Positions 1-64,000 of a stretch of DNA of 64,000 nt are shown one piece after another. This DNA comes from Candidatus Gastranaerophilales bacterium (GTDB taxonomy: Bacteria; Cyanobacteriota; Vampirovibrionia; Gastranaerophilales; Gastranaerophilaceae), in NCBI GenBank assembly GCA_944326565.1, contig CALVEL010000004.1, forward strand, positions 124,001-188,000, written 5' to 3'. The notes under the pieces were generated by a model. It searched no databases and was not told the DNA's origin. It worked only from the letters and a program-made list of their open reading frames with translations. How positions within the stretch are numbered: the first letter of the stretch is position 1; every line of letters starts with the position of its first letter. A program made the translations under genes and the position numbers.

Positions 1-1
1 A

Positions 2-1042
2 GCCGTTAAAGTAAATAATTTAAAAAAGATAAAGTTATTAGGAATAGATGTATACAAACGCTCTATCAATAATAGCTATAAGGAATACTATTTATTTGGA
101 ATTAAGTTATTTAAAAAAAGTTTAATTAAAGTATTCTATAATAAATACAAACATCTTTTTGATCCGTATGATAGCATATATGTTTTGAATTCAAATATAG
201 GAGAGTGTTATTTAATATTTAAATATTTTGCAAATAATTGGATAGGAGATAATACTTTATTTGTGGCAACTAAAAAATATCATATTGATATAATAAAAAC
301 TTTTTTACCTGATTGTAATTTTATATTAAATTCAAATATAAATTTAGACCGATTCCCTGGTAAATTTGAAATCAATGGTAAAAGATTTCAAGTATTGTTT
401 AATCATGATTATTATGTAAGTTTAGAAAAAGATATCAGAGAGAAGGATAATGTTCACTATTTTGCCAGAATGTCTGAATATCTTGGGGAATTTAATTATC
501 AAAAATCAAATTCTGCTCTTATAACCTCGGAAATAGAAAAATCTTTGGAAGATAAAGTAAGAAATATTTCTTTGAATTTAAATAATTTTATTTTTATATC
601 ACCTGAAGCAAATTCATGTTTAGATATAGATGATGAGGTTATGCAGAAGTTGGAGACAAAACTCAAAGAAAAAGGTTATGATACTTTTTGGAACATAATG
701 AATGAGCATCCAGGACTTGGAAACGTCAAAACGTGTTTTTTAACATTGCAAGAATCTTTTTTATTATGCTCAAAAGCAAAATATTTTATATCATTAAGAA
801 GTGGGCTTGCTGAATTTTTGGTGGATTCAAAAACTCCTTCATATATCATATATTCTGAATTTAAAAACAGATCAGAGGATGAATATATGCCGGCAGATAG
901 AGTTTTGAGGGGTTTTACGCTTAAAGGATTACCGCAGTGCAACTCAAATATAAAAGAGCTTGTAGCCATAGGTAAAAATGATTATGAAAGTATTATAGAC
1001 GAAATAGTGAGGGACATATGTCAAAAATCGATTTGTCAATAA
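2..1042 (+). CDS. Glycosyltransferase-like polysaccharide protein (5' end outside window)
   Basis: The frame is open from base 2, so the true start lies off the left edge. A TTG at 185 is the first in-window candidate start, but the 61 codons before it read as real protein, including LLGIDVYKR and YLFGIKLFKK, so I reject it. The C-terminal half has FISPEANSCLD and FISLRSGLAEFL, which resemble the nucleotide-sugar side of GT-B glycosyltransferases; I could not assign a family. The YLFGIKLFKK stretch is a divergent copy of the LGIKIKF tag carried by three genes downstream. Its last 25 nt overlap the next glycosyltransferase gene, so it belongs to the same operon. The role in surface polysaccharide assembly is inferred from context. 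Confidence 0.55.
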   Translation, partial: AVKVNNLKKIKLLGIDVYKRSINNSYKEYYLFGIKLFKKSLIKVFYNKYKHLFDPYDSIYVLNSNIGECYLIFKYFANNWIGDNTLFVATKKYHIDIIKTFLPDCNFILNSNINLDRFPGKFEINGKRFQVLFNHDYYVSLEKDIREKDNVHYFARMSEYLGEFNYQKSNSALITSEIEKSLEDKVRNISLNLNNFIFISPEANSCLDIDDEVMQKLETKLKEKGYDTFWNIMNEHPGLGNVKTCFLTLQESFLLCSKAKYFISLRSGLAEFLVDSKTPSYIIYSEFKNRSEDEYMPADRVLRGFTLKGLPQCNSNIKELVAIGKNDYESIIDEIVRDICQKSICQ

Positions 1043-2292
1043 TAATTCCTGTATATAATGCTGAAAAATATTTAAAAGATTGCCTTGATAGTATCTTAAA
1101 GCAAACATACAAAAATATTGAAATAATATGTATTAACGATTGTTCTAAAGATAATTCTCTTGATATTTTAAATGAATATGGATCATGTTATCCTTTTATC
1201 AAAATAATAAATAATATCTCAAATCTTGGTCCTGGTGCTAGTAGAAATATTGGGATAAAATGTGCACAAGGTAAATATTTAACATTTATTGATGCAGATG
1301 ATTTTTATCTTAGTGAAAATTGTTTTTCAGAGTTGATGCAAAAAGTTGAAACTTATAATTTAGATTTGTTGATTTTTAATAATAAAGAATTTGACGAAAA
1401 TACACAAGAATTTATTCATGAAAAACAAAAACGTTTTAAATTCCCTTATAGTAAGAAGTTTTATAATCATGTCTGGTCAAAATCTGAAATTGAAAAGCAT
1501 TATTTCAATATAATTCCTTTTCCTTGTTCTAAAATTTATTTAAAAGAAATGTTGACAAAAAACCGTATATATTTTCCTGAAGGAATATATTATGAAGATG
1601 CTGCTTTTTCAAACTATGTATCTTTATTCAGTACAAGAGTAATGGTCTTGGATGAGGCTTATTATGCTTATAGAGTTAATGTATCAACTTCTACAACTCA
1701 AAATATTATGAGTAAATTTGATAGTATAATTCAAATGCATATTGAAATGTTGAATTTTTTACGCGAAAGAAATATATATGAAAAATTTTATGTTTCATTT
1801 GTAAATTTGTGTATTTCAAGTCTTTGTTTCTATTTTCTTCCACAGATTAATAATATCGAAAAATCTGAAGAGTTAAATTTGCAAATTGCTGACTTTATTA
1901 ATAGATTGGCTCTTTCTGATGAAAAATTGAAGGAAATCAGAAAAGAAAATCCCTATACAGTATATATTATAAATTTGTATAAAAAACGTCAGATAAAGAA
2001 ATTTCAAAATGCATCTGAGTTGAGAATTTTAGGACTTCTACTTCTAAAGTGTATTGATTATATTAAATATAAACAGTTTTTCTTGTTTAATTTTATTCCG
2101 GTCTATAAAATTTATTATAAAAAAGCGAATTGTGCTGTTCATTATTTATTTAATGTTTTTCCATATATAAAAGTAAAAAATGATATAGTTTACTTATTAA
2201 TGTTTATACCTGTAGTGTCTTTGAGAAAATTCAGTTTTTTCAAAGAGAACTATGAGTATGAATTATATAAAACTAAAGAGAGAAATAAATGA
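1018..2292 (+). CDS. Family 2 glycosyltransferase
   Basis: A 424-aa protein that should transfer a sugar from a nucleotide-sugar donor to a growing surface glycan on the cytoplasmic side. The N-terminal 110 residues are a classic GT-A domain: LSIIIPVYNAEKYLKDCLDS, a QTYKNIEII strand, a CSKDNS turn, GASRNIGI, and the metal-binding DxD as D92-A93-D94-D95. The C-terminal 250 residues are family-variable and hydrophobic towards the end. The ATG at 1018 overlaps the previous gene by 25 nt, and the stop overlaps the next ATG (2289), which indicates translational coupling. Donor and acceptor cannot be read from sequence. Confidence 0.88.
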   Translation: MSKIDLSIIIPVYNAEKYLKDCLDSILKQTYKNIEIICINDCSKDNSLDILNEYGSCYPFIKIINNISNLGPGASRNIGIKCAQGKYLTFIDADDFYLSENCFSELMQKVETYNLDLLIFNNKEFDENTQEFIHEKQKRFKFPYSKKFYNHVWSKSEIEKHYFNIIPFPCSKIYLKEMLTKNRIYFPEGIYYEDAAFSNYVSLFSTRVMVLDEAYYAYRVNVSTSTTQNIMSKFDSIIQMHIEMLNFLRERNIYEKFYVSFVNLCISSLCFYFLPQINNIEKSEELNLQIADFINRLALSDEKLKEIRKENPYTVYIINLYKKRQIKKFQNASELRILGLLLLKCIDYIKYKQFFLFNFIPVYKIYYKKANCAVHYLFNVFPYIKVKNDIVYLLMFIPVVSLRKFSFFKENYEYELYKTKERNK

Positions 2293-5177
2293 ATTCGAAA
2301 GATATTGGTATTCTTACATATGATTATTCTATAAATTACGGTGCTGTATTGCAAGCTTTTGCTTTGTGTGAAAAATTAAAATCATTAGATTATGTTCCAC
2401 ATATTATCCGCTGGGCAGAACATTATTATAAAACAGCAGGTGTAGAGGAAGATAATTTAAAGTACTTTAGAAACAAATATCTGCCCCGTACAAAAATTTG
2501 CTATACAAGTGAAGAGTTGGATAAAATATTAAAGAGATTTTCAAAAATAATTATAGGTGGGGATCAAGTTTTCAGAAATTGGGCAAATTTGCAAGAAATG
2601 CCGATATTGAGGTATTATGGTGATTTTGTATATGGAAACCATACATTAGCAAGCTATGGTGCTAGTTTTGGCACCGAGACATTTAATGGAGATAAGGATC
2701 TTGTTGAACAGGTTAAATTTTTGTTAAAAAGATTTGACAAAATAGGGGTGAGAGAAAAATCTGGTGTCAGATTGCTTAATAATCTTTTTGAAGTTGAAGG
2801 AACAGAAGTTTTAGATCCTGTTTTTTTACTTTCAAAAAACAGGTATCTTGAGCTTGGAAATAAAGCAAAGAAAATCTCAGATGACTATATCGGCTATATG
2901 TATCTGGCGGATGAATTCGGACTTGGTGAAGTCAGTGATATTTTGAAAAAAAATCTTTCACAAGAAAATATTATAAATATCAATAAAAATTCTACAGGTG
3001 AATATAATACCGTAGAGCAGTGGCTGTGTAATATTATTAATTCAAAATTTATAATTACAGATTCTTTTCATTGTGTTGCATTTGCAATAATTTTTCAAAA
3101 ACCATTTATAGTAGTGGATCGTGATTTTGGAGGAAATTCTCGTATCGATAATATTTTAGAAAAGCTCAATTTAACAAAATGCCGAAGACAATCATTAAAG
3201 GATATTAAACTTAATGATCTAAATCTCGATATAAATTGGGATGATGTAAATTCTATTTTGCATACGGAAATTAAACGCTCAGAACTCTTTTTAGAAGATT
3301 TGCTTAACTTAATACCAAAATATAAAGAAAAAATTATAAATGAAGATTTGAATAATATAAGAAAAAATTATGAAAAAATTTATAAAAAGAATATGAATAT
3401 TTTTAAATCTTTAAATAGGATATTACCTAAGATTTTATCGGTAAAAAATGAGTATAAAAATGGGAAAAAACGGAAAGTTTTAAATATATTTGGTGTAAAA
3501 TTAAAAATAGGTGTCAATCGAGGTGCTAAAATGCAAAATAAAAAATCATTTACAACAATTCATTATTTAATTTCAATGTTAAAGGCTTATGGAATAAAAG
3601 AAATAGTAGCATCTCCTGGTACTCAAAATGCTTGTTTTAATTTGATTACGCAAAAAGATAATTTTTTCAGAATTCATTCTGTAGTTGATGAGCGCAGTGC
3701 CGGATATGTTGCTTCTGGTATATCAAGTGAAATTTCAAAACCAGTTGTGATAACTTGTACTGGCGCGACAGCAAGTAGAAATTATTTATCTGCTTTAACA
3801 GAAGCTTATTATAGAAAACTTCCACTGATTGCAATAACTTTTTTTAACTATACAAATAATCCTTATAATCTAGGTGCTCAATTTGTAGATAGAAGTGTAT
3901 CTCAAAATGATATAAAAGAGTTGTCAATTGAGCTGCCGGTTTTGAATACAGAAAAAGATAAAGAAAAATTAATGGTTATATTAAATACTGCTTTGTCAAC
4001 GGCTATTTATAAGAATGTACCAGTGCATATTAACTGCCCTTCTCCGTTTACATTTGAAGAAATTGCTCAGAATATGGATTTACCTGATGATATATGGATT
4101 ACAAAAATATATGACGAGAATAATTTATCTGATGTAAAAGAAGAATTAAAAAACAAAGATGTAGCAATTTTCATAGGTTCTCATAATAATTTTACGAAAG
4201 ATGAAGAAAACGCAATCTCAAATTTTGCAACAGCGCTTGATATACCGGTTTTATGTGATCATACTTCGGGATATTACGGTAAAAATAAAGTTTTAATTTC
4301 ACAAGTCGCTTATATGCTTGAGCTTGATAGAAAACCTGATATTGTTATCGATATCGGAGAAGTTACTGGTGAGTATTCAACACCGCTTTTTATAAATAAA
4401 GCTGATATATGGAGAATTTCGAAATTTGACGGCTTGAAATGTCGATATAATCTGCCTGTGAAAAAAATATTTAATTGCTCAGAAAAAGAGTTTTTCACAG
4501 TCTTAAATCTTGAAAATCAAAAGCAATATTATTCATATCTAAGACCAATTGTTGAAAATATAAAAATTCCGGATTTACCTCTTTCAATGCCTTTTGTGTG
4601 CCAAGAATTATCTAAAAATATTCCTCAAAATTCGACTTTGCATTTAGCAATTTTAAATTCACTCAGATCAATGAATTATTTTAATTTACCAAAAGAGATT
4701 AGCACAACAGCAAATGTTGGAGGTTTTGGAATAGATGGAGCTTTATCAACTACAGTGGGGCATGCAATTGCAGAGCCGAATAAGACACATTTTTGTTTGA
4801 TTGGTGATTTGGCGTTTTTCTATGATATGAATATTTTAGGTAACAAACATATTGCTAACAATTTAAAAATTCTCTTGGTAAATAATAATCGAGGAGAAGA
4901 ATTCCGATTAAATTGGCTTTTGGAAAAATCTTTCGGAGAACAAACTGATGAAATAGTTGCAGCTGCCGGACATTATAAAAATGGTGCAAGACTATGGGCA
5001 GAATCCTGTGATTTTAATTATCTTTGTGCTACTGATAAATCTGAATTTATGGCGCAAATTGGTGATTTTTGTAACAAAAGCTATGACAGACCTGTTCTAT
5101 TTGAAATTTTTACTACTAATGACGATGAAAAAAATGCACAATGGTTAATGATGTCACATAATAGGAAACAAAAATGA
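2289..5177 (+). CDS. Polysaccharide pyruvyl transferase fused to MenD-like ThDP enzyme
   Basis: A 962-aa two-domain protein. Residues 1 to about 370 match the polysaccharide pyruvyl transferase family (ILTYDYSINYGAVLQAFAL at the start, GGDQVF, TDSFHCVAFAI), which adds pyruvate ketals to sugars. Residues 384-411 are the SVKNEYKNGKKRKV / FGVKLKI tag that ends proteins in neighbouring genes. Residues 415-962 are a complete thiamine-diphosphate enzyme of MenD type: SPGTQNA, the cofactor-activating Glu in VVDERSAGYVA, and the ThDP/metal motif GDLAFFYDMN followed by NNNRGEEF. A GAGGT ribosome site lies six bases before the ATG of Met415. Arg411 (CGA, 3519-3521) is one transition from TGA, so this may be a recent stop loss. 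The ThDP substrate is unknown; menaquinone synthesis is unlikely in this context. Confidence 0.8.
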   Translation: MNSKDIGILTYDYSINYGAVLQAFALCEKLKSLDYVPHIIRWAEHYYKTAGVEEDNLKYFRNKYLPRTKICYTSEELDKILKRFSKIIIGGDQVFRNWANLQEMPILRYYGDFVYGNHTLASYGASFGTETFNGDKDLVEQVKFLLKRFDKIGVREKSGVRLLNNLFEVEGTEVLDPVFLLSKNRYLELGNKAKKISDDYIGYMYLADEFGLGEVSDILKKNLSQENIININKNSTGEYNTVEQWLCNIINSKFIITDSFHCVAFAIIFQKPFIVVDRDFGGNSRIDNILEKLNLTKCRRQSLKDIKLNDLNLDINWDDVNSILHTEIKRSELFLEDLLNLIPKYKEKIINEDLNNIRKNYEKIYKKNMNIFKSLNRILPKILSVKNEYKNGKKRKVLNIFGVKLKIGVNRGAKMQNKKSFTTIHYLISMLKAYGIKEIVASPGTQNACFNLITQKDNFFRIHSVVDERSAGYVASGISSEISKPVVITCTGATASRNYLSALTEAYYRKLPLIAITFFNYTNNPYNLGAQFVDRSVSQNDIKELSIELPVLNTEKDKEKLMVILNTALSTAIYKNVPVHINCPSPFTFEEIAQNMDLPDDIWITKIYDENNLSDVKEELKNKDVAIFIGSHNNFTKDEENAISNFATALDIPVLCDHTSGYYGKNKVLISQVAYMLELDRKPDIVIDIGEVTGEYSTPLFINKADIWRISKFDGLKCRYNLPVKKIFNCSEKEFFTVLNLENQKQYYSYLRPIVENIKIPDLPLSMPFVCQELSKNIPQNSTLHLAILNSLRSMNYFNLPKEISTTANVGGFGIDGALSTTVGHAIAEPNKTHFCLIGDLAFFYDMNILGNKHIANNLKILLVNNNRGEEFRLNWLLEKSFGEQTDEIVAAAGHYKNGARLWAESCDFNYLCATDKSEFMAQIGDFCNKSYDRPVLFEIFTTNDDEKNAQWLMMSHNRKQK
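3438..3512 (+). repeat. Internal copy of the polysaccharide-operon tag
   Basis: Encodes SVKNEYKNGKKRKVLN followed by IFGVKLKIG, at residues 384-408 of the fusion protein. It is the same module found at the very C-termini of the next two proteins, but here it sits between two enzyme domains. DNA similarity to the other copies is clear but lower than between the copies at 6017 and 6976. Confidence 0.75.
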
Positions 5178-6097
5178 CGAAAAAAATAGATAAAAATAAG
5201 ATTAAAACTTGGTTTGTAACAGGAGCATCCAGTGGTATTGGACGTGAATTATGTATACAGCTGCTAAATAAAGATTATAATGTAATAGCTGTTGCAAGAC
5301 GCATTCCAAATATTAGTCATCCAAATGCTTTTTGTCTTTCTGTAGATGTGACACAGCCGGATAGTGTAAATTCAGCAATAAAAAAGGGTATTGAAAGATT
5401 CGGTAAAATTGATGTTTTATCTAATAATGCAGGTGTCAGTGCAAGTATTACCTGCGAAGAGGAAACTTTAGAGCATATGAAAGAAATTATGGAGGTTAAT
5501 TTCTTTGGTACTTTTAATACTATACATGCATTGTTGCCTCATTTTAGACAAAATAAAAACGGTACGATTATAAATAATTCATCAATGAATGGTCTATGCA
5601 GCCGAAATTACGGTAGTGCTTACAGTTCATCCAAGTATGCCGTAGAAGGACTTACCGGTGTAATAAAACAGGAAACAAAGCGATTTGTTCGCTGTATGGT
5701 TATTGAACCTGGATGGATTGGCGGTACTGAGTTATGGGCTGGGAAATCAATTCTTAAAGAAAGTGATTTTGAAGAATATAAAGATTTACAAGATTTTTAT
5801 AATTATAGAGTCCTTTGTGAAAATAATTTATCAAAAGCTATGATAGCAGTGATTTCGACTGTGGAAAATGAAAAACTTCCAATGAGATATATGCTAGGGC
5901 TGGATTGCCAAGAAAAGGCTGTTGCTAAAATTTATCAATTAAAAAAAGACTTAGCTTATTCTAAAAAGCTTGTAAGAAATTATTCTTTTAACTTAAATAA
6001 TACCAATTGGTTGTTTTCAATAAAAAATGAATATAAGAATAATCAAAAGCGAAAAGTAGTTACAGTATTAGGAATAAAAATAAAATTTAAGAGGTAA
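5174..6097 (+). CDS. Short-chain dehydrogenase/reductase with C-terminal tag
   Basis: A 307-aa NAD(P)-dependent oxidoreductase. The Rossmann fingerprint TGASSGIG is at residues 16-23, the NNAG motif follows in LSNNAGVSA, and the catalytic Ser137, Tyr150 and Lys154 appear in NNSSMNG and YSSSK. The ATG overlaps the previous stop as ATGA. The last ~26 residues (SIKNEYKNNQKRKVV / TVLGIKIKFKR) are the shared tag and lie outside the normal SDR fold. In this operon it probably reduces or epimerises a nucleotide sugar, perhaps the product of the upstream ThDP enzyme; that pairing is inference. The substrate is unknown. Confidence 0.88.
   Translation: MTKKIDKNKIKTWFVTGASSGIGRELCIQLLNKDYNVIAVARRIPNISHPNAFCLSVDVTQPDSVNSAIKKGIERFGKIDVLSNNAGVSASITCEEETLEHMKEIMEVNFFGTFNTIHALLPHFRQNKNGTIINNSSMNGLCSRNYGSAYSSSKYAVEGLTGVIKQETKRFVRCMVIEPGWIGGTELWAGKSILKESDFEEYKDLQDFYNYRVLCENNLSKAMIAVISTVENEKLPMRYMLGLDCQEKAVAKIYQLKKDLAYSKKLVRNYSFNLNNTNWLFSIKNEYKNNQKRKVVTVLGIKIKFKR
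6017..6091 (+). repeat. C-terminal tag copy (SDR gene)
   Basis: About 75 nt encoding SIKNEYKNNQKRKVV then TVLGIKIKFK. It is identical at DNA level to 6976-7050 apart from one base (ATA versus GTA in the second codon) and the final base. The surrounding genes are unrelated in fold, so the similarity is confined to the tag. Confidence 0.85.
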
Positions 6098-6099
6098 AA

Positions 6100-7065
6100 T
6101 TGCATAAAAATACTAAAAATCTTATAGTGTCATTAACTTCATATCCTGCAAGGATTAGATTTATTTCACAAACAATAGAGAGTCTTTTAAATCAGTCATT
6201 CAAAGCGGATAAGATTATTTTATGGTTGGCGATTGAGGAATTCCCTAATAAAGAAGAGGATTTGCCAAAAGAGCTTTTAGAATTATGTGATAGAGGACTA
6301 ACTATTGATTGGTGCCATAATATTAAAAGTTTTAAAAAATTGTTGCCTGTTTATAAAAAATATTCAGATTCGATAATAGTTACAGTAGATGATGATGTTA
6401 TTTATGAACGAGATATGTTGAAAAAATTGTATTATTCGTACTTAAAAAATCCAAAATGTATTCATTGCCATGTAATTACAAGACTGTATTTTGATGAAAC
6501 TGGTGGACTTAATTATTTATCTCATCATTTATTGTCTAAACAAGGTTGGGGAAAAGATTATAGAAAGGAAATAAAAAAAGTTTCCAGTTTTAACAAATTA
6601 TGCGGCAACGGAGGGGTTTTATATCCTCCAAAGTCTTTGCATAATGATGTATTTAATATTAATATTCTAAATATTTGTTGTCCAAATAATGATGATGTGT
6701 GGTTCCATATTCAGGCTTTAAGAGCAGGCTATAAAGTAAAAGTTGTCGAAAATCATAATGCAGCTTTGCAAATTATACCCCAAAGTCAAGAAACTGCATT
6801 ATGGAAAATTAATACGTCTAATAATAGATTTATAACGGAGTTAAATTTAACTTACAGACAATATCCGGAGTTAAAAAAAATATTTGAATCTGATAATCTG
6901 ATTAATGCTAAAATTATTAAAAGAATAATGCAGGAAGATATATCTCCAAAAATGTCTTTGCCGCAGATGATATTTTCAGTAAAAAATGAATATAAGAATA
7001 ATCAAAAGCGAAAAGTAGTTACAGTATTAGGAATAAAAATAAAATTTAATAAAAAAATGTTATAA
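6100..7065 (+). CDS. GT-A-type glycosyltransferase with C-terminal tag
   Basis: A 321-aa protein starting at TTG 6100, with GAGGT at suitable spacing and only two bases after the previous stop. It begins LIVSLTSYPARIRFISQTIE, followed by LLNQSFKADKIILWL, and carries a DDD metal motif at residues 97-99 in VTVDDDVIYERDML, as in GT-A glycosyltransferases that act on lipopolysaccharide or capsule. CGNGGVLYPP and CPNNDDVWFH are further family-type motifs. Residues 293 to 318 are the shared SVKNEYKNNQKRKVV / TVLGIKIKF tag. It is the last biosynthetic gene before the ABC exporter. The sugar transferred is unknown. Confidence 0.78.
   Translation: MHKNTKNLIVSLTSYPARIRFISQTIESLLNQSFKADKIILWLAIEEFPNKEEDLPKELLELCDRGLTIDWCHNIKSFKKLLPVYKKYSDSIIVTVDDDVIYERDMLKKLYYSYLKNPKCIHCHVITRLYFDETGGLNYLSHHLLSKQGWGKDYRKEIKKVSSFNKLCGNGGVLYPPKSLHNDVFNINILNICCPNNDDVWFHIQALRAGYKVKVVENHNAALQIIPQSQETALWKINTSNNRFITELNLTYRQYPELKKIFESDNLINAKIIKRIMQEDISPKMSLPQMIFSVKNEYKNNQKRKVVTVLGIKIKFNKKML
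6976..7050 (+). repeat. C-terminal tag copy (glycosyltransferase gene)
   Basis: Encodes SVKNEYKNNQKRKVV then TVLGIKIKF. Near-identical at DNA level to the copy ending the upstream dehydrogenase gene, about 960 bp away in direct orientation. Confidence 0.85.
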
Positions 7066-7098
7066 TTGTATTAATATATAGTAATAAAGGGAAATAAT

Positions 7099-8916
7099 AT
7101 GAAATTAAACATGACGACAGCTCAAAATTCATTTAAATACGGATGGTTATTATCAAGAATTTGGCCATATATAAAACCTTATATGTTCAGAATAATATGT
7201 GGTTTTTTAGTTGCGATACCATTAGGGCTTTTAGACGGTGTGACAGCTTTTGCTCTAAAACCTTTTATGGATTATGTTGTAGGAAAACAAGATTGGGTTT
7301 TTCATATTTTTACGCATGAATTTACATTGACCTGGCAGGTATTTGCATATATTATACCGTTCGGAGTTGTGGCTTTTGCCGCTTTTCAAGGAATTCTCAG
7401 GTATTTAAATGATTATATTTCTGCTTGGACTTCTCAACGAATTACTAATGATGTAAAGTTTGATTTATTTCACAAATTGATATATATGGATCCTCGTTTT
7501 TTTGACGAGAATCCTTCTGGTATAATTATTTCAAGGTATATGACAGATCCACAGACTGCTTCAGCTGGAATTGTTGATCAGCTCAAGACAATTACAACAA
7601 GTCTTTTTGGAGCATTAGGACTTATCGGTGTAATGCTTTACAGTTCTTGGAAATTAGCTTTTATAGGTGTGCTTGTATTATGTATAGCATTTATTCCTGT
7701 AGCTATTATCAGAAAAAGAATTAAATCAGCTTCAAATAAGAATATGGTAATTGGCGGAAATATTACTACAAATATAAACGAAACATACAGCGGTAATAAG
7801 GTTATGGCTGCCTATGAGCTACAAAAAAGACAGGAAGAATATTTTAAAAATCAGATATGGGATTCGTTTAAAGTTAATATGTCTTTAACAAAAAGATCGG
7901 CTTGGATGTCTCCTCTTATGTATTTAATTGCCTCTTGTGGTATTGCAATTGTATTAGCATATGGTACGCATCTTATTACATCTGGGGATATGACAGCCGG
8001 AAGTTTTGCTTCCTTTGTTACATCACTGCTGCTTTTATATAAGCCTGTGAAAACACTAGGTGGTACTTTAACGAATATTCAAAATATTTTCGTTGCTATG
8101 GGAAGAGTATTTGAATTATTTGATTTAGAACCTGAAATAAAAAATAGACCTGATGCTGTTGAATTACTTTCACTTAATGACAAGATTGAGATACAAAATA
8201 TTTGTTTTGGATATTTGCCAAATCAACCTGTGCTAAAAAATCTTTCATTGACTGTTAATAAAAATGAAACTTTAGCAATAGTTGGTAATTCAGGAGGTGG
8301 AAAATCTACTTTTGTAAATTTACTGCCAAGATTTTATGATATACAATCTGGCTCAATTAAAATTGATGGTATAGATATCAGAGAATATACTCTTACTTCA
8401 TTAAGACATAATATTGCTATGGTATTTCAAGATAATTTCTTGTTCTCAGGTACTATAAGAGAAAATATTCTTATGGGAAATCCTGATGCTACTGAAGAAG
8501 AATTGAATTGTGCGATTGAATCTGCTCATTTGCAGGAAATGATTGCTGATTTACCTCAGGGATTAGATACATTGCTTGGTGAAAGAGGGATGACACTTTC
8601 TGGCGGTCAAAGACAGCGTGTTGCTATAGCAAGAGCTATGATTAAAAATACTCCGATTGTTATTCTCGATGAAGCGACTTCAGCTCTGGATAACAAGTCA
8701 GAGGCAATTGTGCAAAAAGCACTTGATAATTTAATCCAAAATAAAACTGTATTTGTAATAGCCCATAGGCTCTCTACAATAAAAAATGCTGACAGAATTG
8801 CAGTTATAAACGAAGGAGAGCTTGTTGAACTTGGAAATCATGAGCAACTTATGCAAATAGAAAATGGTCAATATAGAGCTCTTTATGATATGCAGTTTAA
8901 AAAACAGGAAGTCTGA
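7099..8916 (+). CDS. MsbA-type ABC exporter, fused permease and ATPase
   Basis: A 605-aa half-transporter expected to work as a homodimer in the inner membrane, flipping a lipid-linked glycan or lipid. The N-terminal ~320 residues hold about six membrane segments (GFLVAIPLGLLDGVTAF, FGALGLIGVMLYS, LVLCIAFIPVAII). The ATPase follows: Walker A GNSGGGKST at 396-404, signature LSGGQ at 500-504, Walker B with D524 and E525, and the H-loop His556. It sits directly downstream of the glycosyltransferases with a 33-nt gap, so its cargo is probably their product. It lacks the C-terminal tag. Confidence 0.92.
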   Translation: MKLNMTTAQNSFKYGWLLSRIWPYIKPYMFRIICGFLVAIPLGLLDGVTAFALKPFMDYVVGKQDWVFHIFTHEFTLTWQVFAYIIPFGVVAFAAFQGILRYLNDYISAWTSQRITNDVKFDLFHKLIYMDPRFFDENPSGIIISRYMTDPQTASAGIVDQLKTITTSLFGALGLIGVMLYSSWKLAFIGVLVLCIAFIPVAIIRKRIKSASNKNMVIGGNITTNINETYSGNKVMAAYELQKRQEEYFKNQIWDSFKVNMSLTKRSAWMSPLMYLIASCGIAIVLAYGTHLITSGDMTAGSFASFVTSLLLLYKPVKTLGGTLTNIQNIFVAMGRVFELFDLEPEIKNRPDAVELLSLNDKIEIQNICFGYLPNQPVLKNLSLTVNKNETLAIVGNSGGGKSTFVNLLPRFYDIQSGSIKIDGIDIREYTLTSLRHNIAMVFQDNFLFSGTIRENILMGNPDATEEELNCAIESAHLQEMIADLPQGLDTLLGERGMTLSGGQRQRVAIARAMIKNTPIVILDEATSALDNKSEAIVQKALDNLIQNKTVFVIAHRLSTIKNADRIAVINEGELVELGNHEQLMQIENGQYRALYDMQFKKQEV

Positions 8917-8923
8917 TAGAAAG

Positions 8924-10537
8924 TTAGGTTAATAAACTTGCATAAATGGTCCTGAAATCAGGACCGTTTGTGTTTGAAAATTCTATATTATAATGCTTTA
9001 CTCCAGGTTTGAAAGGCATTATAAAATTTGCATGACCTAAATCTATTATTTTTTCATTTCCCTCCGGTTCAGTGAAAAAGTTTTTTAAAGCAGTATCATT
9101 TAAGAAGATACCATATTTTCTCAACTCTTTTATGACACTGTTATTTAAATTAAGGTCACTGTATTCTTCATCAAGCAGTCCTTTTTGGAATAGATCGCCT
9201 TTTACATCTTCGATATATTCATATAATGCAGCATCTGTTTTGTAATCATAATATAGTAACTTTGGAATTTTGTCACATCCGTTAAGTTCGAGATATTTGC
9301 TTATGCATGCATTTGTAAAATTGGAATCGGCTGTAAGCACTTTGTTTTTCTTTATTACTTTTTTATCATACAGCGATAAATTGTCGTTATCTTCAGGGTA
9401 TGAGCGATCTGTTTTTAGAATAAATTTTTTACCTTGATTTGTGACAAGATAAATATTTTTATCATTTAAATCTCCGCCTTTAAGTCTTTTAACCTGGTAA
9501 ATGCCTTTATCTGAATATATTATGCCGTTTTTTTGATTGTCTTCTTTAACTTGAGCGACTAATTCATTGAAGCTTTTTTTATTGAAATGTAATGTGGGAA
9601 GTTTTCCGATAGTAAAAGGTTGTTCGGTTGTTTTTTGAATGTCTTTTTGGAACATCGCTGCTGAATACTCAGGGGATACACAGGCATAGTAATAATATTT
9701 TTCCTGCCAGTATTTTTCTTCCAATTTCCAAGGTGACCAGTTGGGCATAAATTTAAGTAGTTCTTCAATTGATTTGGCATTTTTATATATTTTTTCAACA
9801 TATTTTTCATATGCACCATAGTACCCGTCTTTTGAAAGATACCAGTTTAAAAAATTTTTCTTACCATATGTATTAATTAATTCTGTTGATATCTCTTTTA
9901 AATCTTCAGGATTTTTCATTATAATTTCAATAAATTTTTCAGGATTTTCTTTTGCTATTTGTGCAATTTTAGAGGAAGTTTCTATTTTCACAGGTTCATA
10001 TTTTTCCCCAGAAAGACTTAAAACGGTTATATTTCCTTCAAGTTTACTGATATTATATTTATTTGCAAATTGTTTATACTTACTTTCTGCTTTTTCATCT
10101 TTGAATATAATATTTTTTAAAGCAGAGTTTTTTTGTATATCTTGTTTATTTAGTTCTTCGTATGAAATTTTTAATTCAGGACTATTTAGCTTTGCTCCCC
10201 TTTTGAGCAAAATTTTAATTCCTATATTTTCATCAATAAGTTCAATAATCGGTTGATGGGCTCCGGATATTATATTAATTGTTGGACCTTTTAAATTAGG
10301 ATTATGTATAATCTTGCCTATAATATGGTCAAATCTTGATTTTATATATATTGTATCGTTTGATTTTCTTATAAGATTAATACCTATAAAATCTTTATTG
10401 GGAGATATTGGGTTGGTGAAGTAGGATTTATCTTGTTTAAGAGTTGCGAGATCTTCTTCAATTACCTGATTTTCGTAGTATGCGGTTCTGTTTTTAAAAT
10501 TTATTTGAGAATATGTGCTTAGGGGTAAAATTTTCAT
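8924..10537 (-). CDS. Protein of unknown function with protein-kinase-like C-terminal domain
   Basis: A 537-aa protein I do not recognise as a named family. The last ~190 residues carry the catalytic signature of the protein kinase/APH fold: beta-3 lysine K375 in KFILK, hinge ALYEYIEDV near 440, catalytic-loop Asp481 and Asn486 in LNDTALKNFF, and a DFG-like DLG at Asp499. The gaps Asp+5=Asn and Asn+13=Asp equal those in canonical kinases (166/171/184 in PKA). The His of HRD is replaced and the glycine loop is not obvious. Residues 1-340 are unrelated, with INFKN near the N-terminus. The ATG overlaps the stop of the PHP gene (ATGA), so both are one operon. No signal peptide is seen. Substrate could be protein or small molecule. 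Confidence 0.6.
   Translation of the reverse strand: MKILPLSTYSQINFKNRTAYYENQVIEEDLATLKQDKSYFTNPISPNKDFIGINLIRKSNDTIYIKSRFDHIIGKIIHNPNLKGPTINIISGAHQPIIELIDENIGIKILLKRGAKLNSPELKISYEELNKQDIQKNSALKNIIFKDEKAESKYKQFANKYNISKLEGNITVLSLSGEKYEPVKIETSSKIAQIAKENPEKFIEIIMKNPEDLKEISTELINTYGKKNFLNWYLSKDGYYGAYEKYVEKIYKNAKSIEELLKFMPNWSPWKLEEKYWQEKYYYYACVSPEYSAAMFQKDIQKTTEQPFTIGKLPTLHFNKKSFNELVAQVKEDNQKNGIIYSDKGIYQVKRLKGGDLNDKNIYLVTNQGKKFILKTDRSYPEDNDNLSLYDKKVIKKNKVLTADSNFTNACISKYLELNGCDKIPKLLYYDYKTDAALYEYIEDVKGDLFQKGLLDEEYSDLNLNNSVIKELRKYGIFLNDTALKNFFTEPEGNEKIIDLGHANFIMPFKPGVKHYNIEFSNTNGPDFRTIYASLLT
8948..8965 (+). terminator. Possible terminator of the polysaccharide operon
   Basis: A 7-bp GC-rich stem GGTCCTG/CAGGACC with an AAAT loop lies 32 nt past the ABC-transporter stop. 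It sits inside the 3' end of the convergent gene. The following T-run is short (GTTTG), so termination efficiency is uncertain. Confidence 0.4.
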
Positions 10538-12237
10538 TTATTTTCTCCAAGTAGTTCAGATAGTGTTTTTTCATCGAGATATTTGTGTTTTAAAAATATT
10601 GATTTTTTATGTGCATCAATCCCGCCTGTATATTTTAGGTTGAGGTTTTTATTATCTGCAATTTTACTTTTCATAAAAGATATCCATTCAGGATTTGAAT
10701 TTGAAGGGTATGATTGATAGTTTATCTCACTAGCATAGAACTTTTCTTTACCGGCATTTTTTAGTGACATAAAAATTTCGTATACAAGATTTTCATGTGG
10801 TGCAAGACCTTTTTCAATACAAATTTTCTGTCGTTCTGGTGATATGTTATCACTTGCAAAATCTATAATTGCTGGGTGTGCAAAACCGTAAAAACCTTCA
10901 TTTGTTCCTTCAAATATTTTTTCAGGAGAAATTGTGTAATTCTTCCTGTCATAAAGTGTTGGTAATTTCTTTTTTACTATTTCATCAATGAAATTTTCTT
11001 TTGCTGTCAAATCTGTGTTAAATATATTTTCAATTATATTTTCATTTTCTTTTGAGAAAATATTGTTTTTTTCAAGGAATTCTTTGAATCCATGATTTTT
11101 GAAGTAATCTTTAATATTTTTTTCGCCAAAGGCATCCATCCTATAGTAATAGTTTTCACCGAATTGCGTGAATAATTTTTCAGCAGACAGCTTTTCTTTA
11201 TCTTTAGGCAGAATTTTATTTATTTGTTTAATATATTCATTTAGTGCAAGTTTGAATTTAGCATAGTCACCTGCAAGATATAAAACTCCGTTTGTGCGCA
11301 TTGTGCGAAGATTTGAATGAAAAGTTTTTGCTTCATTAATATCAAATTTACAATCTGGGTAATGCTTTTGAATTTCATCCAGCATTATTTGGACATTTTG
11401 CTGTCTATTTTTTTGAATGTCATCAAGTATTTTTACCAAGTTTTTCTCATAAGGATTTTGACAATATCCGATAAGTTCAAAATTTAAAGGTCTTGATAAA
11501 AGTTTTGGATTATTATTAGATACACTTATTTCAGAGCCTAGAACTATTTTTAAATTCTTATATTTTTCCGGTGCTTTACTAATAATTTTTAAGGCTTCTT
11601 TGCAGCCATCCATTGTATCGTGATCTGTAATTGCTATTATAAAGGGTGGTTTGCTATCTTTTGGTATATTTTCAGCTATTCTGTCAGCATATTTTCTAGC
11701 TTGGTCAAGGAATTCTTCTACAGTCATTTTACCATCAGAAAAATTAGTATGGTTGTGTAAATTTACTCGAAATGTCATATTTTTAGCGCCTTCAAGATTT
11801 TTGCCTATATTAAAATCTTCAGGTGTAAGCTCATTAAGTAATTTTTTAAGCTCTGATGCTCCGATTATTGAATTTAATCTGAATTCATCTCCGGGTTTTA
11901 TATTTAGATTTGCAGCAAGGTTTTTTATATATGTAAAATCTTGTGGAAATTCTTTCATCCTATTTTTAAAATCTGATTTTATAATATTTATGGTATCTTT
12001 GGCTAAAGAACTTACTTTTTGAGATGATTTTCCTTTCAATGATTTAACAAGCAGTGCGCTAGCTAGCATAATTCCGCATGCAACTATACCTATAGTAACT
12101 TTTTGATTATTGGACAATGCTAAATTTTCGTTATTTGTGGGTGAATTTATCTGGTTTTTGAATGTTAAATTTTTATGCATATACGTTTTTTGAGATGCCT
12201 TTAACATTTGGGATGCTTTTATACATTCAACTTTCAT
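10534..12237 (-). CDS. PHP-domain metallophosphoesterase with N-terminal membrane segment
   Basis: A 567-aa protein. I use ATG 12237 because AGAGGT lies six bases upstream; the ATG nine codons earlier falls in the promoter-like region. An N-terminal LTFKN motif is followed by a membrane segment (TIGIVACGIMLASALLV, ~46-62). The PHP metal site is clear: HNH at 161-163 in NLHNHTNFSDG, DHD at 205-207 in AITDHDTMDG, Glu236 in LGSEIS, then FAHPAI and GGIDAH near the C-terminus. PHP domains hydrolyse phosphate esters (histidinol phosphate, DNA ends, nucleotides). A ~200-residue insertion between the N- and C-terminal metal motifs is unusual. It is coupled to the kinase-like gene by a 4-nt overlap. 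The substrate is unknown. Confidence 0.8.
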   Translation of the reverse strand: MKVECIKASQMLKASQKTYMHKNLTFKNQINSPTNNENLALSNNQKVTIGIVACGIMLASALLVKSLKGKSSQKVSSLAKDTINIIKSDFKNRMKEFPQDFTYIKNLAANLNIKPGDEFRLNSIIGASELKKLLNELTPEDFNIGKNLEGAKNMTFRVNLHNHTNFSDGKMTVEEFLDQARKYADRIAENIPKDSKPPFIIAITDHDTMDGCKEALKIISKAPEKYKNLKIVLGSEISVSNNNPKLLSRPLNFELIGYCQNPYEKNLVKILDDIQKNRQQNVQIMLDEIQKHYPDCKFDINEAKTFHSNLRTMRTNGVLYLAGDYAKFKLALNEYIKQINKILPKDKEKLSAEKLFTQFGENYYYRMDAFGEKNIKDYFKNHGFKEFLEKNNIFSKENENIIENIFNTDLTAKENFIDEIVKKKLPTLYDRKNYTISPEKIFEGTNEGFYGFAHPAIIDFASDNISPERQKICIEKGLAPHENLVYEIFMSLKNAGKEKFYASEINYQSYPSNSNPEWISFMKSKIADNKNLNLKYTGGIDAHKKSIFLKHKYLDEKTLSELLGENK

Positions 12238-12332
12238 AGAGACCTCTTGAGTATAATATAGCATGTAAATCTAAAAATATGCTATTTTATTAATAATTAG
12301 TAATATTTATTTTATAAATCATAGTTATGTTA

Positions 12333-12361
12333 TTTACAATTATTATTCTATATGATATTTT
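12333..12361 (+). promoter_or_regulatory. Possible sigma-70 promoter of membrane-protein gene
   Basis: TTTACA (12333-12338), 17-bp spacer, TATTTT (12356-12361). The -35 copies the form seen at other strong promoters here, but the -10 is imperfect. Confidence 0.4.
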
Positions 12362-12392
12362 ATAGCTTGCTAAGTTTGTGAGGAGTATTTTA

Positions 12393-13214
12393 ATGATTTG
12401 GAAAATATTTTTCGTGTGTTTTTCTTTATTTTTTATACTTTTGCAATTGGGAGGCATTACAAATACGCTCCAGTTATCAGAATTTTCTATAACTGCAGGC
12501 TATATTTTAAATATTGCTTTTGTTTTTATTGCAGGGTATTTTTATTCTCTCGGATGGGAAAAAAAATTATATTCATCTAAAGCAAATAATATGATTTTTG
12601 CTTATTTGTCTTTATTTGTAATTTTAATGATAGTTTTAGCTTTTATTTCAGGTTTTTCGACATTGTCAATTCAGGTGAAATTTACAGGACAATCTGATAT
12701 GATTTTGTCTTTAGCAAGACTTTTATTTCTTGTTGTTTCTGTATATTCTTTACTTTTTATACCAATTATCGTTGCTTATTTTAAATATAGGCATCACAGT
12801 AATGAATTTTCAAATATTTTGAGACCTTATTGGAAAATTTTTCTGACTTATTTGTTTGTTACTTTAATTGCAAATAATATATATTGCGTATTTGCAGGAA
12901 ATTATTTGCAGTATAATCTATGGGATTTAGCTGCAATTATTTTGTCTTTAGTTGGCACTATATTTGCAATTGGGTATTCTTACAACCTCAAATTAGGTAA
13001 ACAAATATTATGGAAAATTTTGTATATTCCATATATTATTATGTCTATTGCAAGTATTTTTATGTGCAGCGAAGAATATATGGATATATCAGGATTTTAT
13101 ACCGTTAAAGTAAGTTATTCGGGGTTAATTTTTGATATTATAATTCTTGTTGCAGTATTTTATGCTTTTTATAGATACGCTTTCACTCAGGATGTGTATG
13201 TAAAAGCTGAATAA
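12393..13214 (+). CDS. Polytopic membrane protein of unknown function
   Basis: A 273-aa hydrophobic protein with about seven predicted membrane helices (IFFVCFSLFFILLQLGG, YILNIAFVFIAGYFYSLGW, YLSLFVILMIVLAFISG and others). ATG 12393 is preferred over the GTG at 12378 because that GTG lies within the ribosome site GAGGAGT. I recognise no catalytic motif or named family. It stands alone, upstream of a convergent small gene. Confidence 0.75.
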   Translation: MIWKIFFVCFSLFFILLQLGGITNTLQLSEFSITAGYILNIAFVFIAGYFYSLGWEKKLYSSKANNMIFAYLSLFVILMIVLAFISGFSTLSIQVKFTGQSDMILSLARLLFLVVSVYSLLFIPIIVAYFKYRHHSNEFSNILRPYWKIFLTYLFVTLIANNIYCVFAGNYLQYNLWDLAAIILSLVGTIFAIGYSYNLKLGKQILWKILYIPYIIMSIASIFMCSEEYMDISGFYTVKVSYSGLIFDIIILVAVFYAFYRYAFTQDVYVKAE

Positions 13215-13216
13215 AA

Positions 13217-13468
13217 TTAAACTTCAATAAATAATCTTTGACCTACAATATTTTGTTTGCCATTATAATACCCAGCAAAATATCCACCGCGAACTGGATT
13301 ATTTTTGGCATAAGTAACACTGTTATATCGATTGCCGTTATAGTTTACAAAAGGATTGTTGCTGAATGGGTTGCTGTTTGATGAAACGGTACTTATTGCA
13401 GGTGTACTGACTGATAAAGACTGTTGCGGTCCAAAAACATTTGATAATATACTTACTAAACTAGCCAT
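13217..13468 (-). CDS. Small Asn/Ser-rich protein of unknown function
   Basis: An 83-aa protein starting MASLVSILSNVFGPQQS, rich in Asn, Ser, Tyr and Gly (NPFSNNPFVNYNGNRYN). Not recognised. Its ribosome site lies in AGTGAGGGT, the same nine bases that precede the small protein at 45146. There is no clear signal peptide or membrane segment. It ends two bases from the stop of the convergent membrane-protein gene. Confidence 0.6.
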   Translation of the reverse strand: MASLVSILSNVFGPQQSLSVSTPAISTVSSNSNPFSNNPFVNYNGNRYNSVTYAKNNPVRGGYFAGYYNGKQNIVGQRLFIEV

Positions 13469-13597
13469 CTTACTAAACCCTCACTTACTAGGTATTATTA
13501 ATGATTATTTTCCTACAGTCACTATTATATCATAAATTTTATAAAAAAATTTATATATCTTAATAAAATACTTCTTTTGCAGTATAAAAAAATCAGC

Positions 13598-13626
13598 TTG
13601 AAATTAATAATCTGATTACATATAAT
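13598..13626 (+). promoter_or_regulatory. Sigma-70 promoter, leaderless purD-like mRNA
   Basis: TTGAAA (13598-13603), exactly 17 bp, TATAAT (13621-13626). Six bases then separate the -10 from the ATG at 13633, so the expected start of transcription is the A of the start codon. No ribosome site is present. Confidence 0.8.
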
Positions 13627-13632
13627 ATTCGT

Positions 13633-14889
13633 ATGGAATCAGAAAAAAAGAAAATTTTAATTGTCGGATCTTCAGCTAAAGAGCATGCTTTGTGCAGAAA
13701 GTTTGCTGAGTATGATTTCATTGACAAAATATATGTAGCTCCAGGAAATTCTGCGACAGGTGAATTCTTTGAAAATATAGATATAAGACCAGATTCTGTC
13801 TCTGAGCTTCTTGATTTTGTTATGGAAAATGCTATTGATTTGACTATTGCTTGTGATGAGCGAGCTATAAAATCAGATATTGCATCTGTATTTCAACAAA
13901 ACGGGCAGTTGATTTTTGCTCCGTCTGCTCAAAGTGCTCAGTTTGCAATTTCAAAATCTGCCGGAAAAAAACTATTTTATAAATTGCATATTCCGACTCC
14001 AAGATTTGGTATTTTTGAAAAACAACAGCTTGCTATTGATTATGTAAAAAAATCATCCTATCCTCTTGTGATAAGAACTGATGAAAGCTCTGAATATCTT
14101 GACAGACAAGTATGTAACAATATTCAGACTGCTTCAGTGTTTGTTGAAGATTTATTTTTATCAGGTGCAAAAAAAATCTTACTTGAAGATTTTGTCTTTG
14201 GTCATGAGTTTATTTATTATGTGATAACTGATGGGTATCATTTTTTGCCTTTAACATCTTGTGCTAATTATAAATTTATGTCGGATGGAAACGGTGGTAT
14301 TTTAACCCCCGGTATGGGAGCATATTGCCCAGATTACAAGCTTTCTTATGAAATTCAGGATAGTATAATAAAAGATGTTGTATCTCCTATAATAGAAGGA
14401 CTTGCAAGAAGAGGTACTCCTTATTTAGGTATTTTAGGGGTTGAAGGTGTCTTATCTCAAGATGGTAGTTATTCTGTTCTTGAGTTGAAACCTTTTTTAA
14501 GCAATCACGATTGTCAAGCTGTTTTAAATTTAGTTAATGAAAATTTATATACATTATTTGAAGCCTGTTCTATAGGCTCATTTGCTGATGATTATGAAAC
14601 TCTTAATATATCGGATTATTCATCAGTATCTTGTGTACTCTCTAGCGGTAAACTAAAAGATTCTGTAATAGAGGGACTTGATTTGATAGATGAGGGTGTT
14701 GATGTTAATCATTTTGCGACAAAAAGAAATGAATATTTTGAGTATTTAACAACCGGTGGCAGGACTTTAGTGTTAACAAAAACATCTGCTACTCTTAGCC
14801 GAGCAAGAGAATTGCTGTATGAGAATGTTGATGTTATAAACTTTAGCGGTAAAAAATACAGAAAAGATATTTGCCAATTTTTTGATTAG
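13633..14889 (+). CDS. purD: Divergent phosphoribosylamine-glycine ligase (GARS)
   Basis: A 418-aa ATP-grasp protein. The N-terminus (ILIVGSSAKEHAL, VAPGNSATG) matches PurD, which joins glycine to phosphoribosylamine in purine synthesis. GNGGILTPGMGAYCPD corresponds to the usual DGDKGPNTGGMGAYSP, and YLGILGVEGVL to YRGVLYAGLML. The usual metal-binding FNCRFGDPE is replaced by ELKPFLSNHDCQ, so an essential Asn and the Arg-Phe-Gly-Asp run are missing. It may therefore be slow, altered or non-enzymatic. The mRNA appears leaderless. The dnaJ-like gene follows after 36 nt and then queE. Confidence 0.65.
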   Translation: MESEKKKILIVGSSAKEHALCRKFAEYDFIDKIYVAPGNSATGEFFENIDIRPDSVSELLDFVMENAIDLTIACDERAIKSDIASVFQQNGQLIFAPSAQSAQFAISKSAGKKLFYKLHIPTPRFGIFEKQQLAIDYVKKSSYPLVIRTDESSEYLDRQVCNNIQTASVFVEDLFLSGAKKILLEDFVFGHEFIYYVITDGYHFLPLTSCANYKFMSDGNGGILTPGMGAYCPDYKLSYEIQDSIIKDVVSPIIEGLARRGTPYLGILGVEGVLSQDGSYSVLELKPFLSNHDCQAVLNLVNENLYTLFEACSIGSFADDYETLNISDYSSVSCVLSSGKLKDSVIEGLDLIDEGVDVNHFATKRNEYFEYLTTGGRTLVLTKTSATLSRARELLYENVDVINFSGKKYRKDICQFFD

Positions 14890-14925
14890 GTTGATATTTT
14901 ACTTTGTATCATTAAAAGATATAAT

Positions 14926-15990
14926 ATGTTAAAGAGTCATAAAAATTATTATGAAATTTTAGGAGTTACCCCTGATATAGAGTTATTTCAGCTAAAGTCC
15001 ATATATCGCAGACTTGTGCGTAAATACCACCCTGATGTAAATCCTGATGGGGAAACATTTTTTAAGGATATAACTGAAGCATATGAGGTTCTTTCTGATG
15101 AAAAATTGAAAAAGCAGTATGATACCATTAATGGTTTTTTCAAAAGTTCTAAAAAATCTGATACCTCTGATGATGTCTATAGAAAGACTTTTCGAAAAGC
15201 AACAGAGCCTTCATTTGAAAAGAATGAGTCTGCGCAGAAATCTAAAACAGAAAATATAAATGAAAGTAAAAAAATACATAACGAAAAACAGTTTACTGAT
15301 GTGATAAATGATATAATTGACGGGTTTTCACAGAAAAATAAAAAAACTGCTAAAAATAAAAAGCTCGAACCTAAAAAAGGTGCAGATATATATGCAGATG
15401 TGATAATATCTTTGAAAGAGTCAATTACTGGTACACATAAGCTAGTAAATATAATTACAACATCTATATGTCCAAAATGCGGCGGAAGAAAGTTTATAAA
15501 TGGATCTAAATGTCCTGAATGTTCAGGTAAAGGTGAAATTACACAGCATCAAAAGATAAATGTGACTATTCCAGCTAATATAAAAAACTCTTCAAAATTG
15601 CGGTTGCCGGGTGAGGGGAAAAAAGGGATGCATGGCGGTAAAAATGGTGATTTATATTTAAAAATCACTATAGAGCCGGATTCCTTTTTCAAGGTTGACG
15701 GAATTGATTTGTTATGCGAAGTGCCGATATCTCCGTATGAAGCAGTGCTTGGCGGAGATATCAAAATTCCGTCATTTAACAGTGAGGTTACATTAACTTT
15801 GCCAAAATTTACAAAGGCAGGTCAGGTTTTTAGAATTTCAGGTGCTGGATTGAAAAAAAATAATCTTGTTGGTGATATAATTGTGACTGTAAAGATACAA
15901 ATTCCCGACAGCATCTCTGAAAAAGAAATAGTTTTATATAAAGCATTAAAAGATATCTCGGGAGCAAGTTTAAGAAAGAATTTGATATGA
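14926..15990 (+). CDS. DnaJ-like co-chaperone with half-size zinc finger
   Basis: A 354-aa Hsp40. The J-domain is at residues 7-66 with HPD at 35-37 (RKYHPDVNPDG). A Lys/Ser-rich linker follows. There are only two zinc-binding repeats, CPKCGG and CPECSGKG, where type I DnaJ has four CxxCxGxG units and two zinc ions. The C-terminal substrate-binding beta domain is intact (LPGEGKKGMHGGKNGDLYL). It should stimulate DnaK, with possibly altered zinc-dependent holding activity. There is no ribosome site; a TATAAT abuts the ATG, too close to drive it, so transcription probably reads in from purD. Its stop overlaps the queE ATG. Confidence 0.85.
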   Translation: MLKSHKNYYEILGVTPDIELFQLKSIYRRLVRKYHPDVNPDGETFFKDITEAYEVLSDEKLKKQYDTINGFFKSSKKSDTSDDVYRKTFRKATEPSFEKNESAQKSKTENINESKKIHNEKQFTDVINDIIDGFSQKNKKTAKNKKLEPKKGADIYADVIISLKESITGTHKLVNIITTSICPKCGGRKFINGSKCPECSGKGEITQHQKINVTIPANIKNSSKLRLPGEGKKGMHGGKNGDLYLKITIEPDSFFKVDGIDLLCEVPISPYEAVLGGDIKIPSFNSEVTLTLPKFTKAGQVFRISGAGLKKNNLVGDIIVTVKIQIPDSISEKEIVLYKALKDISGASLRKNLI

Positions 15991-16691
15991 TAAATGAAGA
16001 AACTCTACATACAGGCGATACAGCTAGAATTAAAGAAGTATTTGCATCAATTCAAGGTGAAGGGTTATATGTCGGTGCAAAGCAATTATTCATAAGATTT
16101 TGTGATTGTAATTTAAGATGTCATTATTGTGATACTGATTTTGAAGGCGATAGTGAAGAATATACCCCTGAAAAGCTTATGGAAATTATCAAACAGTTTG
16201 ATTTGAGTACAATATATTCCGTGTCTCTTACAGGTGGTGAACCGTTGCTTTCAGTGGATTTTTTGGAAAAATTTTTGCCATTATTAAAGCAACATAATCA
16301 AAAAGTTTATTTAGAGACAAATGCTACGTTGCCTGATGAATTAAAAAGGATAATTAATTATGTAGATGTAATTGCAGCTGATATAAAACTTGAGAGTGCA
16401 ACAGGCATGATTAATTCATTTGATGCACATGATCGTTTTTTTGAAATTTCAAAAGGACACAATTGCTTTGCCAAAATCGTGTTTGATGAAAATATAACTG
16501 ATGCTGAAATTGAAAAGTGTATAGAGTTAGCAAAAAAATATCAAATACTTTTAATTTTACAGCCGAAAATGTTTGAAGATAATATGACAATTACTTCTGT
16601 TTTTGCAGTGAAAATTCTCGATAAATTTTTAAAACAGTACCCAAATGTGCGTTTAATACCTCAAGTACATAAATTTTTATCTGTAAGGTAG
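15987..16691 (+). CDS. queE: 7-carboxy-7-deazaguanine synthase
   Basis: A 234-aa radical-SAM enzyme that contracts 6-carboxytetrahydropterin to 7-carboxy-7-deazaguanine in queuosine/deazapurine synthesis. The opening ASIQGEGLYVGAKQLFIRF is diagnostic. The cluster-binding cysteines are C41, C45 and C48 (CNLRCHYC), a CxxxCxxC spacing, and LTGGEPLL is the glycine-rich SAM motif. It overlaps the dnaJ-like gene by four bases. No other queuosine gene is in the window. Confidence 0.93.
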   Translation: MINEETLHTGDTARIKEVFASIQGEGLYVGAKQLFIRFCDCNLRCHYCDTDFEGDSEEYTPEKLMEIIKQFDLSTIYSVSLTGGEPLLSVDFLEKFLPLLKQHNQKVYLETNATLPDELKRIINYVDVIAADIKLESATGMINSFDAHDRFFEISKGHNCFAKIVFDENITDAEIEKCIELAKKYQILLILQPKMFEDNMTITSVFAVKILDKFLKQYPNVRLIPQVHKFLSVR

Positions 16692-16703
16692 AAATTCATA
16701 TTG

Positions 16704-16732
16704 TTTACAAGATTTTAATACCTTGATATAAT
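16704..16732 (+). promoter_or_regulatory. Sigma-70 promoter, leaderless nadD mRNA
   Basis: TTTACA (16704-16709), 17 bp, TATAAT (16727-16732), then six bases to the ATG at 16739. Geometry is identical to that at 13598-13633 and 52611-52646. Confidence 0.8.
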
Positions 16733-16738
16733 ATATGA

Positions 16739-17332
16739 ATGAGATTGTGCATATTTCCTGGTACTTTTAATCCTATACATAAAGGTCATATTTATATGGC
16801 GGAATATGTGTTGAAAAATTTCTCTATAGAAAAAGTTCTTTTTATACCATCATTTATCCCGCCTCAAAAAACAGATTATCCAGAGCTTACACAGCACAGA
16901 TATAAAATGGTGCAAAAAGCAATTTCGCATAATTCAAGATTTGAGTTGTCTGATATAGAGTATAAACTAAAAGGTAAGTCCTATACATATCTTACCTTGC
17001 TTGAATTATATCGAATATTTGATATTGAGGGTAAAGTTAACTTTATTATAGGTACAGATGCTTTTGAAAATTTAGATAGTTGGTATGAGAGTGAAAAATT
17101 AAGAAAACTTGCACATTTTATTGTATTTGTCCGAAAAAATGATTTTAATCCCAAATATTATGATAATATGAAATCTGAAGGATATAGTTTTTCATTTGCA
17201 GAAATGCAGTTCAATGACATATCATCTACAGATATTCGTAAAAAAGTTTTAAAAGGTGAATCAATATCATCATTTGTGCCTGAAGAGGTTGAGAGGTATA
17301 TAATAGAAAATGAATTATACAAAAATAAGTGA
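16739..17332 (+). CDS. nadD: Nicotinate-nucleotide adenylyltransferase
   Basis: A 197-aa nucleotidyltransferase that adenylates nicotinate mononucleotide in NAD synthesis. The N-terminal GTFNPIHKGH (residues 8-17) is the HxGH-type motif, and SSTDIRKK near residue 160 is the second ATP-binding motif (ISSTxIR). Length is normal. The start sits on the predicted transcription start with no ribosome site. The 3' end overlaps yqeK by 23 nt, the common nadD-yqeK pairing; the usual third partner rsfS is far away at 62.3 kb here. Confidence 0.95.
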   Translation: MRLCIFPGTFNPIHKGHIYMAEYVLKNFSIEKVLFIPSFIPPQKTDYPELTQHRYKMVQKAISHNSRFELSDIEYKLKGKSYTYLTLLELYRIFDIEGKVNFIIGTDAFENLDSWYESEKLRKLAHFIVFVRKNDFNPKYYDNMKSEGYSFSFAEMQFNDISSTDIRKKVLKGESISSFVPEEVERYIIENELYKNK

Positions 17333-17909
17333 AGAAAATATTTTAAAGTGGCTTAGTGAAAATTTATCAGAAGAAAGATACAGTCATTCTTTAGGAACAG
17401 CAGAATGCGCAAAGGAATTGGCTGAAAAATTTGGTGAAAATGCTGATAAAGCATATTTAGCAGGACTTTTGCATGATTGTGCAAAATGCTTTTCAAATGA
17501 AAAACTAAAAGAAATAATCGATAGCAATTTACATGTCGAAGAATGTGAAATGCTTAATTATAAGACCTTACATGCCCCAGTAAGTGCATATATTGCAGAA
17601 AAAGATTTTGGTGTAACAGATAAAGAAATATTGTCAGCAATTCGATGGCATACACTTGGACGAATTGGGATGACTACTTTTGAAAAAATAATATTTTTAG
17701 CTGACAAAATCGAGCCAAATACAAGAGATTCAGAATATAGGAGTGAAATTTTGCAGATTTTATCTCAAGAAAATGGACTGAATTTAGCACTTTTAAGATG
17801 TTATAAAGAGACAATAAAAAGTTTAGCAAAAAGGGAGCTCAAAATTTGTTTTACAACAATAGATATTTATAACCATTTATTAGATGTAAAAAATGTATCA
17901 GATATTTAA
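17310..17909 (+). CDS. yqeK: YqeK-type HD-domain hydrolase
   Basis: A 199-aa HD protein of the YqeK family, which in other bacteria symmetrically cleaves diadenosine tetraphosphate. Metal ligands visible are His26 in RYSHSLG, His55-Asp56 in AGLLHDCAKC and a downstream LADKIEPNTR. It begins inside nadD (23-nt overlap), so translation is coupled. Length is family-typical. Confidence 0.9.
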   Translation: MNYTKISEENILKWLSENLSEERYSHSLGTAECAKELAEKFGENADKAYLAGLLHDCAKCFSNEKLKEIIDSNLHVEECEMLNYKTLHAPVSAYIAEKDFGVTDKEILSAIRWHTLGRIGMTTFEKIIFLADKIEPNTRDSEYRSEILQILSQENGLNLALLRCYKETIKSLAKRELKICFTTIDIYNHLLDVKNVSDI

Positions 17910-17966
17910 CGAAATATTATTTTATTGTCATGTTCATGTTAAAATCTGTCCAAAGAGGGTCTATTG

Positions 17967-20252
17967 ATGAAAGTATTGGAAATTAAGAATAATTTAGTAA
18001 AAATATCAAACGATTCAAATGATAAACTTATACTTGCAGGATTTGTTGTAATTGAGGATGAAATATCACCTTACGTAGCGCAAATTGTAAGTTTAAAAGC
18101 TGACAACGGACAAAGTTATGCTATTGCAAAATTAATGTTTACTTTTGATAATGATGGAATTGTTAAAAATTATGATGGTTCAATACCATCGTTAAATGCT
18201 AATGTGTCAAAACTTTCTCCAGCGGAACTCCTTGATATTTTACCAATTGATACTCCTCTAAAATTAGGTAATCTGGCACAGCAGGATTTTTTATTAAATG
18301 TAGATGTTTCAATATTGGAAGGAAAGCTTTTAATATGTTCTGATAGCGCCAAAAATACAGCTGTAATTTTGAATAACTTTTCAAAACAGCTGGAAAACCG
18401 AGCAGAAAGCTCAGTTATTTTTGACATTGACGGTAAAGTAGAGACCTCAAAGAAACTTTTATTTGGTCGAGATTTCAAACTCCCTTTAAATTTTGAGACA
18501 ATAAATTTTATTTATGCAAATGATTTAAATGATATAGATCCTACAAGTAAAGCTGTAATACAGGATATATTTTTAGAAGTACAAGAATATACAAGGACTG
18601 TTCCTGATAAATATATTCCCTTTGATACATTTATAGATGTTGTCTCCCAACAGTATAGAGAGTCAAATATTCCTGAATTAGCTTTGTTAAAAAATAAATT
18701 GTTAAAATATAAAGAAGAAAATGTATTTGCTCAATCAAAATATGAAATTACAGGATTGAGTGAATACATTAAAGATAACTACTCTGTAGTGCTTGATATT
18801 TCAAATGTAGATTCAAATTTACAACGAGAGATTATTTCTTACGTCTATGCAGTATTAGAAGATATGAATGCTTATATAAGTGTTTTTGTAAAAGTTAATG
18901 ACGAGAATAGTGATAAAAAACTTTTGAAATTACTTTTTAGCGAAAATAAAATATATACTAATATAATTTGTAATCATAATTACAAATATGTATATGAACT
19001 TAAAGAAAAAGCAAATAATTTGATTCTATTTACGCCAGAGACAACTCAGCATGATTTTGCGTCATATAATACTTTTTTGAATAAATTAAATCATGATGAA
19101 TTCGTAGTATATGGTAAGTCAACACAAATGATTCCCTTGATTGTTGAATTATCACCTATTGAAATAGTGAATACTGATGAAGTGAATGTAACATCTCAAG
19201 AACTAGTTGATGAAAATCCTCATTCTGAAGAAAGTTTACAGGAAGAAACAGTTTCAGAAGAAGAAACTGAAGAGCAAGAAATCGAAAATAGTAATAATGT
19301 TCCTGATTTTACAGATAATGAGGATACCTATACGGATTTGTCTGATGATATAGAACGAAAACCTCAAGAAGAAGATTACACAATGTTGTCAGAAGAACCT
19401 CAAATGGATTTGCAGGAAGATGATGAAGACGATTTTGATGCAGAACTTGCAAAATCAAATGATGTCGGTATAAATGATATAGAACAAGATAAGGTATTAG
19501 ATTCTTATATAGATGAAACACAACATGTTGAAGATATAGATGATGCATCTGAATCTATCTCAGAAATGGACGAAGAAATAATAATGCCTAATGGACAGGT
19601 ATTTCAAGAGGAAGATATAGAAAACATTGAAAATCCACAAGCTGATAAAATAGAATTGCCTGATCCTCAAATTGATGAGCGAATTTCAGAGGATATTGAC
19701 TCAATAAATTCAGAAGAGCATATAATAGTTGAAGATTCAATAGAGCAGACTCCATATGAAAATGATATTAGACCAGAACATGCAAAATTGATACCTGATG
19801 ATGAAGATTTGAATGATGAGCTAATTGAAAAAGTTGCACGTGATGTAGATAAAAATTTCATTTATTCCAAAATTGAACAGGATAATCTTGAAGACGAAGA
19901 TAATGCGGATACCTTGACTGAGGATGATTTAAATTTTATTGATGATATCAACCATGGTGAAACTGAATTGCTGGAGCCTGTAGTGGATGCCCCAGAAAAT
20001 TTTGATGATGACCAAGCCGTTTCTATTGAAGAAGATGATGAGCAAACTCCTGTAGTTCCTGTATATCCTGCTGATACTCCAAATGCTTCTCAAAGTTTTG
20101 AACAGGGAGATCATGTCTCTCATCCAAAATATGGCGAAGGTGTAATAGAAAAAATGATAAGATACGGTAACAAGACACTTTGTTCAATAAATTTCGTTAA
20201 TGTCGGCAGAAGACTTTTAGACCCCGCAATTTCTGAAATTTCAAAACTGTAG
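17967..20252 (+). CDS. Large acidic protein with PcrA/UvrD-tail-like Tudor domain
   Basis: A 761-aa protein with no overall match I recognise. ATG 17967 is chosen over the TTG one codon earlier because GAGGG lies seven bases upstream. Residues 1-400 are mixed alpha/beta and look like a degenerate P-loop ATPase (GKLLICSDSAKNTAVILNNF where a Walker A would be, YSVVLDISNVDS as a possible second strand); that is weak inference. Residues 400-700 are extremely acidic and probably disordered. The last ~45 residues (GDHVSHPKYGEGVIEKM, LDPAISEISKL) resemble the Tudor-like tail of UvrD/PcrA helicases, which in known cases contacts RNA polymerase. It lies between yqeK and def. Confidence 0.6.
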   Translation: MKVLEIKNNLVKISNDSNDKLILAGFVVIEDEISPYVAQIVSLKADNGQSYAIAKLMFTFDNDGIVKNYDGSIPSLNANVSKLSPAELLDILPIDTPLKLGNLAQQDFLLNVDVSILEGKLLICSDSAKNTAVILNNFSKQLENRAESSVIFDIDGKVETSKKLLFGRDFKLPLNFETINFIYANDLNDIDPTSKAVIQDIFLEVQEYTRTVPDKYIPFDTFIDVVSQQYRESNIPELALLKNKLLKYKEENVFAQSKYEITGLSEYIKDNYSVVLDISNVDSNLQREIISYVYAVLEDMNAYISVFVKVNDENSDKKLLKLLFSENKIYTNIICNHNYKYVYELKEKANNLILFTPETTQHDFASYNTFLNKLNHDEFVVYGKSTQMIPLIVELSPIEIVNTDEVNVTSQELVDENPHSEESLQEETVSEEETEEQEIENSNNVPDFTDNEDTYTDLSDDIERKPQEEDYTMLSEEPQMDLQEDDEDDFDAELAKSNDVGINDIEQDKVLDSYIDETQHVEDIDDASESISEMDEEIIMPNGQVFQEEDIENIENPQADKIELPDPQIDERISEDIDSINSEEHIIVEDSIEQTPYENDIRPEHAKLIPDDEDLNDELIEKVARDVDKNFIYSKIEQDNLEDEDNADTLTEDDLNFIDDINHGETELLEPVVDAPENFDDDQAVSIEEDDEQTPVVPVYPADTPNASQSFEQGDHVSHPKYGEGVIEKMIRYGNKTLCSINFVNVGRRLLDPAISEISKL

Positions 20253-20254
20253 CC

Positions 20255-20283
20255 TTGCTAATCCGTATTATTTTGGCTATACT
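20255..20283 (+). promoter_or_regulatory. Sigma-70 promoter of def-fmt-aroH
   Basis: TTGCTA (20255-20260), 17 bp, TATACT (20278-20283). The predicted start near 20290 gives a short leader holding AAGGAG before the ATG at 20305. Confidence 0.7.
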
Positions 20284-20304
20284 TTTATCTAAGGAGTGTT
20301 AAAT

Positions 20305-20868
20305 ATGGCAGTAAAAAAAGTTTTAAAGTATGGCGAGAAAACATTGCGTGAAAAGTCTAAAGAAGTGCATAAAGTATCTCGCAAAATAACAGATTTGGTA
20401 CAGGATTTATTAGATACAATGTATGCTAAAAACGGTGTAGGGCTTGCAGCTCCGCAAATCGGTATAAATTTACGTGTATTTGTAATAGACGTATCTGCAA
20501 ATGATGAGCCTTTAAAACCGCTTGTATTTATTAATCCTAAAATAATAAAAAAATCAGGGGCAATAGTATGCGAAGAGGGGTGCCTAAGCTTTCCTGAAGC
20601 ATATACTAAAGTAAAAAGATATAAAAATGTAATGGTGAAAGCTCTTGACATTCATGGTAAATCTTTTGTAATGGAAGCTAAAGATGGCTCTCTTTTAGCG
20701 CGTGCAATTCAACATGAAAACGATCATTTGGATGGAATTCTTTTTATAGACCATTGTGCAAGCAGATTTGAAACAGAAGCAGCGCTCAAAAAATTTAATT
20801 TGCCACCATTAGAACTTGATAAAATTATAGAAGAGCCTGAATTGGAGAAAGAATTGAATGACAATTAG
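20305..20868 (+). CDS. def: Peptide deformylase
   Basis: A 187-aa metalloprotease that removes the formyl group from nascent proteins. All three family motifs are intact: GVGLAAPQIG, EEGCLSFPEA with the metal-binding Cys, and QHENDHLDG with the two His ligands and catalytic Glu. The start is ATG 20305 (MAVKKVLKYG); AAGGAG is eight bases before it, and an upstream in-frame GTG overlaps that site. The 3' end overlaps fmt by 11 nt, the standard def-fmt coupling. Confidence 0.96.
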   Translation: MAVKKVLKYGEKTLREKSKEVHKVSRKITDLVQDLLDTMYAKNGVGLAAPQIGINLRVFVIDVSANDEPLKPLVFINPKIIKKSGAIVCEEGCLSFPEAYTKVKRYKNVMVKALDIHGKSFVMEAKDGSLLARAIQHENDHLDGILFIDHCASRFETEAALKKFNLPPLELDKIIEEPELEKELNDN

Positions 20869-21778
20869 AATTGTATATTTTGCTACTCCTGCAATAGCAC
20901 TTAAATCACTTGAATATCTGTATAACTCAGATGATATTGAAGTATTAGCTGTAGTGACTCAGCCTGATAAACCTGCAGGCAGAGGTAAAAAACTTACTCC
21001 TTCCCCTATAAAAGTATTTGCTGAAAATCATAATATTCAAGTTTTCCAGCCAAAATCAATCCGCAAAGAATTTGAAATTCAATCAGAATTAAAAAAATTG
21101 CAACCGGATTTTTTTGTGACATTTGCTTTCGGTCAAATTCTTTCACAAGAAGTGCTTGATATTCCTAAATACCATACTATAAATCTTCATGCTTCATTAT
21201 TACCTAAATATAGAGGTGCAAACCCTATACAAAGAGCTATTATAAATGGGGATAAAGAAACCGGTATATGTACAATGATTACCGAACTTGGACTAGATTG
21301 CGGGGATGTTTGTTTGAAAAAAGTTATTCCTATTCCTGATAATATGAACTGTGAAGAACTTTTTGAACAAATTGGTGATCTGTCACCAGAGCTTTTGGAA
21401 AACACATTGAAAGGTATTGTAAATAATTCAATAACACCAACTCCTCAGTGCTCAGATGGTGTCTGTATGGCAAATAAACTTACAAAAGAAGAAGCTCATA
21501 TAGATTGGAATAATTCAGCAGAATGTATTCATAACCTTGTAAGAGGAATCTATAAATATCCTAGTGCTTATTTTGTACATGATGGTAAAATAATAAAAGT
21601 TTTAGAAACTCGTGTAATTCAAGAAGATGTACATTCTGTAGGAGAAATAGTTAAATCTTCAAAAGATGGAGTGCAGATTTCATGCGGCAAAGGTTGCTTG
21701 CTTTTGGTAAAAGTAAAACCAGAAGGTAAATCCGAAATGTCCGCACGTGACTGGTATAATGGATTAAAAAACAGGTAA
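20858..21778 (+). CDS. fmt: Methionyl-tRNA formyltransferase
   Basis: A 306-aa enzyme that formylates initiator Met-tRNA using 10-formyltetrahydrofolate. The N-terminal RIVYFATPAIALKSL and VVTQPDKPAGRGKKL are diagnostic, and the active-site region reads NLHASLLPKYRGANPIQRAI. The C-terminal tRNA-binding domain is present. The stop overlaps the next ATG as TAATG. Confidence 0.96.
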   Translation: MTIRIVYFATPAIALKSLEYLYNSDDIEVLAVVTQPDKPAGRGKKLTPSPIKVFAENHNIQVFQPKSIRKEFEIQSELKKLQPDFFVTFAFGQILSQEVLDIPKYHTINLHASLLPKYRGANPIQRAIINGDKETGICTMITELGLDCGDVCLKKVIPIPDNMNCEELFEQIGDLSPELLENTLKGIVNNSITPTPQCSDGVCMANKLTKEEAHIDWNNSAECIHNLVRGIYKYPSAYFVHDGKIIKVLETRVIQEDVHSVGEIVKSSKDGVQISCGKGCLLLVKVKPEGKSEMSARDWYNGLKNR

Positions 21779-22134
21779 TGAAAATGATAACTAAAGGTAT
21801 AAGAGGTGCAATTACAGTAAATAGTAATACGGAAAAAGATTTACGTGATGCGACAATAGAGTTGTTGCAAGAAATAATTAAAGCAAATTCAATTGATATA
21901 AAAAATATTTCGCATGTGATATTTACTACAACTCCTGATTTGAATGCTGCTTTTCCGGCTAAATTTGCAAGATTAGAACTGAATTTTACAGATATTGCAA
22001 TGATGTGTTTTAATGAAATTGATGTACCTAATGCTCTTTCAATGTGTCTAAGAGTACTAATTGTTCTTAACTGTGATAAAAGTTTTAAACCAAAGTTTGT
22101 TTATTTAAAAGGTGCCAGTAGTCTAAGAAAATAA
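21778..22134 (+). CDS. aroH: Monofunctional AroH-type chorismate mutase
   Basis: A 118-aa protein matching the trimeric AroH class that converts chorismate to prephenate. TKGIRGAITV holds the first active-site Arg, FNEIDVPNALSMCLRVLIVL the conserved Glu and second Arg (the Glu78/Arg90 region of the Bacillus enzyme). It is last in the def-fmt-aroH operon. A second in-frame ATG at 21784 could be used instead. Confidence 0.87.
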   Translation: MKMITKGIRGAITVNSNTEKDLRDATIELLQEIIKANSIDIKNISHVIFTTTPDLNAAFPAKFARLELNFTDIAMMCFNEIDVPNALSMCLRVLIVLNCDKSFKPKFVYLKGASSLRK

Positions 22135-22169
22135 ATATATATATAATTATTACAAAATGTAACAATAAC

Positions 22170-22196
22170 TAAAGAAAATCCCATAAACATCCGTAA
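22170..22196 (+). promoter_or_regulatory. Sigma-28 (FliA/SigD)-like promoter A
   Basis: TAAA (22170-22173, in TAAAG), 17 bp, CCGTAA (22191-22196). This resembles the flagellar-sigma consensus TAAA-N~16-CCGATAA. The predicted start leaves a leader of about 38 nt before the cassette gene at 22242. No sigma-70 promoter is seen here. Confidence 0.6.
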
Positions 22197-22241
22197 TAGA
22201 TATTGTAAAGCTATAAGCCTTATGAAAGGAACAGAAATACA

Positions 22242-22604
22242 ATGGGAATGGCGGCATCACAAGCACGATTATTGACGATAACTTCGCGATTGAATCATGT
22301 AGAGCTTGAAGCACAGAATGTATCAAACGCGAAGATACGTTTGTCAGATAAAACACAAGCAGCAAGTGATGAGTATATAGCAGCATTAAATAAGACAGAA
22401 TATTTGTATAATTATTATGATGGAAGTGGTGAAAAGATAAGCATGTCATTGACCGGCTCTGCATTGACGACCTATGGAGAATTAAAAAATCAGTATGGTC
22501 TAATAAATTCAGCAGGTCAGATTCTAGTAAGCGAGACAGATGCAAAGAATTATGAGACATCAAATACATTGGAAGAATTTTTGGAGAAATACGGTGTATT
22601 AGGT
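22242..22604 (+). repeat. 5' constant block of cassette pair (copy 1)
   Basis: The first ~363 nt match 26778-27140 with scattered, mostly synonymous differences (for example GTTTGTCAG versus GATTGTCCG). Direct orientation, 4,536 bp apart. Confidence 0.9.
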
Positions 22605-23864
22605 GACTTGGGAACCGGTGATAAAATAGAAGTAGCAAATCCAGAATATGATATAGCAATGGATGATTATAACAAAGAGTATGATGAATGGCTTACTAAA
22701 AAGCCAGATCCAAATGATGAAATATACATAATTCCTGGACAAGCTACCGGAAGTTCAATGTATGAAAAATTCCTTGATACAACTGGAATATGTTTTGAAT
22801 ATGCAGCCAAAAGCAAGCTTTCATGCTATATGCATGTTTTAGTTGATTTAATAGGCTCAGGAGAACATGAAACCAGTTCAGGTGAAAAATTTACAGTATA
22901 TTCAGATTGCGGATCATGGGATTGGAATAAAACAAGTCATACAAGAACCCAAGAAATGGATGAATTAACAGAAGAAATCCACAATGTATATTGTTCAGGT
23001 GATGTAATACCTGGTGGAAGCGAGACAGTAGAAACATCATATGGTACAGTAACAGTGGGCGGACCAGTTTCAGATACTAATATGACAGTTTACCAACGTG
23101 CAGTAGATTTATTATGGGAAGTTCATAATGAATACGATAGTGAGAATAACCCTTCAACAGGAGGTCCTGCAACTGAAGAAAGTTTACAGAAATTTTTCTA
23201 CTTTATAGAGCATGATTTAGCACAATTTAAAGAGCCTGAAGATGAATTTGACAAAGAAGCCTACAATGATGATTTGGCAGCATGGGAAGCCGCAGAGCCC
23301 GAAAAGCCAGATGTACCTCAATTTATCGAAAAAGAAGTAAGAAAGATAACAGATTTAGATAAAGCGCAATGGTATGTAAATTTGTGGCATAGAATGAACG
23401 GAACAAGTGATTATCGAGCAGGCGTAGGCGGCGATGAGAACTTTATAGCCGGGGATGGCTGGGCAAGCAAATCAACAACCGAGCAGAGTTATGCAGTATT
23501 AAAAGATGGCGAAATGAATAGTTCAGAATATTTAAAATTTGCAATAGAAAACGGTATAATAACATTAGAACAAGTCCAGTTTGTAAATCCATCAAAAAGC
23601 GAAGAAGGCATAGAGAATATAGAATGGACGTCAATAGTATTCGGCTCAGCGCAGGATATAACCGAGCAGAAAGACCAAGAAGCGATAACCAAAGCGGAAG
23701 TAAAATACGAGCAGGCTCAACGCGAAATCCAAGCAAAAGACAAAGAATATGAGACACAATTAAAGAAATTGGATACAGAACATAACGCATTACAGACAGA
23801 ATACGATAGTATAAAAAGTGTAATAGAAAAGAATGTAGAGCGAGGTTTCAAGGCCTTTTCTTAA
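22242..23864 (+). CDS. Cassette protein 1: constant ends, variable centre
   Basis: A 540-aa protein of a family I cannot name. Residues 1-121 (MGMAASQARLLTITSRLNHV...) are helical and identical to cassette protein 2 apart from K102N. Residues ~122-380 are unique, acidic, and contain a few Cys. Residues 406-540 again match cassette 2 almost perfectly and end in a coiled coil (VKYEQAQREIQ, EKNVERGFKAFS). Helical constant ends around a variable domain is the layout of flagellin- or hook-like self-assembling proteins, but sequence similarity to them is too weak to claim. No signal peptide. AAAGGA precedes the ATG by 11 nt. Promoter is sigma-28-like; a terminator follows. Confidence 0.75.
   Translation: MGMAASQARLLTITSRLNHVELEAQNVSNAKIRLSDKTQAASDEYIAALNKTEYLYNYYDGSGEKISMSLTGSALTTYGELKNQYGLINSAGQILVSETDAKNYETSNTLEEFLEKYGVLGDLGTGDKIEVANPEYDIAMDDYNKEYDEWLTKKPDPNDEIYIIPGQATGSSMYEKFLDTTGICFEYAAKSKLSCYMHVLVDLIGSGEHETSSGEKFTVYSDCGSWDWNKTSHTRTQEMDELTEEIHNVYCSGDVIPGGSETVETSYGTVTVGGPVSDTNMTVYQRAVDLLWEVHNEYDSENNPSTGGPATEESLQKFFYFIEHDLAQFKEPEDEFDKEAYNDDLAAWEAAEPEKPDVPQFIEKEVRKITDLDKAQWYVNLWHRMNGTSDYRAGVGGDENFIAGDGWASKSTTEQSYAVLKDGEMNSSEYLKFAIENGIITLEQVQFVNPSKSEEGIENIEWTSIVFGSAQDITEQKDQEAITKAEVKYEQAQREIQAKDKEYETQLKKLDTEHNALQTEYDSIKSVIEKNVERGFKAFS
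23457..23864 (+). repeat. 3' constant block of cassette pair (copy 1)
   Basis: 408 nt colinear with 28161-28568. From 23487 to 23860 (374 nt) I find no difference from 28191-28564, although the 5' block has diverged at synonymous sites. Confidence 0.9.
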
Positions 23865-23886
23865 ATAAGAAGAAGAGATAAATTAT

Positions 23887-23918
23887 AAAACTCCCGGCTT
23901 GTATAAGTCGGGAGTTTT
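23887..23918 (+). terminator. Terminator of cassette gene 1
   Basis: AAAACTCCCG (23887-23896) pairs with CGGGAGTTTT (23909-23918), extended inward by GCTT/AAGT with a GTAT loop. The downstream T-run is the stem's own TTTT. Confidence 0.75.
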
Positions 23919-23938
23919 GTATAAGTGCGATTTTGTTA

Positions 23939-24040
23939 CCTGCTGGTCTCGCAGGTGGGTGAGCGCCTTGACAAATCCGTTTCCCGCTGGCGATTTTTAA
24001 TCGGCGGGTATACTGCAATGTCATTGAGAGTCAACTCTCC
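23939..24040. repeat. Compact three-hairpin intergenic element
   Basis: A ~100-bp stretch noticeably richer in GC than its surroundings with three successive hairpins: CCTGC/GCAGG (23939-23955); CCCGC plus CGAT against ATCG plus GCGGG with a 3-nt bulge (23983-24008); GAGAG/CTCTC (24026-24039). The composition break suggests a mobile-type intergenic repeat or structured RNA. Only one copy is in this window, so the repeat label is inference. Confidence 0.4.
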
Positions 24041-24121
24041 CTTTTATAGTAAATGTAGGAACAAAATTGAACACTCATACATTATTTATATTATATCATA
24101 TTTTTTATTTAATTCAATATA

Positions 24122-26239
24122 CTACCAGCGCATAGCAAGAGTGTCTTTTACTTGTTTTTCAGCTGCATCACAATTTTTTAGAGCAGTTTCTGCTTTTGAA
24201 TAATCTTCAGTCGGGTTCCCTGCTATTTTGCACTCAGGTGATGGAATATATCTTGGTTTTTCAGGTTTTTGTGGCAATGTTTCTGAGATTTGTGCTGTGG
24301 TATTATTTTGTAAATTCCCAATATTTTTATTATTGTCTGCTTGTTGTGGGGTATTTGATTTTATTGCAGTTGATGCAACTTGATGTGACTGACTATTTGT
24401 ATAAGTATTTTGTTTGTTTATATTGTTTTGTTTTTGTATATATTGATTAATGAGATTAGTCTGAGATTGTGGAATTGTAGCTTTTGCATTGTTCTGAGCC
24501 TGAGCAGCTTTTAATAAGGCTTCTTGAAGGGCTTTTTGCTCCTCAATAGTCGGTGTTTGAGAGTTTTTCTCTTCTTTATCTTCATCGAGCACTGATTTTG
24601 TTGGTCTGCCAAATATAGCATGCGCACCTTTTGTTGTAAGTTTTGCTAAAAATGGCGAGATTATTGCTAGGGGTATAGCTATTCTTAACGGTACACCAGC
24701 TAAGTTACGGAAGAAGTTGCCTGATTTTCTGAATATATTCATATTCCATTTAGCGTTTGATCTTCTTGCTAAAATTGTTTCATTACCTATATTGATTAGC
24801 TTACCGATTTTTTTGAACAGTTTTGTAATAGGATTTTTAACATTAGCTTTGAGCATATTTTTCAATTTGAGCTTTTCTTGTTTATATAATGCTTTGTCAG
24901 CTAAGTTTCCATTTCTAACTTTATCATTAAACTCTTTTAACGCTTTTCTGTAATCATCAACTTGATCAGTTGTCATACCTGCATATTTTAAACCGCCTAC
25001 TTTATGCATTGCAACAATACCTAGAGGCATAGCCATAAAGTATGTAAAGTCGTTTACAAATCTTTCAATTAAAGTTTTTCCTTTTTCTCCTTTTGGTGCC
25101 TTGAAAGTATTTATTAACATATCAGCAAAAATTCCGGCCTGCATTGCAACGGCAATTTTACCTCCCGCAAATCTGTTTGTGCATCCTTCCATAAACCATG
25201 AAAGTGCTTTAGGTAAAGCACGACCAAGTGCTGTTGAATTACCTTTACCTAGTGCAGCTTTGTATTTATTTAAGTATTCTTTGAATGATATTTGTCTTCC
25301 AAATAAATGTGAGCTTATTTTACCAAGAGTTCCGCCTTTTCTCCATATTGAAACCTTTATATCGCCGTTTCTCGTTGCATTCTCTAATGCTTGCATTACT
25401 TTTTCTGGGTGTGCGGTGATATCTGATTTTACAAGGTTATATTCTGCTAAGTTTTTAAAGCCCATTTTTCTTATTTTTTTAGCGTGTGCAATTTTTTCAA
25501 GACCAGAAATACCTCTAGTTTTTGATACATGTTCTATAAAATCATTCTTATAGCCCAAAAGTTCCAGTTCTTTTTTCTGTAAGAGAAGAGCTTTTTCATT
25601 AAATGATTTTCCTTTAAGACTATTTCTGAATTTATCAATTTCACTTTGAGCTAGTCCGTATTGTTCAAGTTTTTGAGGATTTACATCTTTTCCTCTTAGC
25701 CAAGAAAATCTGTTTGAATTACTAGATATCGGTTTTAAATACTCATCAAATACCTGTTGCATATCCATAGCAAGGAAGCCATGTACACCTTTGCCTGGAG
25801 TCTTTGCAAACCCCCATTCCGGTTGTGTCGAGTGATTGGCAAGTGCGTATGCAATATCATTTTTTTCACTCATCCAATGCCCAATGTCTTTACCTTTTCC
25901 GAGTATTTTATTAAAAAATTTCCCAACAGCAGTATTATTCCAGCTGTTAGTTATTCTATCTCCAAAAGCTCCCAATTTGCCAAAGATACTTTTTTCATAG
26001 TCTGTTGCACATTTTTTGTTAAAAACATCCATACCTTGTGATATTCCATACCAAATAGCAGCACCAGTTCCTGCATATAAAAGAGGATTGGTTTCTTCCC
26101 CTGAGGATGCCTTTACACGGTTTGCAAGATATGAATTGTCAACATTTTCTTTTAGTTTCTCTCTGTCAATATTGACAGGCAATACTTGTCCTGCCTGCAT
26201 TGGAATATTATTATATTGTTGATTTAAGCTATTAACCAT
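24122..26239 (-). CDS. Large lineage-type protein of unknown function
   Basis: A 705-aa protein. ATG 26239 (MVNSLNQQYNNIPM) is chosen because TAGGAA is just upstream; another ATG lies 12 codons earlier. Residues 1-500 are basic and mostly helical with possible membrane-spanning or membrane-associated stretches (LLYAGTGAAIWYGISQG, FVNDFTYFMAMPLGIVAM, LRIAIPLAIISPFLAKL). The last ~150 residues are Gln/Asn-rich and disordered-looking (NNINKQNTYTNSQS), ending in KDTLAMRW. It resembles the unknowns at 30.9, 50.1 and 51.7 kb in style (basic helices, Gly/Ala membrane patches, N/Q tail) but not in alignable sequence. It lies between the two cassette genes, opposite strand. Confidence 0.65.
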   Translation of the reverse strand: MVNSLNQQYNNIPMQAGQVLPVNIDREKLKENVDNSYLANRVKASSGEETNPLLYAGTGAAIWYGISQGMDVFNKKCATDYEKSIFGKLGAFGDRITNSWNNTAVGKFFNKILGKGKDIGHWMSEKNDIAYALANHSTQPEWGFAKTPGKGVHGFLAMDMQQVFDEYLKPISSNSNRFSWLRGKDVNPQKLEQYGLAQSEIDKFRNSLKGKSFNEKALLLQKKELELLGYKNDFIEHVSKTRGISGLEKIAHAKKIRKMGFKNLAEYNLVKSDITAHPEKVMQALENATRNGDIKVSIWRKGGTLGKISSHLFGRQISFKEYLNKYKAALGKGNSTALGRALPKALSWFMEGCTNRFAGGKIAVAMQAGIFADMLINTFKAPKGEKGKTLIERFVNDFTYFMAMPLGIVAMHKVGGLKYAGMTTDQVDDYRKALKEFNDKVRNGNLADKALYKQEKLKLKNMLKANVKNPITKLFKKIGKLINIGNETILARRSNAKWNMNIFRKSGNFFRNLAGVPLRIAIPLAIISPFLAKLTTKGAHAIFGRPTKSVLDEDKEEKNSQTPTIEEQKALQEALLKAAQAQNNAKATIPQSQTNLINQYIQKQNNINKQNTYTNSQSHQVASTAIKSNTPQQADNNKNIGNLQNNTTAQISETLPQKPEKPRYIPSPECKIAGNPTEDYSKAETALKNCDAAEKQVKDTLAMRW

Positions 26240-26372
26240 TTTCCTACTATTTCCCCTATATTTTAATAAAAACATTTTTTATAGAATAATTGCTTTTTAC
26301 ACCACTTTAATAATGTTTTTGTAAAGTTATGTAACAACTTTTGAAAAAAGTGAAATATATAAATTGTTATAT

Positions 26373-26390
26373 ACTTTATATATACATAAG
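26373..26390 (+). promoter_or_regulatory. Shared 18-nt upstream word, copy 1
   Basis: ACTTTATATATACATAAG lies 28 nt before the 55-aa gene. The same 18 bases occur on the minus strand at 51529-51546 before another unknown gene, and the first 12 bases recur at 45312. It probably contains a -10 element. Confidence 0.5.
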
Positions 26391-26418
26391 AAGAAATTAA
26401 AAAGAGAGGCTTGAAAAT

Positions 26419-26586
26419 ATGGCAGTTGCAAATTTGAAAAAAATTGATGACAAATTGAAAGATATGTATCAAGACAAAATAACAGCAGTTGCGCCTTCTG
26501 CACCTTATGAAGATAGATCAGAAGTATTGCTTGCTCAAATGAATTTCATAGCGATTGCAAATAAAAGAGCTCTTAATTTAAAATAA
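26419..26586 (+). CDS. 55-aa protein of unknown function
   Basis: Starts MAVANLKKIDDKLKDMYQD and ends AIANKRALNLK. A GAGAGG ribosome site is upstream and a strong terminator follows, so I consider it expressed. It is a charged, helical protein with no signal peptide or cysteine. Not recognised. It sits in the island just before cassette gene 2. Confidence 0.65.
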   Translation: MAVANLKKIDDKLKDMYQDKITAVAPSAPYEDRSEVLLAQMNFIAIANKRALNLK

Positions 26587-26642
26587 AAAGTTTTTCACAT
26601 AAATATTTAACTCCAATTAATTTTTCCCCTACAAATTTTGTA

Positions 26643-26673
26643 CCTGATTTTTTCAAAAAATCAGGTTTTTTTT
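26643..26673 (+). terminator. Terminator of the 55-aa gene
   Basis: An 11-bp stem CCTGATTTTTT/AAAAAATCAGG with a single-C centre (effective loop within the A/T run), followed by eight Ts. Confidence 0.8.
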
Positions 26674-26706
26674 ATTTTATAAATTGTAAATTTTTGTAAA
26701 AATAGT

Positions 26707-26734
26707 TAAAGAAGCTTTATTAAAAATCCGATAA
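26707..26734 (+). promoter_or_regulatory. Sigma-28 (FliA/SigD)-like promoter B
   Basis: TAAA (26707-26710, in TAAAG), 17 bp, CCGATAA (26728-26734), an exact match to the -10 core of the flagellar-sigma consensus. The leader to the ATG at 26778 would be about 37 nt, as at site A. Confidence 0.68.
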
Positions 26735-26777
26735 CTAAATAGAAAAGGATAAATCTAACGAAAGGAATACCATAACA

Positions 26778-27140
26778 ATGGGAATGGCGGCATCACAAGC
26801 ACGATTATTGACAATAACCTCGCGATTGAATCATGTAGAGCTTGAAGCACAAAATGTATCAAACGCGAAGATACGATTGTCCGATAAAACCCAAGCAGCA
26901 AGTGATGAGTATATAGCAGCGTTAAATAAGACAGAATATTTGTATAATTATTATGACGGAAGCGGCGAAAAGATAAGCATGTCATTGACAGGATCTGCAT
27001 TGACGACCTATGGAGAATTAAAAAATCAGTATGGTCTAATAAATTCAGCAGGACAGATCTTAGTAAGTGAGACAGATGCCAATAATTATGAGACATCAAA
27101 TACACTAGAAGAATTTTTGGAAAAATACGGTGTATTAGGT
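26778..27140 (+). repeat. 5' constant block of cassette pair (copy 2)
   Basis: Counterpart of 22242-22604; protein identical over 121 residues except one. Confidence 0.9.
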
Positions 27141-28568
27141 GAAATAGGTACTGGTGAATATAAACTTGTTGAAAATCCTGCGTATCAGGCAGATGTTGAT
27201 AGATATAAAAATGAAATGGCTGATTATGAAGAAGCATATAAGATTTATGAAGAAGAAATCTTAAATTGGGAGGCTCAAGAACCAGATTCGTCTAATCCTA
27301 TATATATGATTCCTGATCCAAATTGGGTTCCACCGACTTCTGGTGAAGGTGGAGAAGAAGAAGTTGAAACTTGGTCTTTATATGAAGCATTTACAGAGGG
27401 AACCTCTGGGGGTTGTTTTTCCTGTTCTTCTAATCCCAGTTCAAGTGAATATAATGTTGTAAGACATTTTCAACATACTCTTGCCCATTTGCTTACAACA
27501 AGTACATCATATTGGGAAGGTGCACTTTGGTGGAGTGAACCAGATGGAGGTATTAATGGTACATCTGGTGATGGAAAGATAATGATGCAAATAGCAAATG
27601 CTATTAAAGGAAAGTATTGTTGTGGTGAAACTGGTTGTTCCGAAGGTTCACATGAACATAATTTTTATGGTACAGATGTGAATTTCGACTGCGGAAATGA
27701 AAGTTGTGATGGTTCACAATTAATTACCGATAAGATTATGAATTTAATGCAAGATATTGAAGTATATGCTAATAATGATTATTCAAAAGTTGGTGATGAT
27801 AATGATCCAGTATGGATAAATATAAAACAGCGTTATTACCATTTAATAGAACATGATTTAAAGAGTGTTATCGGAGAAATAGAAATTCCAAAAGAGCCTG
27901 TCGAAGAACCTGAAGCTCCTTTGATATTTGACCAGACTGGATATGATAGAGATATGGAAGAATGGAGGCTAGAGGGTGAAAAAATAGTACCTCCGACTCT
28001 TCCTGATCCTGTGACTGAATCTCAATACATTGAAGAAGAAATTCGTGCTATTGATAATTTAGATAAAGCGCAATGGTATGTAAACTTGTGGCACAGAATG
28101 AATGGTACAAGCAATTTTAAAGCTGGATTTGGGGACAGTAATGAATATATTGCAGGTAATGGCTGGGCAAGCAAATCAACAACGGACCAAAGTTATGCAG
28201 TATTAAAAGATGGCGAAATGAATAGTTCAGAATATTTAAAATTTGCAATAGAAAACGGTATAATAACATTAGAACAAGTCCAGTTTGTAAATCCATCAAA
28301 AAGCGAAGAAGGCATAGAGAATATAGAATGGACGTCAATAGTATTCGGCTCAGCGCAGGATATAACCGAGCAGAAAGACCAAGAAGCGATAACCAAAGCG
28401 GAAGTAAAATACGAGCAGGCTCAACGCGAAATCCAAGCAAAAGACAAAGAATATGAGACACAATTAAAGAAATTGGATACAGAACATAACGCATTACAGA
28501 CAGAATACGATAGTATAAAAAGTGTAATAGAAAAGAATGTAGAGCGAGGTTTCAAGGCCTTTTCATAA
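26778..28568 (+). CDS. Cassette protein 2: constant ends, variable Cys-rich centre
   Basis: A 596-aa paralogue of the protein at 22242. Ends are constant as described there. The central ~280 residues are unique and include a cysteine cluster (GGCFSCSSN, GKYCCGETGCSEGSHEHN, DCGNESCDG) that could bind metal or form disulfides. Acidic Pro/Glu stretches flank it. The closing coiled coil and EKNVERGFKAFS tail are identical to copy 1. No signal peptide is visible. Sigma-28-like promoter B is upstream and a terminator lies 25 nt past the stop. Confidence 0.75.
   Translation: MGMAASQARLLTITSRLNHVELEAQNVSNAKIRLSDKTQAASDEYIAALNKTEYLYNYYDGSGEKISMSLTGSALTTYGELKNQYGLINSAGQILVSETDANNYETSNTLEEFLEKYGVLGEIGTGEYKLVENPAYQADVDRYKNEMADYEEAYKIYEEEILNWEAQEPDSSNPIYMIPDPNWVPPTSGEGGEEEVETWSLYEAFTEGTSGGCFSCSSNPSSSEYNVVRHFQHTLAHLLTTSTSYWEGALWWSEPDGGINGTSGDGKIMMQIANAIKGKYCCGETGCSEGSHEHNFYGTDVNFDCGNESCDGSQLITDKIMNLMQDIEVYANNDYSKVGDDNDPVWINIKQRYYHLIEHDLKSVIGEIEIPKEPVEEPEAPLIFDQTGYDRDMEEWRLEGEKIVPPTLPDPVTESQYIEEEIRAIDNLDKAQWYVNLWHRMNGTSNFKAGFGDSNEYIAGNGWASKSTTDQSYAVLKDGEMNSSEYLKFAIENGIITLEQVQFVNPSKSEEGIENIEWTSIVFGSAQDITEQKDQEAITKAEVKYEQAQREIQAKDKEYETQLKKLDTEHNALQTEYDSIKSVIEKNVERGFKAFS
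28161..28568 (+). repeat. 3' constant block of cassette pair (copy 2)
   Basis: Counterpart of 23457-23864; 28191-28564 appears base-for-base identical to 23487-23860. Confidence 0.9.
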
Positions 28569-28592
28569 TTGAAATTAAGGATAGTTGTTTTA

Positions 28593-28619
28593 GCACTCAT
28601 TTAATTTGAGTGCTTTTTG
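28593..28619 (+). terminator. Terminator of cassette gene 2
   Basis: 8-bp stem AGCACTCA/TGAGTGCT, 7-nt loop, then TTTTT. Unrelated in sequence to the terminator of copy 1, so the duplication ends at the coding region. Confidence 0.8.
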
Positions 28620-28629
28620 TATTAACTTG

Positions 28630-28658
28630 TTGCCCGAATATTTAGTGTATGATATTAT
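28630..28658 (+). promoter_or_regulatory. Sigma-70 promoter of cpaE operon
   Basis: TTGCCC (28630-28635), 17 bp, TATTAT (28653-28658). The predicted start is about 12 nt before the ATG used. Confidence 0.6.
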
Positions 28659-28676
28659 TTTCAGTAGAGGATGACT

Positions 28677-29876
28677 ATGAGTGAAAAAATTTCTACTATC
28701 ATTTTGTCTAATTCTGAGCGGACTTATAAGATAATTGAAAATTATTTGAATGAGTTTGATCAGTTTGAAAATGTTTCAAATATAAATGATTTATCTGAAA
28801 TTTTTAATTTTTTATCAAGTCTTTCAAAATCACTTTTAATTATTGATGTATCTGATAATTTTGGTAAATATATAAATTTTATTTCAAGTTTAGCAAAGGC
28901 AGCACCAAATTGTAAAATTGTTGCACTATCTGATGCGCCTTCTGTTGATGTAATAGTAAAGCTTATGCGGGCTGGGGCTAAAGATTTTTTGGCATTGCCA
29001 GTTATTAAAACTGAGTTTATGGAAATATTAGAAAAAATTTCAAACCAGTTTTTGGGTTGTCATATTGAAAATAAATGTCGTGTGATCACAGTTTTTTCGA
29101 ACAAAGGCGGTATCGGTAAAACTTCTGTTGCTTCTAATTTGGCATTAGAGCTTGCAAAAATTACAAAAGAAAATGTTGCATTGGTTGATTTGAATTTTCA
29201 GTTAGGGGATATCACTTCTTTTCTTGATTTGCAGCCTTCTTTTAATATTTCTTATATGCTTCAAAATTTAGATAAGATAAATTCTGATTTTATATTAAAT
29301 ACTGTAGAAAAATATAAAGATACAAGTTTGTATGTAATAGCTGATCCACCTTATTTCAAACAAGCTGAAAATATTCCAAAAGCTCAAATTGCTCTATTAT
29401 TTGAAAAATTAAAAGAAACTTTTTCATATGTAGTCGTAGATACTGATTCAACTTTTGATAGTAAAACAGTTACCGCTTTAGATAATTCTGATTTGATTTT
29501 TCTAATTACGATTGTTAATTTACCAGCATTAAGAAATTGTCAAAGAATATTGGATTTATTCGATAAATTAGGCTATGACAAAGAAAAAACTCAGATACTA
29601 ATTAATCGTTATATGGAAAATGATGAGATAAAAGTTGAAGATGTGGAAAATGTTTTAGGTAAAAGTGTATACTGGAAAATTCCGAATAATTATTTTACTA
29701 TGATGTCTGCGATTAATAAAGGTGTATCAGTAAGTGAGATAAATCCTGATTCAAATGTAGCTCTAAGTTATAAAGAATTGGCAATGTCAGTATCTGATAT
29801 GGTATATAGAAATAAATTGATAAAAAAATATTCGGAATTTCAGACGGATATGGTAGATAATTTTTTCAGAGGATAA
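28677..29876 (+). CDS. cpaE: CpaE/TadZ-type pilus localisation ATPase
   Basis: A 399-aa protein with an N-terminal receiver-like domain (~1-120, LLIIDVSDN, KLMRAGAKDFLALPV) and a MinD/ParA-type ATPase domain with deviant Walker A NKGGIGKTS, switch VALVDLNFQLGDITSFLDL and VVVDTDSTFDS. CpaE/TadZ positions Tad/type IVc pilus machinery at the membrane. ATG 28677 fits AGAGG with six bases; the ATG at 28671 would touch it. The next gene starts directly after its stop. No other Tad gene (prepilin peptidase, secretin, TadB/C) is in the window. Confidence 0.82.
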   Translation: MSEKISTIILSNSERTYKIIENYLNEFDQFENVSNINDLSEIFNFLSSLSKSLLIIDVSDNFGKYINFISSLAKAAPNCKIVALSDAPSVDVIVKLMRAGAKDFLALPVIKTEFMEILEKISNQFLGCHIENKCRVITVFSNKGGIGKTSVASNLALELAKITKENVALVDLNFQLGDITSFLDLQPSFNISYMLQNLDKINSDFILNTVEKYKDTSLYVIADPPYFKQAENIPKAQIALLFEKLKETFSYVVVDTDSTFDSKTVTALDNSDLIFLITIVNLPALRNCQRILDLFDKLGYDKEKTQILINRYMENDEIKVEDVENVLGKSVYWKIPNNYFTMMSAINKGVSVSEINPDSNVALSYKELAMSVSDMVYRNKLIKKYSEFQTDMVDNFFRG

Positions 29877-31118
29877 ATGGCTTTAAAAGACAGATTGAAA
29901 AATGTGAATATTTCAGCTAAACCAAGAATTGTTGAAGAAACCTCTTTTACAGAGTTTATAGCGGATGCTTTGTCTCAAAAAGTTGCAGCTATTCCTGTTT
30001 GGTATGATTATGATTATTCTAAACAGTTTGAGTTGATTTTAAATTTTTTAGATAATAAATTGAATAGTGAATTTGAGGTTTTGTCTCTTTCTGAGTTAGA
30101 AAAAAAGGCAATAGCTGAGGCTTTTTTGAAAAATAATAAAGGTTTTGGCATACTAGATAGAATTTTAGCTAATGATAAAGTGCTTTCAGTAACTGTAAAT
30201 CCACTCGGTTCTGTCTATATTGAAACTTTAAATGGATATGAAAAAACAGATATTGTACTAACTAATAAGCAATTTAGTGATATTTCAAAAAGATTTAGCC
30301 AATCAAGTGCTGTTGTAAAGACAAGACAGGATAATCTTTTAGTTACTATAATAAAACCTCCAGTTGCTGATAATGTTTTGATAATTAAAAAAATTAATGA
30401 TGTATTGGATGATTTGTCTGATTTAACTGAATGTGGAATTTTAACTTCAGAGTTAGAAGCATTTATAAGGTATTTAATAAATTCGAAAAAAAACATTATT
30501 CTCTCAGGCAAAGATTCAGATTGTATAAACTATTTTATACAAGTTTTATTAAATTCAATTTCACCGCTAAATCGAGTTTCTGTAATTGAAGATAATTATT
30601 TGTATAATACAAATCTTGATAATGTTTCTGTATTTTCTGCCGATACTTTAAATAATTGTGAGTATGAAAGTTTATTAAAAACTATATTTAGTATTTCACC
30701 GGATTATATTATTGCTCAAATCGAAGATTATAATAAATTTCTTTCTTACTATATGCATACTGATAATTTAAATAACGGTTTGATTACTCAGTTGAGGGCG
30801 CTATCAATTAGTGATGCCTCAAATAAATTAGTTAATATGGCCACCATTGCAATGAAGTCAACCGAAAAGTTAGCAAAGCTTAAATTATCCCAAAGTTATG
30901 ATTACATAATTTATGTTGATAGACAGCATGATAATTCATATATTTTATCGTCAATAATGGAAGTTACTTCTTCAAAGACGTCTTCTCTTGTTTTGAATGA
31001 AGTTGTGAAATTTGTTGAAGGAATGTATGTTCTGGATCTTCCTGAGGATATTCAAAATATAAATCTTTTGAATAATCTCGAGAATGATTGTTCTTCTTTT
31101 CGCTCACGTTTAAAATAG
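29877..31118 (+). CDS. CpaF/TadA-like secretion ATPase lacking its Walker A
   Basis: A 413-aa protein with the layout of CpaF/TadA hexameric ATPases: an N-terminal helical region, the 'ILANDKVLSVTVNP' linker and a core whose strands fit (KKNIILSG, RVSVIED, ISPDYIIAQIED). The nucleotide site is gone: GGTGSGKTT is replaced by SGKDSDCIN at residues 210-218, the arginine-rich and His-box motifs (LRMRPDRIIVGE, STLHAN) are absent. It is thus a pseudo-ATPase by sequence, possibly a partner of a real CpaF elsewhere. It starts immediately after cpaE. Its last 155 nt overlap a convergent gene. Confidence 0.65.
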   Translation: MALKDRLKNVNISAKPRIVEETSFTEFIADALSQKVAAIPVWYDYDYSKQFELILNFLDNKLNSEFEVLSLSELEKKAIAEAFLKNNKGFGILDRILANDKVLSVTVNPLGSVYIETLNGYEKTDIVLTNKQFSDISKRFSQSSAVVKTRQDNLLVTIIKPPVADNVLIIKKINDVLDDLSDLTECGILTSELEAFIRYLINSKKNIILSGKDSDCINYFIQVLLNSISPLNRVSVIEDNYLYNTNLDNVSVFSADTLNNCEYESLLKTIFSISPDYIIAQIEDYNKFLSYYMHTDNLNNGLITQLRALSISDASNKLVNMATIAMKSTEKLAKLKLSQSYDYIIYVDRQHDNSYILSSIMEVTSSKTSSLVLNEVVKFVEGMYVLDLPEDIQNINLLNNLENDCSSFRSRLK

Positions 31119-32136
31119 ATTTTGATTGAATTATTTTTTTACGCGTTTTATCAACTTTTTCTACATGTTGTCTTAATAAGTTACTTTCGTTGAATTTTGA
31201 AATAATAATATCCATACCTGGTGTGATGTATTTGGGCATTAAAATTTTATTTACAAGGTAGCTTATCGGTTGTGTAAATAAAAGACATGATATAACCCCT
31301 CCAATTGTTTTTATAATTTTATTTTTTACAATAAGATAGTTCTGATATTCTTTTAATGCAGTTTTAAGAGCATTTTCTGTATAATCTTTTCCGTAAATTT
31401 TTTGCATTATCGGTAAAACTTCGTGGTATTTTTTAAATATTCGTTTAGGAATGGATTTATCAATATTATTGTTTTGTAGCTTTTCTTTTAATTCAATTAT
31501 TTTATCAGCATTTTTTTCAGCAAAAGAATAAAGTTTTTTATCATCTGCATCCACCATTGAAAAATAGCCTGTGAAATATCTGTAAAATTTTCTAAATATA
31601 TTATCCGTTTCTTTTGTATTAGCAAGTGATTTTACACGATTCTCCAGTGAAGTTTTCATAAATTCTTTAAAATTTTCTTTATTGCTAAGATGTTCATGCA
31701 GACTTTGTTCTATAACACTTTTTGAATGTCTGTAAATGCCGTCTTTTGCGTTAATTGATAATTTATCGCTTATCAATTTACCTATTGGTGATGTGAGTTT
31801 TTGTCCAAAGATAGTAGCTGCTGATGGTAAAATAAAGAATGTTAAAGCTTGTCTTATTACTTCTTTCATTCCTCTTTTACCACTAGGTGAAAATTTATTT
31901 TTGTCATTTTTGTATTTATCGTAAATATCAGCACCTAAATACATAAAAGCAGGAACCCAAAGTGCAAAAGTTAAATTAGGTGCAATTTCATTAACTGTCG
32001 CTCCAACTTCACTTGAATACATAAGAACTCTAACCCCCCAACTGTTTAATGGATCTTTATACTTCTTTTCTTCTCGTTTGGGTGTACTCTCCGTTGCTTT
32101 TGTATTTTTTATTTTGGTTTCTACTTTAATAGACAT
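30964..32136 (-). CDS. Basic helical protein of unknown function
   Basis: A 390-aa basic protein, start MSIKVETKIKNTKATES with AAAGAGA upstream. Hydrophobic patches at LTFALWVPAFMYLGADI, ALTFFILPSAATIFG and TIGGVISCLLFTQPISYLV suggest membrane association. Between them are charged helices (ENADKIIELKEKLQNN). Not recognised. Its final ~50 codons lie antisense to the end of the CpaF-like gene; both reading frames look intact. Confidence 0.62.
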   Translation of the reverse strand: MSIKVETKIKNTKATESTPKREEKKYKDPLNSWGVRVLMYSSEVGATVNEIAPNLTFALWVPAFMYLGADIYDKYKNDKNKFSPSGKRGMKEVIRQALTFFILPSAATIFGQKLTSPIGKLISDKLSINAKDGIYRHSKSVIEQSLHEHLSNKENFKEFMKTSLENRVKSLANTKETDNIFRKFYRYFTGYFSMVDADDKKLYSFAEKNADKIIELKEKLQNNNIDKSIPKRIFKKYHEVLPIMQKIYGKDYTENALKTALKEYQNYLIVKNKIIKTIGGVISCLLFTQPISYLVNKILMPKYITPGMDIIISKFNESNLLRQHVEKVDKTRKKIIQSKSILNVSEKKNNHSRDYSKDLYFEYPQEDPEHTFLQQISQLHSKQEKTSLKK

Positions 32137-32233
32137 TGATTTCTCTTTTATTCTAGCTCAGTATATTATATAATGCGCATAAATATTATTTTTTGCTATG
32201 TAAATATATTATATTTGATATAAAATTTTTTGT

Positions 32234-34228
32234 ATGGAAAACAGAAAGTTTAAAATAAATTCAAAATATTCACCTGCAGGAGATCAGCCAAAGGCAATAG
32301 AGGCTTTAACAGAAGGTATTCTCAAAGGGGATGATTCTCAAACTCTTCTTGGTATTACAGGTTCAGGCAAAACGTTTACTATAGCAAACGTAATCGAAAG
32401 GGTGCAAAAACCTACTTTAATAATTGCTCATAATAAGACTCTGGCTGCTCAATTATATAATGAATTTAAAGAACTTTTTCCAGAAAATGCTGTTGAATAT
32501 TTTATTAGTTATTATGACTACTATCAACCAGAGGCTTATATACCAAGGACTGATACTTATATCGAAAAATCAGCTTCCATAAATGATGAGATAGACAGAT
32601 TACGGCACAATTCTACAAGAAGTCTTTATGAGCGTAATGATGTAATAATTGTTGCCTCAGTTAGTTGTATTTATGGTCTAGGACTCCCTGAAAATTATTT
32701 TAGAGGTTCTGTCGAACTAAAAGTGGGAGATGCAGTTGAAAGAGATGATCTACTAAGACATTTGGTATCTGTTCAATACAAGCGAAATGATCTGGTGCTT
32801 GAGCGTTCGACATTTAGAGCCAGGGGTGATATCGTTGAAATTATGCCTTCTTATGAAAAGATTGTCACGCGGATATACTTTTTCGGGGATGAAATTGAAA
32901 AAATAGTAAGAATTGATAATGTTTCAGGAGAAATATTGGAAGTGCCAGAAAGTGTTGTGATTTATCCTGCGGTACATTATCTTTCTTATGATGAAAACAC
33001 AGAAGAAACATTAGATTTGATTAGACAAGAATTATCCGTCAGACTAAAGGAGCTAGAAGCAGAAAATAAGCTTGTCGAAGCACAAAGACTCTCTCAAAGA
33101 GTTAAATATGATATAGAAATGATAAAAGAAATGGGGTATTGCTCAGGTATTGAAAATTATTCAAGAATTATAGAGCGCCGCCCTCCAGGTAGTCCGCCGG
33201 CTACTTTGCTTGATTATTTTCAGGGAGATTTTTTGACAGTAATTGACGAATCTCATGTTACATTACCACAATTAAAAGGAATGTCTCATGGGGATGCAGC
33301 CAGAAAAGATACTTTGATAGAATATGGTTTTAGACTCCCTTGCGCAAAAGATAATAGACCGTTGACAAATGAAGAATTCTTTTCAAGGGTACATCAAAAA
33401 ATATATATTTCAGCAACTCCGGGTGAATTTGAAAGAAATACCTCTCAGAACTTAGTAGAGCAAATTATTAGACCTACAGGGCTTGTTGATCCTAAAATTT
33501 CAGTAAGACCTATTGATACTCAGATTAATGATTTAAAAAATGAGATTAAAAAACGCACTGAAAAAGATGAGCGAGTCCTTATTACAACGCTTACAAAGCG
33601 TATGGCTGAGGATTTGACAGATTTCTTTATACAAGAAGGTATAAGAGTCAGATACTTGCATTCAGAAATTCAATCTTTAGAACGAGTTGAGATATTAAGG
33701 GATTTAAGATTAGGTGAATTTGATGTATTAATCGGTGTAAACTTATTAAGAGAAGGATTAGATATCCCGGAAGTCTCTCTTGTTGCAATAATGGATGCTG
33801 ATAAAGAGGGGTTTTTGAGAAGTGAGACAAGTTTAATACAGACAATTGGGAGAGCTGCAAGGAATGCATGCGGAGAAGTTATTATGTATGCTGATAAAAT
33901 TACTGACAGCATGAAAAAGGCTATAGATGAGACAAATCGCAGACGAGAAATTCAAATTGCTCACAATAAAAAATATGGTATTATTCCTCAAACTATTAAA
34001 AAGCCTATTGAAAACAATCTTCTTTCCTTAGTTGCGAGTTATCGTGATTTAGAAGATATAGTTGCTGAGGAAATGGTTGATCTCGGTATAGATAAAAAAG
34101 ACTTGCCGAAATTAATCGACAAGCTTGAAAAAGATATGCATAAAGCTGCTAAAATACTTGATTTTGAAAGAGCAGCCGAAATTCGAGATAAGCTTAAAAA
34201 GTTGAGGGAGATGGCGGATTCCCGTTAG
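32234..34228 (+). CDS. uvrB: Excinuclease ABC subunit B
   Basis: A 664-aa nucleotide-excision-repair helicase. Walker A GITGSGKT is at 40-47, the DNA-wedging beta-hairpin [12 protein letters not shown] around 93-104, the DEAD-type box in VIDESHV, motif [11 protein letters not shown], and a C-terminal UvrC-binding coiled coil ([17 protein letters not shown]). Length is standard. There is no ribosome site; TATAAA lies ten bases before the ATG, so the leader may be only a few nucleotides. The 3' end overlaps the convergent membrane gene by 35 nt. Confidence 0.96.
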
Positions 34229-34982
34229 ATTTTTTAAGAGCATCTATTTCTTCTTTTTCTTTTTTCTTTTCCGCTTTTACTTCTGCCTGATGAAGTGCTT
34301 CATAATTTAATTGTCCCAGATAATTACCTATTAATGCAATATTAAATACTGCTGTCATACACCAGACAAAATAAGTTACAATATTATCGATACCTATAAA
34401 TAACCAGCAAAGATAAGTGACACTTCCTGCAAGGACTGCATCAATGAATATAAGCTGGATTGTAAGCCAAATAACTTGTATCAATACATCAATACAAGAA
34501 TCTGAAATAGCTTTAAAATCGAAAGCATCTTTAAGGCTGAATTTTTTTGCATAAAGCATGAATACAGTAAGTATAATAGATCCGCAAACTGCATAAGTAA
34601 TGTATGTAGCAGCTTGAGAAATCCAAGTTACTGAAATCATAGGATAAATTTTAGTTATTAAATAATATGCTATACCACCGTTCAGTGCTGCAGCCGGTAA
34701 TAGAGCTATGATTGTTCTTATTGAATCAAAAAGTAATATAAAAGGGTTCATACTCGGCATTATTTTATCTCTAAAATTCATAACATTATTGGCACATCTT
34801 ACCATAGTACCAAGCATTATTATAAAACTTATAAATGCTAAAGTATAAAATAAAAAAGAATTTTGTTGACCCTTCATGTAAAAATATACTGCCCCAAATA
34901 ACGGTAATGAAAAAAGAATATATTGTATCAGGGCTTGAGGTTCATTGGTTGATTCTTCAATTGCGTCTTTTATAGATGCCAT
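34194..34982 (-). CDS. Polytopic membrane protein with charged tail
   Basis: A 262-aa protein with about six membrane helices ([60 protein letters not shown]) and a highly charged C-terminal coil ([19 protein letters not shown]). GAGGAG is upstream of the ATG. Not recognised. It overlaps the 3' end of uvrB on the opposite strand. Confidence 0.7.
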
Positions 34983-35049
34983 ATAATAACTCCTCTCTCT
35001 TCTTAATTACTTTTTCAATATAACATATTTACATAATGCTAGCAACACA

Positions 35050-36249
35050 TTAAATGGTGGATATCGGTAAAGTTATAATGAATTCAGTCCCTTTCCCTAA
35101 TTCACTTTTGAGGTTGATTTTACCTTTATGCAACAGAATTAATTCTTTCGTTATTGTAAGTCCAAGTCCTGTTGAATTTTTCATCTCGTTTATTTGCTCA
35201 AATTTTTTGAATATTTTTTTATGGTATTTTTTCTCAATTCCGCATCCGTAATCTTTTATTATGATTTCTAAATATTTACGTTTAAATTTTGTATGTATAT
35301 CTATTTTACTGTTAACGTTAGAAAATTTTATTGCATTGTTTATTAAGTTGAATAATATTTGTTGAATTTTTTGATAATCAGCAGTAATATTTCCATTAGT
35401 TCTGTGGAAATTTATTTTAATATGTTTTTTTTCAAAAAGCGGTTTTAAAATATTTAAAGTTTCATCTATACAACGGTTTATATCAAATGTTTGAAAATTA
35501 AGTCTGACAGTTCCTGACTCGATTTTGGATATATCAAGAATTTCATTTATCATACCAAGAAGGTTAATACCTGCCGTTTGAATATCTTTTAAATATTCAA
35601 TTTGTTGTTCATTTAATTTGCCGATTCGCTGATTTTGAAGTAATTCGGCAAAACCTATTATTGAATTAAGGGGTGTTCTTAGCTCATGTGATACATTTGA
35701 TATAAATTTAGTTTTAATTTTATCTGCTTCTTGTATTGCTTTATTTTGTTTTTTTATATACTTGCATTTCCTGTCACTTTTAATGATTCCTTTTTGTAGA
35801 GTCACTGTCTGAATTTTTGTTATTTCTTTTAATTCAATATCTTTTATAATATTTGATATAATAAGTGCACAAAAATTGAATAAGATTTTTTCTTCTTTAG
35901 AAAACTTTTTATCAGATGAAATAGCTAAAATTCCGTATACTGTGTTATGAATTTTTAAATGTGATATAAGAACAAAGTCTCCATTTAAATTAAGTTTTTT
36001 ATTATCAAGAAAATCTTTAGAAGAGTATAGGGCATTCTTTTCTTCTTTGGATAGGGGTATTTCTTTTGGTGCAATTTTAGTGTTATTTGTATACCTAAGA
36101 GTTAGTTTTTCCGGATTTAAAAAGTATACAACACCCGAGGCATAAGTAAATACATTACTTAAAGCTTTGAATATGTCATTTGGTGTTTCGATATTTTGGT
36201 TAAAAAAGATTTCAAGCTTTGAAATTTTATTTTCAAAAAAACTATCCAC
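35050..36249 (-). CDS. Soluble sensor histidine kinase
   Basis: A 399-aa kinase without membrane segments. The N-terminal ~150 residues look GAF-like (FVLISHLKIHNTVYGILAI). The HisKA phosphoacceptor is in KFISNVSHELRTPLNSIIGF; the ATPase boxes are N (ILFNLINNAIKFSN), G1 (DYGCGIEKK) and G2 (GLGLTITKELI). The start is GTG 36249, six bases after GGAG and right after the hpt stop. No response regulator is adjacent. As the last gene of the tilS-hpt operon it probably senses a cytoplasmic signal. Confidence 0.88.
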   Translation of the reverse strand: MDSFFENKISKLEIFFNQNIETPNDIFKALSNVFTYASGVVYFLNPEKLTLRYTNNTKIAPKEIPLSKEEKNALYSSKDFLDNKKLNLNGDFVLISHLKIHNTVYGILAISSDKKFSKEEKILFNFCALIISNIIKDIELKEITKIQTVTLQKGIIKSDRKCKYIKKQNKAIQEADKIKTKFISNVSHELRTPLNSIIGFAELLQNQRIGKLNEQQIEYLKDIQTAGINLLGMINEILDISKIESGTVRLNFQTFDINRCIDETLNILKPLFEKKHIKINFHRTNGNITADYQKIQQILFNLINNAIKFSNVNSKIDIHTKFKRKYLEIIIKDYGCGIEKKYHKKIFKKFEQINEMKNSTGLGLTITKELILLHKGKINLKSELGKGTEFIITLPISTI

Positions 36250-36251
36250 AT

Positions 36252-36797
36252 TTACTCCAGTAAAGATTTATCTGCATAGCCTATATATCTAAGATTTCTG
36301 AAATATCCGTCAAAATCCAGACCATATCCTATTAAAAATTTATCATCCACGTCAAACCCATAGTAATCCGGTTCAATATCAACCGTTCTTGTACATTTTT
36401 TGTCCAAAAGCGAACAAAATTTTGTGGATTTTGTTCTGAAATTGCATTCCATAAAATCCATTAAAAATTTTGCTGTTAAGCCTTTATCAACTATATCTTC
36501 TATAATTAAGACATTTTTATCGTTTAAATCAGGTAATTTTATGTCAACGGCATTAACTTTTCCGCTTGATGTTGTACCTGAACCATAGCTAGAAAGACGT
36601 ATAAACTCCATTTTCAAAGGCATATCCAAATGCTTCACAAGGTCAGTTGCGAACATAACAGCCCCTTTTAGTACACATACAGCATATACTTCTTCTCCAT
36701 TGTAAAATTTATTCATCGTGTCTGCCAATTCTTTTATGCGTGTCTGAATTTGACTTTCGCTGAATAGAATTTTTAAATCGCTCTCTTTTATTTGCAT
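36252..36797 (-). CDS. hpt: Hypoxanthine phosphoribosyltransferase
   Basis: A 181-aa purine-salvage enzyme. The PRPP-binding motif is VLIIEDIVDKGLT and the flexible-loop/base-binding regions are recognisable (AVCVLKGAVMFATDL, FIRLSSYGSGTTSSG). The tilS-hpt pairing is widespread in bacteria. Two bases separate it from the histidine-kinase start and one from tilS. Confidence 0.94.
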   Translation of the reverse strand: MQIKESDLKILFSESQIQTRIKELADTMNKFYNGEEVYAVCVLKGAVMFATDLVKHLDMPLKMEFIRLSSYGSGTTSSGKVNAVDIKLPDLNDKNVLIIEDIVDKGLTAKFLMDFMECNFRTKSTKFCSLLDKKCTRTVDIEPDYYGFDVDDKFLIGYGLDFDGYFRNLRYIGYADKSLLE

Positions 36798-36798
36798 T

Positions 36799-38112
36799 TC
36801 ATTTCTCCATAATTTTTAATTCTAGCACATGTGTAGGTCTTGTGACAACTTTAATTTTTTCACTTATTCCAAGAGAAGGAGCCCATAGAATTTCATTTTT
36901 GTGTGCAAGAAAAAGCAGACTGTCTTTTTCATGTTGCGGAATTTTTTTTTCATTGAGGTATTTTTTTAATTTTTGGGATCCGCAACATCCAAGTGGTGAA
37001 ATTATATCTCCGCTCATTCTATGTCTTAATGTAAGTTCTTTATAATTGCTTAAATCAACAAAAGCGCATAGTTGAGAATCTTTTGGATATATTGTGGGAT
37101 TTTCGCAAGTTTTATTGATTGAAAATATTTTATTTTCAAAATTGTAATTTCCACATTTTTTTATTTCTAAAATCTTTTGTGAATAGTCCTGTTTTTCGAT
37201 AAGAGCTATCTTTTTATTATTTACGAATATCCAGATATTTTTCCCTACAGAAAGTCTTTTACCGCTTTTTGAATCTTGATTTTCGATTATAAATTCAAGT
37301 GCTTTTGTAATTTTTGTTTTATCATACTCAATGTTATTTTTAGCGATTAAGTTGTATAAAAGTTTTTGCTGTACAGCTTTTGAAAATATTATAAAATTCT
37401 TTGTTGAATAAGGCTCTTTTAATGTTGAAAGATATTCCTCAATTATATCTTGTTCATTTTTTGCAATTTCAGATAGAGAATTTATTGCATTTATAGAATG
37501 TTTGTTTATTTTTTCAAATTCTGGGAGTATATTTTTTCTTATTAAATTTCTTTTATATTTAATATTTGAGTTTGAGCTATCGTTGTTGGGTGATAAATTA
37601 TTCTTTAAGCAGTACAATTCAATTTCATCGCGTTTTATACTCAAAAGCGGTCTGTAAAAGATATCTCTTTTTTCTGCAATTCCATTTAATCCTTTAGTTC
37701 CTGTGCCCTTTGCTATTCTATATATAATTGTCTCAGCGTTATCATTAGCATTGTGTGCTGTCAAGACAATGTCAGAACTAAATTGATTAGCACATTTTTT
37801 AAAAAAATTATATCTCGCTTCTCGTGCTGCAGTCTCTGTTTTTTGAATATCCAGTGATAATTTTTCACTATAAAATTTTATATTATTTTTTTTACAGAAT
37901 TCTTTGCAGTTTATCTCTTCTTGATCACTTTCTTCTGCACGCCAATTGTGATTTAGGTGGATAGCTATTATGTTATTGTTAAGTTGTGAGACTACATCTA
38001 AAAGGCACATTGAATCATATCCGCCCGAAAAAGCTATAAGAATAGGCGTTTTGTTGTTTTGAATGTTATATTTTTCAAGAAAATATTTAACTGTTTTGGT
38101 TATTTTATCCAT
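36799..38112 (-). CDS. tilS: tRNA(Ile)-lysidine synthase
   Basis: A 437-aa ATP-dependent ligase that lysidinylates C34 of the AUA-decoding tRNA-Ile. The PP-loop is ILIAFSGGYDSMCLL near the N-terminus; HLNHNWRAEESDQEE and LTAHNANDNAETIIYRI are the family's RNA/ATP-site motifs. C-terminal domains are present (LRHRMSGDIISPLG). It is essential wherever this codon is used. Coupled to hpt. Confidence 0.95.
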   Translation of the reverse strand: MDKITKTVKYFLEKYNIQNNKTPILIAFSGGYDSMCLLDVVSQLNNNIIAIHLNHNWRAEESDQEEINCKEFCKKNNIKFYSEKLSLDIQKTETAAREARYNFFKKCANQFSSDIVLTAHNANDNAETIIYRIAKGTGTKGLNGIAEKRDIFYRPLLSIKRDEIELYCLKNNLSPNNDSSNSNIKYKRNLIRKNILPEFEKINKHSINAINSLSEIAKNEQDIIEEYLSTLKEPYSTKNFIIFSKAVQQKLLYNLIAKNNIEYDKTKITKALEFIIENQDSKSGKRLSVGKNIWIFVNNKKIALIEKQDYSQKILEIKKCGNYNFENKIFSINKTCENPTIYPKDSQLCAFVDLSNYKELTLRHRMSGDIISPLGCCGSQKLKKYLNEKKIPQHEKDSLLFLAHKNEILWAPSLGISEKIKVVTRPTHVLELKIMEK

Positions 38113-38114
38113 TG

Positions 38115-39491
38115 CTAATTATTCGAATGTGCAAGCCGTTGCTGAATTTTTATGCCTTCTTTAATTTCTACTGCATCAACACCGAGTTGTTCAAGAGCTT
38201 TCATTGCAAGACAGCTTGGCTCATATGTTAGGGCAAGAAGCATATGTTCTGAACCTATTCTTGTTTTGTTATCGGATTTTGCAAGTTCCCAAGCTTTTTC
38301 AAGAACTCTTTTAGCACGTTTTGTGAATACAATTTCAGTATCAAAATATTCATTGCCAAAACCAATAAGTTGTTCAACTTCTTTTCTTGCATCTTTTATG
38401 TTTATTTCAAGCTCATTAAGCACCAATGCTCCAAGTCCTGAGGCTTCACCGATAATTCCAAGCAAAAACATTTCAGTTCCGACTATGTTTCTACCCAGTC
38501 TGCGTGCTTCTTCTTTTGCAAGTCTCAGAATTGTAAGTGTTTCAGGCATTTGTTTTTCTATCGGTTTGATTATAGAGTGAGCTACATCGTCATCATTAAT
38601 TTTTAGCTCTTTTAAAATATCATAAGCTATTCCTTGTTTAGCTTTTAATACTCCAAGTACAATATGTTCGGGAAGAACAACAGAAGAACCTAATTCTTTT
38701 GCGGTTTGCAGAGCCAGATTCATAGTTTTGAAAGCGTTTGGAGTAAATATTATTTGTCTGTTTTCATATTCTGATTGTCTTGATTGAATTTTTGATAGTT
38801 TTTCTTCAAACTTTTCGGCAGTAATGCCGTAGTTTGAAAGAATTTTGGTAAGCTCAGAATCTTTATCTTCTAAAATTGAGGATATAATTTGTTCTGTCCC
38901 TAAGATTTCATAATTTGATGCAGACAGTTTTGCTACAGCACGTTCAAAAATTTTTGAAGACTCTTCACTTTCAAATATGGCATCTGTTTTATTTGAAGTA
39001 TTAGACTCGACTTCTCTGTTATCGTCAAATTCTGGATGGTATAATCTTTTTGTTTTTCTTTGTACAAGTTTTTCCAATAGAATTTTTGATTTGACGACAT
39101 CAAAACCTAAAATTTCTAAAATTCTTACATTATTTGATTTTCTGTCATTTATTACGGCAAGAAATAAATGTTCGTATAATATTGATGGGTTCCCTGATTT
39201 ATTTGCAAGATCCAGTGCGTTTTTTAATAATTCTTTCAGGTGATTACTGAATATGGGTGTTTTGCCCGTACTTATGTTGTGTTCTATATTTAGACTCTCT
39301 TTTATTTCTCGAAGCAGATTTTCATATGTGATATTGTATGTTTTGAAAATTTTTAAAGGTATTCCCTTTGCTTCAAGAAATAATGCCAACAAAAGATGTT
39401 CTGAGACTATGTTAGCTGAATGCATCTCATTTGCACATTTTTGCGCGGTGCTTACTACATTTATTGCTTTTTCCGTAAATTTTTCTAACAA
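38115..39491 (-). CDS. Clp N-domain repeat protein without AAA+ modules
   Basis: A 458-aa protein built only of Clp_N (ClpA/C amino-domain) repeats. I count six half-repeats, i.e. about three full domains: MLEKFTEKAINVVSTAQKC / SEHLLLALFLE, ESSKIFERAVAKL / GTEQIISSIL, TPNAFKTMNLALQTAKELG / PEHIVLGVLK, LTILRLAKEEARRLG / GTEMFLLGIIGEA, FTKRAKRVLEKAWELAK / GSEHMLLALTYE. There is no Walker motif. In ClpC this domain binds adaptors and substrates; stand-alone versions (plant ClpT) modulate the Clp protease. It starts at TTG 39491, two bases after the previous stop. Confidence 0.85.
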   Translation of the reverse strand: MLEKFTEKAINVVSTAQKCANEMHSANIVSEHLLLALFLEAKGIPLKIFKTYNITYENLLREIKESLNIEHNISTGKTPIFSNHLKELLKNALDLANKSGNPSILYEHLFLAVINDRKSNNVRILEILGFDVVKSKILLEKLVQRKTKRLYHPEFDDNREVESNTSNKTDAIFESEESSKIFERAVAKLSASNYEILGTEQIISSILEDKDSELTKILSNYGITAEKFEEKLSKIQSRQSEYENRQIIFTPNAFKTMNLALQTAKELGSSVVLPEHIVLGVLKAKQGIAYDILKELKINDDDVAHSIIKPIEKQMPETLTILRLAKEEARRLGRNIVGTEMFLLGIIGEASGLGALVLNELEINIKDARKEVEQLIGFGNEYFDTEIVFTKRAKRVLEKAWELAKSDNKTRIGSEHMLLALTYEPSCLAMKALEQLGVDAVEIKEGIKIQQRLAHSNN

Positions 39492-39492
39492 A

Positions 39493-39768
39493 TTATTCTT
39501 CCTCGTCTTCGTCTTCTAATGTTTTTATATATTCTTCAACTTTATTAAATTCATCATCATCTTCGATTGTCTCAAAAAGATAATCATCTCCGTCTTTTGT
39601 CAAACGCATAAGAAGGATTTCTCCGTCTTCGCTTTCTTCTTCGGCATCAGGCGGCAAAAGCAAGGCATATTCCTGACCATCTACTTCTATTATGTCAAAT
39701 AATTCAAAGTTGATTACGTTTCCTTCTTCATCAACTGTCTCAATTAATTGTTTTTCTTCATTTTCCAT
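39493..39768 (-). CDS. DUF1292 (YrzB-like) acidic protein
   Basis: A 91-aa acidic protein. ATG 39768 (MENEEKQLIETVDEEGN) is preceded by AAGGAGA, so I reject the longer frame. FELFDIIEVDGQEYALLLP and LMRLTKDGDDYLFETIEDD match the DUF1292 family, which commonly sits beside ruvX. Function unknown. Confidence 0.88.
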   Translation of the reverse strand: MENEEKQLIETVDEEGNVINFELFDIIEVDGQEYALLLPPDAEEESEDGEILLMRLTKDGDDYLFETIEDDDEFNKVEEYIKTLEDEDEEE

Positions 39769-39794
39769 TATATTTTCTCCTTTATGTTTTATTT

Positions 39795-40196
39795 TTATAT
39801 TCTGCTTAGATATTGTTCTAGTATAATACAAGCACTTTCAATATCAACAAGTCCTTTATTTTTTTTGAAGTCGATTTTTTTATTTCTTAAATTTTCTTCA
39901 GCTGTATCTGATGTAAGTCTTTCATCTTCAAAAATAATATCATAACTTGATAATTTTGTTGCAAAATTTTTGCAATCATCAGCCTGTTTACCTTGCGTAC
40001 CATCCATGTTTATAGGAAGTCCTATTATTATTTTTTCTACATGGTTTTCTTTTGCTATTTTCAAGATGTTTTCAACAGCTTTATTTTCAGGTTCTCTGTC
40101 AATACAGGAATGACCGTTTGCAAGAACGTGCAAAAAATCACTTAGAGCAATTCCAATTCTTTTTGTGCCGACATCAAGTGCCATAATTTTATACAT
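39795..40196 (-). CDS. ruvX: RuvX/YqgF Holliday-junction resolvase family
   Basis: A 133-aa RNase H-fold protein; known members process pre-16S rRNA 5' ends and/or Holliday junctions. MALDVGTKRIGIALSD carries the first catalytic Asp, KIIIGLPINMDGTQG the second motif and FEDERLTSDTAE the Glu motif. The start at 40196 (MYKIMALDVG) follows AGGTGGG; seven extra upstream codons are possible. The start region overlaps the preceding gene's end by eight bases. Confidence 0.93.
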   Translation of the reverse strand: MYKIMALDVGTKRIGIALSDFLHVLANGHSCIDREPENKAVENILKIAKENHVEKIIIGLPINMDGTQGKQADDCKNFATKLSSYDIIFEDERLTSDTAEENLRNKKIDFKKNKGLVDIESACIILEQYLSRI

Positions 40197-41790
40197 TTTG
40201 CACCCACCTGCTTTCAATAAGCTTAATTATATAATCCAGCTCATTTAGGCTGAATTTCCCGTTATTAAGTTCAGTATTGTATTTCAATGAAAAATAGTAT
40301 TCATAAATGCTTTTTCTTAATATATTTTTTAAAAATTCCTCTTTTAAATCTGTATTTAGGTATAGTCCGTAAATTTTCTCAGCTGTATTAATTTGATTTG
40401 TTAAAAGTTTTAAATACGCTGTTATTAAAAGTCGTTCACTCCAAATTTTATTTTCTTCAGGATAAAATATTGTATTTAAATACAGATTAATTATCTTATC
40501 AAAATCAATTTTGTAGTCATTGTTTAAAAGTCTAGTATTTAGAACATCTATCATTTCATCAAATTCATCACTATATGAGTATTCCAAAAACCAGTGTTGT
40601 GTGAATTCATCTGTACATAGACTTTTTAAATCTTCTGCGGATATTTCACTTGCTTTTAAATTTGTTTCCAAAATTTCTTGAATATTAGTATTATTGATTT
40701 CGATATCTGCAAGAAGATTTTTCCAGCAGATATATTCATAAGGAAATTTACTGTTAAGTTTTTCTGCATTTAAAAGGATAGTTTTGAGTGCTTCTGGAGA
40801 GATGTTTAGCACAGCTTCATCTTGACAGAACCTTTCTATAATTTTTTCGCACTCAAATTTTGAAATATCATTGAAACCGAAACAGTCTTTTATTCCGTTA
40901 TAATCATCCAATACAACTGCTACAAATTGTATGCGTTCATCTGTTTTTTCTCTTGTAAATATTACTGCTTGATTTCCATGTCCGTCAGGGTATGTAAGAC
41001 AAAAAATATACGGTTTTGTGTCTGCGAGCAGATTTTTATAGAAAGTGCTTGTATTATCTTCTCTTATGCCTGCTAATTTAAGTTTTGAAATATTCTTTTT
41101 TATTTGAGGTATCAATTCATCTTTTGCGTATTTTAACGTTTCATTCAGCGCGTGATATGCAAGCTGTGATTTTGAATCACCAAGTAATTCCAGTGCGGAT
41201 TTACCTTCTTCAGAAAAAGGATTTGATAAAAATACCGGAATAAGTATGTTAGCAAGAGCATCTTCATTGTAGTCTTTTCCTAATGACTCTATTAATGTCA
41301 ATTTATCTTTTGTATTTAACGAATTTATGAAATCTAAAAAGTCTATTTGAACTTCTGGGTTAATGATTGCGTTTTTAAGAAGCATTTGTGTATCACTGTC
41401 TACAAGCGCATCTTCATTTTCTAAATATTTCCCGCACTGATCATATGACCAGTTTGAATCTATTTCCCGCAAAAAATTCAATACGACAATCTTGGTCTCA
41501 TTTGATACCATGTTGTTTTTTAACATTGCCCAAAGGTGTGCAGTTAATTCATCCTTTGGCGTATATCTTTCTAATAAAATCCTTAATATATATTCATTCT
41601 CGCTTTTTGCGTTGTTTAGTTCTTTATATAGTATTTTAATGATGATTTTTTTATCATTCTGTGCGTCAAGAACATCAACATTAAGATTTTTTAAACTAGC
41701 TAAATCTTTTATGTTGCTGAATTTGTTAATAATGTCTGAGATAATTGTTTTGATTTCAAACGGATTCAATTGTTTGATAAAATCTGTCAT
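40189..41790 (-). CDS. HEAT-like helical repeat protein of unknown function
   Basis: A 533-aa, mostly helical protein. Repeated helix pairs in the first 230 residues (SNETKIVVLNFLREID, EEGKSALELLGDSKSQLAYHALNETL) look like HEAT repeats. A central beta segment (PYIFCLTYPDGHGNQAVIF, IQFVAVVLDD) is distinct. ATG 41790 overlaps the upstream stop as ATGA, which fixes the start over a TTG 18 nt earlier. Function unknown; operon context places it between a ClpX-type zinc finger protein and ruvX. Confidence 0.7.
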   Translation of the reverse strand: MTDFIKQLNPFEIKTIISDIINKFSNIKDLASLKNLNVDVLDAQNDKKIIIKILYKELNNAKSENEYILRILLERYTPKDELTAHLWAMLKNNMVSNETKIVVLNFLREIDSNWSYDQCGKYLENEDALVDSDTQMLLKNAIINPEVQIDFLDFINSLNTKDKLTLIESLGKDYNEDALANILIPVFLSNPFSEEGKSALELLGDSKSQLAYHALNETLKYAKDELIPQIKKNISKLKLAGIREDNTSTFYKNLLADTKPYIFCLTYPDGHGNQAVIFTREKTDERIQFVAVVLDDYNGIKDCFGFNDISKFECEKIIERFCQDEAVLNISPEALKTILLNAEKLNSKFPYEYICWKNLLADIEINNTNIQEILETNLKASEISAEDLKSLCTDEFTQHWFLEYSYSDEFDEMIDVLNTRLLNNDYKIDFDKIINLYLNTIFYPEENKIWSERLLITAYLKLLTNQINTAEKIYGLYLNTDLKEEFLKNILRKSIYEYYFSLKYNTELNNGKFSLNELDYIIKLIESRWVQNV

Positions 41791-42065
41791 CTTTTGGCTT
41801 TCCCCCAAAATGCATCAAGTATTTTTTGAGCATCAGCTGAAGGCATTCTATCATTTAAAATCAGGTATTGAACAGCAATCATTGCGCATTCTGAGCATAT
41901 ATTTACTCCTGGACCTTTTACCATTTTCAGCACCTGCGTATTTGGTCGCCCGCAAAAGCTACAATATATTGGCTCGAAAGTTTTTTCTTCTTCTTTGGTA
42001 TCTACGTCACTTTTGTGCGGATGTTCCCTTTTCTCTCCTAATCTTATTACTTTTTCTTCAGACAT
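41787..42065 (-). CDS. Stand-alone ClpX-type zinc-binding domain protein
   Basis: A 92-aa protein. Residues 33-75 are the ClpX N-terminal zinc finger: CSFCGRPNTQVLKMVKGPG, then ICSECAMIAVQ, with Cys35, Cys38, Cys57 and Cys60. In ClpX this domain dimerises and recruits adaptors and substrates; here the AAA+ module is absent. The first 30 residues are charged and disordered. AAGGAG precedes the ATG. It heads the minus-strand operon that also holds the Clp_N-repeat protein. Confidence 0.85.
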   Translation of the reverse strand: MSEEKVIRLGEKREHPHKSDVDTKEEEKTFEPIYCSFCGRPNTQVLKMVKGPGVNICSECAMIAVQYLILNDRMPSADAQKILDAFWGKAKR

Positions 42066-42082
42066 CAGGTTTCTCCTTGTTT

Positions 42083-42161
42083 TGGGTATATACCCATTTG
42101 TATTTTGGTATAAACCATTTTTTATAAAAATAGTTTACATGGACGGTTTATATTTTCCATG
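42083..42161. promoter_or_regulatory. Cluster of palindromes in divergent promoter region
   Basis: TGGGTATATACCCA (42083-42096) is a perfect 14-bp palindrome. TGGTATAAACCA (42106-42117) is a related inverted repeat centred 22 bp away, two helical turns. A third pair, CATGGA/TCCATG, spans ~42138-42161. They lie upstream of the ClpX-zinc-finger gene and suggest a dimeric repressor; the regulator is unknown. Confidence 0.45.
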
Positions 42162-42187
42162 TTAATTGTAACTTAAATTTATAAAAT

Positions 42188-42216
42188 TTGCCAAATTTTA
42201 ATGCTTATTTTATAAT
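42188..42216 (+). promoter_or_regulatory. Sigma-70 promoter of TPR lipoprotein-lgt
   Basis: TTGCCA (42188-42193), 17 bp, TATAAT (42211-42216). Predicted start near 42223, giving a ~32-nt leader. Confidence 0.75.
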
Positions 42217-42254
42217 TACATTTACAACAGTTAATATAAGAGGATGATGAGTTT

Positions 42255-42848
42255 ATGAAAAAAGCGCTGCTACTCGTAAGTGTTTTGTTTATATCGGTTG
42301 TTTCAACAGCTTGTATTAATAAATTTGCAGTTCAAGAGCTAAATAACAAAGCTAAGGTATATATTGAACAAGGCGATTATCAAAATGCTATTGAACGTTT
42401 GAAATCGAGTGTTGATTTAGATGATACTGTGTTTGAAACTCATTATAATTTAGCTGTTGCTTATACTCAGGCTGAAGATTATATAAATGCTATAAATTCC
42501 TTCAAAAAAGCCATTGAGTTAAATCCTGATTTCGCAGATGCTTATTATTCTCTTGCTGTAGCTGAGGAAGATTTTTCTGTCGATTTAGCAAAAGGGATTT
42601 TGAATCTTGATGAATCGGGTAGCCCTGTTAAAGTTGATGAAGAGGATCTTGCAAAGCAAGAAAAAATTACATTATCTCCTCAAGTTCAGGCAAAAATTGA
42701 TGAGTTATTGACTGATGCTGTAAATAACTATACTATTTATCTTGAAAAAGCTTCAAATCTCCAAGATGGTGATGAGGTTAAAGAAAAAATCGAGCAGCTT
42801 AATGAAGAAAAGGTAAATAATATGCAAAATGTAAATCCAGTAGGATAG
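42255..42848 (+). CDS. TPR-repeat probable lipoprotein
   Basis: A 197-aa exported protein. A signal peptide (KKALLLVSVLFISVVSTAC) ends at Cys20; the lipobox is atypical at -3 (Ser), so lipidation is likely but not certain. Two to three TPRs follow (AKVYIEQGDYQNAIERLKSS, THYNLAVAYTQAEDYINAI, ADAYYSLAVAEED), suited to protein-protein contacts at the envelope. It is five bases upstream of lgt, the enzyme that would lipidate it. Confidence 0.78.
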   Translation: MKKALLLVSVLFISVVSTACINKFAVQELNNKAKVYIEQGDYQNAIERLKSSVDLDDTVFETHYNLAVAYTQAEDYINAINSFKKAIELNPDFADAYYSLAVAEEDFSVDLAKGILNLDESGSPVKVDEEDLAKQEKITLSPQVQAKIDELLTDAVNNYTIYLEKASNLQDGDEVKEKIEQLNEEKVNNMQNVNPVG

Positions 42849-42853
42849 TTGAT

Positions 42854-43651
42854 ATGATATTGCAGTCTCCTGGGGATGTTGCTTTCCAAATTTTAGGATT
42901 TCCAGTATATTTCTATGGAATTATTTTGGCTTTTGCATGTCTTTTAGCTGTTTATACAGCAAAAATTATTTATCAAAAGATTTATAATGATGGTAAGGCT
43001 GAACTTATTTGGGATACGGCTCCTTTTGTTGTTATTTGCGGAATTATAGGTGCAAGACTATATTATTGTCTGCTTAATTTTTCTTATTTTTTTCATAATC
43101 CTATTGATATTTTTAATATCCGAGGCGGAGGGTTATCTATTCATGGGGGGATTATTGCAGGAATTATTGCACTTTGGTTCGCCGCTAAAAAATATAAATT
43201 GTCTTTTTTAAGACTTTTAGATGTATATTCAATCGGTACAGTTTTTGCACAAAGTTTTGGCAGATGGGGAAACTTTTTTAACAATGAAGCTTTTGGACTC
43301 CCTACTGACGGTTTTTTAAAATTATTTATTCCGTTACAAAACAGACCTGATAAATTTATTGAATATGATTATTTCCATCCTACTTTTTTGTATGAAAGTA
43401 TTTTAGATTTTTTTATTTTTGTAATTTTAATTTTTGTGATAAGAAAATATGGGATAAAAATAGAAGGGGTTACTCTTTGTACATATCTTTTTCTTTATTC
43501 GCTGGTCAGATATTTTATAGAAGCTGTAAGAGTTGACAGCGCTCTTAATATCGGAAGTTTCCATGTTGCTCAGGTAATTTCTTTGGGAATTTTTATTTTT
43601 TCAATTTGTTTTTTTATTTTTCTTTTTATTAGTAGTCTGAAAAAGAATTGA
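42854..43651 (+). CDS. lgt: Prolipoprotein diacylglyceryl transferase
   Basis: A 265-aa integral membrane enzyme that attaches diacylglycerol to the lipobox Cys. The Lgt signature is in FGRWGNFFNNEAFG, and GGGLSIHGGIIAG holds the conserved His-Gly loop. About seven membrane helices are seen. Length normal. Confidence 0.95.
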   Translation: MILQSPGDVAFQILGFPVYFYGIILAFACLLAVYTAKIIYQKIYNDGKAELIWDTAPFVVICGIIGARLYYCLLNFSYFFHNPIDIFNIRGGGLSIHGGIIAGIIALWFAAKKYKLSFLRLLDVYSIGTVFAQSFGRWGNFFNNEAFGLPTDGFLKLFIPLQNRPDKFIEYDYFHPTFLYESILDFFIFVILIFVIRKYGIKIEGVTLCTYLFLYSLVRYFIEAVRVDSALNIGSFHVAQVISLGIFIFSICFFIFLFISSLKKN

Positions 43652-43682
43652 TTTTTTGACCTTTTAGTGTTTTTATTAAGAA

Positions 43683-44849
43683 ATGGATAAGTCTAAATTT
43701 AAAAAACACCCCATTTTATGGCTTGATGAAGCTCATTTGGTAAATGATATTTATACAGGTATGCTTAATCCGATTATGCCATTTATTGCAGCAAAATTAA
43801 CAATTTCTATGGCTTTTGCTACTGTAATTTTATCTTTATCTCATATATTCTCTTCATTGTTGCAGCCTTTATTCGGTTTTTTTGCTGATAGCATTGTAAA
43901 AAGAGTTTTCATATTTTGGGGTCTGATTTTTACATCAGTTTTTATATCTTTTGCACCTGCTTCAAATAGTGTATTTGTCCTTATTTTTTGTATTATACTC
44001 GGCAGTCTTGGCTCAAGTTTTTTTCATCCTCAGGCTCTTGGGTTTGTAGTTAGATTTGCTGATTCTGATTTAGCTAAAACTATGGGACTTTTTATTGCAA
44101 TGGGCTCAATCGGATTTTCATTCGGACCATTAGTTTCAGCTTTTGTAACTCAATTTTGGGGTCTTTCTCATATGCCGATTTTATGTCTGCCAGGGCTTAT
44201 AATTGCTCTTTTAATGTTTAAGTTAGTTCCACGTATATCCTCTGATAAAGTAGAAAAATCTAAAATAACTTTTCAAAAGGCTTTTAAAGATATTTTGTCC
44301 AATAAAAAATTAATTATTCTTATTGTAATTGCAATGTTAAAGACATTAATTACAACTTCATGCTCTATTCTTTTACCGTTTTTATGGAAGAGTTTAGGAT
44401 ATCGACCTTTTTATATTGGTTGTGTGTTGTTTGGATTTATTTTTGCAGGCGGTATCGGATCAATTTTGAGTAGAGAATTCGAGAAAAAAGTTGGAACTGA
44501 AAATGTATTTTATATATCAATGATTTCAACATTTCCTCTAATGATTATTTTTGCCTTGACTTATAATAATTTTTCATTTATTTCGAATACTATATTTATT
44601 TTAATTGGTTTTATAACTATGCTTGCACAGCCTGTAACTATGATTATGGCTCAATCGGTTTTACCTCAGTATAAAAGTATAATTGGAGGGTTTATAAACG
44701 GATTTTCTTGGGGGATTGTTGCCGTGTTTATGTCTGTAATTGGATTTATAGCACAAGCTAAAGGTATTATACCGGTTTTAATTGTTGTATCAATAATACC
44801 CGCAATATCTTCTGTGATTGTAAAACAATTGTTTGCGCAAAAAAAATAA
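43683..44849 (+). CDS. MFS efflux transporter, fosmidomycin-resistance (Fsr) type
   Basis: A 388-aa, 12-helix major facilitator. LLQPLFGFFADS and LGSSFFHPQALGFV match the Fsr subgroup, as does the start HLVNDIYTGMLNPIMPFI. Fsr proteins export fosmidomycin or related compounds; the native substrate is usually unknown. It follows lgt by 31 nt. No ribosome site is obvious. Confidence 0.85.
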   Translation: MDKSKFKKHPILWLDEAHLVNDIYTGMLNPIMPFIAAKLTISMAFATVILSLSHIFSSLLQPLFGFFADSIVKRVFIFWGLIFTSVFISFAPASNSVFVLIFCIILGSLGSSFFHPQALGFVVRFADSDLAKTMGLFIAMGSIGFSFGPLVSAFVTQFWGLSHMPILCLPGLIIALLMFKLVPRISSDKVEKSKITFQKAFKDILSNKKLIILIVIAMLKTLITTSCSILLPFLWKSLGYRPFYIGCVLFGFIFAGGIGSILSREFEKKVGTENVFYISMISTFPLMIIFALTYNNFSFISNTIFILIGFITMLAQPVTMIMAQSVLPQYKSIIGGFINGFSWGIVAVFMSVIGFIAQAKGIIPVLIVVSIIPAISSVIVKQLFAQKK

Positions 44850-44870
44850 TTAATAAAGCAAAAATAAATA

Positions 44871-45146
44871 TTATGCTAATACAGAAAATGACTTTTTAAT
44901 ATTTTCATTTTGGTGTTTTTTAGTAAGTTTTTCTTGCAAACTTGCTAATTTATATAACAAGCTGTTTGATGCTAAATCTAGACTTAGCTTTTTATCCATT
45001 TCATGCAGCATAGTAAGATTATTTTCACCGCCAAAAGTGTTGTTAGAAAGAGTATTATTCATTTGCGAATAATTTTGCATAATCCCAAAAGCTGCATTAT
45101 TCATGCTTCTTGTCGCATTAAACCTTGCAATTGATGAAACTAACAT
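44871..45146 (-). CDS. 91-aa protein of unknown function
   Basis: Starts MLVSSIARFNATRSMNN with AGTGAGGGT upstream, the same nine bases that precede the small gene ending at 13468. Asn-rich in the middle (YSQMNNTLSNNTFGG), then a helix with Lys-rich end (LASLQEKLTKKHQN). No membrane segment. Not recognised. Confidence 0.6.
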   Translation of the reverse strand: MLVSSIARFNATRSMNNAAFGIMQNYSQMNNTLSNNTFGGENNLTMLHEMDKKLSLDLASNSLLYKLASLQEKLTKKHQNENIKKSFSVLA

Positions 45147-45294
45147 TTACCCTCACTAACCTGGGCATATCAATATGACCACCCAAAAACCATGTTCTTT
45201 ACTTTTTCATTTTAGAACATTTTTTTTTATTTTGCAAGTAATAAAGTTGACTAATTTATATTAACTTTTGTAACGATTTTAGTAAACATTGAAA

Positions 45295-45323
45295 TTGAAT
45301 AATTTATATATACTTTATATATA
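45295..45323 (+). promoter_or_regulatory. Promoter of candidate sRNA
   Basis: TTGAAT (45295-45300), 17 bp, TATATA (45318-45323). The -10 lies in ACTTTATATATA (45312-45323), the 12-mer shared with sites at 26373 and 51535. Confidence 0.5.
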
Positions 45324-45324
45324 T

Positions 45325-45443
45325 GAGAGCGTTAAATAAAACGAGAGATATTAAAAGAGAGATTATCCGTTAAATAAAGAGAGATACTTTAAATTCCTTC
45401 CTTCCTAAAAAAAGTTCAGCCCCTTAAAAAGGGGCTTTTTTTT
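45325..45443 (+). ncRNA. Candidate small RNA with anti-Shine-Dalgarno motif
   Basis: Between a promoter and a strong terminator lies ~120 nt without a convincing protein (only a 16-codon frame from 45323). It has several GAGAG/AGAGAG repeats and then CCTTCCTTCCT (45396-45406), which can pair with GGAGG-type ribosome sites and, internally, with the purine repeats. This is the only stretch over 300 nt (45147-45448) without a gene. Strand + is set by the promoter and terminator. No known RNA family is recognised. Confidence 0.5.
45419..45443 (+). terminator. Terminator of candidate sRNA
   Basis: 7-bp stem GCCCCTT/AAGGGGC, AAA loop, eight Ts. Confidence 0.88.
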
Positions 45444-45448
45444 ATGCT

Positions 45449-46891
45449 TTAATTGGAGGTAGATCCTATTTTATGAATTTTAATAAAATTAGTTCCGCCA
45501 AGCAGTAATTCTGGTACTGAGCCTGTAAATATTATAGTGTCTCCTAAATTTAGATTTAGCTTGCTTGTAAGAAATTTATCTATTTCCTGTAATGATGGTT
45601 TATCGAATTTGCCTTCAAAATATATCTCAATAGGGAAAACACCTCTATACAATTTAATATTTCTGCAAATAGTTTTTTCTGGACAGCAGGCATATATAGG
45701 GACACTTAGTCGGCCTTCTGAAAGAAATTTTGCTGTAAATCCGCTTGCTGTCAGTGCAACAACGGCTTTAATATCCATTTTCTTAGCCATATCAGCTATC
45801 GACATACCTATAGCCATAGCTTGATTGTCTTTTTCTCCCTCAATCATTTTCCATGGAAATTTGTTTTTTCGCATGAAAGGTGAAGTCTCTACTGTATCAG
45901 CAATTTTTTTCATCATTGCAACTGATTCTATAGGATATGCACCAGCTGCAGTTTCACCTGATAGCATTATAGCATCAGTTCCATCTAATATTGCATTTGC
46001 AACATCACTTGTTTCAGCACGGGTAGGAATTGGATTTTCTATCATGCTTTCAAGCATTTGTGTTGCGACAATTACAACTTTACGTTTAATATTTGCTTTT
46101 CTTATTATTGTTTTTTGTACAATTGGTACTTTTTCTGTAGATATTTCAATACCCAAGTCTCCTCTTGCGACCATAATGCCATCGGATACATCTATAATTT
46201 CATCAATGTTTTCAACAGCTTGAGGTTTTTCTATTTTAGAGATTATTTGTATGTGGTCACAGTTGTTTGATTTTAGAATATTACGCAATAAAACGACATC
46301 TTGTGCTTCTCTTACAAATGAGAGACCGAGATAGTCAATATCATTTTCGCAGGCAAATTTTACAAATTTTAAATCTCGTTCTGTTAATACATCAATACTT
46401 CCTGTAGAGCCTGGAATATTAATACCTTTTCTTTGTTTTAATAGTCCATCAGTAAGTGATTTAGCTGAAATTATGCCGTCTTGAATATCTATTACTTCAA
46501 ATTGAATTTTACCATCATCTATTAAGATAAGTTCTCCTTTGTGAACATCAGATGCTATTCCTTTGTAATCTACTGGGATAATTCCGTCAACCATTTTTGA
46601 TTGATGTTTGAATTTTAAAATTTGACCTTTTGTTAATTCTATCGGCTCATCAAGACAGCCTATTCTTATTTTTGGACCTTGAAGGTCAAGTAGTACAGGA
46701 ATTATTGTATTGTTTTCTTTTTCAATTTCTCTTATATAAGAAAGGGTTTTACTATGAATATCTACGTCTCCATGGGATGAATTTATTCTGAACATTGTAA
46801 CGCCGTTTTCATAAAGTTTCTTAACCATTTCTTTACTGCTTGTGACAGGGCCTAAAGTGGCAACTATTTTAGTCATGTTAAAGTTTATCAT
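45449..46891 (-). CDS. pyk: Pyruvate kinase
   Basis: A 480-aa glycolytic enzyme making ATP and pyruvate from phosphoenolpyruvate. KIVATLGPVTSS, the active-site RINSSHG, ISKIEKPQAVEN and the signature VARGDLGIEI are all present, as is MLSGETAAGAYP. The C-terminal domain is the standard allosteric one, with no extra PEP-utiliser domain. GGAGA precedes the ATG. Divergent from the SLH gene. Confidence 0.96.
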   Translation of the reverse strand: MINFNMTKIVATLGPVTSSKEMVKKLYENGVTMFRINSSHGDVDIHSKTLSYIREIEKENNTIIPVLLDLQGPKIRIGCLDEPIELTKGQILKFKHQSKMVDGIIPVDYKGIASDVHKGELILIDDGKIQFEVIDIQDGIISAKSLTDGLLKQRKGINIPGSTGSIDVLTERDLKFVKFACENDIDYLGLSFVREAQDVVLLRNILKSNNCDHIQIISKIEKPQAVENIDEIIDVSDGIMVARGDLGIEISTEKVPIVQKTIIRKANIKRKVVIVATQMLESMIENPIPTRAETSDVANAILDGTDAIMLSGETAAGAYPIESVAMMKKIADTVETSPFMRKNKFPWKMIEGEKDNQAMAIGMSIADMAKKMDIKAVVALTASGFTAKFLSEGRLSVPIYACCPEKTICRNIKLYRGVFPIEIYFEGKFDKPSLQEIDKFLTSKLNLNLGDTIIFTGSVPELLLGGTNFIKIHKIGSTSN

Positions 46892-46965
46892 TTTGTTCTC
46901 CGTTTTTTTTTTTTTCTATGTTAATATATAGCTTTTTAAATAATTAATAAAATTTATCATATAGC

Positions 46966-46994
46966 TTTACAAAAAATTATATGTTCCTTATAAT
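46966..46994 (+). promoter_or_regulatory. Sigma-70 promoter of SLH protein gene
   Basis: TTTACA (46966-46971), 17 bp, TATAAT (46989-46994). Predicted start ~47001, leader ~47 nt. Confidence 0.78.
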
Positions 46995-47047
46995 ATATAC
47001 AATAAACAAAAACTGTTTACTAGTTAAAAGATGAGGAATTGAGATTT

Positions 47048-48319
47048 ATGAAAAAACTTTTAGGCGGTTTAGTGGTCTTTTTATTTGCAGCATGTTTTTC
47101 TATGCCTGCTTTAGCATCTGTTACAATTAACGATGTTGGAAATGACTACTGGGCAAACAAAGAAATTGTAGATGTCGTATCTAATGACATTATGTTGCTG
47201 GATTCTCAGAAAAATTTTAATCCTGAGAAAAAAGTATCAAGAATCTGTTTTGTAAAAGCTTTACTAAAATTGTTATCTAATGATAACTTAAATGTTGCAA
47301 TACAGAATTCATTTACGGATGTATCATCAAGTGATGAAAATTATGATGACATCTTACGTTCTCAACAGTTGGGATTGGTTTATGGTTATCCAGACAAGAC
47401 GTTTAAAGCTTCAAAGTTAATGACAAGAGCAGAAACTCAGTCTGTAATTAGCCACATTACTAAAGACAAAGTATCTGATACATCTGCATTATCATCATTT
47501 GTTGATTACAAAGCTATTCCATGTTGGGCAAAAGCTGTTTATGCTAAGACTTTAGAGTATGGAATTTATGTAAATTATCCTAACGAAAATGAACTCCGTC
47601 CAAATGATATTTTGACAAGAGCTGAGGCTGCTGTACTTTTATCAAGACTTAAAGCAAAATTAGATCTTGTAAAAGGTGAGTACAAAGGTGAAGCTGTAGA
47701 ACATTTAAAAGTTAAAAGGAACGCTCCTAATAACGAAGTATACGTTATGAAAAAAGCTAATATTATCAAAGAAGGTAATGTTTTATCAATAGCTTTTACA
47801 GACAAATTTAAATCTGAAGAAAGAGTTGCAGGAGAAGCTGTATACTTTGTAAATGAAGAGCCTATCTATACTGAAGAAGGTACTTTGGTTATTCCTGCAA
47901 ACTCTAAGTTTAACGGAACTATTTTATGTATAGAAAAAGAGAAAAAATTCAATAAAAATGCAAGAGTATACGTTCAGATTACAGAAATAGTAACTCCTGA
48001 TGGTAACAAAGCTGCAATTAATGCTAAGCCATTCTATAAAAATTATGAATTAAAAGAAGGTCCTTGGATGACAGCAGGTAAGTTGTTGTTATATACAGCT
48101 GGTGGTGCTGCAATTGGTACCGGTGCTGGTGTAGGATTCGCTTTTATTCCAAATCCTGCTAATATCGGTGCTGGTGTTGCTATCGGTACTCCTGTAGGTG
48201 CTGGTGTAGGACTGATTACTGGTCTTGTTACTCCTGGACTTAAATACCATGCAAAAGCTGGAGAAGAAATTTATGTTATTTTGCTTGAGGATGCATCTGT
48301 CGCTAAACAAGCTTTATAA
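47048..48319 (+). CDS. SLH-domain envelope protein with glycine-zipper tail
   Basis: A 423-aa exported protein. ATG 47048 begins a clean signal peptide (MKKLLGGLVVFLFAACFSM then PALA). Three SLH repeats follow (NDVGNDYWANKEIVDVV, FTDVSSSDENYDDILRSQQL, VDYKAIPCWAKAVYAKTLEY), which bind peptidoglycan-linked polymers. A beta domain (VIPANSKFNGTILCIEKEKK, ARVYVQITEIVTPDG) precedes a Gly-rich hydrophobic segment (GGAAIGTGAGVGFAF, GVGLITGLVTPG). It is probably an abundant outer-envelope anchor, as in cyanobacteria; the exact role is unknown. Strong promoter and terminator. Confidence 0.85.
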   Translation: MKKLLGGLVVFLFAACFSMPALASVTINDVGNDYWANKEIVDVVSNDIMLLDSQKNFNPEKKVSRICFVKALLKLLSNDNLNVAIQNSFTDVSSSDENYDDILRSQQLGLVYGYPDKTFKASKLMTRAETQSVISHITKDKVSDTSALSSFVDYKAIPCWAKAVYAKTLEYGIYVNYPNENELRPNDILTRAEAAVLLSRLKAKLDLVKGEYKGEAVEHLKVKRNAPNNEVYVMKKANIIKEGNVLSIAFTDKFKSEERVAGEAVYFVNEEPIYTEEGTLVIPANSKFNGTILCIEKEKKFNKNARVYVQITEIVTPDGNKAAINAKPFYKNYELKEGPWMTAGKLLLYTAGGAAIGTGAGVGFAFIPNPANIGAGVAIGTPVGAGVGLITGLVTPGLKYHAKAGEEIYVILLEDASVAKQAL

Positions 48320-48346
48320 TATAAATAAGATTAATATTTATTTTTT

Positions 48347-48382
48347 AGCAACCTGATATTTTTATATCAGGTTGCTTTTTTT
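48347..48382 (+). terminator. Terminator of SLH protein gene
   Basis: 12-bp stem AGCAACCTGATA/TATCAGGTTGCT, short T-rich loop, then a run of seven Ts. Confidence 0.9.
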
Positions 48383-48502
48383 GAGTAATTTTGCTTAGTT
48401 CTTTTTATTAATTATCTAGTTAATTTAGATATAGTAAATTTTTTTATATAAATTAGAATGAATATGTGGAGTTTAATCCATATAATTTATAGGAGTGTAA
48501 GT

Positions 48503-48793
48503 ATGAAAAAATTATTTATTTCATTAGGTCTATTAGGGCTTCTGTTTGTCTCTGCTCAAAGTGCTAATGCTTGGTGTGTAAGTGAATTAAATCCTCTGCC
48601 TTATGTTGGAATCGGGCATAATACAAGTACGTTTAGTTTGAATCCTTTTACAGGTTTTAAAAATTGTAACCCTTGCAAAGTAAAAAAAGCTGAATGTGAT
48701 CCTTGTAAGGTTGAAATACAGCCTTGCAACAAATGTGCAAAAGCATTTCCTTCTATGCCATGTAATGGTTGCAGAGTTATGTCTGATTACTAA
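48503..48793 (+). CDS. Small exported protein with four CxxC motifs
   Basis: A 96-aa protein. ATG 48503 follows AGGAG; a signal peptide ends SAQSANA before Trp24. The mature part has four regularly spaced CxxC pairs (C55/58, C65/68, C75/78, C87/90) in NPCK, DPCK, NKC, NGC contexts, plus Cys25. This could bind metal or form disulfides in the periplasm. Family not recognised. Single gene with its own terminator. Confidence 0.78.
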   Translation: MKKLFISLGLLGLLFVSAQSANAWCVSELNPLPYVGIGHNTSTFSLNPFTGFKNCNPCKVKKAECDPCKVEIQPCNKCAKAFPSMPCNGCRVMSDY

Positions 48794-48834
48794 AACTAGT
48801 ATTGAGGGGTGCGTTATTTAATTATTAACGCAGT

Positions 48835-48864
48835 AAAAAAGGGACTAGATATGGTCCCTTTTTT
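48835..48864. terminator. Bidirectional terminator
   Basis: 11-bp stem AAAAAAGGGAC/GTCCCTTTTTT with an 8-nt loop, between the convergent CxxC protein and kinase genes; U-tracts on both strands. Confidence 0.88.
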
Positions 48865-48876
48865 ATATTTGTATTT

Positions 48877-49713
48877 TTAATATACGATATCTTCAAGAGT
48901 TTTGAATATTTTATCAGTAATTTGTTGTATATATTCTTGACTCACCATACCGTTTATGACCGCATCTGAGATTTGATATGCTGGTCTAATATATTCCTGT
49001 GCAGTTCTGTTTACATCAGCAAATTGCATGTCTGCAGCAGTCCCTGTTTTTCCTCTGAGTGCTGCTCTTTTGTACCAACGTTCCTTTATGACATCAAGTG
49101 GTGTAAATACGTAGACTTTTACATCCATTATTTCACGTAGACCTTCATTAAGAACATACAAACCTTCAGTTAAAATAACTTTAGCAGGTTTTTTAAGTTC
49201 TCCGTCAGGATTACTCTCGCAAGTTACAAAATTGTATAGTGGAGATTTGATTTCTTTTCCTTTTTTTAATGCCATAAGATGCTTTTTCATAAGGTCAAGA
49301 TCTATTGCATCTGGAGTGTCAAAACTGAAACCTGTTTTAAATAATTCTTCATAGCTTCCTGCTTCTTGAAGTTCTTTTGATGTATCTTTATAGTAGTCAT
49401 CACATCTTATTACTGTGTAAATTCCCTCTTTTTTTTCTTTAACGCAGGCTTTTATTGTATTATCTACAAAAACAGTCTTTCCTGAAGCACTTTCACCTGT
49501 AATACCGATAAGAAAAGTTTTTTTCTTTTCTTGTACTACCATTCTTGCAATGTTTAAAATAAGATTGTCTGATGTCTTCAAGAATAAAGGCTGGGGTTGT
49601 TGTTTGTCTTCTTCAAGAATTTTTTTTAGGGCATCAACTATTGTTGATATTACTTCCATATCACGTCTGCTTGAATAATAGTCATAACTCGTCAGTTGAA
49701 AATCTGTTTTCAT
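48877..49713 (-). CDS. Uridine kinase-like P-loop kinase
   Basis: A 278-aa kinase with Walker A GESASGKT (after FLIGIT), substrate region IRCDDYYKD and FSFDTPDAIDLDLMKKHLMAL, and PLDVIKERWYKRA as lid. This matches the uridine kinase/phosphoribulokinase superfamily; uridine kinase is likelier by motif order. An N-terminal extension of ~65 residues is longer than usual. AGGAC precedes the ATG. Confidence 0.78.
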   Translation of the reverse strand: MKTDFQLTSYDYYSSRRDMEVISTIVDALKKILEEDKQQPQPLFLKTSDNLILNIARMVVQEKKKTFLIGITGESASGKTVFVDNTIKACVKEKKEGIYTVIRCDDYYKDTSKELQEAGSYEELFKTGFSFDTPDAIDLDLMKKHLMALKKGKEIKSPLYNFVTCESNPDGELKKPAKVILTEGLYVLNEGLREIMDVKVYVFTPLDVIKERWYKRAALRGKTGTAADMQFADVNRTAQEYIRPAYQISDAVINGMVSQEYIQQITDKIFKTLEDIVY

Positions 49714-49820
49714 AGTCCTGTTTTTTCCTTCAATAAAAAATAATTTTTCTTACATTGTACTTTAAAATTTTTTTAATTTCTCATTATTTATAAATTTTGT
49801 AACAATCTGATTTAAATAGT

Positions 49821-49846
49821 TAAAGTTTTGGGCATTATAACCGTAA
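49821..49846 (+). promoter_or_regulatory. Sigma-28 (FliA/SigD)-like promoter C
   Basis: TAAA (49821-49824, in TAAAGTTTT, matching the full -35 TAAAGTTT), 16 bp, CCGTAA (49841-49846). Leader to the ATG at 49881 about 28 nt. Confidence 0.6.
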
Positions 49847-49880
49847 GAGTATTATGTAAAGTTAATTGGAGTATGTAAAT

Positions 49881-50054
49881 ATGTATCGTGACGAAATTTT
49901 TGAAAACGCACTGCGCGAAAGAAGAGAAACAAGTTATTCAAACTTGAAAACAGAAATTTCTTCAATGGAGGCTGCTATTGAAAAATTCTTAAACAATGTA
50001 TTGGAATGCACAGCTTCTATTTCTGAACGTGATTTTAATGTAACGACACTATAG
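49881..50054 (+). CDS. 57-aa helical protein of unknown function
   Basis: Starts MYRDEIFENALRERRETSY, a charged helical protein with one Cys, ending RDFNVTTL. ATG 49881 is preferred to TTG 49866, which overlaps the TGGAG ribosome site. Its promoter is of the same sigma-28-like class as the cassette genes, so the three are probably co-regulated. The stop codon lies inside the terminator stem. Confidence 0.62.
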   Translation: MYRDEIFENALRERRETSYSNLKTEISSMEAAIEKFLNNVLECTASISERDFNVTTL

Positions 50055-50077
50055 TATATAGCTATAGTGTCGTTTTT
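50043..50077 (+). terminator. Terminator overlapping the stop codon
   Basis: 12-bp stem ACGACACTATAG/CTATAGTGTCGT with a 7-nt loop, then TTTTT. The TAG stop (50052-50054) is part of the 5' arm. Confidence 0.88.
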
Positions 50078-50080
50078 AGA

Positions 50081-51508
50081 TTATGCATAATACATTGATA
50101 AATTATTGCTAAAGTTTTGCATAAAAGGCATATTAAAAGTAAACGGATTATATGCCATATTAAATGTGTTATTGTAATCAAAGTTATTATAAGACGCTAA
50201 ATTATTTTCTGAATTATCAAATAAATTAATTATGTAATCTAATTTATTAATAGTTTCAATTAAAGAATTATCTTGATTTCCGTCTTTAATTTGATTTGTA
50301 GTTTCTTCTACTTTTGCAGGTTTATATACTTGTGTATTAGGATTAGTTTCTTCTACAGTAGTAGAAGGTATTGTTTCAAATTCAATTTTGCCTGATTGTA
50401 GGTCTTCAACTACATTATTATAGGCTTGTGCTACCTGTTCAGGTTGTAGAGGGTCATTTTGGAACCTTTCACTTGCTATAGTCATTACTTCAGTTAATGT
50501 ATTTGGATCTTGGCTTGCTTCTGTTGCTACTTCTTGTGCTACTTTATCCTGTGCTTGGTCAAGTTCTGATTTACCTAATATTTTTTGAGCACCTTTTCCT
50601 GCAAAGTAACTTGCAGTAAGTCCAATTGCTGTACCAAGAATAGCACCGACAAGAGTACCAGCTCCAGGGATTATAGAACCGATTGCAGCCCCTAGTGCTG
50701 CCCCTGATTTTGCACCTATTGCATATGCTGCAACTTGAGTTCCTGCTATTGCAACTACACGTCCTGTCTGTTTGATTGCTTTTTTAGTACCAAGTTCTTT
50801 TTGTGTCTCAACAATTTCGGGGATTCCTAGTAATAAATCAATTCCGACTGCTGTTACTGCGTTCATTCTGCCAAATTTTGCAACTTTTTGGAGTTTTGAT
50901 GATTTAGCAACTACTTCTGCTACCTTTTTATTTGCACTATAGTATCCTGAGTATTTTTTTATGCCATGACCTATTTTCCCCATTTTAGATGTTGGAACTT
51001 TTGTCATTTTTTTGCTTGCACTTTTAAGATTTAAGTCTGCAATTTTTTGCTCTATATCTTTTATTTTTTGAGCATATGCCTTAGGATCCAGGCTTTTTGC
51101 TGTTTCAATTTCACGTTTTAAATCGTTATAGTGTGTGGCTTTTTTACAATCAATTAAAGCTTTTTTTTGAGAATCAAGTATATTTGATTTTTTGATTTCC
51201 TTAATTTCAGCTTCCATCAATCTGCGTTGAGAATTTTGGATTTCCATAGCACGTTTATAATTTTTTACTGTTTCTTTTTTTGTTGTACCTTTCAGTGCTT
51301 CTTCAAGCTGTTTTTGTTCAGTCCAAACTTTTTTAGCATTTTTGGCATATGGTGCTAACGTATTTACTCCTCTAAAACCTTTTTCTAAACCTATTGTCCA
51401 AACTAAACTACTAGGGTCAACGGAATATTCTTTTTCTTCAGGAGTATACCCAAGAGCATATCTGCTTAAAGTCTTAATATCCTTATTTACATTGATACTA
51501 TCAGTCAT
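50081..51508 (-). CDS. Basic protein with glycine-zipper and NPF tail, unknown function
   Basis: A 475-aa protein. The N-terminal 200 residues are Lys-rich coiled helices (RRLMEAEIKEIKKSN). Residues ~255-305 form a Gly/Ala hydrophobic zipper (GAKSGAALGAAIGSIIPG, AILGTAIGLTASYFAGKG) typical of membrane-inserting or glycine-zipper proteins. The end is Asn/Tyr/Phe-rich (NPFTFNMPFMQNFSNN). Not recognised. It has the shared ACTTTATATATACATAAG word upstream. The next gene on this strand has a similar tail. Confidence 0.65.
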   Translation of the reverse strand: MTDSINVNKDIKTLSRYALGYTPEEKEYSVDPSSLVWTIGLEKGFRGVNTLAPYAKNAKKVWTEQKQLEEALKGTTKKETVKNYKRAMEIQNSQRRLMEAEIKEIKKSNILDSQKKALIDCKKATHYNDLKREIETAKSLDPKAYAQKIKDIEQKIADLNLKSASKKMTKVPTSKMGKIGHGIKKYSGYYSANKKVAEVVAKSSKLQKVAKFGRMNAVTAVGIDLLLGIPEIVETQKELGTKKAIKQTGRVVAIAGTQVAAYAIGAKSGAALGAAIGSIIPGAGTLVGAILGTAIGLTASYFAGKGAQKILGKSELDQAQDKVAQEVATEASQDPNTLTEVMTIASERFQNDPLQPEQVAQAYNNVVEDLQSGKIEFETIPSTTVEETNPNTQVYKPAKVEETTNQIKDGNQDNSLIETINKLDYIINLFDNSENNLASYNNFDYNNTFNMAYNPFTFNMPFMQNFSNNLSMYYA

Positions 51509-51528
51509 ATTTTTCCCTTTTAATTCCC

Positions 51529-51546
51529 CTTATGTATATATAAAGT
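51529..51546 (-). promoter_or_regulatory. Shared 18-nt upstream word, copy 2
   Basis: On the minus strand reads ACTTTATATATACATAAG, identical to 26373-26390, and lies 20 nt before the start at 51508. Confidence 0.5.
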
Positions 51547-51580
51547 TTTTATTTAATTAATAATTGCTTTAAATATTTGA

Positions 51581-51611
51581 AAAGTACTAAGTTTTGTAAA
51601 CTTAGTACTTT
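51581..51611 (-). terminator. Terminator of the 280-aa gene
   Basis: A perfect 14-bp inverted repeat, AAAGTACTAAGTTT/AAACTTAGTACTTT, with a 3-nt loop, 40 nt past the stop at 51651 on the minus strand; the U-tract is short. Confidence 0.7.
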
Positions 51612-51650
51612 ACCCCAGGGTTAAAGGGGATTTGGAGTTGAAATCTTATA

Positions 51651-52493
51651 TTAACCGAGTGTGCTGAAATTTTGTTGAGGCATATATGGTGACATCTGCA
51701 TAAATGGGTTTTGCTGATAAGTATAGTTTGGATTTGCGGCTTGATTGTACATTTGTTGCAGTTTCATAAATTCTGCATCACTCATTATATTACTGTTTCC
51801 TCCATAAGGGATGTACATTTTTGTATAGTCAAATTGTGGAATATTTGAGCCATTAGGGTTTGTTTGTTCATTTTTAGCCATTTGTTTTTCTGTGTAAGAT
51901 TTGCCGAAAATGAATCTGCCTAGTATATCGCCGGCTACAAAACCTATCATACCACCTAAGAATGGCACCGGTATAAGTGCTTGTGTTATTGCACCGCATA
52001 CTGTACTTAATCCAAGTCTTGCAGCTGCTTTAGCTGTTTCTCCTGCTCCTATCAATAGACCTTCATTTTTAGTTGCCTTAAATATATTTGGCAATTCAAC
52101 TGCAACAGTTAGTAGTGCACCAATTAAAGGCATTCTTTTGCCTAAAACTTTTCCAATGCTTTTGAATTTTGCCCAGCCTACGGATTTGCCAGCCTCTGAA
52201 GCTGCTTCACCTGCAGCTTTCCAAGAATCTTTTAAATCAGGCCAGATACTTGTAAGACTTTTCTTAGTCGATTTCCAAAAAGATCCGCTTTGTCGGATTA
52301 ATTCATCATTATGTGTTTTACTTGCTTCAAATGAATCTTTAAGAGCTTGACCTATTCTTTTTCTTGAAAATCCCTGACCTTTTGTAGCTTGCCAGGTCTC
52401 TTTAAATTTATCTGAAAATTTTTCATAACCTGTTCCGAATACAAATTCAGGATACATTTTTGCATAATCAAGTACACCGTTTAGTGTAACCAT
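51651..52493 (-). CDS. 280-aa protein with membrane patch and NPF tail, unknown function
   Basis: Starts MVTLNGVLDYAKMYPEF. Basic amphipathic helices (~25-110) precede hydrophobic Gly/Ala stretches (PLIGALLTVAVELPNIF, IPVPFLGGMIGFVAGDILG). The tail is Tyr/Met/Gln/Pro-rich (QQNPFMQMSPYMPQQNFS), similar to the tail of the neighbour at 50081. It could associate with membrane. No signal peptide or enzyme motif. Not recognised. Confidence 0.65.
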   Translation of the reverse strand: MVTLNGVLDYAKMYPEFVFGTGYEKFSDKFKETWQATKGQGFSRKRIGQALKDSFEASKTHNDELIRQSGSFWKSTKKSLTSIWPDLKDSWKAAGEAASEAGKSVGWAKFKSIGKVLGKRMPLIGALLTVAVELPNIFKATKNEGLLIGAGETAKAAARLGLSTVCGAITQALIPVPFLGGMIGFVAGDILGRFIFGKSYTEKQMAKNEQTNPNGSNIPQFDYTKMYIPYGGNSNIMSDAEFMKLQQMYNQAANPNYTYQQNPFMQMSPYMPQQNFSTLG

Positions 52494-52610
52494 AATTTAC
52501 CTACCTTAAATTTACCTAACCTTATATTTATAAAAAAAAATCTTTGTGTGAAATTGCATAGGATTTACATAATATTAAAAAATGTTAACATAAACTATTT
52601 TTTTTGTTTA

Positions 52611-52639
52611 TTTACAAACTGTTGCTATAGAGTTATAAT
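52611..52639 (+). promoter_or_regulatory. Sigma-70 promoter, leaderless Cys-rich gene mRNA
   Basis: TTTACA (52611-52616), 17 bp, TATAAT (52634-52639), six bases, ATG 52646. Third promoter with this exact geometry. Confidence 0.8.
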
Positions 52640-52645
52640 AGATAT

Positions 52646-52846
52646 ATGTATTGTGTGGAATCCAAAGTATTTATAGAGGATGATGATTTGTGCATAAATT
52701 GTGAAAATTATGTACATGAGCTTGATTGTCCTCTATTGGCTGCTCTGGCTCTTGGAGATGTTTATTTGGAAGGTTCTATGCAAGTTACAAGTTGTGGATT
52801 TTACAAAGAATTTAAGAGAAATTTGCATATAGTAAAAGGTGAATAA
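52646..52846 (+). CDS. 66-aa cysteine-containing protein, probably zinc-binding
   Basis: A small acidic protein with Cys3, Cys16, Cys19, Cys28 and Cys50 in LCINCENYVHELDCPLL and TSCGFYKEF. The C-x2-C-x8-C spacing and His24 fit a zinc or Fe-S site. There is no signal peptide. It is leaderless and lies three bases before the dehydrogenase gene, so they share an mRNA. Family not recognised; a redox or regulatory partner of the enzyme is possible. Confidence 0.72.
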   Translation: MYCVESKVFIEDDDLCINCENYVHELDCPLLAALALGDVYLEGSMQVTSCGFYKEFKRNLHIVKGE

Positions 52847-52848
52847 TA

Positions 52849-53841
52849 ATGCATAATATTACATTGATTAACGGGGATGGTATCGGACCAGAAATTAGTG
52901 AGGCTGTTGTAGAAATTTTAAAAGCTTCCGGTGTGAAAATTAATTGGGATATACAAACAGCTGGAGATGATGTTATTGCACAAGAAGGTGTTCCTTTACC
53001 TCAAAGAGTTTTGGATTCTATAAAAAAGAATAAAGTAGCACTCAAAGCTCCTGTTACAACACCAATAGGTAGAGGTTTCAGATCTGTCAATGTACAGTTG
53101 AGAAAAGAACTGGATTTATATGCAAATCTTCGACCATGCAAGAATTTACCAAATATAAAGACACGTTTTGATAATGTTGATATTATAGTTGTCAGAGAAA
53201 ATACTGAAGATTTATATGCTGGAATTGAGCGTCAAGTTGATGAAAATACAGCCGAGAGTATTAAAATAATAACCAAAAAAGCGACTGAAAGAATTTGCAG
53301 ATTTGCCTTTGATTATGCAGTAAAAAACGCCAGAAAAGAAGTTTGTGTTGTTACTAAAGCAAATATTATGAAGCTTTCTGACGGATTATTCTTAAACACC
53401 TATCGAGAGATCGCTAAAGATTATCCTCAAATTATTCAGCGTGAAATTCTAGTTGATAATCTTTGCATGCAGCTAGTCCAAAAGCCTGAACAATTTGATG
53501 TTTTGGTCTTACCGAATCTGTATGGCGATATTGTATCAGACCTTTGCGCTGGACTAATTGGCGGGCTTGGTGTTGCTCAAGGAGCAAATATTGGGCTTGA
53601 TTGTGCTGTGTTTGAACCTGTGCATGGCTCGGCTCCTGATATAAAAGGACAAAATAAAGCAAATCCGACAGCACTTTTATTATCAGCTATTGAAATGCTT
53701 AAACACATTAATGAAGTTGATTGTGCTAAAAAAATTGAGAATGCTTTATTTAAAACTCTAAATAGCGGAAAAAGCACTGCTGATCTTGGCGGAGTTCTCG
53801 GTACAAAAGAGTTTGCTGATGAAATTATTAAAAATCTCTGA
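52849..53841 (+). CDS. NAD-type isocitrate dehydrogenase (isocitrate/isopropylmalate family)
   Basis: A 330-aa beta-decarboxylating dehydrogenase. ITLINGDGIGPEI opens the fold, SVNVQLRKELDLYANLRP is the isocitrate-specific loop with the substrate-binding Ser and Asn, VVRENTEDLYAG and LPNLYGDIVSDL the catalytic/metal motifs, and FEPVHGSAPDIKG binds cofactor. The SxNxxLR loop favours isocitrate over isopropylmalate. Length fits the short NAD enzymes. No other citrate-cycle gene is nearby, so it probably supplies 2-oxoglutarate. Confidence 0.88.
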   Translation: MHNITLINGDGIGPEISEAVVEILKASGVKINWDIQTAGDDVIAQEGVPLPQRVLDSIKKNKVALKAPVTTPIGRGFRSVNVQLRKELDLYANLRPCKNLPNIKTRFDNVDIIVVRENTEDLYAGIERQVDENTAESIKIITKKATERICRFAFDYAVKNARKEVCVVTKANIMKLSDGLFLNTYREIAKDYPQIIQREILVDNLCMQLVQKPEQFDVLVLPNLYGDIVSDLCAGLIGGLGVAQGANIGLDCAVFEPVHGSAPDIKGQNKANPTALLLSAIEMLKHINEVDCAKKIENALFKTLNSGKSTADLGGVLGTKEFADEIIKNL

Positions 53842-53921
53842 TTTTTGTTTTCTTATAAAAAAAATATTTATTTAGAATTTAAACAGGTAATCATCAGGAA
53901 TTTTCCAGGCATTAAGTCTAA

Positions 53922-54044
53922 ATGAGGACAATACAATATGCATTAAAAACTGATGCAGAATTAATGAATTTAATTCAAAACAAATTAGCCTGCTTAAAAA
54001 CAGAGCAGTTGAAAATAGTCTACAGGTTAGTAGAAATTCTATAA
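53922..54044 (+). CDS. Possible 40-aa protein
   Basis: An open frame MRTIQYALKTDAELMNLI... ending KIVYRLVEIL, a plausible amphipathic helix. It fills the gap after the dehydrogenase gene; the ribosome site is weak and the last bases overlap the end of the convergent gene. Could be chance. Confidence 0.3.
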   Translation: MRTIQYALKTDAELMNLIQNKLACLKTEQLKIVYRLVEIL

Positions 54045-54368
54045 AAGTCCTAAATCTCTTAAAAATTTTTCGTTATCAGCAAGATGAGCAAGTTTTTCAT
54101 CTTCAAACGGGTCAATCACCCCAGATTTAAACTTTTCTTGCATCATATCAACATGAGAAGTATTTTCAGGGTCAGATGTTACAAGTTTAGAAAAGTTTTT
54201 AATATCGCATTGCTTTTGATACATATCAAGAGCACGTTTCGATAGTTCGTCCATAAATTTATTTTTCTCAGGCTTATCCACTGCTAATATGGGATTAGCC
54301 ATTCCTTGTACTGCTTTTTGTTTATTTTGATTACTTAATTTTGAAACCAATTTTCTAAACATCTGCAT
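54039..54368 (-). CDS. 109-aa protein of unknown function
   Basis: A charged, helical protein (RKLVSKLSNQNKQKAVQG, FMDELSKRALDMYQKQ) ending LADNEKFLRDLGLL. AGGGGG lies upstream; GTG 54374, ATG 54368 or ATG 54362 could be the start. No membrane segment, no recognised family. Monocistronic, opposite to serS. Confidence 0.6.
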   Translation of the reverse strand: MQMFRKLVSKLSNQNKQKAVQGMANPILAVDKPEKNKFMDELSKRALDMYQKQCDIKNFSKLVTSDPENTSHVDMMQEKFKSGVIDPFEDEKLAHLADNEKFLRDLGLL

Positions 54369-54452
54369 ACACACAATTCCCCCTATACATATTATGCACT
54401 ATTTTTCAAATATTGCAACTAATCTTATGATTTGTCATTGTGTAATCTTGTC

Positions 54453-54481
54453 TTGATTATAATATTTCTTTAAACTATAAT
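54453..54481 (+). promoter_or_regulatory. Sigma-70 promoter of serS
   Basis: TTGATT (54453-54458), 17 bp, TATAAT (54476-54481), predicted start ~54488. A second TATAAT (54458-54463) has no matching -35. Confidence 0.65.
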
Positions 54482-54518
54482 ATTCGTGCAAAACAGAATA
54501 AGATGAAAGAGGTTTAAA

Positions 54519-55784
54519 ATGCTTGATATTAAACTAATTCGAGAAAATCCCGAAAAAATAAATGAACTTTTAAAAAGACGTAACCCCGAACTTTCTATAG
54601 ACGAGGTTATTAAGATTGATGAAGAAAGAAGAAAAATTCAAACACAAGCAGATGAATTAAGAGCAAAACGTAAAAAAGATTCACAAATGATAGGTGAGTT
54701 AAAGAAAAAGGGTGAAAATACAGATGCAGTACAGGAAGAAGTTCGTAAAATCGGTGATGATATCAAAGCATTAGAAGAAAAACAGACCGAACTTGACGAA
54801 AAACAACGTGATATTCTGCTTCATATTCCAAATATCCCTGATGAAACAACACCAATCGGTACTTCAGAAGATGACAATGTAGAAGTTTATAAATGGGGTG
54901 AGCCTAGAAAATTTGATTTTGAATTTAAAGCTCACTGGGATTTATGTGAGGAAAAAGGACTTGTCGATTTTGAAAGAGGTGTAAAACTTTCACAAAGTCG
55001 TTTTACTCTTTATAGAGGCAAAGGTGCAAAATTGGAAAGAGCAATTATAAATTTCTTCCTAGATTACCACTGTGGAGAACAAGGGTATGAAGAAATATTG
55101 CCGCCGTTTATGGCAAATGCTGCAACCATGACAGGAACTGGACAGTTGCCGAAGTTTGCTGAAGATATGTATAAATGCGTTGATGAAGATTTATACCTAA
55201 TCCCAACAGCAGAAGTTCCTGTTACAAACATTTATGCAAATGAAATTCTATCTGAAGATGATCTTCCTAAATATATGACTGCTTATACCCCTTGTTTCAG
55301 ACGTGAAGCAGGTTCAGCCGGTAAAGACACAAGAGGTTTAATCCGCGTTCACCAATTTAATAAAGTCGAATTAGTAAAGCTTACTACACCTGAAACAAGT
55401 AAAGATGAGCATGAAAAATTAACTGAAGATGCTGAAAAAATGCTTCAGTTACTAGAACTTCCATATCGAAGAGAGGCACTTTGTACTGCTGATATCGGAT
55501 TTTCAGCAAACAAATGTTGGGATTTGGAAGTTTGGATGCCTTCATATGCTACTTATAAAGAAATTTCAAGCTGTTCAAATTATGGTGATTATCAAGCAAG
55601 ACGTGCGAACATTCGCTACAGAGAAAAAGCAACCGGAAAAACAAGACTGGTTCATACAATTAACGGCTCAGGGCTTGCAGTAGGCAGAACTTTTGCAGCG
55701 ATTGTTGAAAATTACCAGCAGGCTGACGGAACAATTATTATCCCAGAAGTTCTTAGAAAATACACAGGATTTGATAAAATATAA
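54519..55784 (+). CDS. serS: Seryl-tRNA synthetase
   Basis: A 421-aa class II synthetase. The N-terminal ~100 residues form the tRNA-gripping coiled coil ([20 protein letters not shown]). Motif 2 is [21 protein letters not shown] and its flank, motif 3 [18 protein letters not shown]. Length standard. AGAGG precedes the ATG; strong terminator after. Confidence 0.97.
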
Positions 55785-55803
55785 TTATTAAAATCTTAAA
55801 AAT

Positions 55804-55836
55804 AAAAAAGGCTCTTTTATTCAAAGGGTCTTTTTT
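55804..55836 (+). terminator. Terminator of serS
   Basis: 14-bp stem AAAAAAGGCTCTTT/AAAGGGTCTTTTTT with two G-T pairs and a 5-nt loop, then Ts. Confidence 0.85.
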
Positions 55837-55903
55837 ATTTTAATACGGTTTTTCATTATAAATTATGATATAATAATAATGGAATAGTTTTTAAGGGTAA
55901 AAG

Positions 55904-58189
55904 ATGTACGAATTTCCATTTGAACTGGACGAATTTCAAAAAGAAGCGTGTAACTACATTGATAATGGTAAAAGTGTAGTTGTTTGTGCACCGACAGGAG
56001 CTGGTAAGACTGTAATTGCTGAGCATGCAATTCATAGAGCTTTAGAAAACGGCACAAGAGTCTTTTATACAACACCTTTGAAAGCTCTTTCAAATCAGAA
56101 GTTTTACGATTTCGTATCAAAATTCGGTCAAGACAAAGTCGGGCTTTTAACTGGTGATACTTCAATTAATAGAAATGCTCAAATTGTTGTTATGACAACT
56201 GAAGTTTTCAGAAACATGCTTTACGGAACAAATTTTGGTGCTGTTGCTGATAATATGAAAGATGTCAGATATGTTGTTCTTGATGAAGTGCACTATATGA
56301 ATGATGAGCAAAGAGGGACTGTTTGGGAGGAAAGTATAATTTACTGTCCTACAAATGTTCAAATTATTGCACTTTCAGCAACTGTTGCAAATGCAGATGA
56401 ATTAACGGATTGGATAAATACAGTTCACTCAAAAACAGAGCTCGTAAACACAGATTTCCGTCCTGTACCATTAAAGTTTTATTATTTTGACAGCTCTCAG
56501 CCGTATAAACTTCTTCCCCTTCTTACCCCTTCAGGTGCTTTGAATAACAAAATTAAGCCGGAGAAAAAGAAGTTTGCTCATGGCAAAATGAAGCAAAAAA
56601 CTTATGTCAAAGAAGTTGTCAGAAATTTACAGCAGAATGATATGCTTCCTGCAATATATTTTACTTTTTCTCGTAGAAAGTGTGATGAGCAAATGGAAAA
56701 ATGTGCTGGATTAGAGCTTGTAACAAACTCAGAAAGGGCTCAAATAAGACAATTTATTGATGAATATATCGCAGAAAATCCTTACCTTTATAATAACAAA
56801 CATATAGAATATCTTCTTTGCGGTGTAGCATCTCATCATGCCGGGCTTTTGCCGTCTTGGAAATTATTAGTTGAAAAGTTATTTCAAAAAGGGCTTATTA
56901 AGGTAGTTTTTGCGACAGAAACCCTTGCTGCTGGTATAAATATGCCTGCCCGCTCAACTGTTATTAGTTCTACAAGTAAACGTACAGATAGCGGACACAG
57001 AATGCTGACAGCAAGTGAGTTTTTGCAAATGTCAGGCAGAGCTGGCAGACGTGGAATGGATGAAGTTGGCTATGTGACAATAGTTGGAACTCCATTTCAG
57101 ACACCAGAAGAAGTTGCAGAACTTGTCCTAAGTGATGCGAATCCCCTTGAAAGCAGGTTTTCTCCGAGCTATTCAATGGTATTGAATCTTTTACAACGTT
57201 TTAGTCTTGACGAAGCCAAAGAATTAATTTTAAAAAGTTTTGGATATTTTTCGACCGGAACACGACTTCATCCTATTCTAAAGCAGATAGAAATGAATAA
57301 AAAAGAAATAAAAGAAAGAACTTTTCTCTGCCCATATAAATATTCAGATCGCGACTTGATAGAATATGACAAAATTAGGCATATCTATGTTCAAAACCGT
57401 CAGACTTACAAAAAAATCTGTAAGCAGGAAAAGGCTAAAAACCGACCGCTTTCATTGGAAGCTGTGCAATTTGGTCGTGATACAAAAGCAATGCTTGCTA
57501 AAATGCACGAATTTCATTGCGATATCTGCAAAATGTATAAAAAACATTCTAAAAATATTGAAGTTATTAAACGCTTAAATATAAAACAAAAGAAACTTGA
57601 AAAAGAAGTTGAAAAGCAACGTGATATATTCTGGAATAAGTTTTTATCACATAGAAGCGTTTTAGCTGATTTCGGATATATTGAAAATGATTACCCGACA
57701 CCAAAAGGGATTACTACTTCTCAAATTAGATCTGAAAATGAGCTTTATATCGCAGAAATTATTTTCTCTGGAATCTTAGAAAATCTTACCCCGTCACAGT
57801 TATCAGCAGTGATTTGTGCTGTCGTAACAGAAGATTTGAGAATAGAAATTCCATACATTCCGTTTTCTGAACCCGTCAGAAAAACTTTGAATCTTATACG
57901 CAATATAAAAAGAAAAATTGAAAAAGTTCAAAATAATTATGATGTAGATGCACCATTATATATAAATCCTTATTTTTCATCTTTGATTGAACTTTGGGTA
58001 GAAGGTGCAGATTGGGAATCAATAAGTGGGCAAATAGATATCGGAGAAGGTGATATCGTAAGAGCTTTTAAGCGTGTAGTTGATATTTTAAGACAGTTTA
58101 CAACAATTGAAAATGTTCCGGAAGCTCTTGTTTTTACAGCGCGCGAGGCTATTGATAAAATTCAAAGAGAACCTGTTGATCTGGATTAA
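55904..58189 (+). CDS. Ski2/Mtr4-like DEAD/DExH RNA helicase with DSHCT domain
   Basis: A 761-aa superfamily 2 helicase. Walker A is APTGAGKTVIAEHAI, box II DEVHYMND, motif III SATVAN, motif VI QMSGRAGRRGMDEVGY. The C-terminal half has a long charged helical arch and a DSHCT-type domain (LTPSQLSAVICAVVTEDL, GDIVRAFKRVVDILRQF). Such helicases occur in cyanobacteria and plastids and act in RNA unwinding/turnover. AAGGG precedes the ATG. The stop abuts the convergent Xre gene. Confidence 0.9.
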   Translation: MYEFPFELDEFQKEACNYIDNGKSVVVCAPTGAGKTVIAEHAIHRALENGTRVFYTTPLKALSNQKFYDFVSKFGQDKVGLLTGDTSINRNAQIVVMTTEVFRNMLYGTNFGAVADNMKDVRYVVLDEVHYMNDEQRGTVWEESIIYCPTNVQIIALSATVANADELTDWINTVHSKTELVNTDFRPVPLKFYYFDSSQPYKLLPLLTPSGALNNKIKPEKKKFAHGKMKQKTYVKEVVRNLQQNDMLPAIYFTFSRRKCDEQMEKCAGLELVTNSERAQIRQFIDEYIAENPYLYNNKHIEYLLCGVASHHAGLLPSWKLLVEKLFQKGLIKVVFATETLAAGINMPARSTVISSTSKRTDSGHRMLTASEFLQMSGRAGRRGMDEVGYVTIVGTPFQTPEEVAELVLSDANPLESRFSPSYSMVLNLLQRFSLDEAKELILKSFGYFSTGTRLHPILKQIEMNKKEIKERTFLCPYKYSDRDLIEYDKIRHIYVQNRQTYKKICKQEKAKNRPLSLEAVQFGRDTKAMLAKMHEFHCDICKMYKKHSKNIEVIKRLNIKQKKLEKEVEKQRDIFWNKFLSHRSVLADFGYIENDYPTPKGITTSQIRSENELYIAEIIFSGILENLTPSQLSAVICAVVTEDLRIEIPYIPFSEPVRKTLNLIRNIKRKIEKVQNNYDVDAPLYINPYFSSLIELWVEGADWESISGQIDIGEGDIVRAFKRVVDILRQFTTIENVPEALVFTAREAIDKIQREPVDLD

Positions 58190-58393
58190 TTAGCTTTCTA
58201 CGTATTCCAAAATATCGGAAACTTTGCACTTAAAATGTTTGCATAACAAATCAAGAGTATTGATGCTGACATTTTTATTTTTGCCTGTGCGCAAGTTTGA
58301 GAGTGTGGAATTGCTTATGCCAGTAGCCTTATGCACTTCTTCGGCAGTTGTTCTGTGCATCCATATTAAGTCATCAAGTTTAAATTCAATCAT
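58190..58393 (-). CDS. Xre/Cro-type HTH regulator
   Basis: A 67-aa single-domain repressor-like protein: HKATGISNSTLSNLRTGKNK is the helix-turn-helix and SINTLDLLCKHFKCKVSDIL the closing helices, as in Cro/C1 proteins. TATAAT (minus strand, 58406-58401) lies seven bases before the ATG, so the mRNA may be almost leaderless. It is divergent from the prepilin gene, whose promoter carries a long inverted repeat that this protein might bind. Confidence 0.85.
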   Translation of the reverse strand: MIEFKLDDLIWMHRTTAEEVHKATGISNSTLSNLRTGKNKNVSINTLDLLCKHFKCKVSDILEYVES

Positions 58394-58423
58394 ACTAAAA
58401 ATTATATTATTTTTATTTCTTGA

Positions 58424-58471
58424 TTGACATAATTTAAATCATGTAATAAAATTATTAGTACATGATTTAAA
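58424..58471 (+). promoter_or_regulatory. Prepilin promoter with flanking inverted repeat
   Basis: TTGACA (58424-58429), 17 bp, TAAAAT (58447-58452). A perfect 13-bp inverted repeat, TTTAAATCATGTA (58433-58445) and TACATGATTTAAA (58459-58471), brackets the -10 element, as expected for a repressor operator. The neighbouring Xre gene is a candidate regulator (inference). Confidence 0.65.
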
Positions 58472-58489
58472 AATAATTAAAGGATATTT

Positions 58490-59161
58490 ATGAATAAAAA
58501 TTCATTTACTATGGCAGAAGTGCTTATAACTCTGAGCATAATCGGAATTGTTGCGGCAATGACATTGCCCGGTATTATGGGAATTTACAAAAAGAAGCAA
58601 ACTGTTATGCAATTAAAAAAAGTGTATTCAATTCTTAGTCAGGCTTTAGAGCAATCTCAAATTAAGAATAGCGAGTACAAATACTGGTCTTCTGGAATGG
58701 AATTGGGGGCTAAAAAATACTTTGAATTATATTGGAGTCCCTATTTAAACTATTTAACATATTGTGATAAGCCTTTAAAATGCGGATATAGCGGAACTGC
58801 TCCATGGCAGAGAAATGATTTAAACGGAAATTTAAATTATAGTCTTATATCTGGAGATTTAAGAGCCCCATGTGTATTAACTGATGGAACATTAGTTTCT
58901 TTTTCTATCGGAGAAGGGGGAGAGTCTGCGTTGACTGAAAATAGTTTTATTTTTGTTGATTTGAATGCTGGTAGCGCTCCTAATGTAGCAGGTATTGATT
59001 TATTTGTATTTGAAATATCTAAACAAGATACAATACAGGCTTACGGGTATAATAGAGATAAATCATATATAGAAAACAATTGTAAGACGCAAGGAATGAC
59101 ATGTGCTGCTCTGATAATTAATTCTGGTTGGGAAATTGATGAAAATTATCCATGGCATTAG
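58490..59161 (+). CDS. Type IV prepilin-like protein
   Basis: A 223-aa pseudopilin. The N-terminus MNKNS / FTMAEVLITLSIIGIVAAM is a type III signal: cleavage before Phe6, with Glu5 of the mature form (E10 overall) and a hydrophobic helix. The -1 residue is Ser rather than the usual Gly. The C-terminal globular domain has paired Cys (YCDKPLKCGYSG, NNCKTQGMTCAAL). AAGGA precedes the ATG. No pilus assembly genes are adjacent. Confidence 0.85.
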   Translation: MNKNSFTMAEVLITLSIIGIVAAMTLPGIMGIYKKKQTVMQLKKVYSILSQALEQSQIKNSEYKYWSSGMELGAKKYFELYWSPYLNYLTYCDKPLKCGYSGTAPWQRNDLNGNLNYSLISGDLRAPCVLTDGTLVSFSIGEGGESALTENSFIFVDLNAGSAPNVAGIDLFVFEISKQDTIQAYGYNRDKSYIENNCKTQGMTCAALIINSGWEIDENYPWH

Positions 59162-59227
59162 CTAATAAGTGTAAAATTGCCTCTATTTAGTTTTGTAAAA
59201 ACTTTGTTGTTTTTGCAACAAAGTCAA

Positions 59228-59256
59228 TTGAGATTTATGTAAAAATATGTTACAAT
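59228..59256 (+). promoter_or_regulatory. Sigma-70 promoter of glycosidase gene
   Basis: TTGAGA (59228-59233), 17 bp, TACAAT (59251-59256). Start ~59263, giving an unusually long leader of ~115 nt. Confidence 0.68.
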
Positions 59257-59262
59257 AGTAGT

Positions 59263-59386
59263 AGAGGGGCGTTAAATGCCCTCAAAGTGGTTTTATTTAC
59301 ACCCCTTGATGAGTGTTATTCCCCACACCACTCTTTAATAAAAAAGGTATCCGATACTTCAACCTGTGAGGTCGACCTATGGATAC
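59263..59386 (+). promoter_or_regulatory. Structured leader that can hide the ribosome site
   Basis: Hairpin GAGGGGC/GCCCTC (~59263-59282) near the start. The ribosome site AGGT (59369-59372) can pair with ACCT at 59362-59365 or with ACCT at 59375-59378 (AGGTCGACCT is a perfect palindrome). GTATCC (59346-59351) can also pair with GGATAC (59381-59386) across the start codon. These are mutually exclusive, as in translational switches. No known riboswitch class recognised. Confidence 0.4.
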
Positions 59387-60671
59387 TATTTTGTCTTGCA
59401 AAAATTTTGAAATGTACAACTTAATTGAAAAAGCACTTTGCTTTTCGGTTATTCTAGGGGTGGTATGTATTCAGGCGATGGTATTGCCTCAAAAAATTAT
59501 GGCGGATGACATAATTGTAGCTCATAATGCTGTACAAAGTGTTGATATTAAAAGTATCAAAGAAAAAATTCTAATGGAAATTTCACCAGAACTTAGAAAG
59601 AAAAAATTTGATGAGTATATTAAAGAAAAATATCCGAAAGCTATTATCAGCGAAGTGCAAGATGGAGTTAAGCATATTAAACTTACAAATTACTACAATG
59701 GCAGACCAGTAAGAATTAATGTAGTAGAAGCTGATTTAAAAGTCGCATCAAATATTCAAATACAACCAGTACTATCAAATTCTGCAAATCTTCAAAGTCG
59801 CAGAAGCATTTCCTCAATGGCTAAAAATAACAATATAATTGCCGCTGTAAACGGTACATATTTTAAACCTCAAACAGGTGTGCCTCTTGGAACTTTAATG
59901 ATTGACGGAAAAGTCTACACAGGCCCTGTATATGACAGAGTTGCTTTAGGAATTTTTGAAGATGGGTTTGATGTTGCAAGGGTTCAATTAAATGCATCAA
60001 TTGAAGGAAGCGGAGTCAAAGTTAAAGTTGATAATATAAATCAACCGAGAATGCTTTCTACTTATGTTCTTGTATATACTCCGGAGTGGGGTAAATATTC
60101 TCCTTACGCGCCGAAGTATGGAATGAGTTTGAGGGTGGCGGATGGCAAAATTACAAAAGCCTCCGCTAACCCGCTCGTTATTCCTGAAAATGGTTACGTT
60201 ATTTCAGGTCCTAAGAAACTTCTTCAACCGCTTTTAAAAGATAAAGAGGTAAAATTGGATATAAAAACTATTCCAGAGTGGAAAAATATTAAACACATAA
60301 TCAGCGGAGGTCCTTATCTTGTCAAAGACGGTGATGTATTTGTTGATATGACAGCACAAAAACTCCGTGCTATAGGTGGACGTAATCCGCGCACAGCAAT
60401 CGGTTATACGTCTGATCACAATTTTATTTTAGTCACAGCCGATGGAAGAGAAGGAAGCTCCATTGGTATGACATTAATGGAACTTGCGAATTTTATGAAA
60501 TCACTTGGATGTATTGGTGCAATTAACCTAGATGGCGGCGGGTCTACTGTTATGTTTGTCAACGGCTCTGTTGTTAATAAGCCTCAGGTAAAAGGGGGAA
60601 TTCCGCTTTCTAATGCCCTAGTATTAACTCAGAATATGGAAGAAATTGCTTCTGAGGATACAAGTAAATAA
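59379..60671 (+). CDS. Phosphodiester glycosidase (NAGPA domain) exported protein
   Basis: A 430-aa protein with an N-terminal signal/anchor (LCFSVILGVVCIQAMVLPQ). The core from ~130 is the phosphodiester glycosidase family (NAGPA, GlcNAc-1-phosphodiester alpha-N-acetylglucosaminidase): AAVNGTYFKPQTGVPLGTLM, GGRNPRTAIGY, FILVTADGRE, LGCIGAINLDGGGSTVMFV. In bacteria such proteins act on glycans or exopolysaccharide at the envelope. The leader is long and structured. Confidence 0.88.
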   Translation: MDTILSCKNFEMYNLIEKALCFSVILGVVCIQAMVLPQKIMADDIIVAHNAVQSVDIKSIKEKILMEISPELRKKKFDEYIKEKYPKAIISEVQDGVKHIKLTNYYNGRPVRINVVEADLKVASNIQIQPVLSNSANLQSRRSISSMAKNNNIIAAVNGTYFKPQTGVPLGTLMIDGKVYTGPVYDRVALGIFEDGFDVARVQLNASIEGSGVKVKVDNINQPRMLSTYVLVYTPEWGKYSPYAPKYGMSLRVADGKITKASANPLVIPENGYVISGPKKLLQPLLKDKEVKLDIKTIPEWKNIKHIISGGPYLVKDGDVFVDMTAQKLRAIGGRNPRTAIGYTSDHNFILVTADGREGSSIGMTLMELANFMKSLGCIGAINLDGGGSTVMFVNGSVVNKPQVKGGIPLSNALVLTQNMEEIASEDTSK

Positions 60672-60725
60672 AATTTCATACCTATGCTCATATATAAGTT
60701 ATAATTCTTACTCAACCAGTACCAC

Positions 60726-60755
60726 CCTGCTTATCACCTTAGCAGGTTTTTTTTT
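60726..60755 (+). terminator. Terminator of glycosidase gene
   Basis: 6-bp stem CCTGCT/AGCAGG with a 9-nt loop followed by nine Ts. Confidence 0.8.
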
Positions 60756-60770
60756 GTCTTGTTTAACTAT

Positions 60771-61184
60771 TTAATATCTGGTATTTTCTTCAATGATATC
60801 AGATATCCAAGGAATTCTGCTGTATATTCCCATAAATGAGGTTATTGCTAAATAGAAAAGCAGAATATATATAGCTGTTTGTATAATTGAATATCCAAAT
60901 ATGAAAGGAGCATTAAAAAATAGAGCTATTTGTGCAGCTAAAATATTTATTATGGGAATAAAGCTTAATAAGTTAAGAATAAATCCCAAAATCAAACATA
61001 AAAGCACATATCCGATTGAAATAAATATGGATTGAAAAATGTGATATTTTAGGAAAGTTGTTAGATTTGTTTTTCTAATAAGAGCAATTATGAGCCATAT
61101 AAACCCAACAAACCCCATTGTCAAATAACTTAGAGCGGATATTATACGTTCTATACCAAATGGTTTATGATTTTCTTGATACAT
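60771..61184 (-). CDS. Tic20-like four-helix membrane protein
   Basis: A 137-aa protein with about four membrane helices (YLTMGFVGFIWLIIALI, SIFISIGYVLLCLILGF, ILAAQIALFFNAPFIFG, IQTAIYILLFYLAITSF). The start GIERIISALSYL and FLKYHIFQSIFI match the Tic20/Ycf60-type family of cyanobacteria and plastids (RxxSALxYL, FhxxQAxxL). Its bacterial role is unclear. It begins two bases past the TPR gene stop, so it is last in the rpiB operon. Confidence 0.65.
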   Translation of the reverse strand: MYQENHKPFGIERIISALSYLTMGFVGFIWLIIALIRKTNLTTFLKYHIFQSIFISIGYVLLCLILGFILNLLSFIPIINILAAQIALFFNAPFIFGYSIIQTAIYILLFYLAITSFMGIYSRIPWISDIIEENTRY

Positions 61185-61186
61185 TT

Positions 61187-62263
61187 TTATGCGCTTTCTA
61201 TTTCACCATTACGCTTTTTATCAATATATTCATCCAACACCTGAATATAGACAAGTTTATGCTCGTCATTGTCTGGCTCAATTTTTATAGCAGCACGATA
61301 AGAAGCGATAGATTTTTCTATTTCATTTCTTAAATAATGAGCATTTCCCATTAGCATATAAGTCTTGGCATCATTAGGAGAAATTTTGAGAGCTTGTTTA
61401 TACAATTCCATAGCCTCTTCAAGTCTGTTAAGGTTTGCATAAAGATTCGCAAGTAATAAATATGCAGTTATTTCTTTTGGATTTGTATTTATTGCTCTTT
61501 TATACATTTCTATTGCGATGTCATTTTCTTTGAATTCTGAAAGAGCTATTGAATAGCAAATGTATGCTTTATAATTGTCTCCCTCCATTTTGAGTGCTTT
61601 CTCAAAATAGTTGTATGCTTTTTCTCTCTCTTTCATTAGTGTAAGCGTATTACCTATACATATAGCGACAATTTTATTATCAGGGTTTAGCGCAAACACT
61701 TTTTTATACAACTCTAGTGCTGTTTCATAGTCAAATAGTTTGAAACAAACATTTCCCATGTCAACAAGAGCTGTAATATTTTCAGGATCGAGAGATAATG
61801 CTTTTTCATAATAAGCTCTTGATTCTACGTATTCTTCAAAGTCTTGATATAATAATGCTATTGCGTTGTATATTTCAGGATTTGAAGAACATAAATCAAT
61901 AGCTCTGTTGTAGTAGAATAAAGCTTTTGAAAAATTCTTCCATTCTGCAAATACATTACCGATATTGTAGTAAATTATGTAATTCTTAGGGTTAATTTCT
62001 AATGCCCTATTATAGTAAGAAAGTGATTTTCTAAAATCTCTTTCATAAAACCACATCGTACCCATGCCTATTAAGGCTTCAACATCATTAGGAGCTATTG
62101 CCAGGAGACTCTCTAATACTGACATGACCTTATCGTAATCCTGTAACTCCAAATACAGTTTAGAAAGCCTGTGATACAGCTCTATATTCTGTGGTTCTTT
62201 GGCCATTGCCAAAATTGCATCTTCAATTTGTCTGTCTAATTCTTTTTTCTTTATATCGTCCAT
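61187..62263 (-). CDS. TPR-repeat protein
   Basis: A 358-aa protein made almost wholly of tetratricopeptide repeats, roughly ten (for example AEWKNFSKALFYYNRAIDL, ANLNRLEEAMELYKQALKI). No signal peptide or catalytic domain. It is a scaffold for protein contacts; partner unknown. It lies between rsfS and the Tic20-like gene. Confidence 0.88.
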   Translation of the reverse strand: MDDIKKKELDRQIEDAILAMAKEPQNIELYHRLSKLYLELQDYDKVMSVLESLLAIAPNDVEALIGMGTMWFYERDFRKSLSYYNRALEINPKNYIIYYNIGNVFAEWKNFSKALFYYNRAIDLCSSNPEIYNAIALLYQDFEEYVESRAYYEKALSLDPENITALVDMGNVCFKLFDYETALELYKKVFALNPDNKIVAICIGNTLTLMKEREKAYNYFEKALKMEGDNYKAYICYSIALSEFKENDIAIEMYKRAINTNPKEITAYLLLANLYANLNRLEEAMELYKQALKISPNDAKTYMLMGNAHYLRNEIEKSIASYRAAIKIEPDNDEHKLVYIQVLDEYIDKKRNGEIESA

Positions 62264-62346
62264 AGTTTCTATTCTAACCTATAACTGTAATATTGCAAAA
62301 ATATTGAGAAATGTAACGGGCATGAATTATCATACCCGTTTTAATT

Positions 62347-62742
62347 TTAGTGATTATATTTAGAAAATTCTTTAGAATTGGCTCTCCATTCTTCTTCAGG
62401 GATGCTAAAAGCGTTATTCCAAAATTTTTCTATAGCATAAGTCTCTCGTTCATCTTTATGAAGAATATGCACTACTACATCTCCATAGTCAAGTAAATTC
62501 CATCGATTTTTTATATCATTTTCAAATCTTAATGGTGGTCTGTTAAGTTCTTTTTTTGTTCTGTCTTTTACAGTCTCCATTAAAGCTTTTACATGAGGCG
62601 TTGAATCACCTGTAACAATTACAAAATAATCAGCTAGAGATGATACATGGCTTATGTTGAGTATAGAAATGTTTTTACCTAATTTGTCATCAAGCATACC
62701 AGCTATTATACAGGCAAACTTGTGTGAATCTATTTGTTCCAT
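62347..62742 (-). CDS. rsfS: Ribosomal silencing factor
   Basis: A 131-aa RsfS/DUF143 protein that binds uL14 and blocks subunit joining in starved cells. DISHVSSLADYFVIVTG-type core is present as ISHVSSLADYFVIVTGDS, and WNLLDYGDVVVHILHKDERE is the second motif. AGGAA precedes the ATG. Usually next to nadD, but here after rpiB. A GC-rich hairpin (62315-62340) lies just past the stop. Confidence 0.95.
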   Translation of the reverse strand: MEQIDSHKFACIIAGMLDDKLGKNISILNISHVSSLADYFVIVTGDSTPHVKALMETVKDRTKKELNRPPLRFENDIKNRWNLLDYGDVVVHILHKDERETYAIEKFWNNAFSIPEEEWRANSKEFSKYNH

Positions 62743-62750
62743 TATATTTC

Positions 62751-63185
62751 CTATTCTATTAAGTCTACTCTTCTTTTGTGTCTTCCGCCTTCAAAGCCTG
62801 TTTTAAGCCAAATATCTACAATATCTAATGCAAGATGTTCTCCGATTACACGCTCTCCTATACATAGAATATTTGCATTGTTATGAGCTCTTGATACTCT
62901 TGCTGAATATGTATCCCCGCATAATGCAGCTCTTATACCTCTTACTTTGTTTGCAGCAATAGACATTCCTATGCCGGTTCCACAAACTAAAATTCCGCGG
63001 TTTGATTTGCCAGAAATTACTCTTTCACATACAGCACGTGCAATTTCAGGGTAATCACAAGCTTCTTTAGTATGTGTCCCTAAATCTACATAGGGTATAT
63101 TTCTGGCTTTTAAATATTCAATAATTTTTTCTTTATATTCAAATCCGCCGTGGTCTGAACCTATTGCAACTTTTAGATCTTCCAT
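62751..63185 (-). CDS. rpiB: Ribose-5-phosphate isomerase B
   Basis: A 144-aa pentose-phosphate isomerase. VAIGSDHGGFEYKEKI, VDLGTH and RGILVCGTGIGMSIAANKV are diagnostic, including the active-site Cys in CGTG. ATG 63185 follows AGAGGT by seven bases; the frame extends 11 codons further but without support. First gene of the operon; its promoter carries a strong operator-like repeat. Confidence 0.95.
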   Translation of the reverse strand: MEDLKVAIGSDHGGFEYKEKIIEYLKARNIPYVDLGTHTKEACDYPEIARAVCERVISGKSNRGILVCGTGIGMSIAANKVRGIRAALCGDTYSARVSRAHNNANILCIGERVIGEHLALDIVDIWLKTGFEGGRHKRRVDLIE

Positions 63186-63208
63186 ATAAACACCTCTTTT
63201 CACTAAAA

Positions 63209-63245
63209 ATAAGAACACTTGTTCTTATCAAACTTATGTTCTTAT
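63209..63245. promoter_or_regulatory. Operator-like inverted repeat at rpiB promoter
   Basis: ATAAGAACA (63209-63217), two bases, TGTTCTTAT (63220-63228): a perfect palindrome. A third half-site TGTTCTTAT is at 63237-63245, overlapping the predicted transcription start and the -10. This is the arrangement of a repressor site. The regulator is unknown. Confidence 0.65.
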
Positions 63246-63272
63246 TATAAAGGTTTTTTATATATCTTGCAA
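63244..63272 (-). promoter_or_regulatory. Sigma-70 promoter of rpiB operon
   Basis: On the minus strand TTGCAA (63272-63267), 17 bp, TATAAT (63249-63244). Predicted start ~63237, leader ~52 nt. Confidence 0.78.
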
Positions 63273-63333
63273 ATCTTTGAATAATTAATGTTACAAATAT
63301 TTTACGCATTCAATAAGATTTACTTATTATTTT

Positions 63334-63999
63334 TTAGGCCATATAATTTTGATCATTTATTGCTGTTGTATCGCCTGTGTTTTTATTTGTTTCTTCAAAT
63401 ATTTTCAAGGCATCATTTGCATTTGTTTGAGCTTCTTCTGGAGTTTTACCGACAAAAGTTTCTTCTGTTCCATCCGGTAATTTTACTGTTTTGCTGAAAG
63501 TACCATCTGATGTTACAGTAATGTCATTTTCTTTACAGTATTCTTTTTGTTCATTAATTTTTGTTTCTTCAGCTTTTTTGGTCTCTCTGACTTCTTCTAC
63601 AGTATTAGCAGTAATTTTCTGAGCATTTCCAAAAACATCTTTTATAGTTGTAGTATATGTGCCATCATCATTTTTTTCTATACCTTCTTGATGAAGTTTT
63701 GATAATTCTTTTAATTCTTGATTTTCTGTAATTGCTTTTTGAAGTAATGCTTTGGATTTTTCTTGTTGTTGTTTTAACTCATTAATCTGAGCTTGTTGAT
63801 CTTCAGAAAGATTTGTTGTTTCAGGTTGTTCATTAGCATTTCCTGTTTCATCTTTCTTTTCTGCTTTTGCACCTTTTATTGCAGCTGCAATTTCTAATCC
63901 TGCATTTGCTGCATTAACAACTGTTGCTCCTATACCTGTTACCAAATCAAGAGACGAAGGCCCATTGTCACAATATCTGTAGTTGTTGAGATATTGATC
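63334..63999 (-). CDS. Coiled-coil protein of unknown function (5' end outside window)
   Basis: The frame is open to the right edge, so the start is off the window; the TTG at 63945 is not convincing because upstream codons (YRYCDNGPSSLDLVTG) continue the protein. It has an Ala/Gly-rich segment (GIGATVVNAANAGLEIAAAI), a Gln-rich coiled coil (DQQAQINELKQQQEKSKALL), then two short beta repeats with Asp-Gly-Thr (EKNDDGTYTTTIKDVFG and TSDGTFSKTVKLPDG). The tail is acidic and Asn-rich. Not recognised. Confidence 0.6.
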   Translation of the reverse strand, partial: DQYLNNYRYCDNGPSSLDLVTGIGATVVNAANAGLEIAAAIKGAKAEKKDETGNANEQPETTNLSEDQQAQINELKQQQEKSKALLQKAITENQELKELSKLHQEGIEKNDDGTYTTTIKDVFGNAQKITANTVEEVRETKKAEETKINEQKEYCKENDITVTSDGTFSKTVKLPDGTEETFVGKTPEEAQTNANDALKIFEETNKNTGDTTAINDQNYMA

Positions 64000-64000
64000 G

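What the first reader, a model, noticed from the sequence alone, without database searches (positions are those of the whole stretch)
22242..28568. Two cassette genes with homogenised 3' ends and swapped middles
The proteins at 22242 and 26778 share residues 1-121 (one difference) and the last ~135 residues, but have unrelated middles. DNA of the 3' block (23487-23860 versus 28191-28564) looks identical over 374 nt, while the 5' block has many synonymous differences. That pattern fits gene conversion at the 3' end. Constant ends with variable centre suggests a diversifying surface or secreted structure; the direct repeats could also delete the 705-aa gene between them.
Basis: partly seen in the sequence, partly recalled or inferred. 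Interest (0 to 1): 0.72.

Follow-up and report, generated by a model that had tools for sequence, protein, structure and literature searches.

The report
Shuffled secretion-system proteins of gut cyanobacteria
Two neighbouring genes in a gut relative of cyanobacteria belong to an unrecognised protein family whose ends are kept identical by gene copying while their middles are traded between genes; the genes carry the promoter normally used for flagellin, although this organism has flagellum-type export genes and no flagellin, so the proteins are probably variable cargo or surface parts of a flagellum-like machine that earlier studies read as a broken flagellum.

Summary
In detail: 3' blocks identical over 374/374 nt, 5' blocks differing at 21/363 nt (20 synonymous). 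The middles are diverged homologues (29.6% identity), not unrelated.

The pair belongs to a family without Pfam, NCBIfam or PDB match: ten members in this Gastranaerophilales genome, present in 57 of 59 relatives. In four genomes 3' ends of copies are exact over at least 374 nt; between genomes the longest exact run is 38. Middles match other genomes' middles, sit on different end types and change position between species: cassette exchange plus gene conversion, with purifying selection within a cassette type.

Nine of ten own copies have a sigma-28-like promoter at -60 to -81, as do 7 of 21 flagellin genes of flagellated relatives. This genome lacks flagellin but keeps FlhA, FlhB, FliE, FliF, FliH and rod-type proteins, from a second flagellar-type system found in nearly all relatives. 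A 108-aa protein made of the two ends alone lies near that cluster.

Best reading: late, exported substrates of a flagellin-less flagellar-type secretion system, diversified as flagellins are. Export and assembly are inferred; no flagellin homology was detected.

The parts
22242..23864 (+). Family gene A1, 540 aa, middle type m1
   Evidence: ten own-genome paralogues
26778..28568 (+). Family gene A2, 596 aa, middle type m2
22242..22604 (+). Constant 5' block of A1 (residues 1-121); 21 of 363 nt differ from A2
26778..27140 (+). Constant 5' block of A2
22605..23352 (+). Variable middle of A1, type m1; related middles in G006, G007, G002, and on B-type ends in G012 and G003
27141..28056 (+). Variable middle of A2, type m2; related middles in G002 (80%), G007 (65%), G005 (52%)
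23353..23486 (+). Partly diverged transition in A1 between middle and identical tract
28057..28190 (+). Partly diverged transition in A2
23487..23860 (+). 374-nt tract identical to 28191-28564 (gene conversion); encodes the C-terminal helix of about 60 residues and the strands before it in the model
28191..28564 (+). 374-nt tract identical to 23487-23860
22170..22197 (+). sigma-28-like promoter of A1, TAAAGAAAATCCCATAAACATCCGTAAT, 72 nt before the start codon
26707..26734 (+). sigma-28-like promoter of A2, TAAAGAAGCTTTATTAAAAATCCGATAA, 71 nt before the start codon
24122..26275 (-). 717-aa gene of unknown function between the direct repeats; kept in relatives; not part of the family

Best explanation
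The two genes are members of a multi-copy family of late, sigma-28-controlled proteins that are probably exported by a flagellin-less, flagellar-type type III secretion system of Gastranaerophilales (gut non-photosynthetic cyanobacteria). Two long helices, one at each end, form a constant part that I infer is needed for export and assembly; the middle is an exposed, exchangeable domain. Recombination between copies keeps the ends alike (gene conversion, strongest at the 3' end) and lets middles move between copies, end types and loci, as in flagellin serotype switching. Shown: homogenised ends, exchanged middles, sigma-28-like promoters, flagellar-type export genes without flagellin in the same genome. 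Inferred: the FliA-like factor as activator, export through this apparatus, incorporation into an appendage, and variation against phage or host as the selective cause.
For: Concerted ends. Exchanged middles. Family order-wide. Promoter: 9/10 own copies against 0.005 expected per upstream region; over 110 non-redundant family upstreams 21 perfect 12/12 sites against 0 of 624 control genes, and the unbiased top dyad is TAAA-N16-GCCG in 41/110 against at most 15 in shuffles; 7 of 21 flagellin genes of relatives carry the motif. FliA/WhiG-like sigma factor next to flhB. Flagellar-type genes. No flagellin. Second FlhA lineage in nearly all relatives. No listed family-positive genome of the class sample lacks FHIPEP. 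108-aa ends-only homologue (hhalign 96.8%, E 2.6e-10) in a conserved block 4-5 kb upstream of fliE-fliF-X-fliH-flhA. Models: helix 2-49 and a C-terminal helix of about 60 residues in both proteins.
Against: No sequence homology of the ends to flagellin or rod proteins (the same test also misses flagellin versus rod, so it is weak). No significant Foldseek match: a flagellin was the top hit of model 1 but at E = 0.2 and probability 0.11, and was absent for model 2. The middles carry Cys and Trp, unusual for axial proteins. The fli-linked paralogue C1:143277 has no such promoter. Families f9, f14 and f15 have the family, and the FlhA regions fetched there hold the flagellar-type FlhA, so the tie to the second system in particular is not proven. 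Co-occurrence is confounded by phylogeny. Most relatives are metagenome assemblies.
Confidence: 0.6

Rival explanations
1. The proteins are secreted effectors or adhesin-like cargo of the same flagellar-type export system: constant ends are export or chaperone-binding signals and the middles are different active domains delivered outward, not structural parts of an appendage.
For: Middles are folded in the models, Cys- and Trp-bearing and under purifying selection within a type; about ten copies per genome at scattered loci; both termini conserved.
Against: The ends-only 108-aa homologue has no middle to deliver; export signals of known effectors are N-terminal (general knowledge), whereas here the C-terminal part is the most homogenised; no domain match in the middle.
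Confidence: 0.22
2. Ordinary duplicates of a cytoplasmic or envelope coiled-coil family, homogenised by routine gene conversion, with no functional link to flagellar export.
For: Gene conversion between close direct repeats is common; no secretion evidence; most window neighbours are housekeeping genes.
Against: sigma-28-like promoters on 9/10 own copies and their excess in the whole family; same motif before flagellin genes of relatives; middles exchange between non-adjacent loci and end types.
Confidence: 0.12
3. The 3' identity is an assembly artefact of a repeat collapsed in a draft genome.
For: Relatives are draft assemblies, and 23 of 51 family copies in other genomes are cut by contig ends, against about 13% expected.
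Against: Both copies here lie in one 242-kb contig with unique flanks; the tract ends in a real difference at 23861; other genomes show exact tracts at separate loci; differing copies would form separate paths in the assembly. The contig breaks themselves show that the repeats are real.
Confidence: 0.04

Closest known systems
Bacterial flagellin (FliC) and its hypervariable region; H-antigen switching (PMC7018530)
   Same: Conserved ends, diverse centre, recombination with breakpoints in the conserved ends, little variation within one centre type, sigma-28-type promoter, several copies per genome, helical N and C termini.
   Different: No match to Flagellin_N, no significant fold match; middles contain Cys and Trp; often larger (about 330-1000 aa); coexists with true flagellin in flagellated relatives and persists where flagellin is absent.
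Partial flagellar gene sets of gut Melainabacteria (PMC3787301, PMC4040986)
   Same: The same kind of genes: flgG, flgG, flgC, fliF, fliH, flhA, fliP/Q/R and flhB without filament, cap or L/P rings.
   Different: Published as reduction to a non-functional flagellum; here the flagellin-less genomes keep a second FlhA lineage, distinct from the FlhA that accompanies flagellin, in a conserved cluster, with a sigma-28-type set of constant-end proteins.
Silent-cassette antigenic variation (pilE/pilS, vlsE; from general knowledge)
   Same: Homologous recombination swaps variable parts between copies with conserved flanks.
   Different: Both copies here are complete genes with promoter and start codon; no silent cassettes were found.
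T3SS needle subunits (from general knowledge)
   Same: The 108-aa ends-only relative corresponds to the two helical ends and is encoded near an export cluster.
   Different: No sequence match; function unknown.

Membership tests
Bacterial flagellin | Matches Flagellin_N (PF00669) | tested here: not met
   No Pfam hit; PF00669 search of the whole genome empty
Bacterial flagellin | Constant ends, hypervariable centre, recombination at the ends | tested here: met
Bacterial flagellin | sigma-28 (FliA)-type promoter | tested here: met
   with flagellin control; consensus TAAAGTTT-n11-GCCGATAA from PMC2859248, spacer here one base longer
Bacterial flagellin | Flagellin fold in a structure comparison | tested here: inconclusive
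   Long end helices in both models; Foldseek not significant
Bacterial flagellin | Exported through the flagellar T3SS and polymerises | not testable with these tools
   needs experiment
Flagellar-type type III secretion system (genome) | FlhA, FlhB, FliF, FliE, FliH and rod proteins present | tested here: met
Flagellar-type type III secretion system (genome) | FliP, FliQ, FliR and the ATPase FliI | not tested
Functional flagellum (genome) | Flagellin filament | tested here: not met
   none in the other same-genus genomes either
Silent-cassette systems | One expression locus plus promoterless silent copies | tested here: not met
   9/10 own copies have start codon and promoter-like motif
Invertible-switch systems | Inverted repeats around the variable segment | tested here: not met
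   no inverted repeats of 25 nt or more in 18000-34000

The most novel reading that the evidence does not exclude
Gastranaerophilales retain, order-wide, a second flagellum-related machine that builds or fires non-flagellin proteins of this family; what was described as a decaying flagellum is a distinct working system whose exposed parts are varied by swapping middles between paralogues.
Probability: 0.42. Interest if true: 0.86.

Novelty: new variant of a known kind. Interest (0 to 1): 0.72.

Why it matters
The 'incomplete flagellum' of gut Melainabacteria has been read as genome reduction. A promoter-linked, polymorphic family of candidate substrates turns it into a testable second secretion or appendage system in common gut bacteria of animals and people, and gives a new case of flagellin-like diversification in proteins with no detectable flagellin homology.

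Tried and rejected
Pfam, NCBIfam, PDB sequence and phage searches with the pair: nothing. Structure comparison of both models: nothing significant. Profile-profile comparison of the ends with flagellin, FlgB, FlgC, FlgG, FliE: nothing, but underpowered. Positive selection in middles: not seen, dN/dS about 0.08-0.16. A first flagellin-promoter check on seven flagellins of other families gave no convincing site; a wider set gave 7 of 21, and a first script for that set failed to recognise flagellins. A DNA inversion switch was rejected for lack of inverted repeats.

Full report
OBSERVATION. The window lies in contig C4 of a 1.87-Mb genome; relatives of the protein in public records are mostly titled Candidatus Gastranaerophilales or Melainabacteria MAGs. 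Genes 22242-23864 and 26778-28568 share a 5' block of 363 nt with 21 differences (20 synonymous, one K/N) and an exact 3' tract of 374 nt. dS is 0.31 for the N block and 0.014 for the C block. The middles align at 29.6% identity (E 2e-30), so they are diverged homologues. Outside the coding ends the genes are unrelated apart from a short upstream stretch that includes the promoter and ribosome-binding region.

THE FAMILY. No curated family, solved structure or phage protein matches. The genome holds ten members at eight places, and 57 of 59 relatives have matches. Members share about 75-120 N-terminal and about 70-135 C-terminal residues around a centre of very different length. A 108-110-aa protein consists of the two ends only: profile comparison of the ends against it gives 96.8% probability, E 2.6e-10, over 106 columns, and the G019 copy is hit by both end profiles.

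CONCERTED ENDS, EXCHANGED MIDDLES. Among end types A (the window pair) and B in the genus, within-genome C ends are exact over at least 374 nt in G000, G002, G007 (three copies) and G012, while the longest exact run between genomes is 38 nt. N ends of such pairs differ more (dS 0.3-1.0 in G000, G007 and G012), so conversion is strongest or most recent at the 3' end. The nearest neighbour lies in the same genome for 20/38 N ends and 19/29 C ends but 5/37 middles. Middles cross end types: G009_C3 (A ends) has a B-like middle, G004_C2 (B) and G011_C1_46758 (A) share one, G002_C17 (A) is closest to G012_C6 (B). Position is not fixed either. Between the 717-aa gene and the cpaE-like gene, G000 has m2, G007 has m3 and G006 (next to the 717-aa gene) has m1. 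Next to the nadD-chorismate mutase block, G000 has m1, G007 and G002 have m2, and G009, G004 and G011 have others. Middles of one type are under purifying selection (dN/dS about 0.08-0.16): variety comes from exchange of old cassettes, not from fast change. In other draft genomes 23 of 51 copies are cut by contig ends, against about 13% expected.

LINK TO FLAGELLAR-TYPE EXPORT. The genome has FlhA (724 bits), FlhB, FliE, FliF, FliH, FlgB, FlgC, two FlgF/G-like proteins, an FlgE/F/G-family protein with weak FliK- and FliJ-like neighbours, a FliM/N-domain protein and a FliA/WhiG-like sigma factor beside flhB (77 bits, best family but below its cut-off), but no flagellin. Relatives show two FlhA classes: about 860-890 bits where flagellin is present, and about 670-730 bits in nearly all genomes including flagellin-less ones; many flagellated genomes carry both (in G045 the two are adjacent, 38% and 76% identical to the own FlhA). 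In several outgroup genomes flgG-flgG-flgB-flgC-(SLT)-fliE-fliF-X-fliH-flhA2 is one cluster. In G000, G001, G019, G020 and G034 a family member, a 273-aa protein, a 93-aa protein, the 108-aa ends-only protein and a 214-aa protein form a block 4-5 kb upstream of fliE-fliF-X-fliH-flhA2. In a class sample of 289 genomes, 225 have the family and 247 have FHIPEP; no listed family-positive genome lacks FHIPEP, and the FHIPEP-negative ones lack the family. Phylogeny confounds this, and a few family-positive genomes show only a partial FlhA-like match.

PROMOTERS. The upstream regions carry TAAAG(TTT/AAA)-N12-GCCG(A/T)(T/A)A, the sigma-28 consensus (TAAAGTTT-n11-GCCGATAA, PMC2859248) with one more spacer base. 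TAAAG-N15/16-YCGW lies 60-81 nt before 9 of 10 own copies; about 0.005 is expected per region, binomial 3e-20. In 110 non-redundant family upstreams, 40 sites match 11 or 12 of 12 positions, all at -50 to -84, against 7 of 624 control genes; perfect sites 21 against 0. An unbiased dyad count puts TAAA-N16-GCCG first, 41/110, against at most 15 in shuffles and at most 22 (A/T-rich dyads) in control genes. Seven of 21 flagellin genes of flagellated relatives carry the same motif within 200 nt, where about 0.2 would be expected from the window background. A strict version occurs nine times in the genome against two for the reversed pattern. The step from motif to FliA control is inference.

STRUCTURE. 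Both models (mean pLDDT 83 and 75) show helix 2-49, small strands and helices to about residue 130, a different middle, and a C-terminal helix of about 60 residues. I count this as inconclusive.

MECHANISM AND STANDING. Gene conversion plus cassette exchange is well supported (about 0.9). sigma-28-type control is well supported (about 0.85). Export by the flagellar-type system is likely (about 0.65); a structural appendage role is more likely than delivered effectors, but open. The arrangement works like flagellin variation (PMC7018530) without meeting the flagellin family test. Earlier papers call the gene set a non-functional or reducing flagellum (PMC4040986; PMC3787301).

LIMITS. Draft assemblies, no strain-level data, no expression data; FlhA2, FliI and FliP not checked in families f9, f14 and f15; copy numbers depend on the search used.

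Noticed in passing
L104:4793-6295 (G000 C6:132793-134295) and equivalents in nearly all relatives: A ~500-aa protein with the cytosolic domain of FlhA (PF00771 positions 307-653) behind a weakly DUF4177-like N terminus and without the membrane part; conserved across the order.
   Followed up: partly
G005:C14:230893-231963, G007:C8:86748-87836, G009:C1:73933-75021 and others: A third, 575-600-aa FlhA-like protein in several same-genus genomes; in G005 it lies about 2 kb from a family gene.
   Followed up: no
window 16739-22134 versus L046 and L051: The nadD to chorismate-mutase block is inverted relative to its neighbours in G007 and G002 compared with the window; one breakpoint lies next to a family gene.
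   Followed up: partly
L238:3-1469, L245:1567-2634: Two further genes, for a 489-aa and a 356-aa protein, start 31-39 nt after a strict sigma-28-like site: candidate extra members of the regulon.
   Followed up: no
window 28671-31118: A TadZ/CpaE-like ATPase followed by a very weak T2SSE-like protein, i.e. a possible diverged Tad-type pair next to gene A2.
   Followed up: no
L044:4886-7216 (G000 C1:144885-147215): Conserved block of a Gly/Ala-rich 273-aa protein, a 93-aa protein, the ends-only 108-aa protein and a 214-aa protein upstream of the fli cluster, none with a convincing Pfam match.
   Followed up: partly
window 27618-27707 (within gene A2): The m2 middle contains a Cys/His-rich stretch (CCGETGC...HEH...CGNESC) that looks like a metal-binding or disulfide module.
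   Followed up: no
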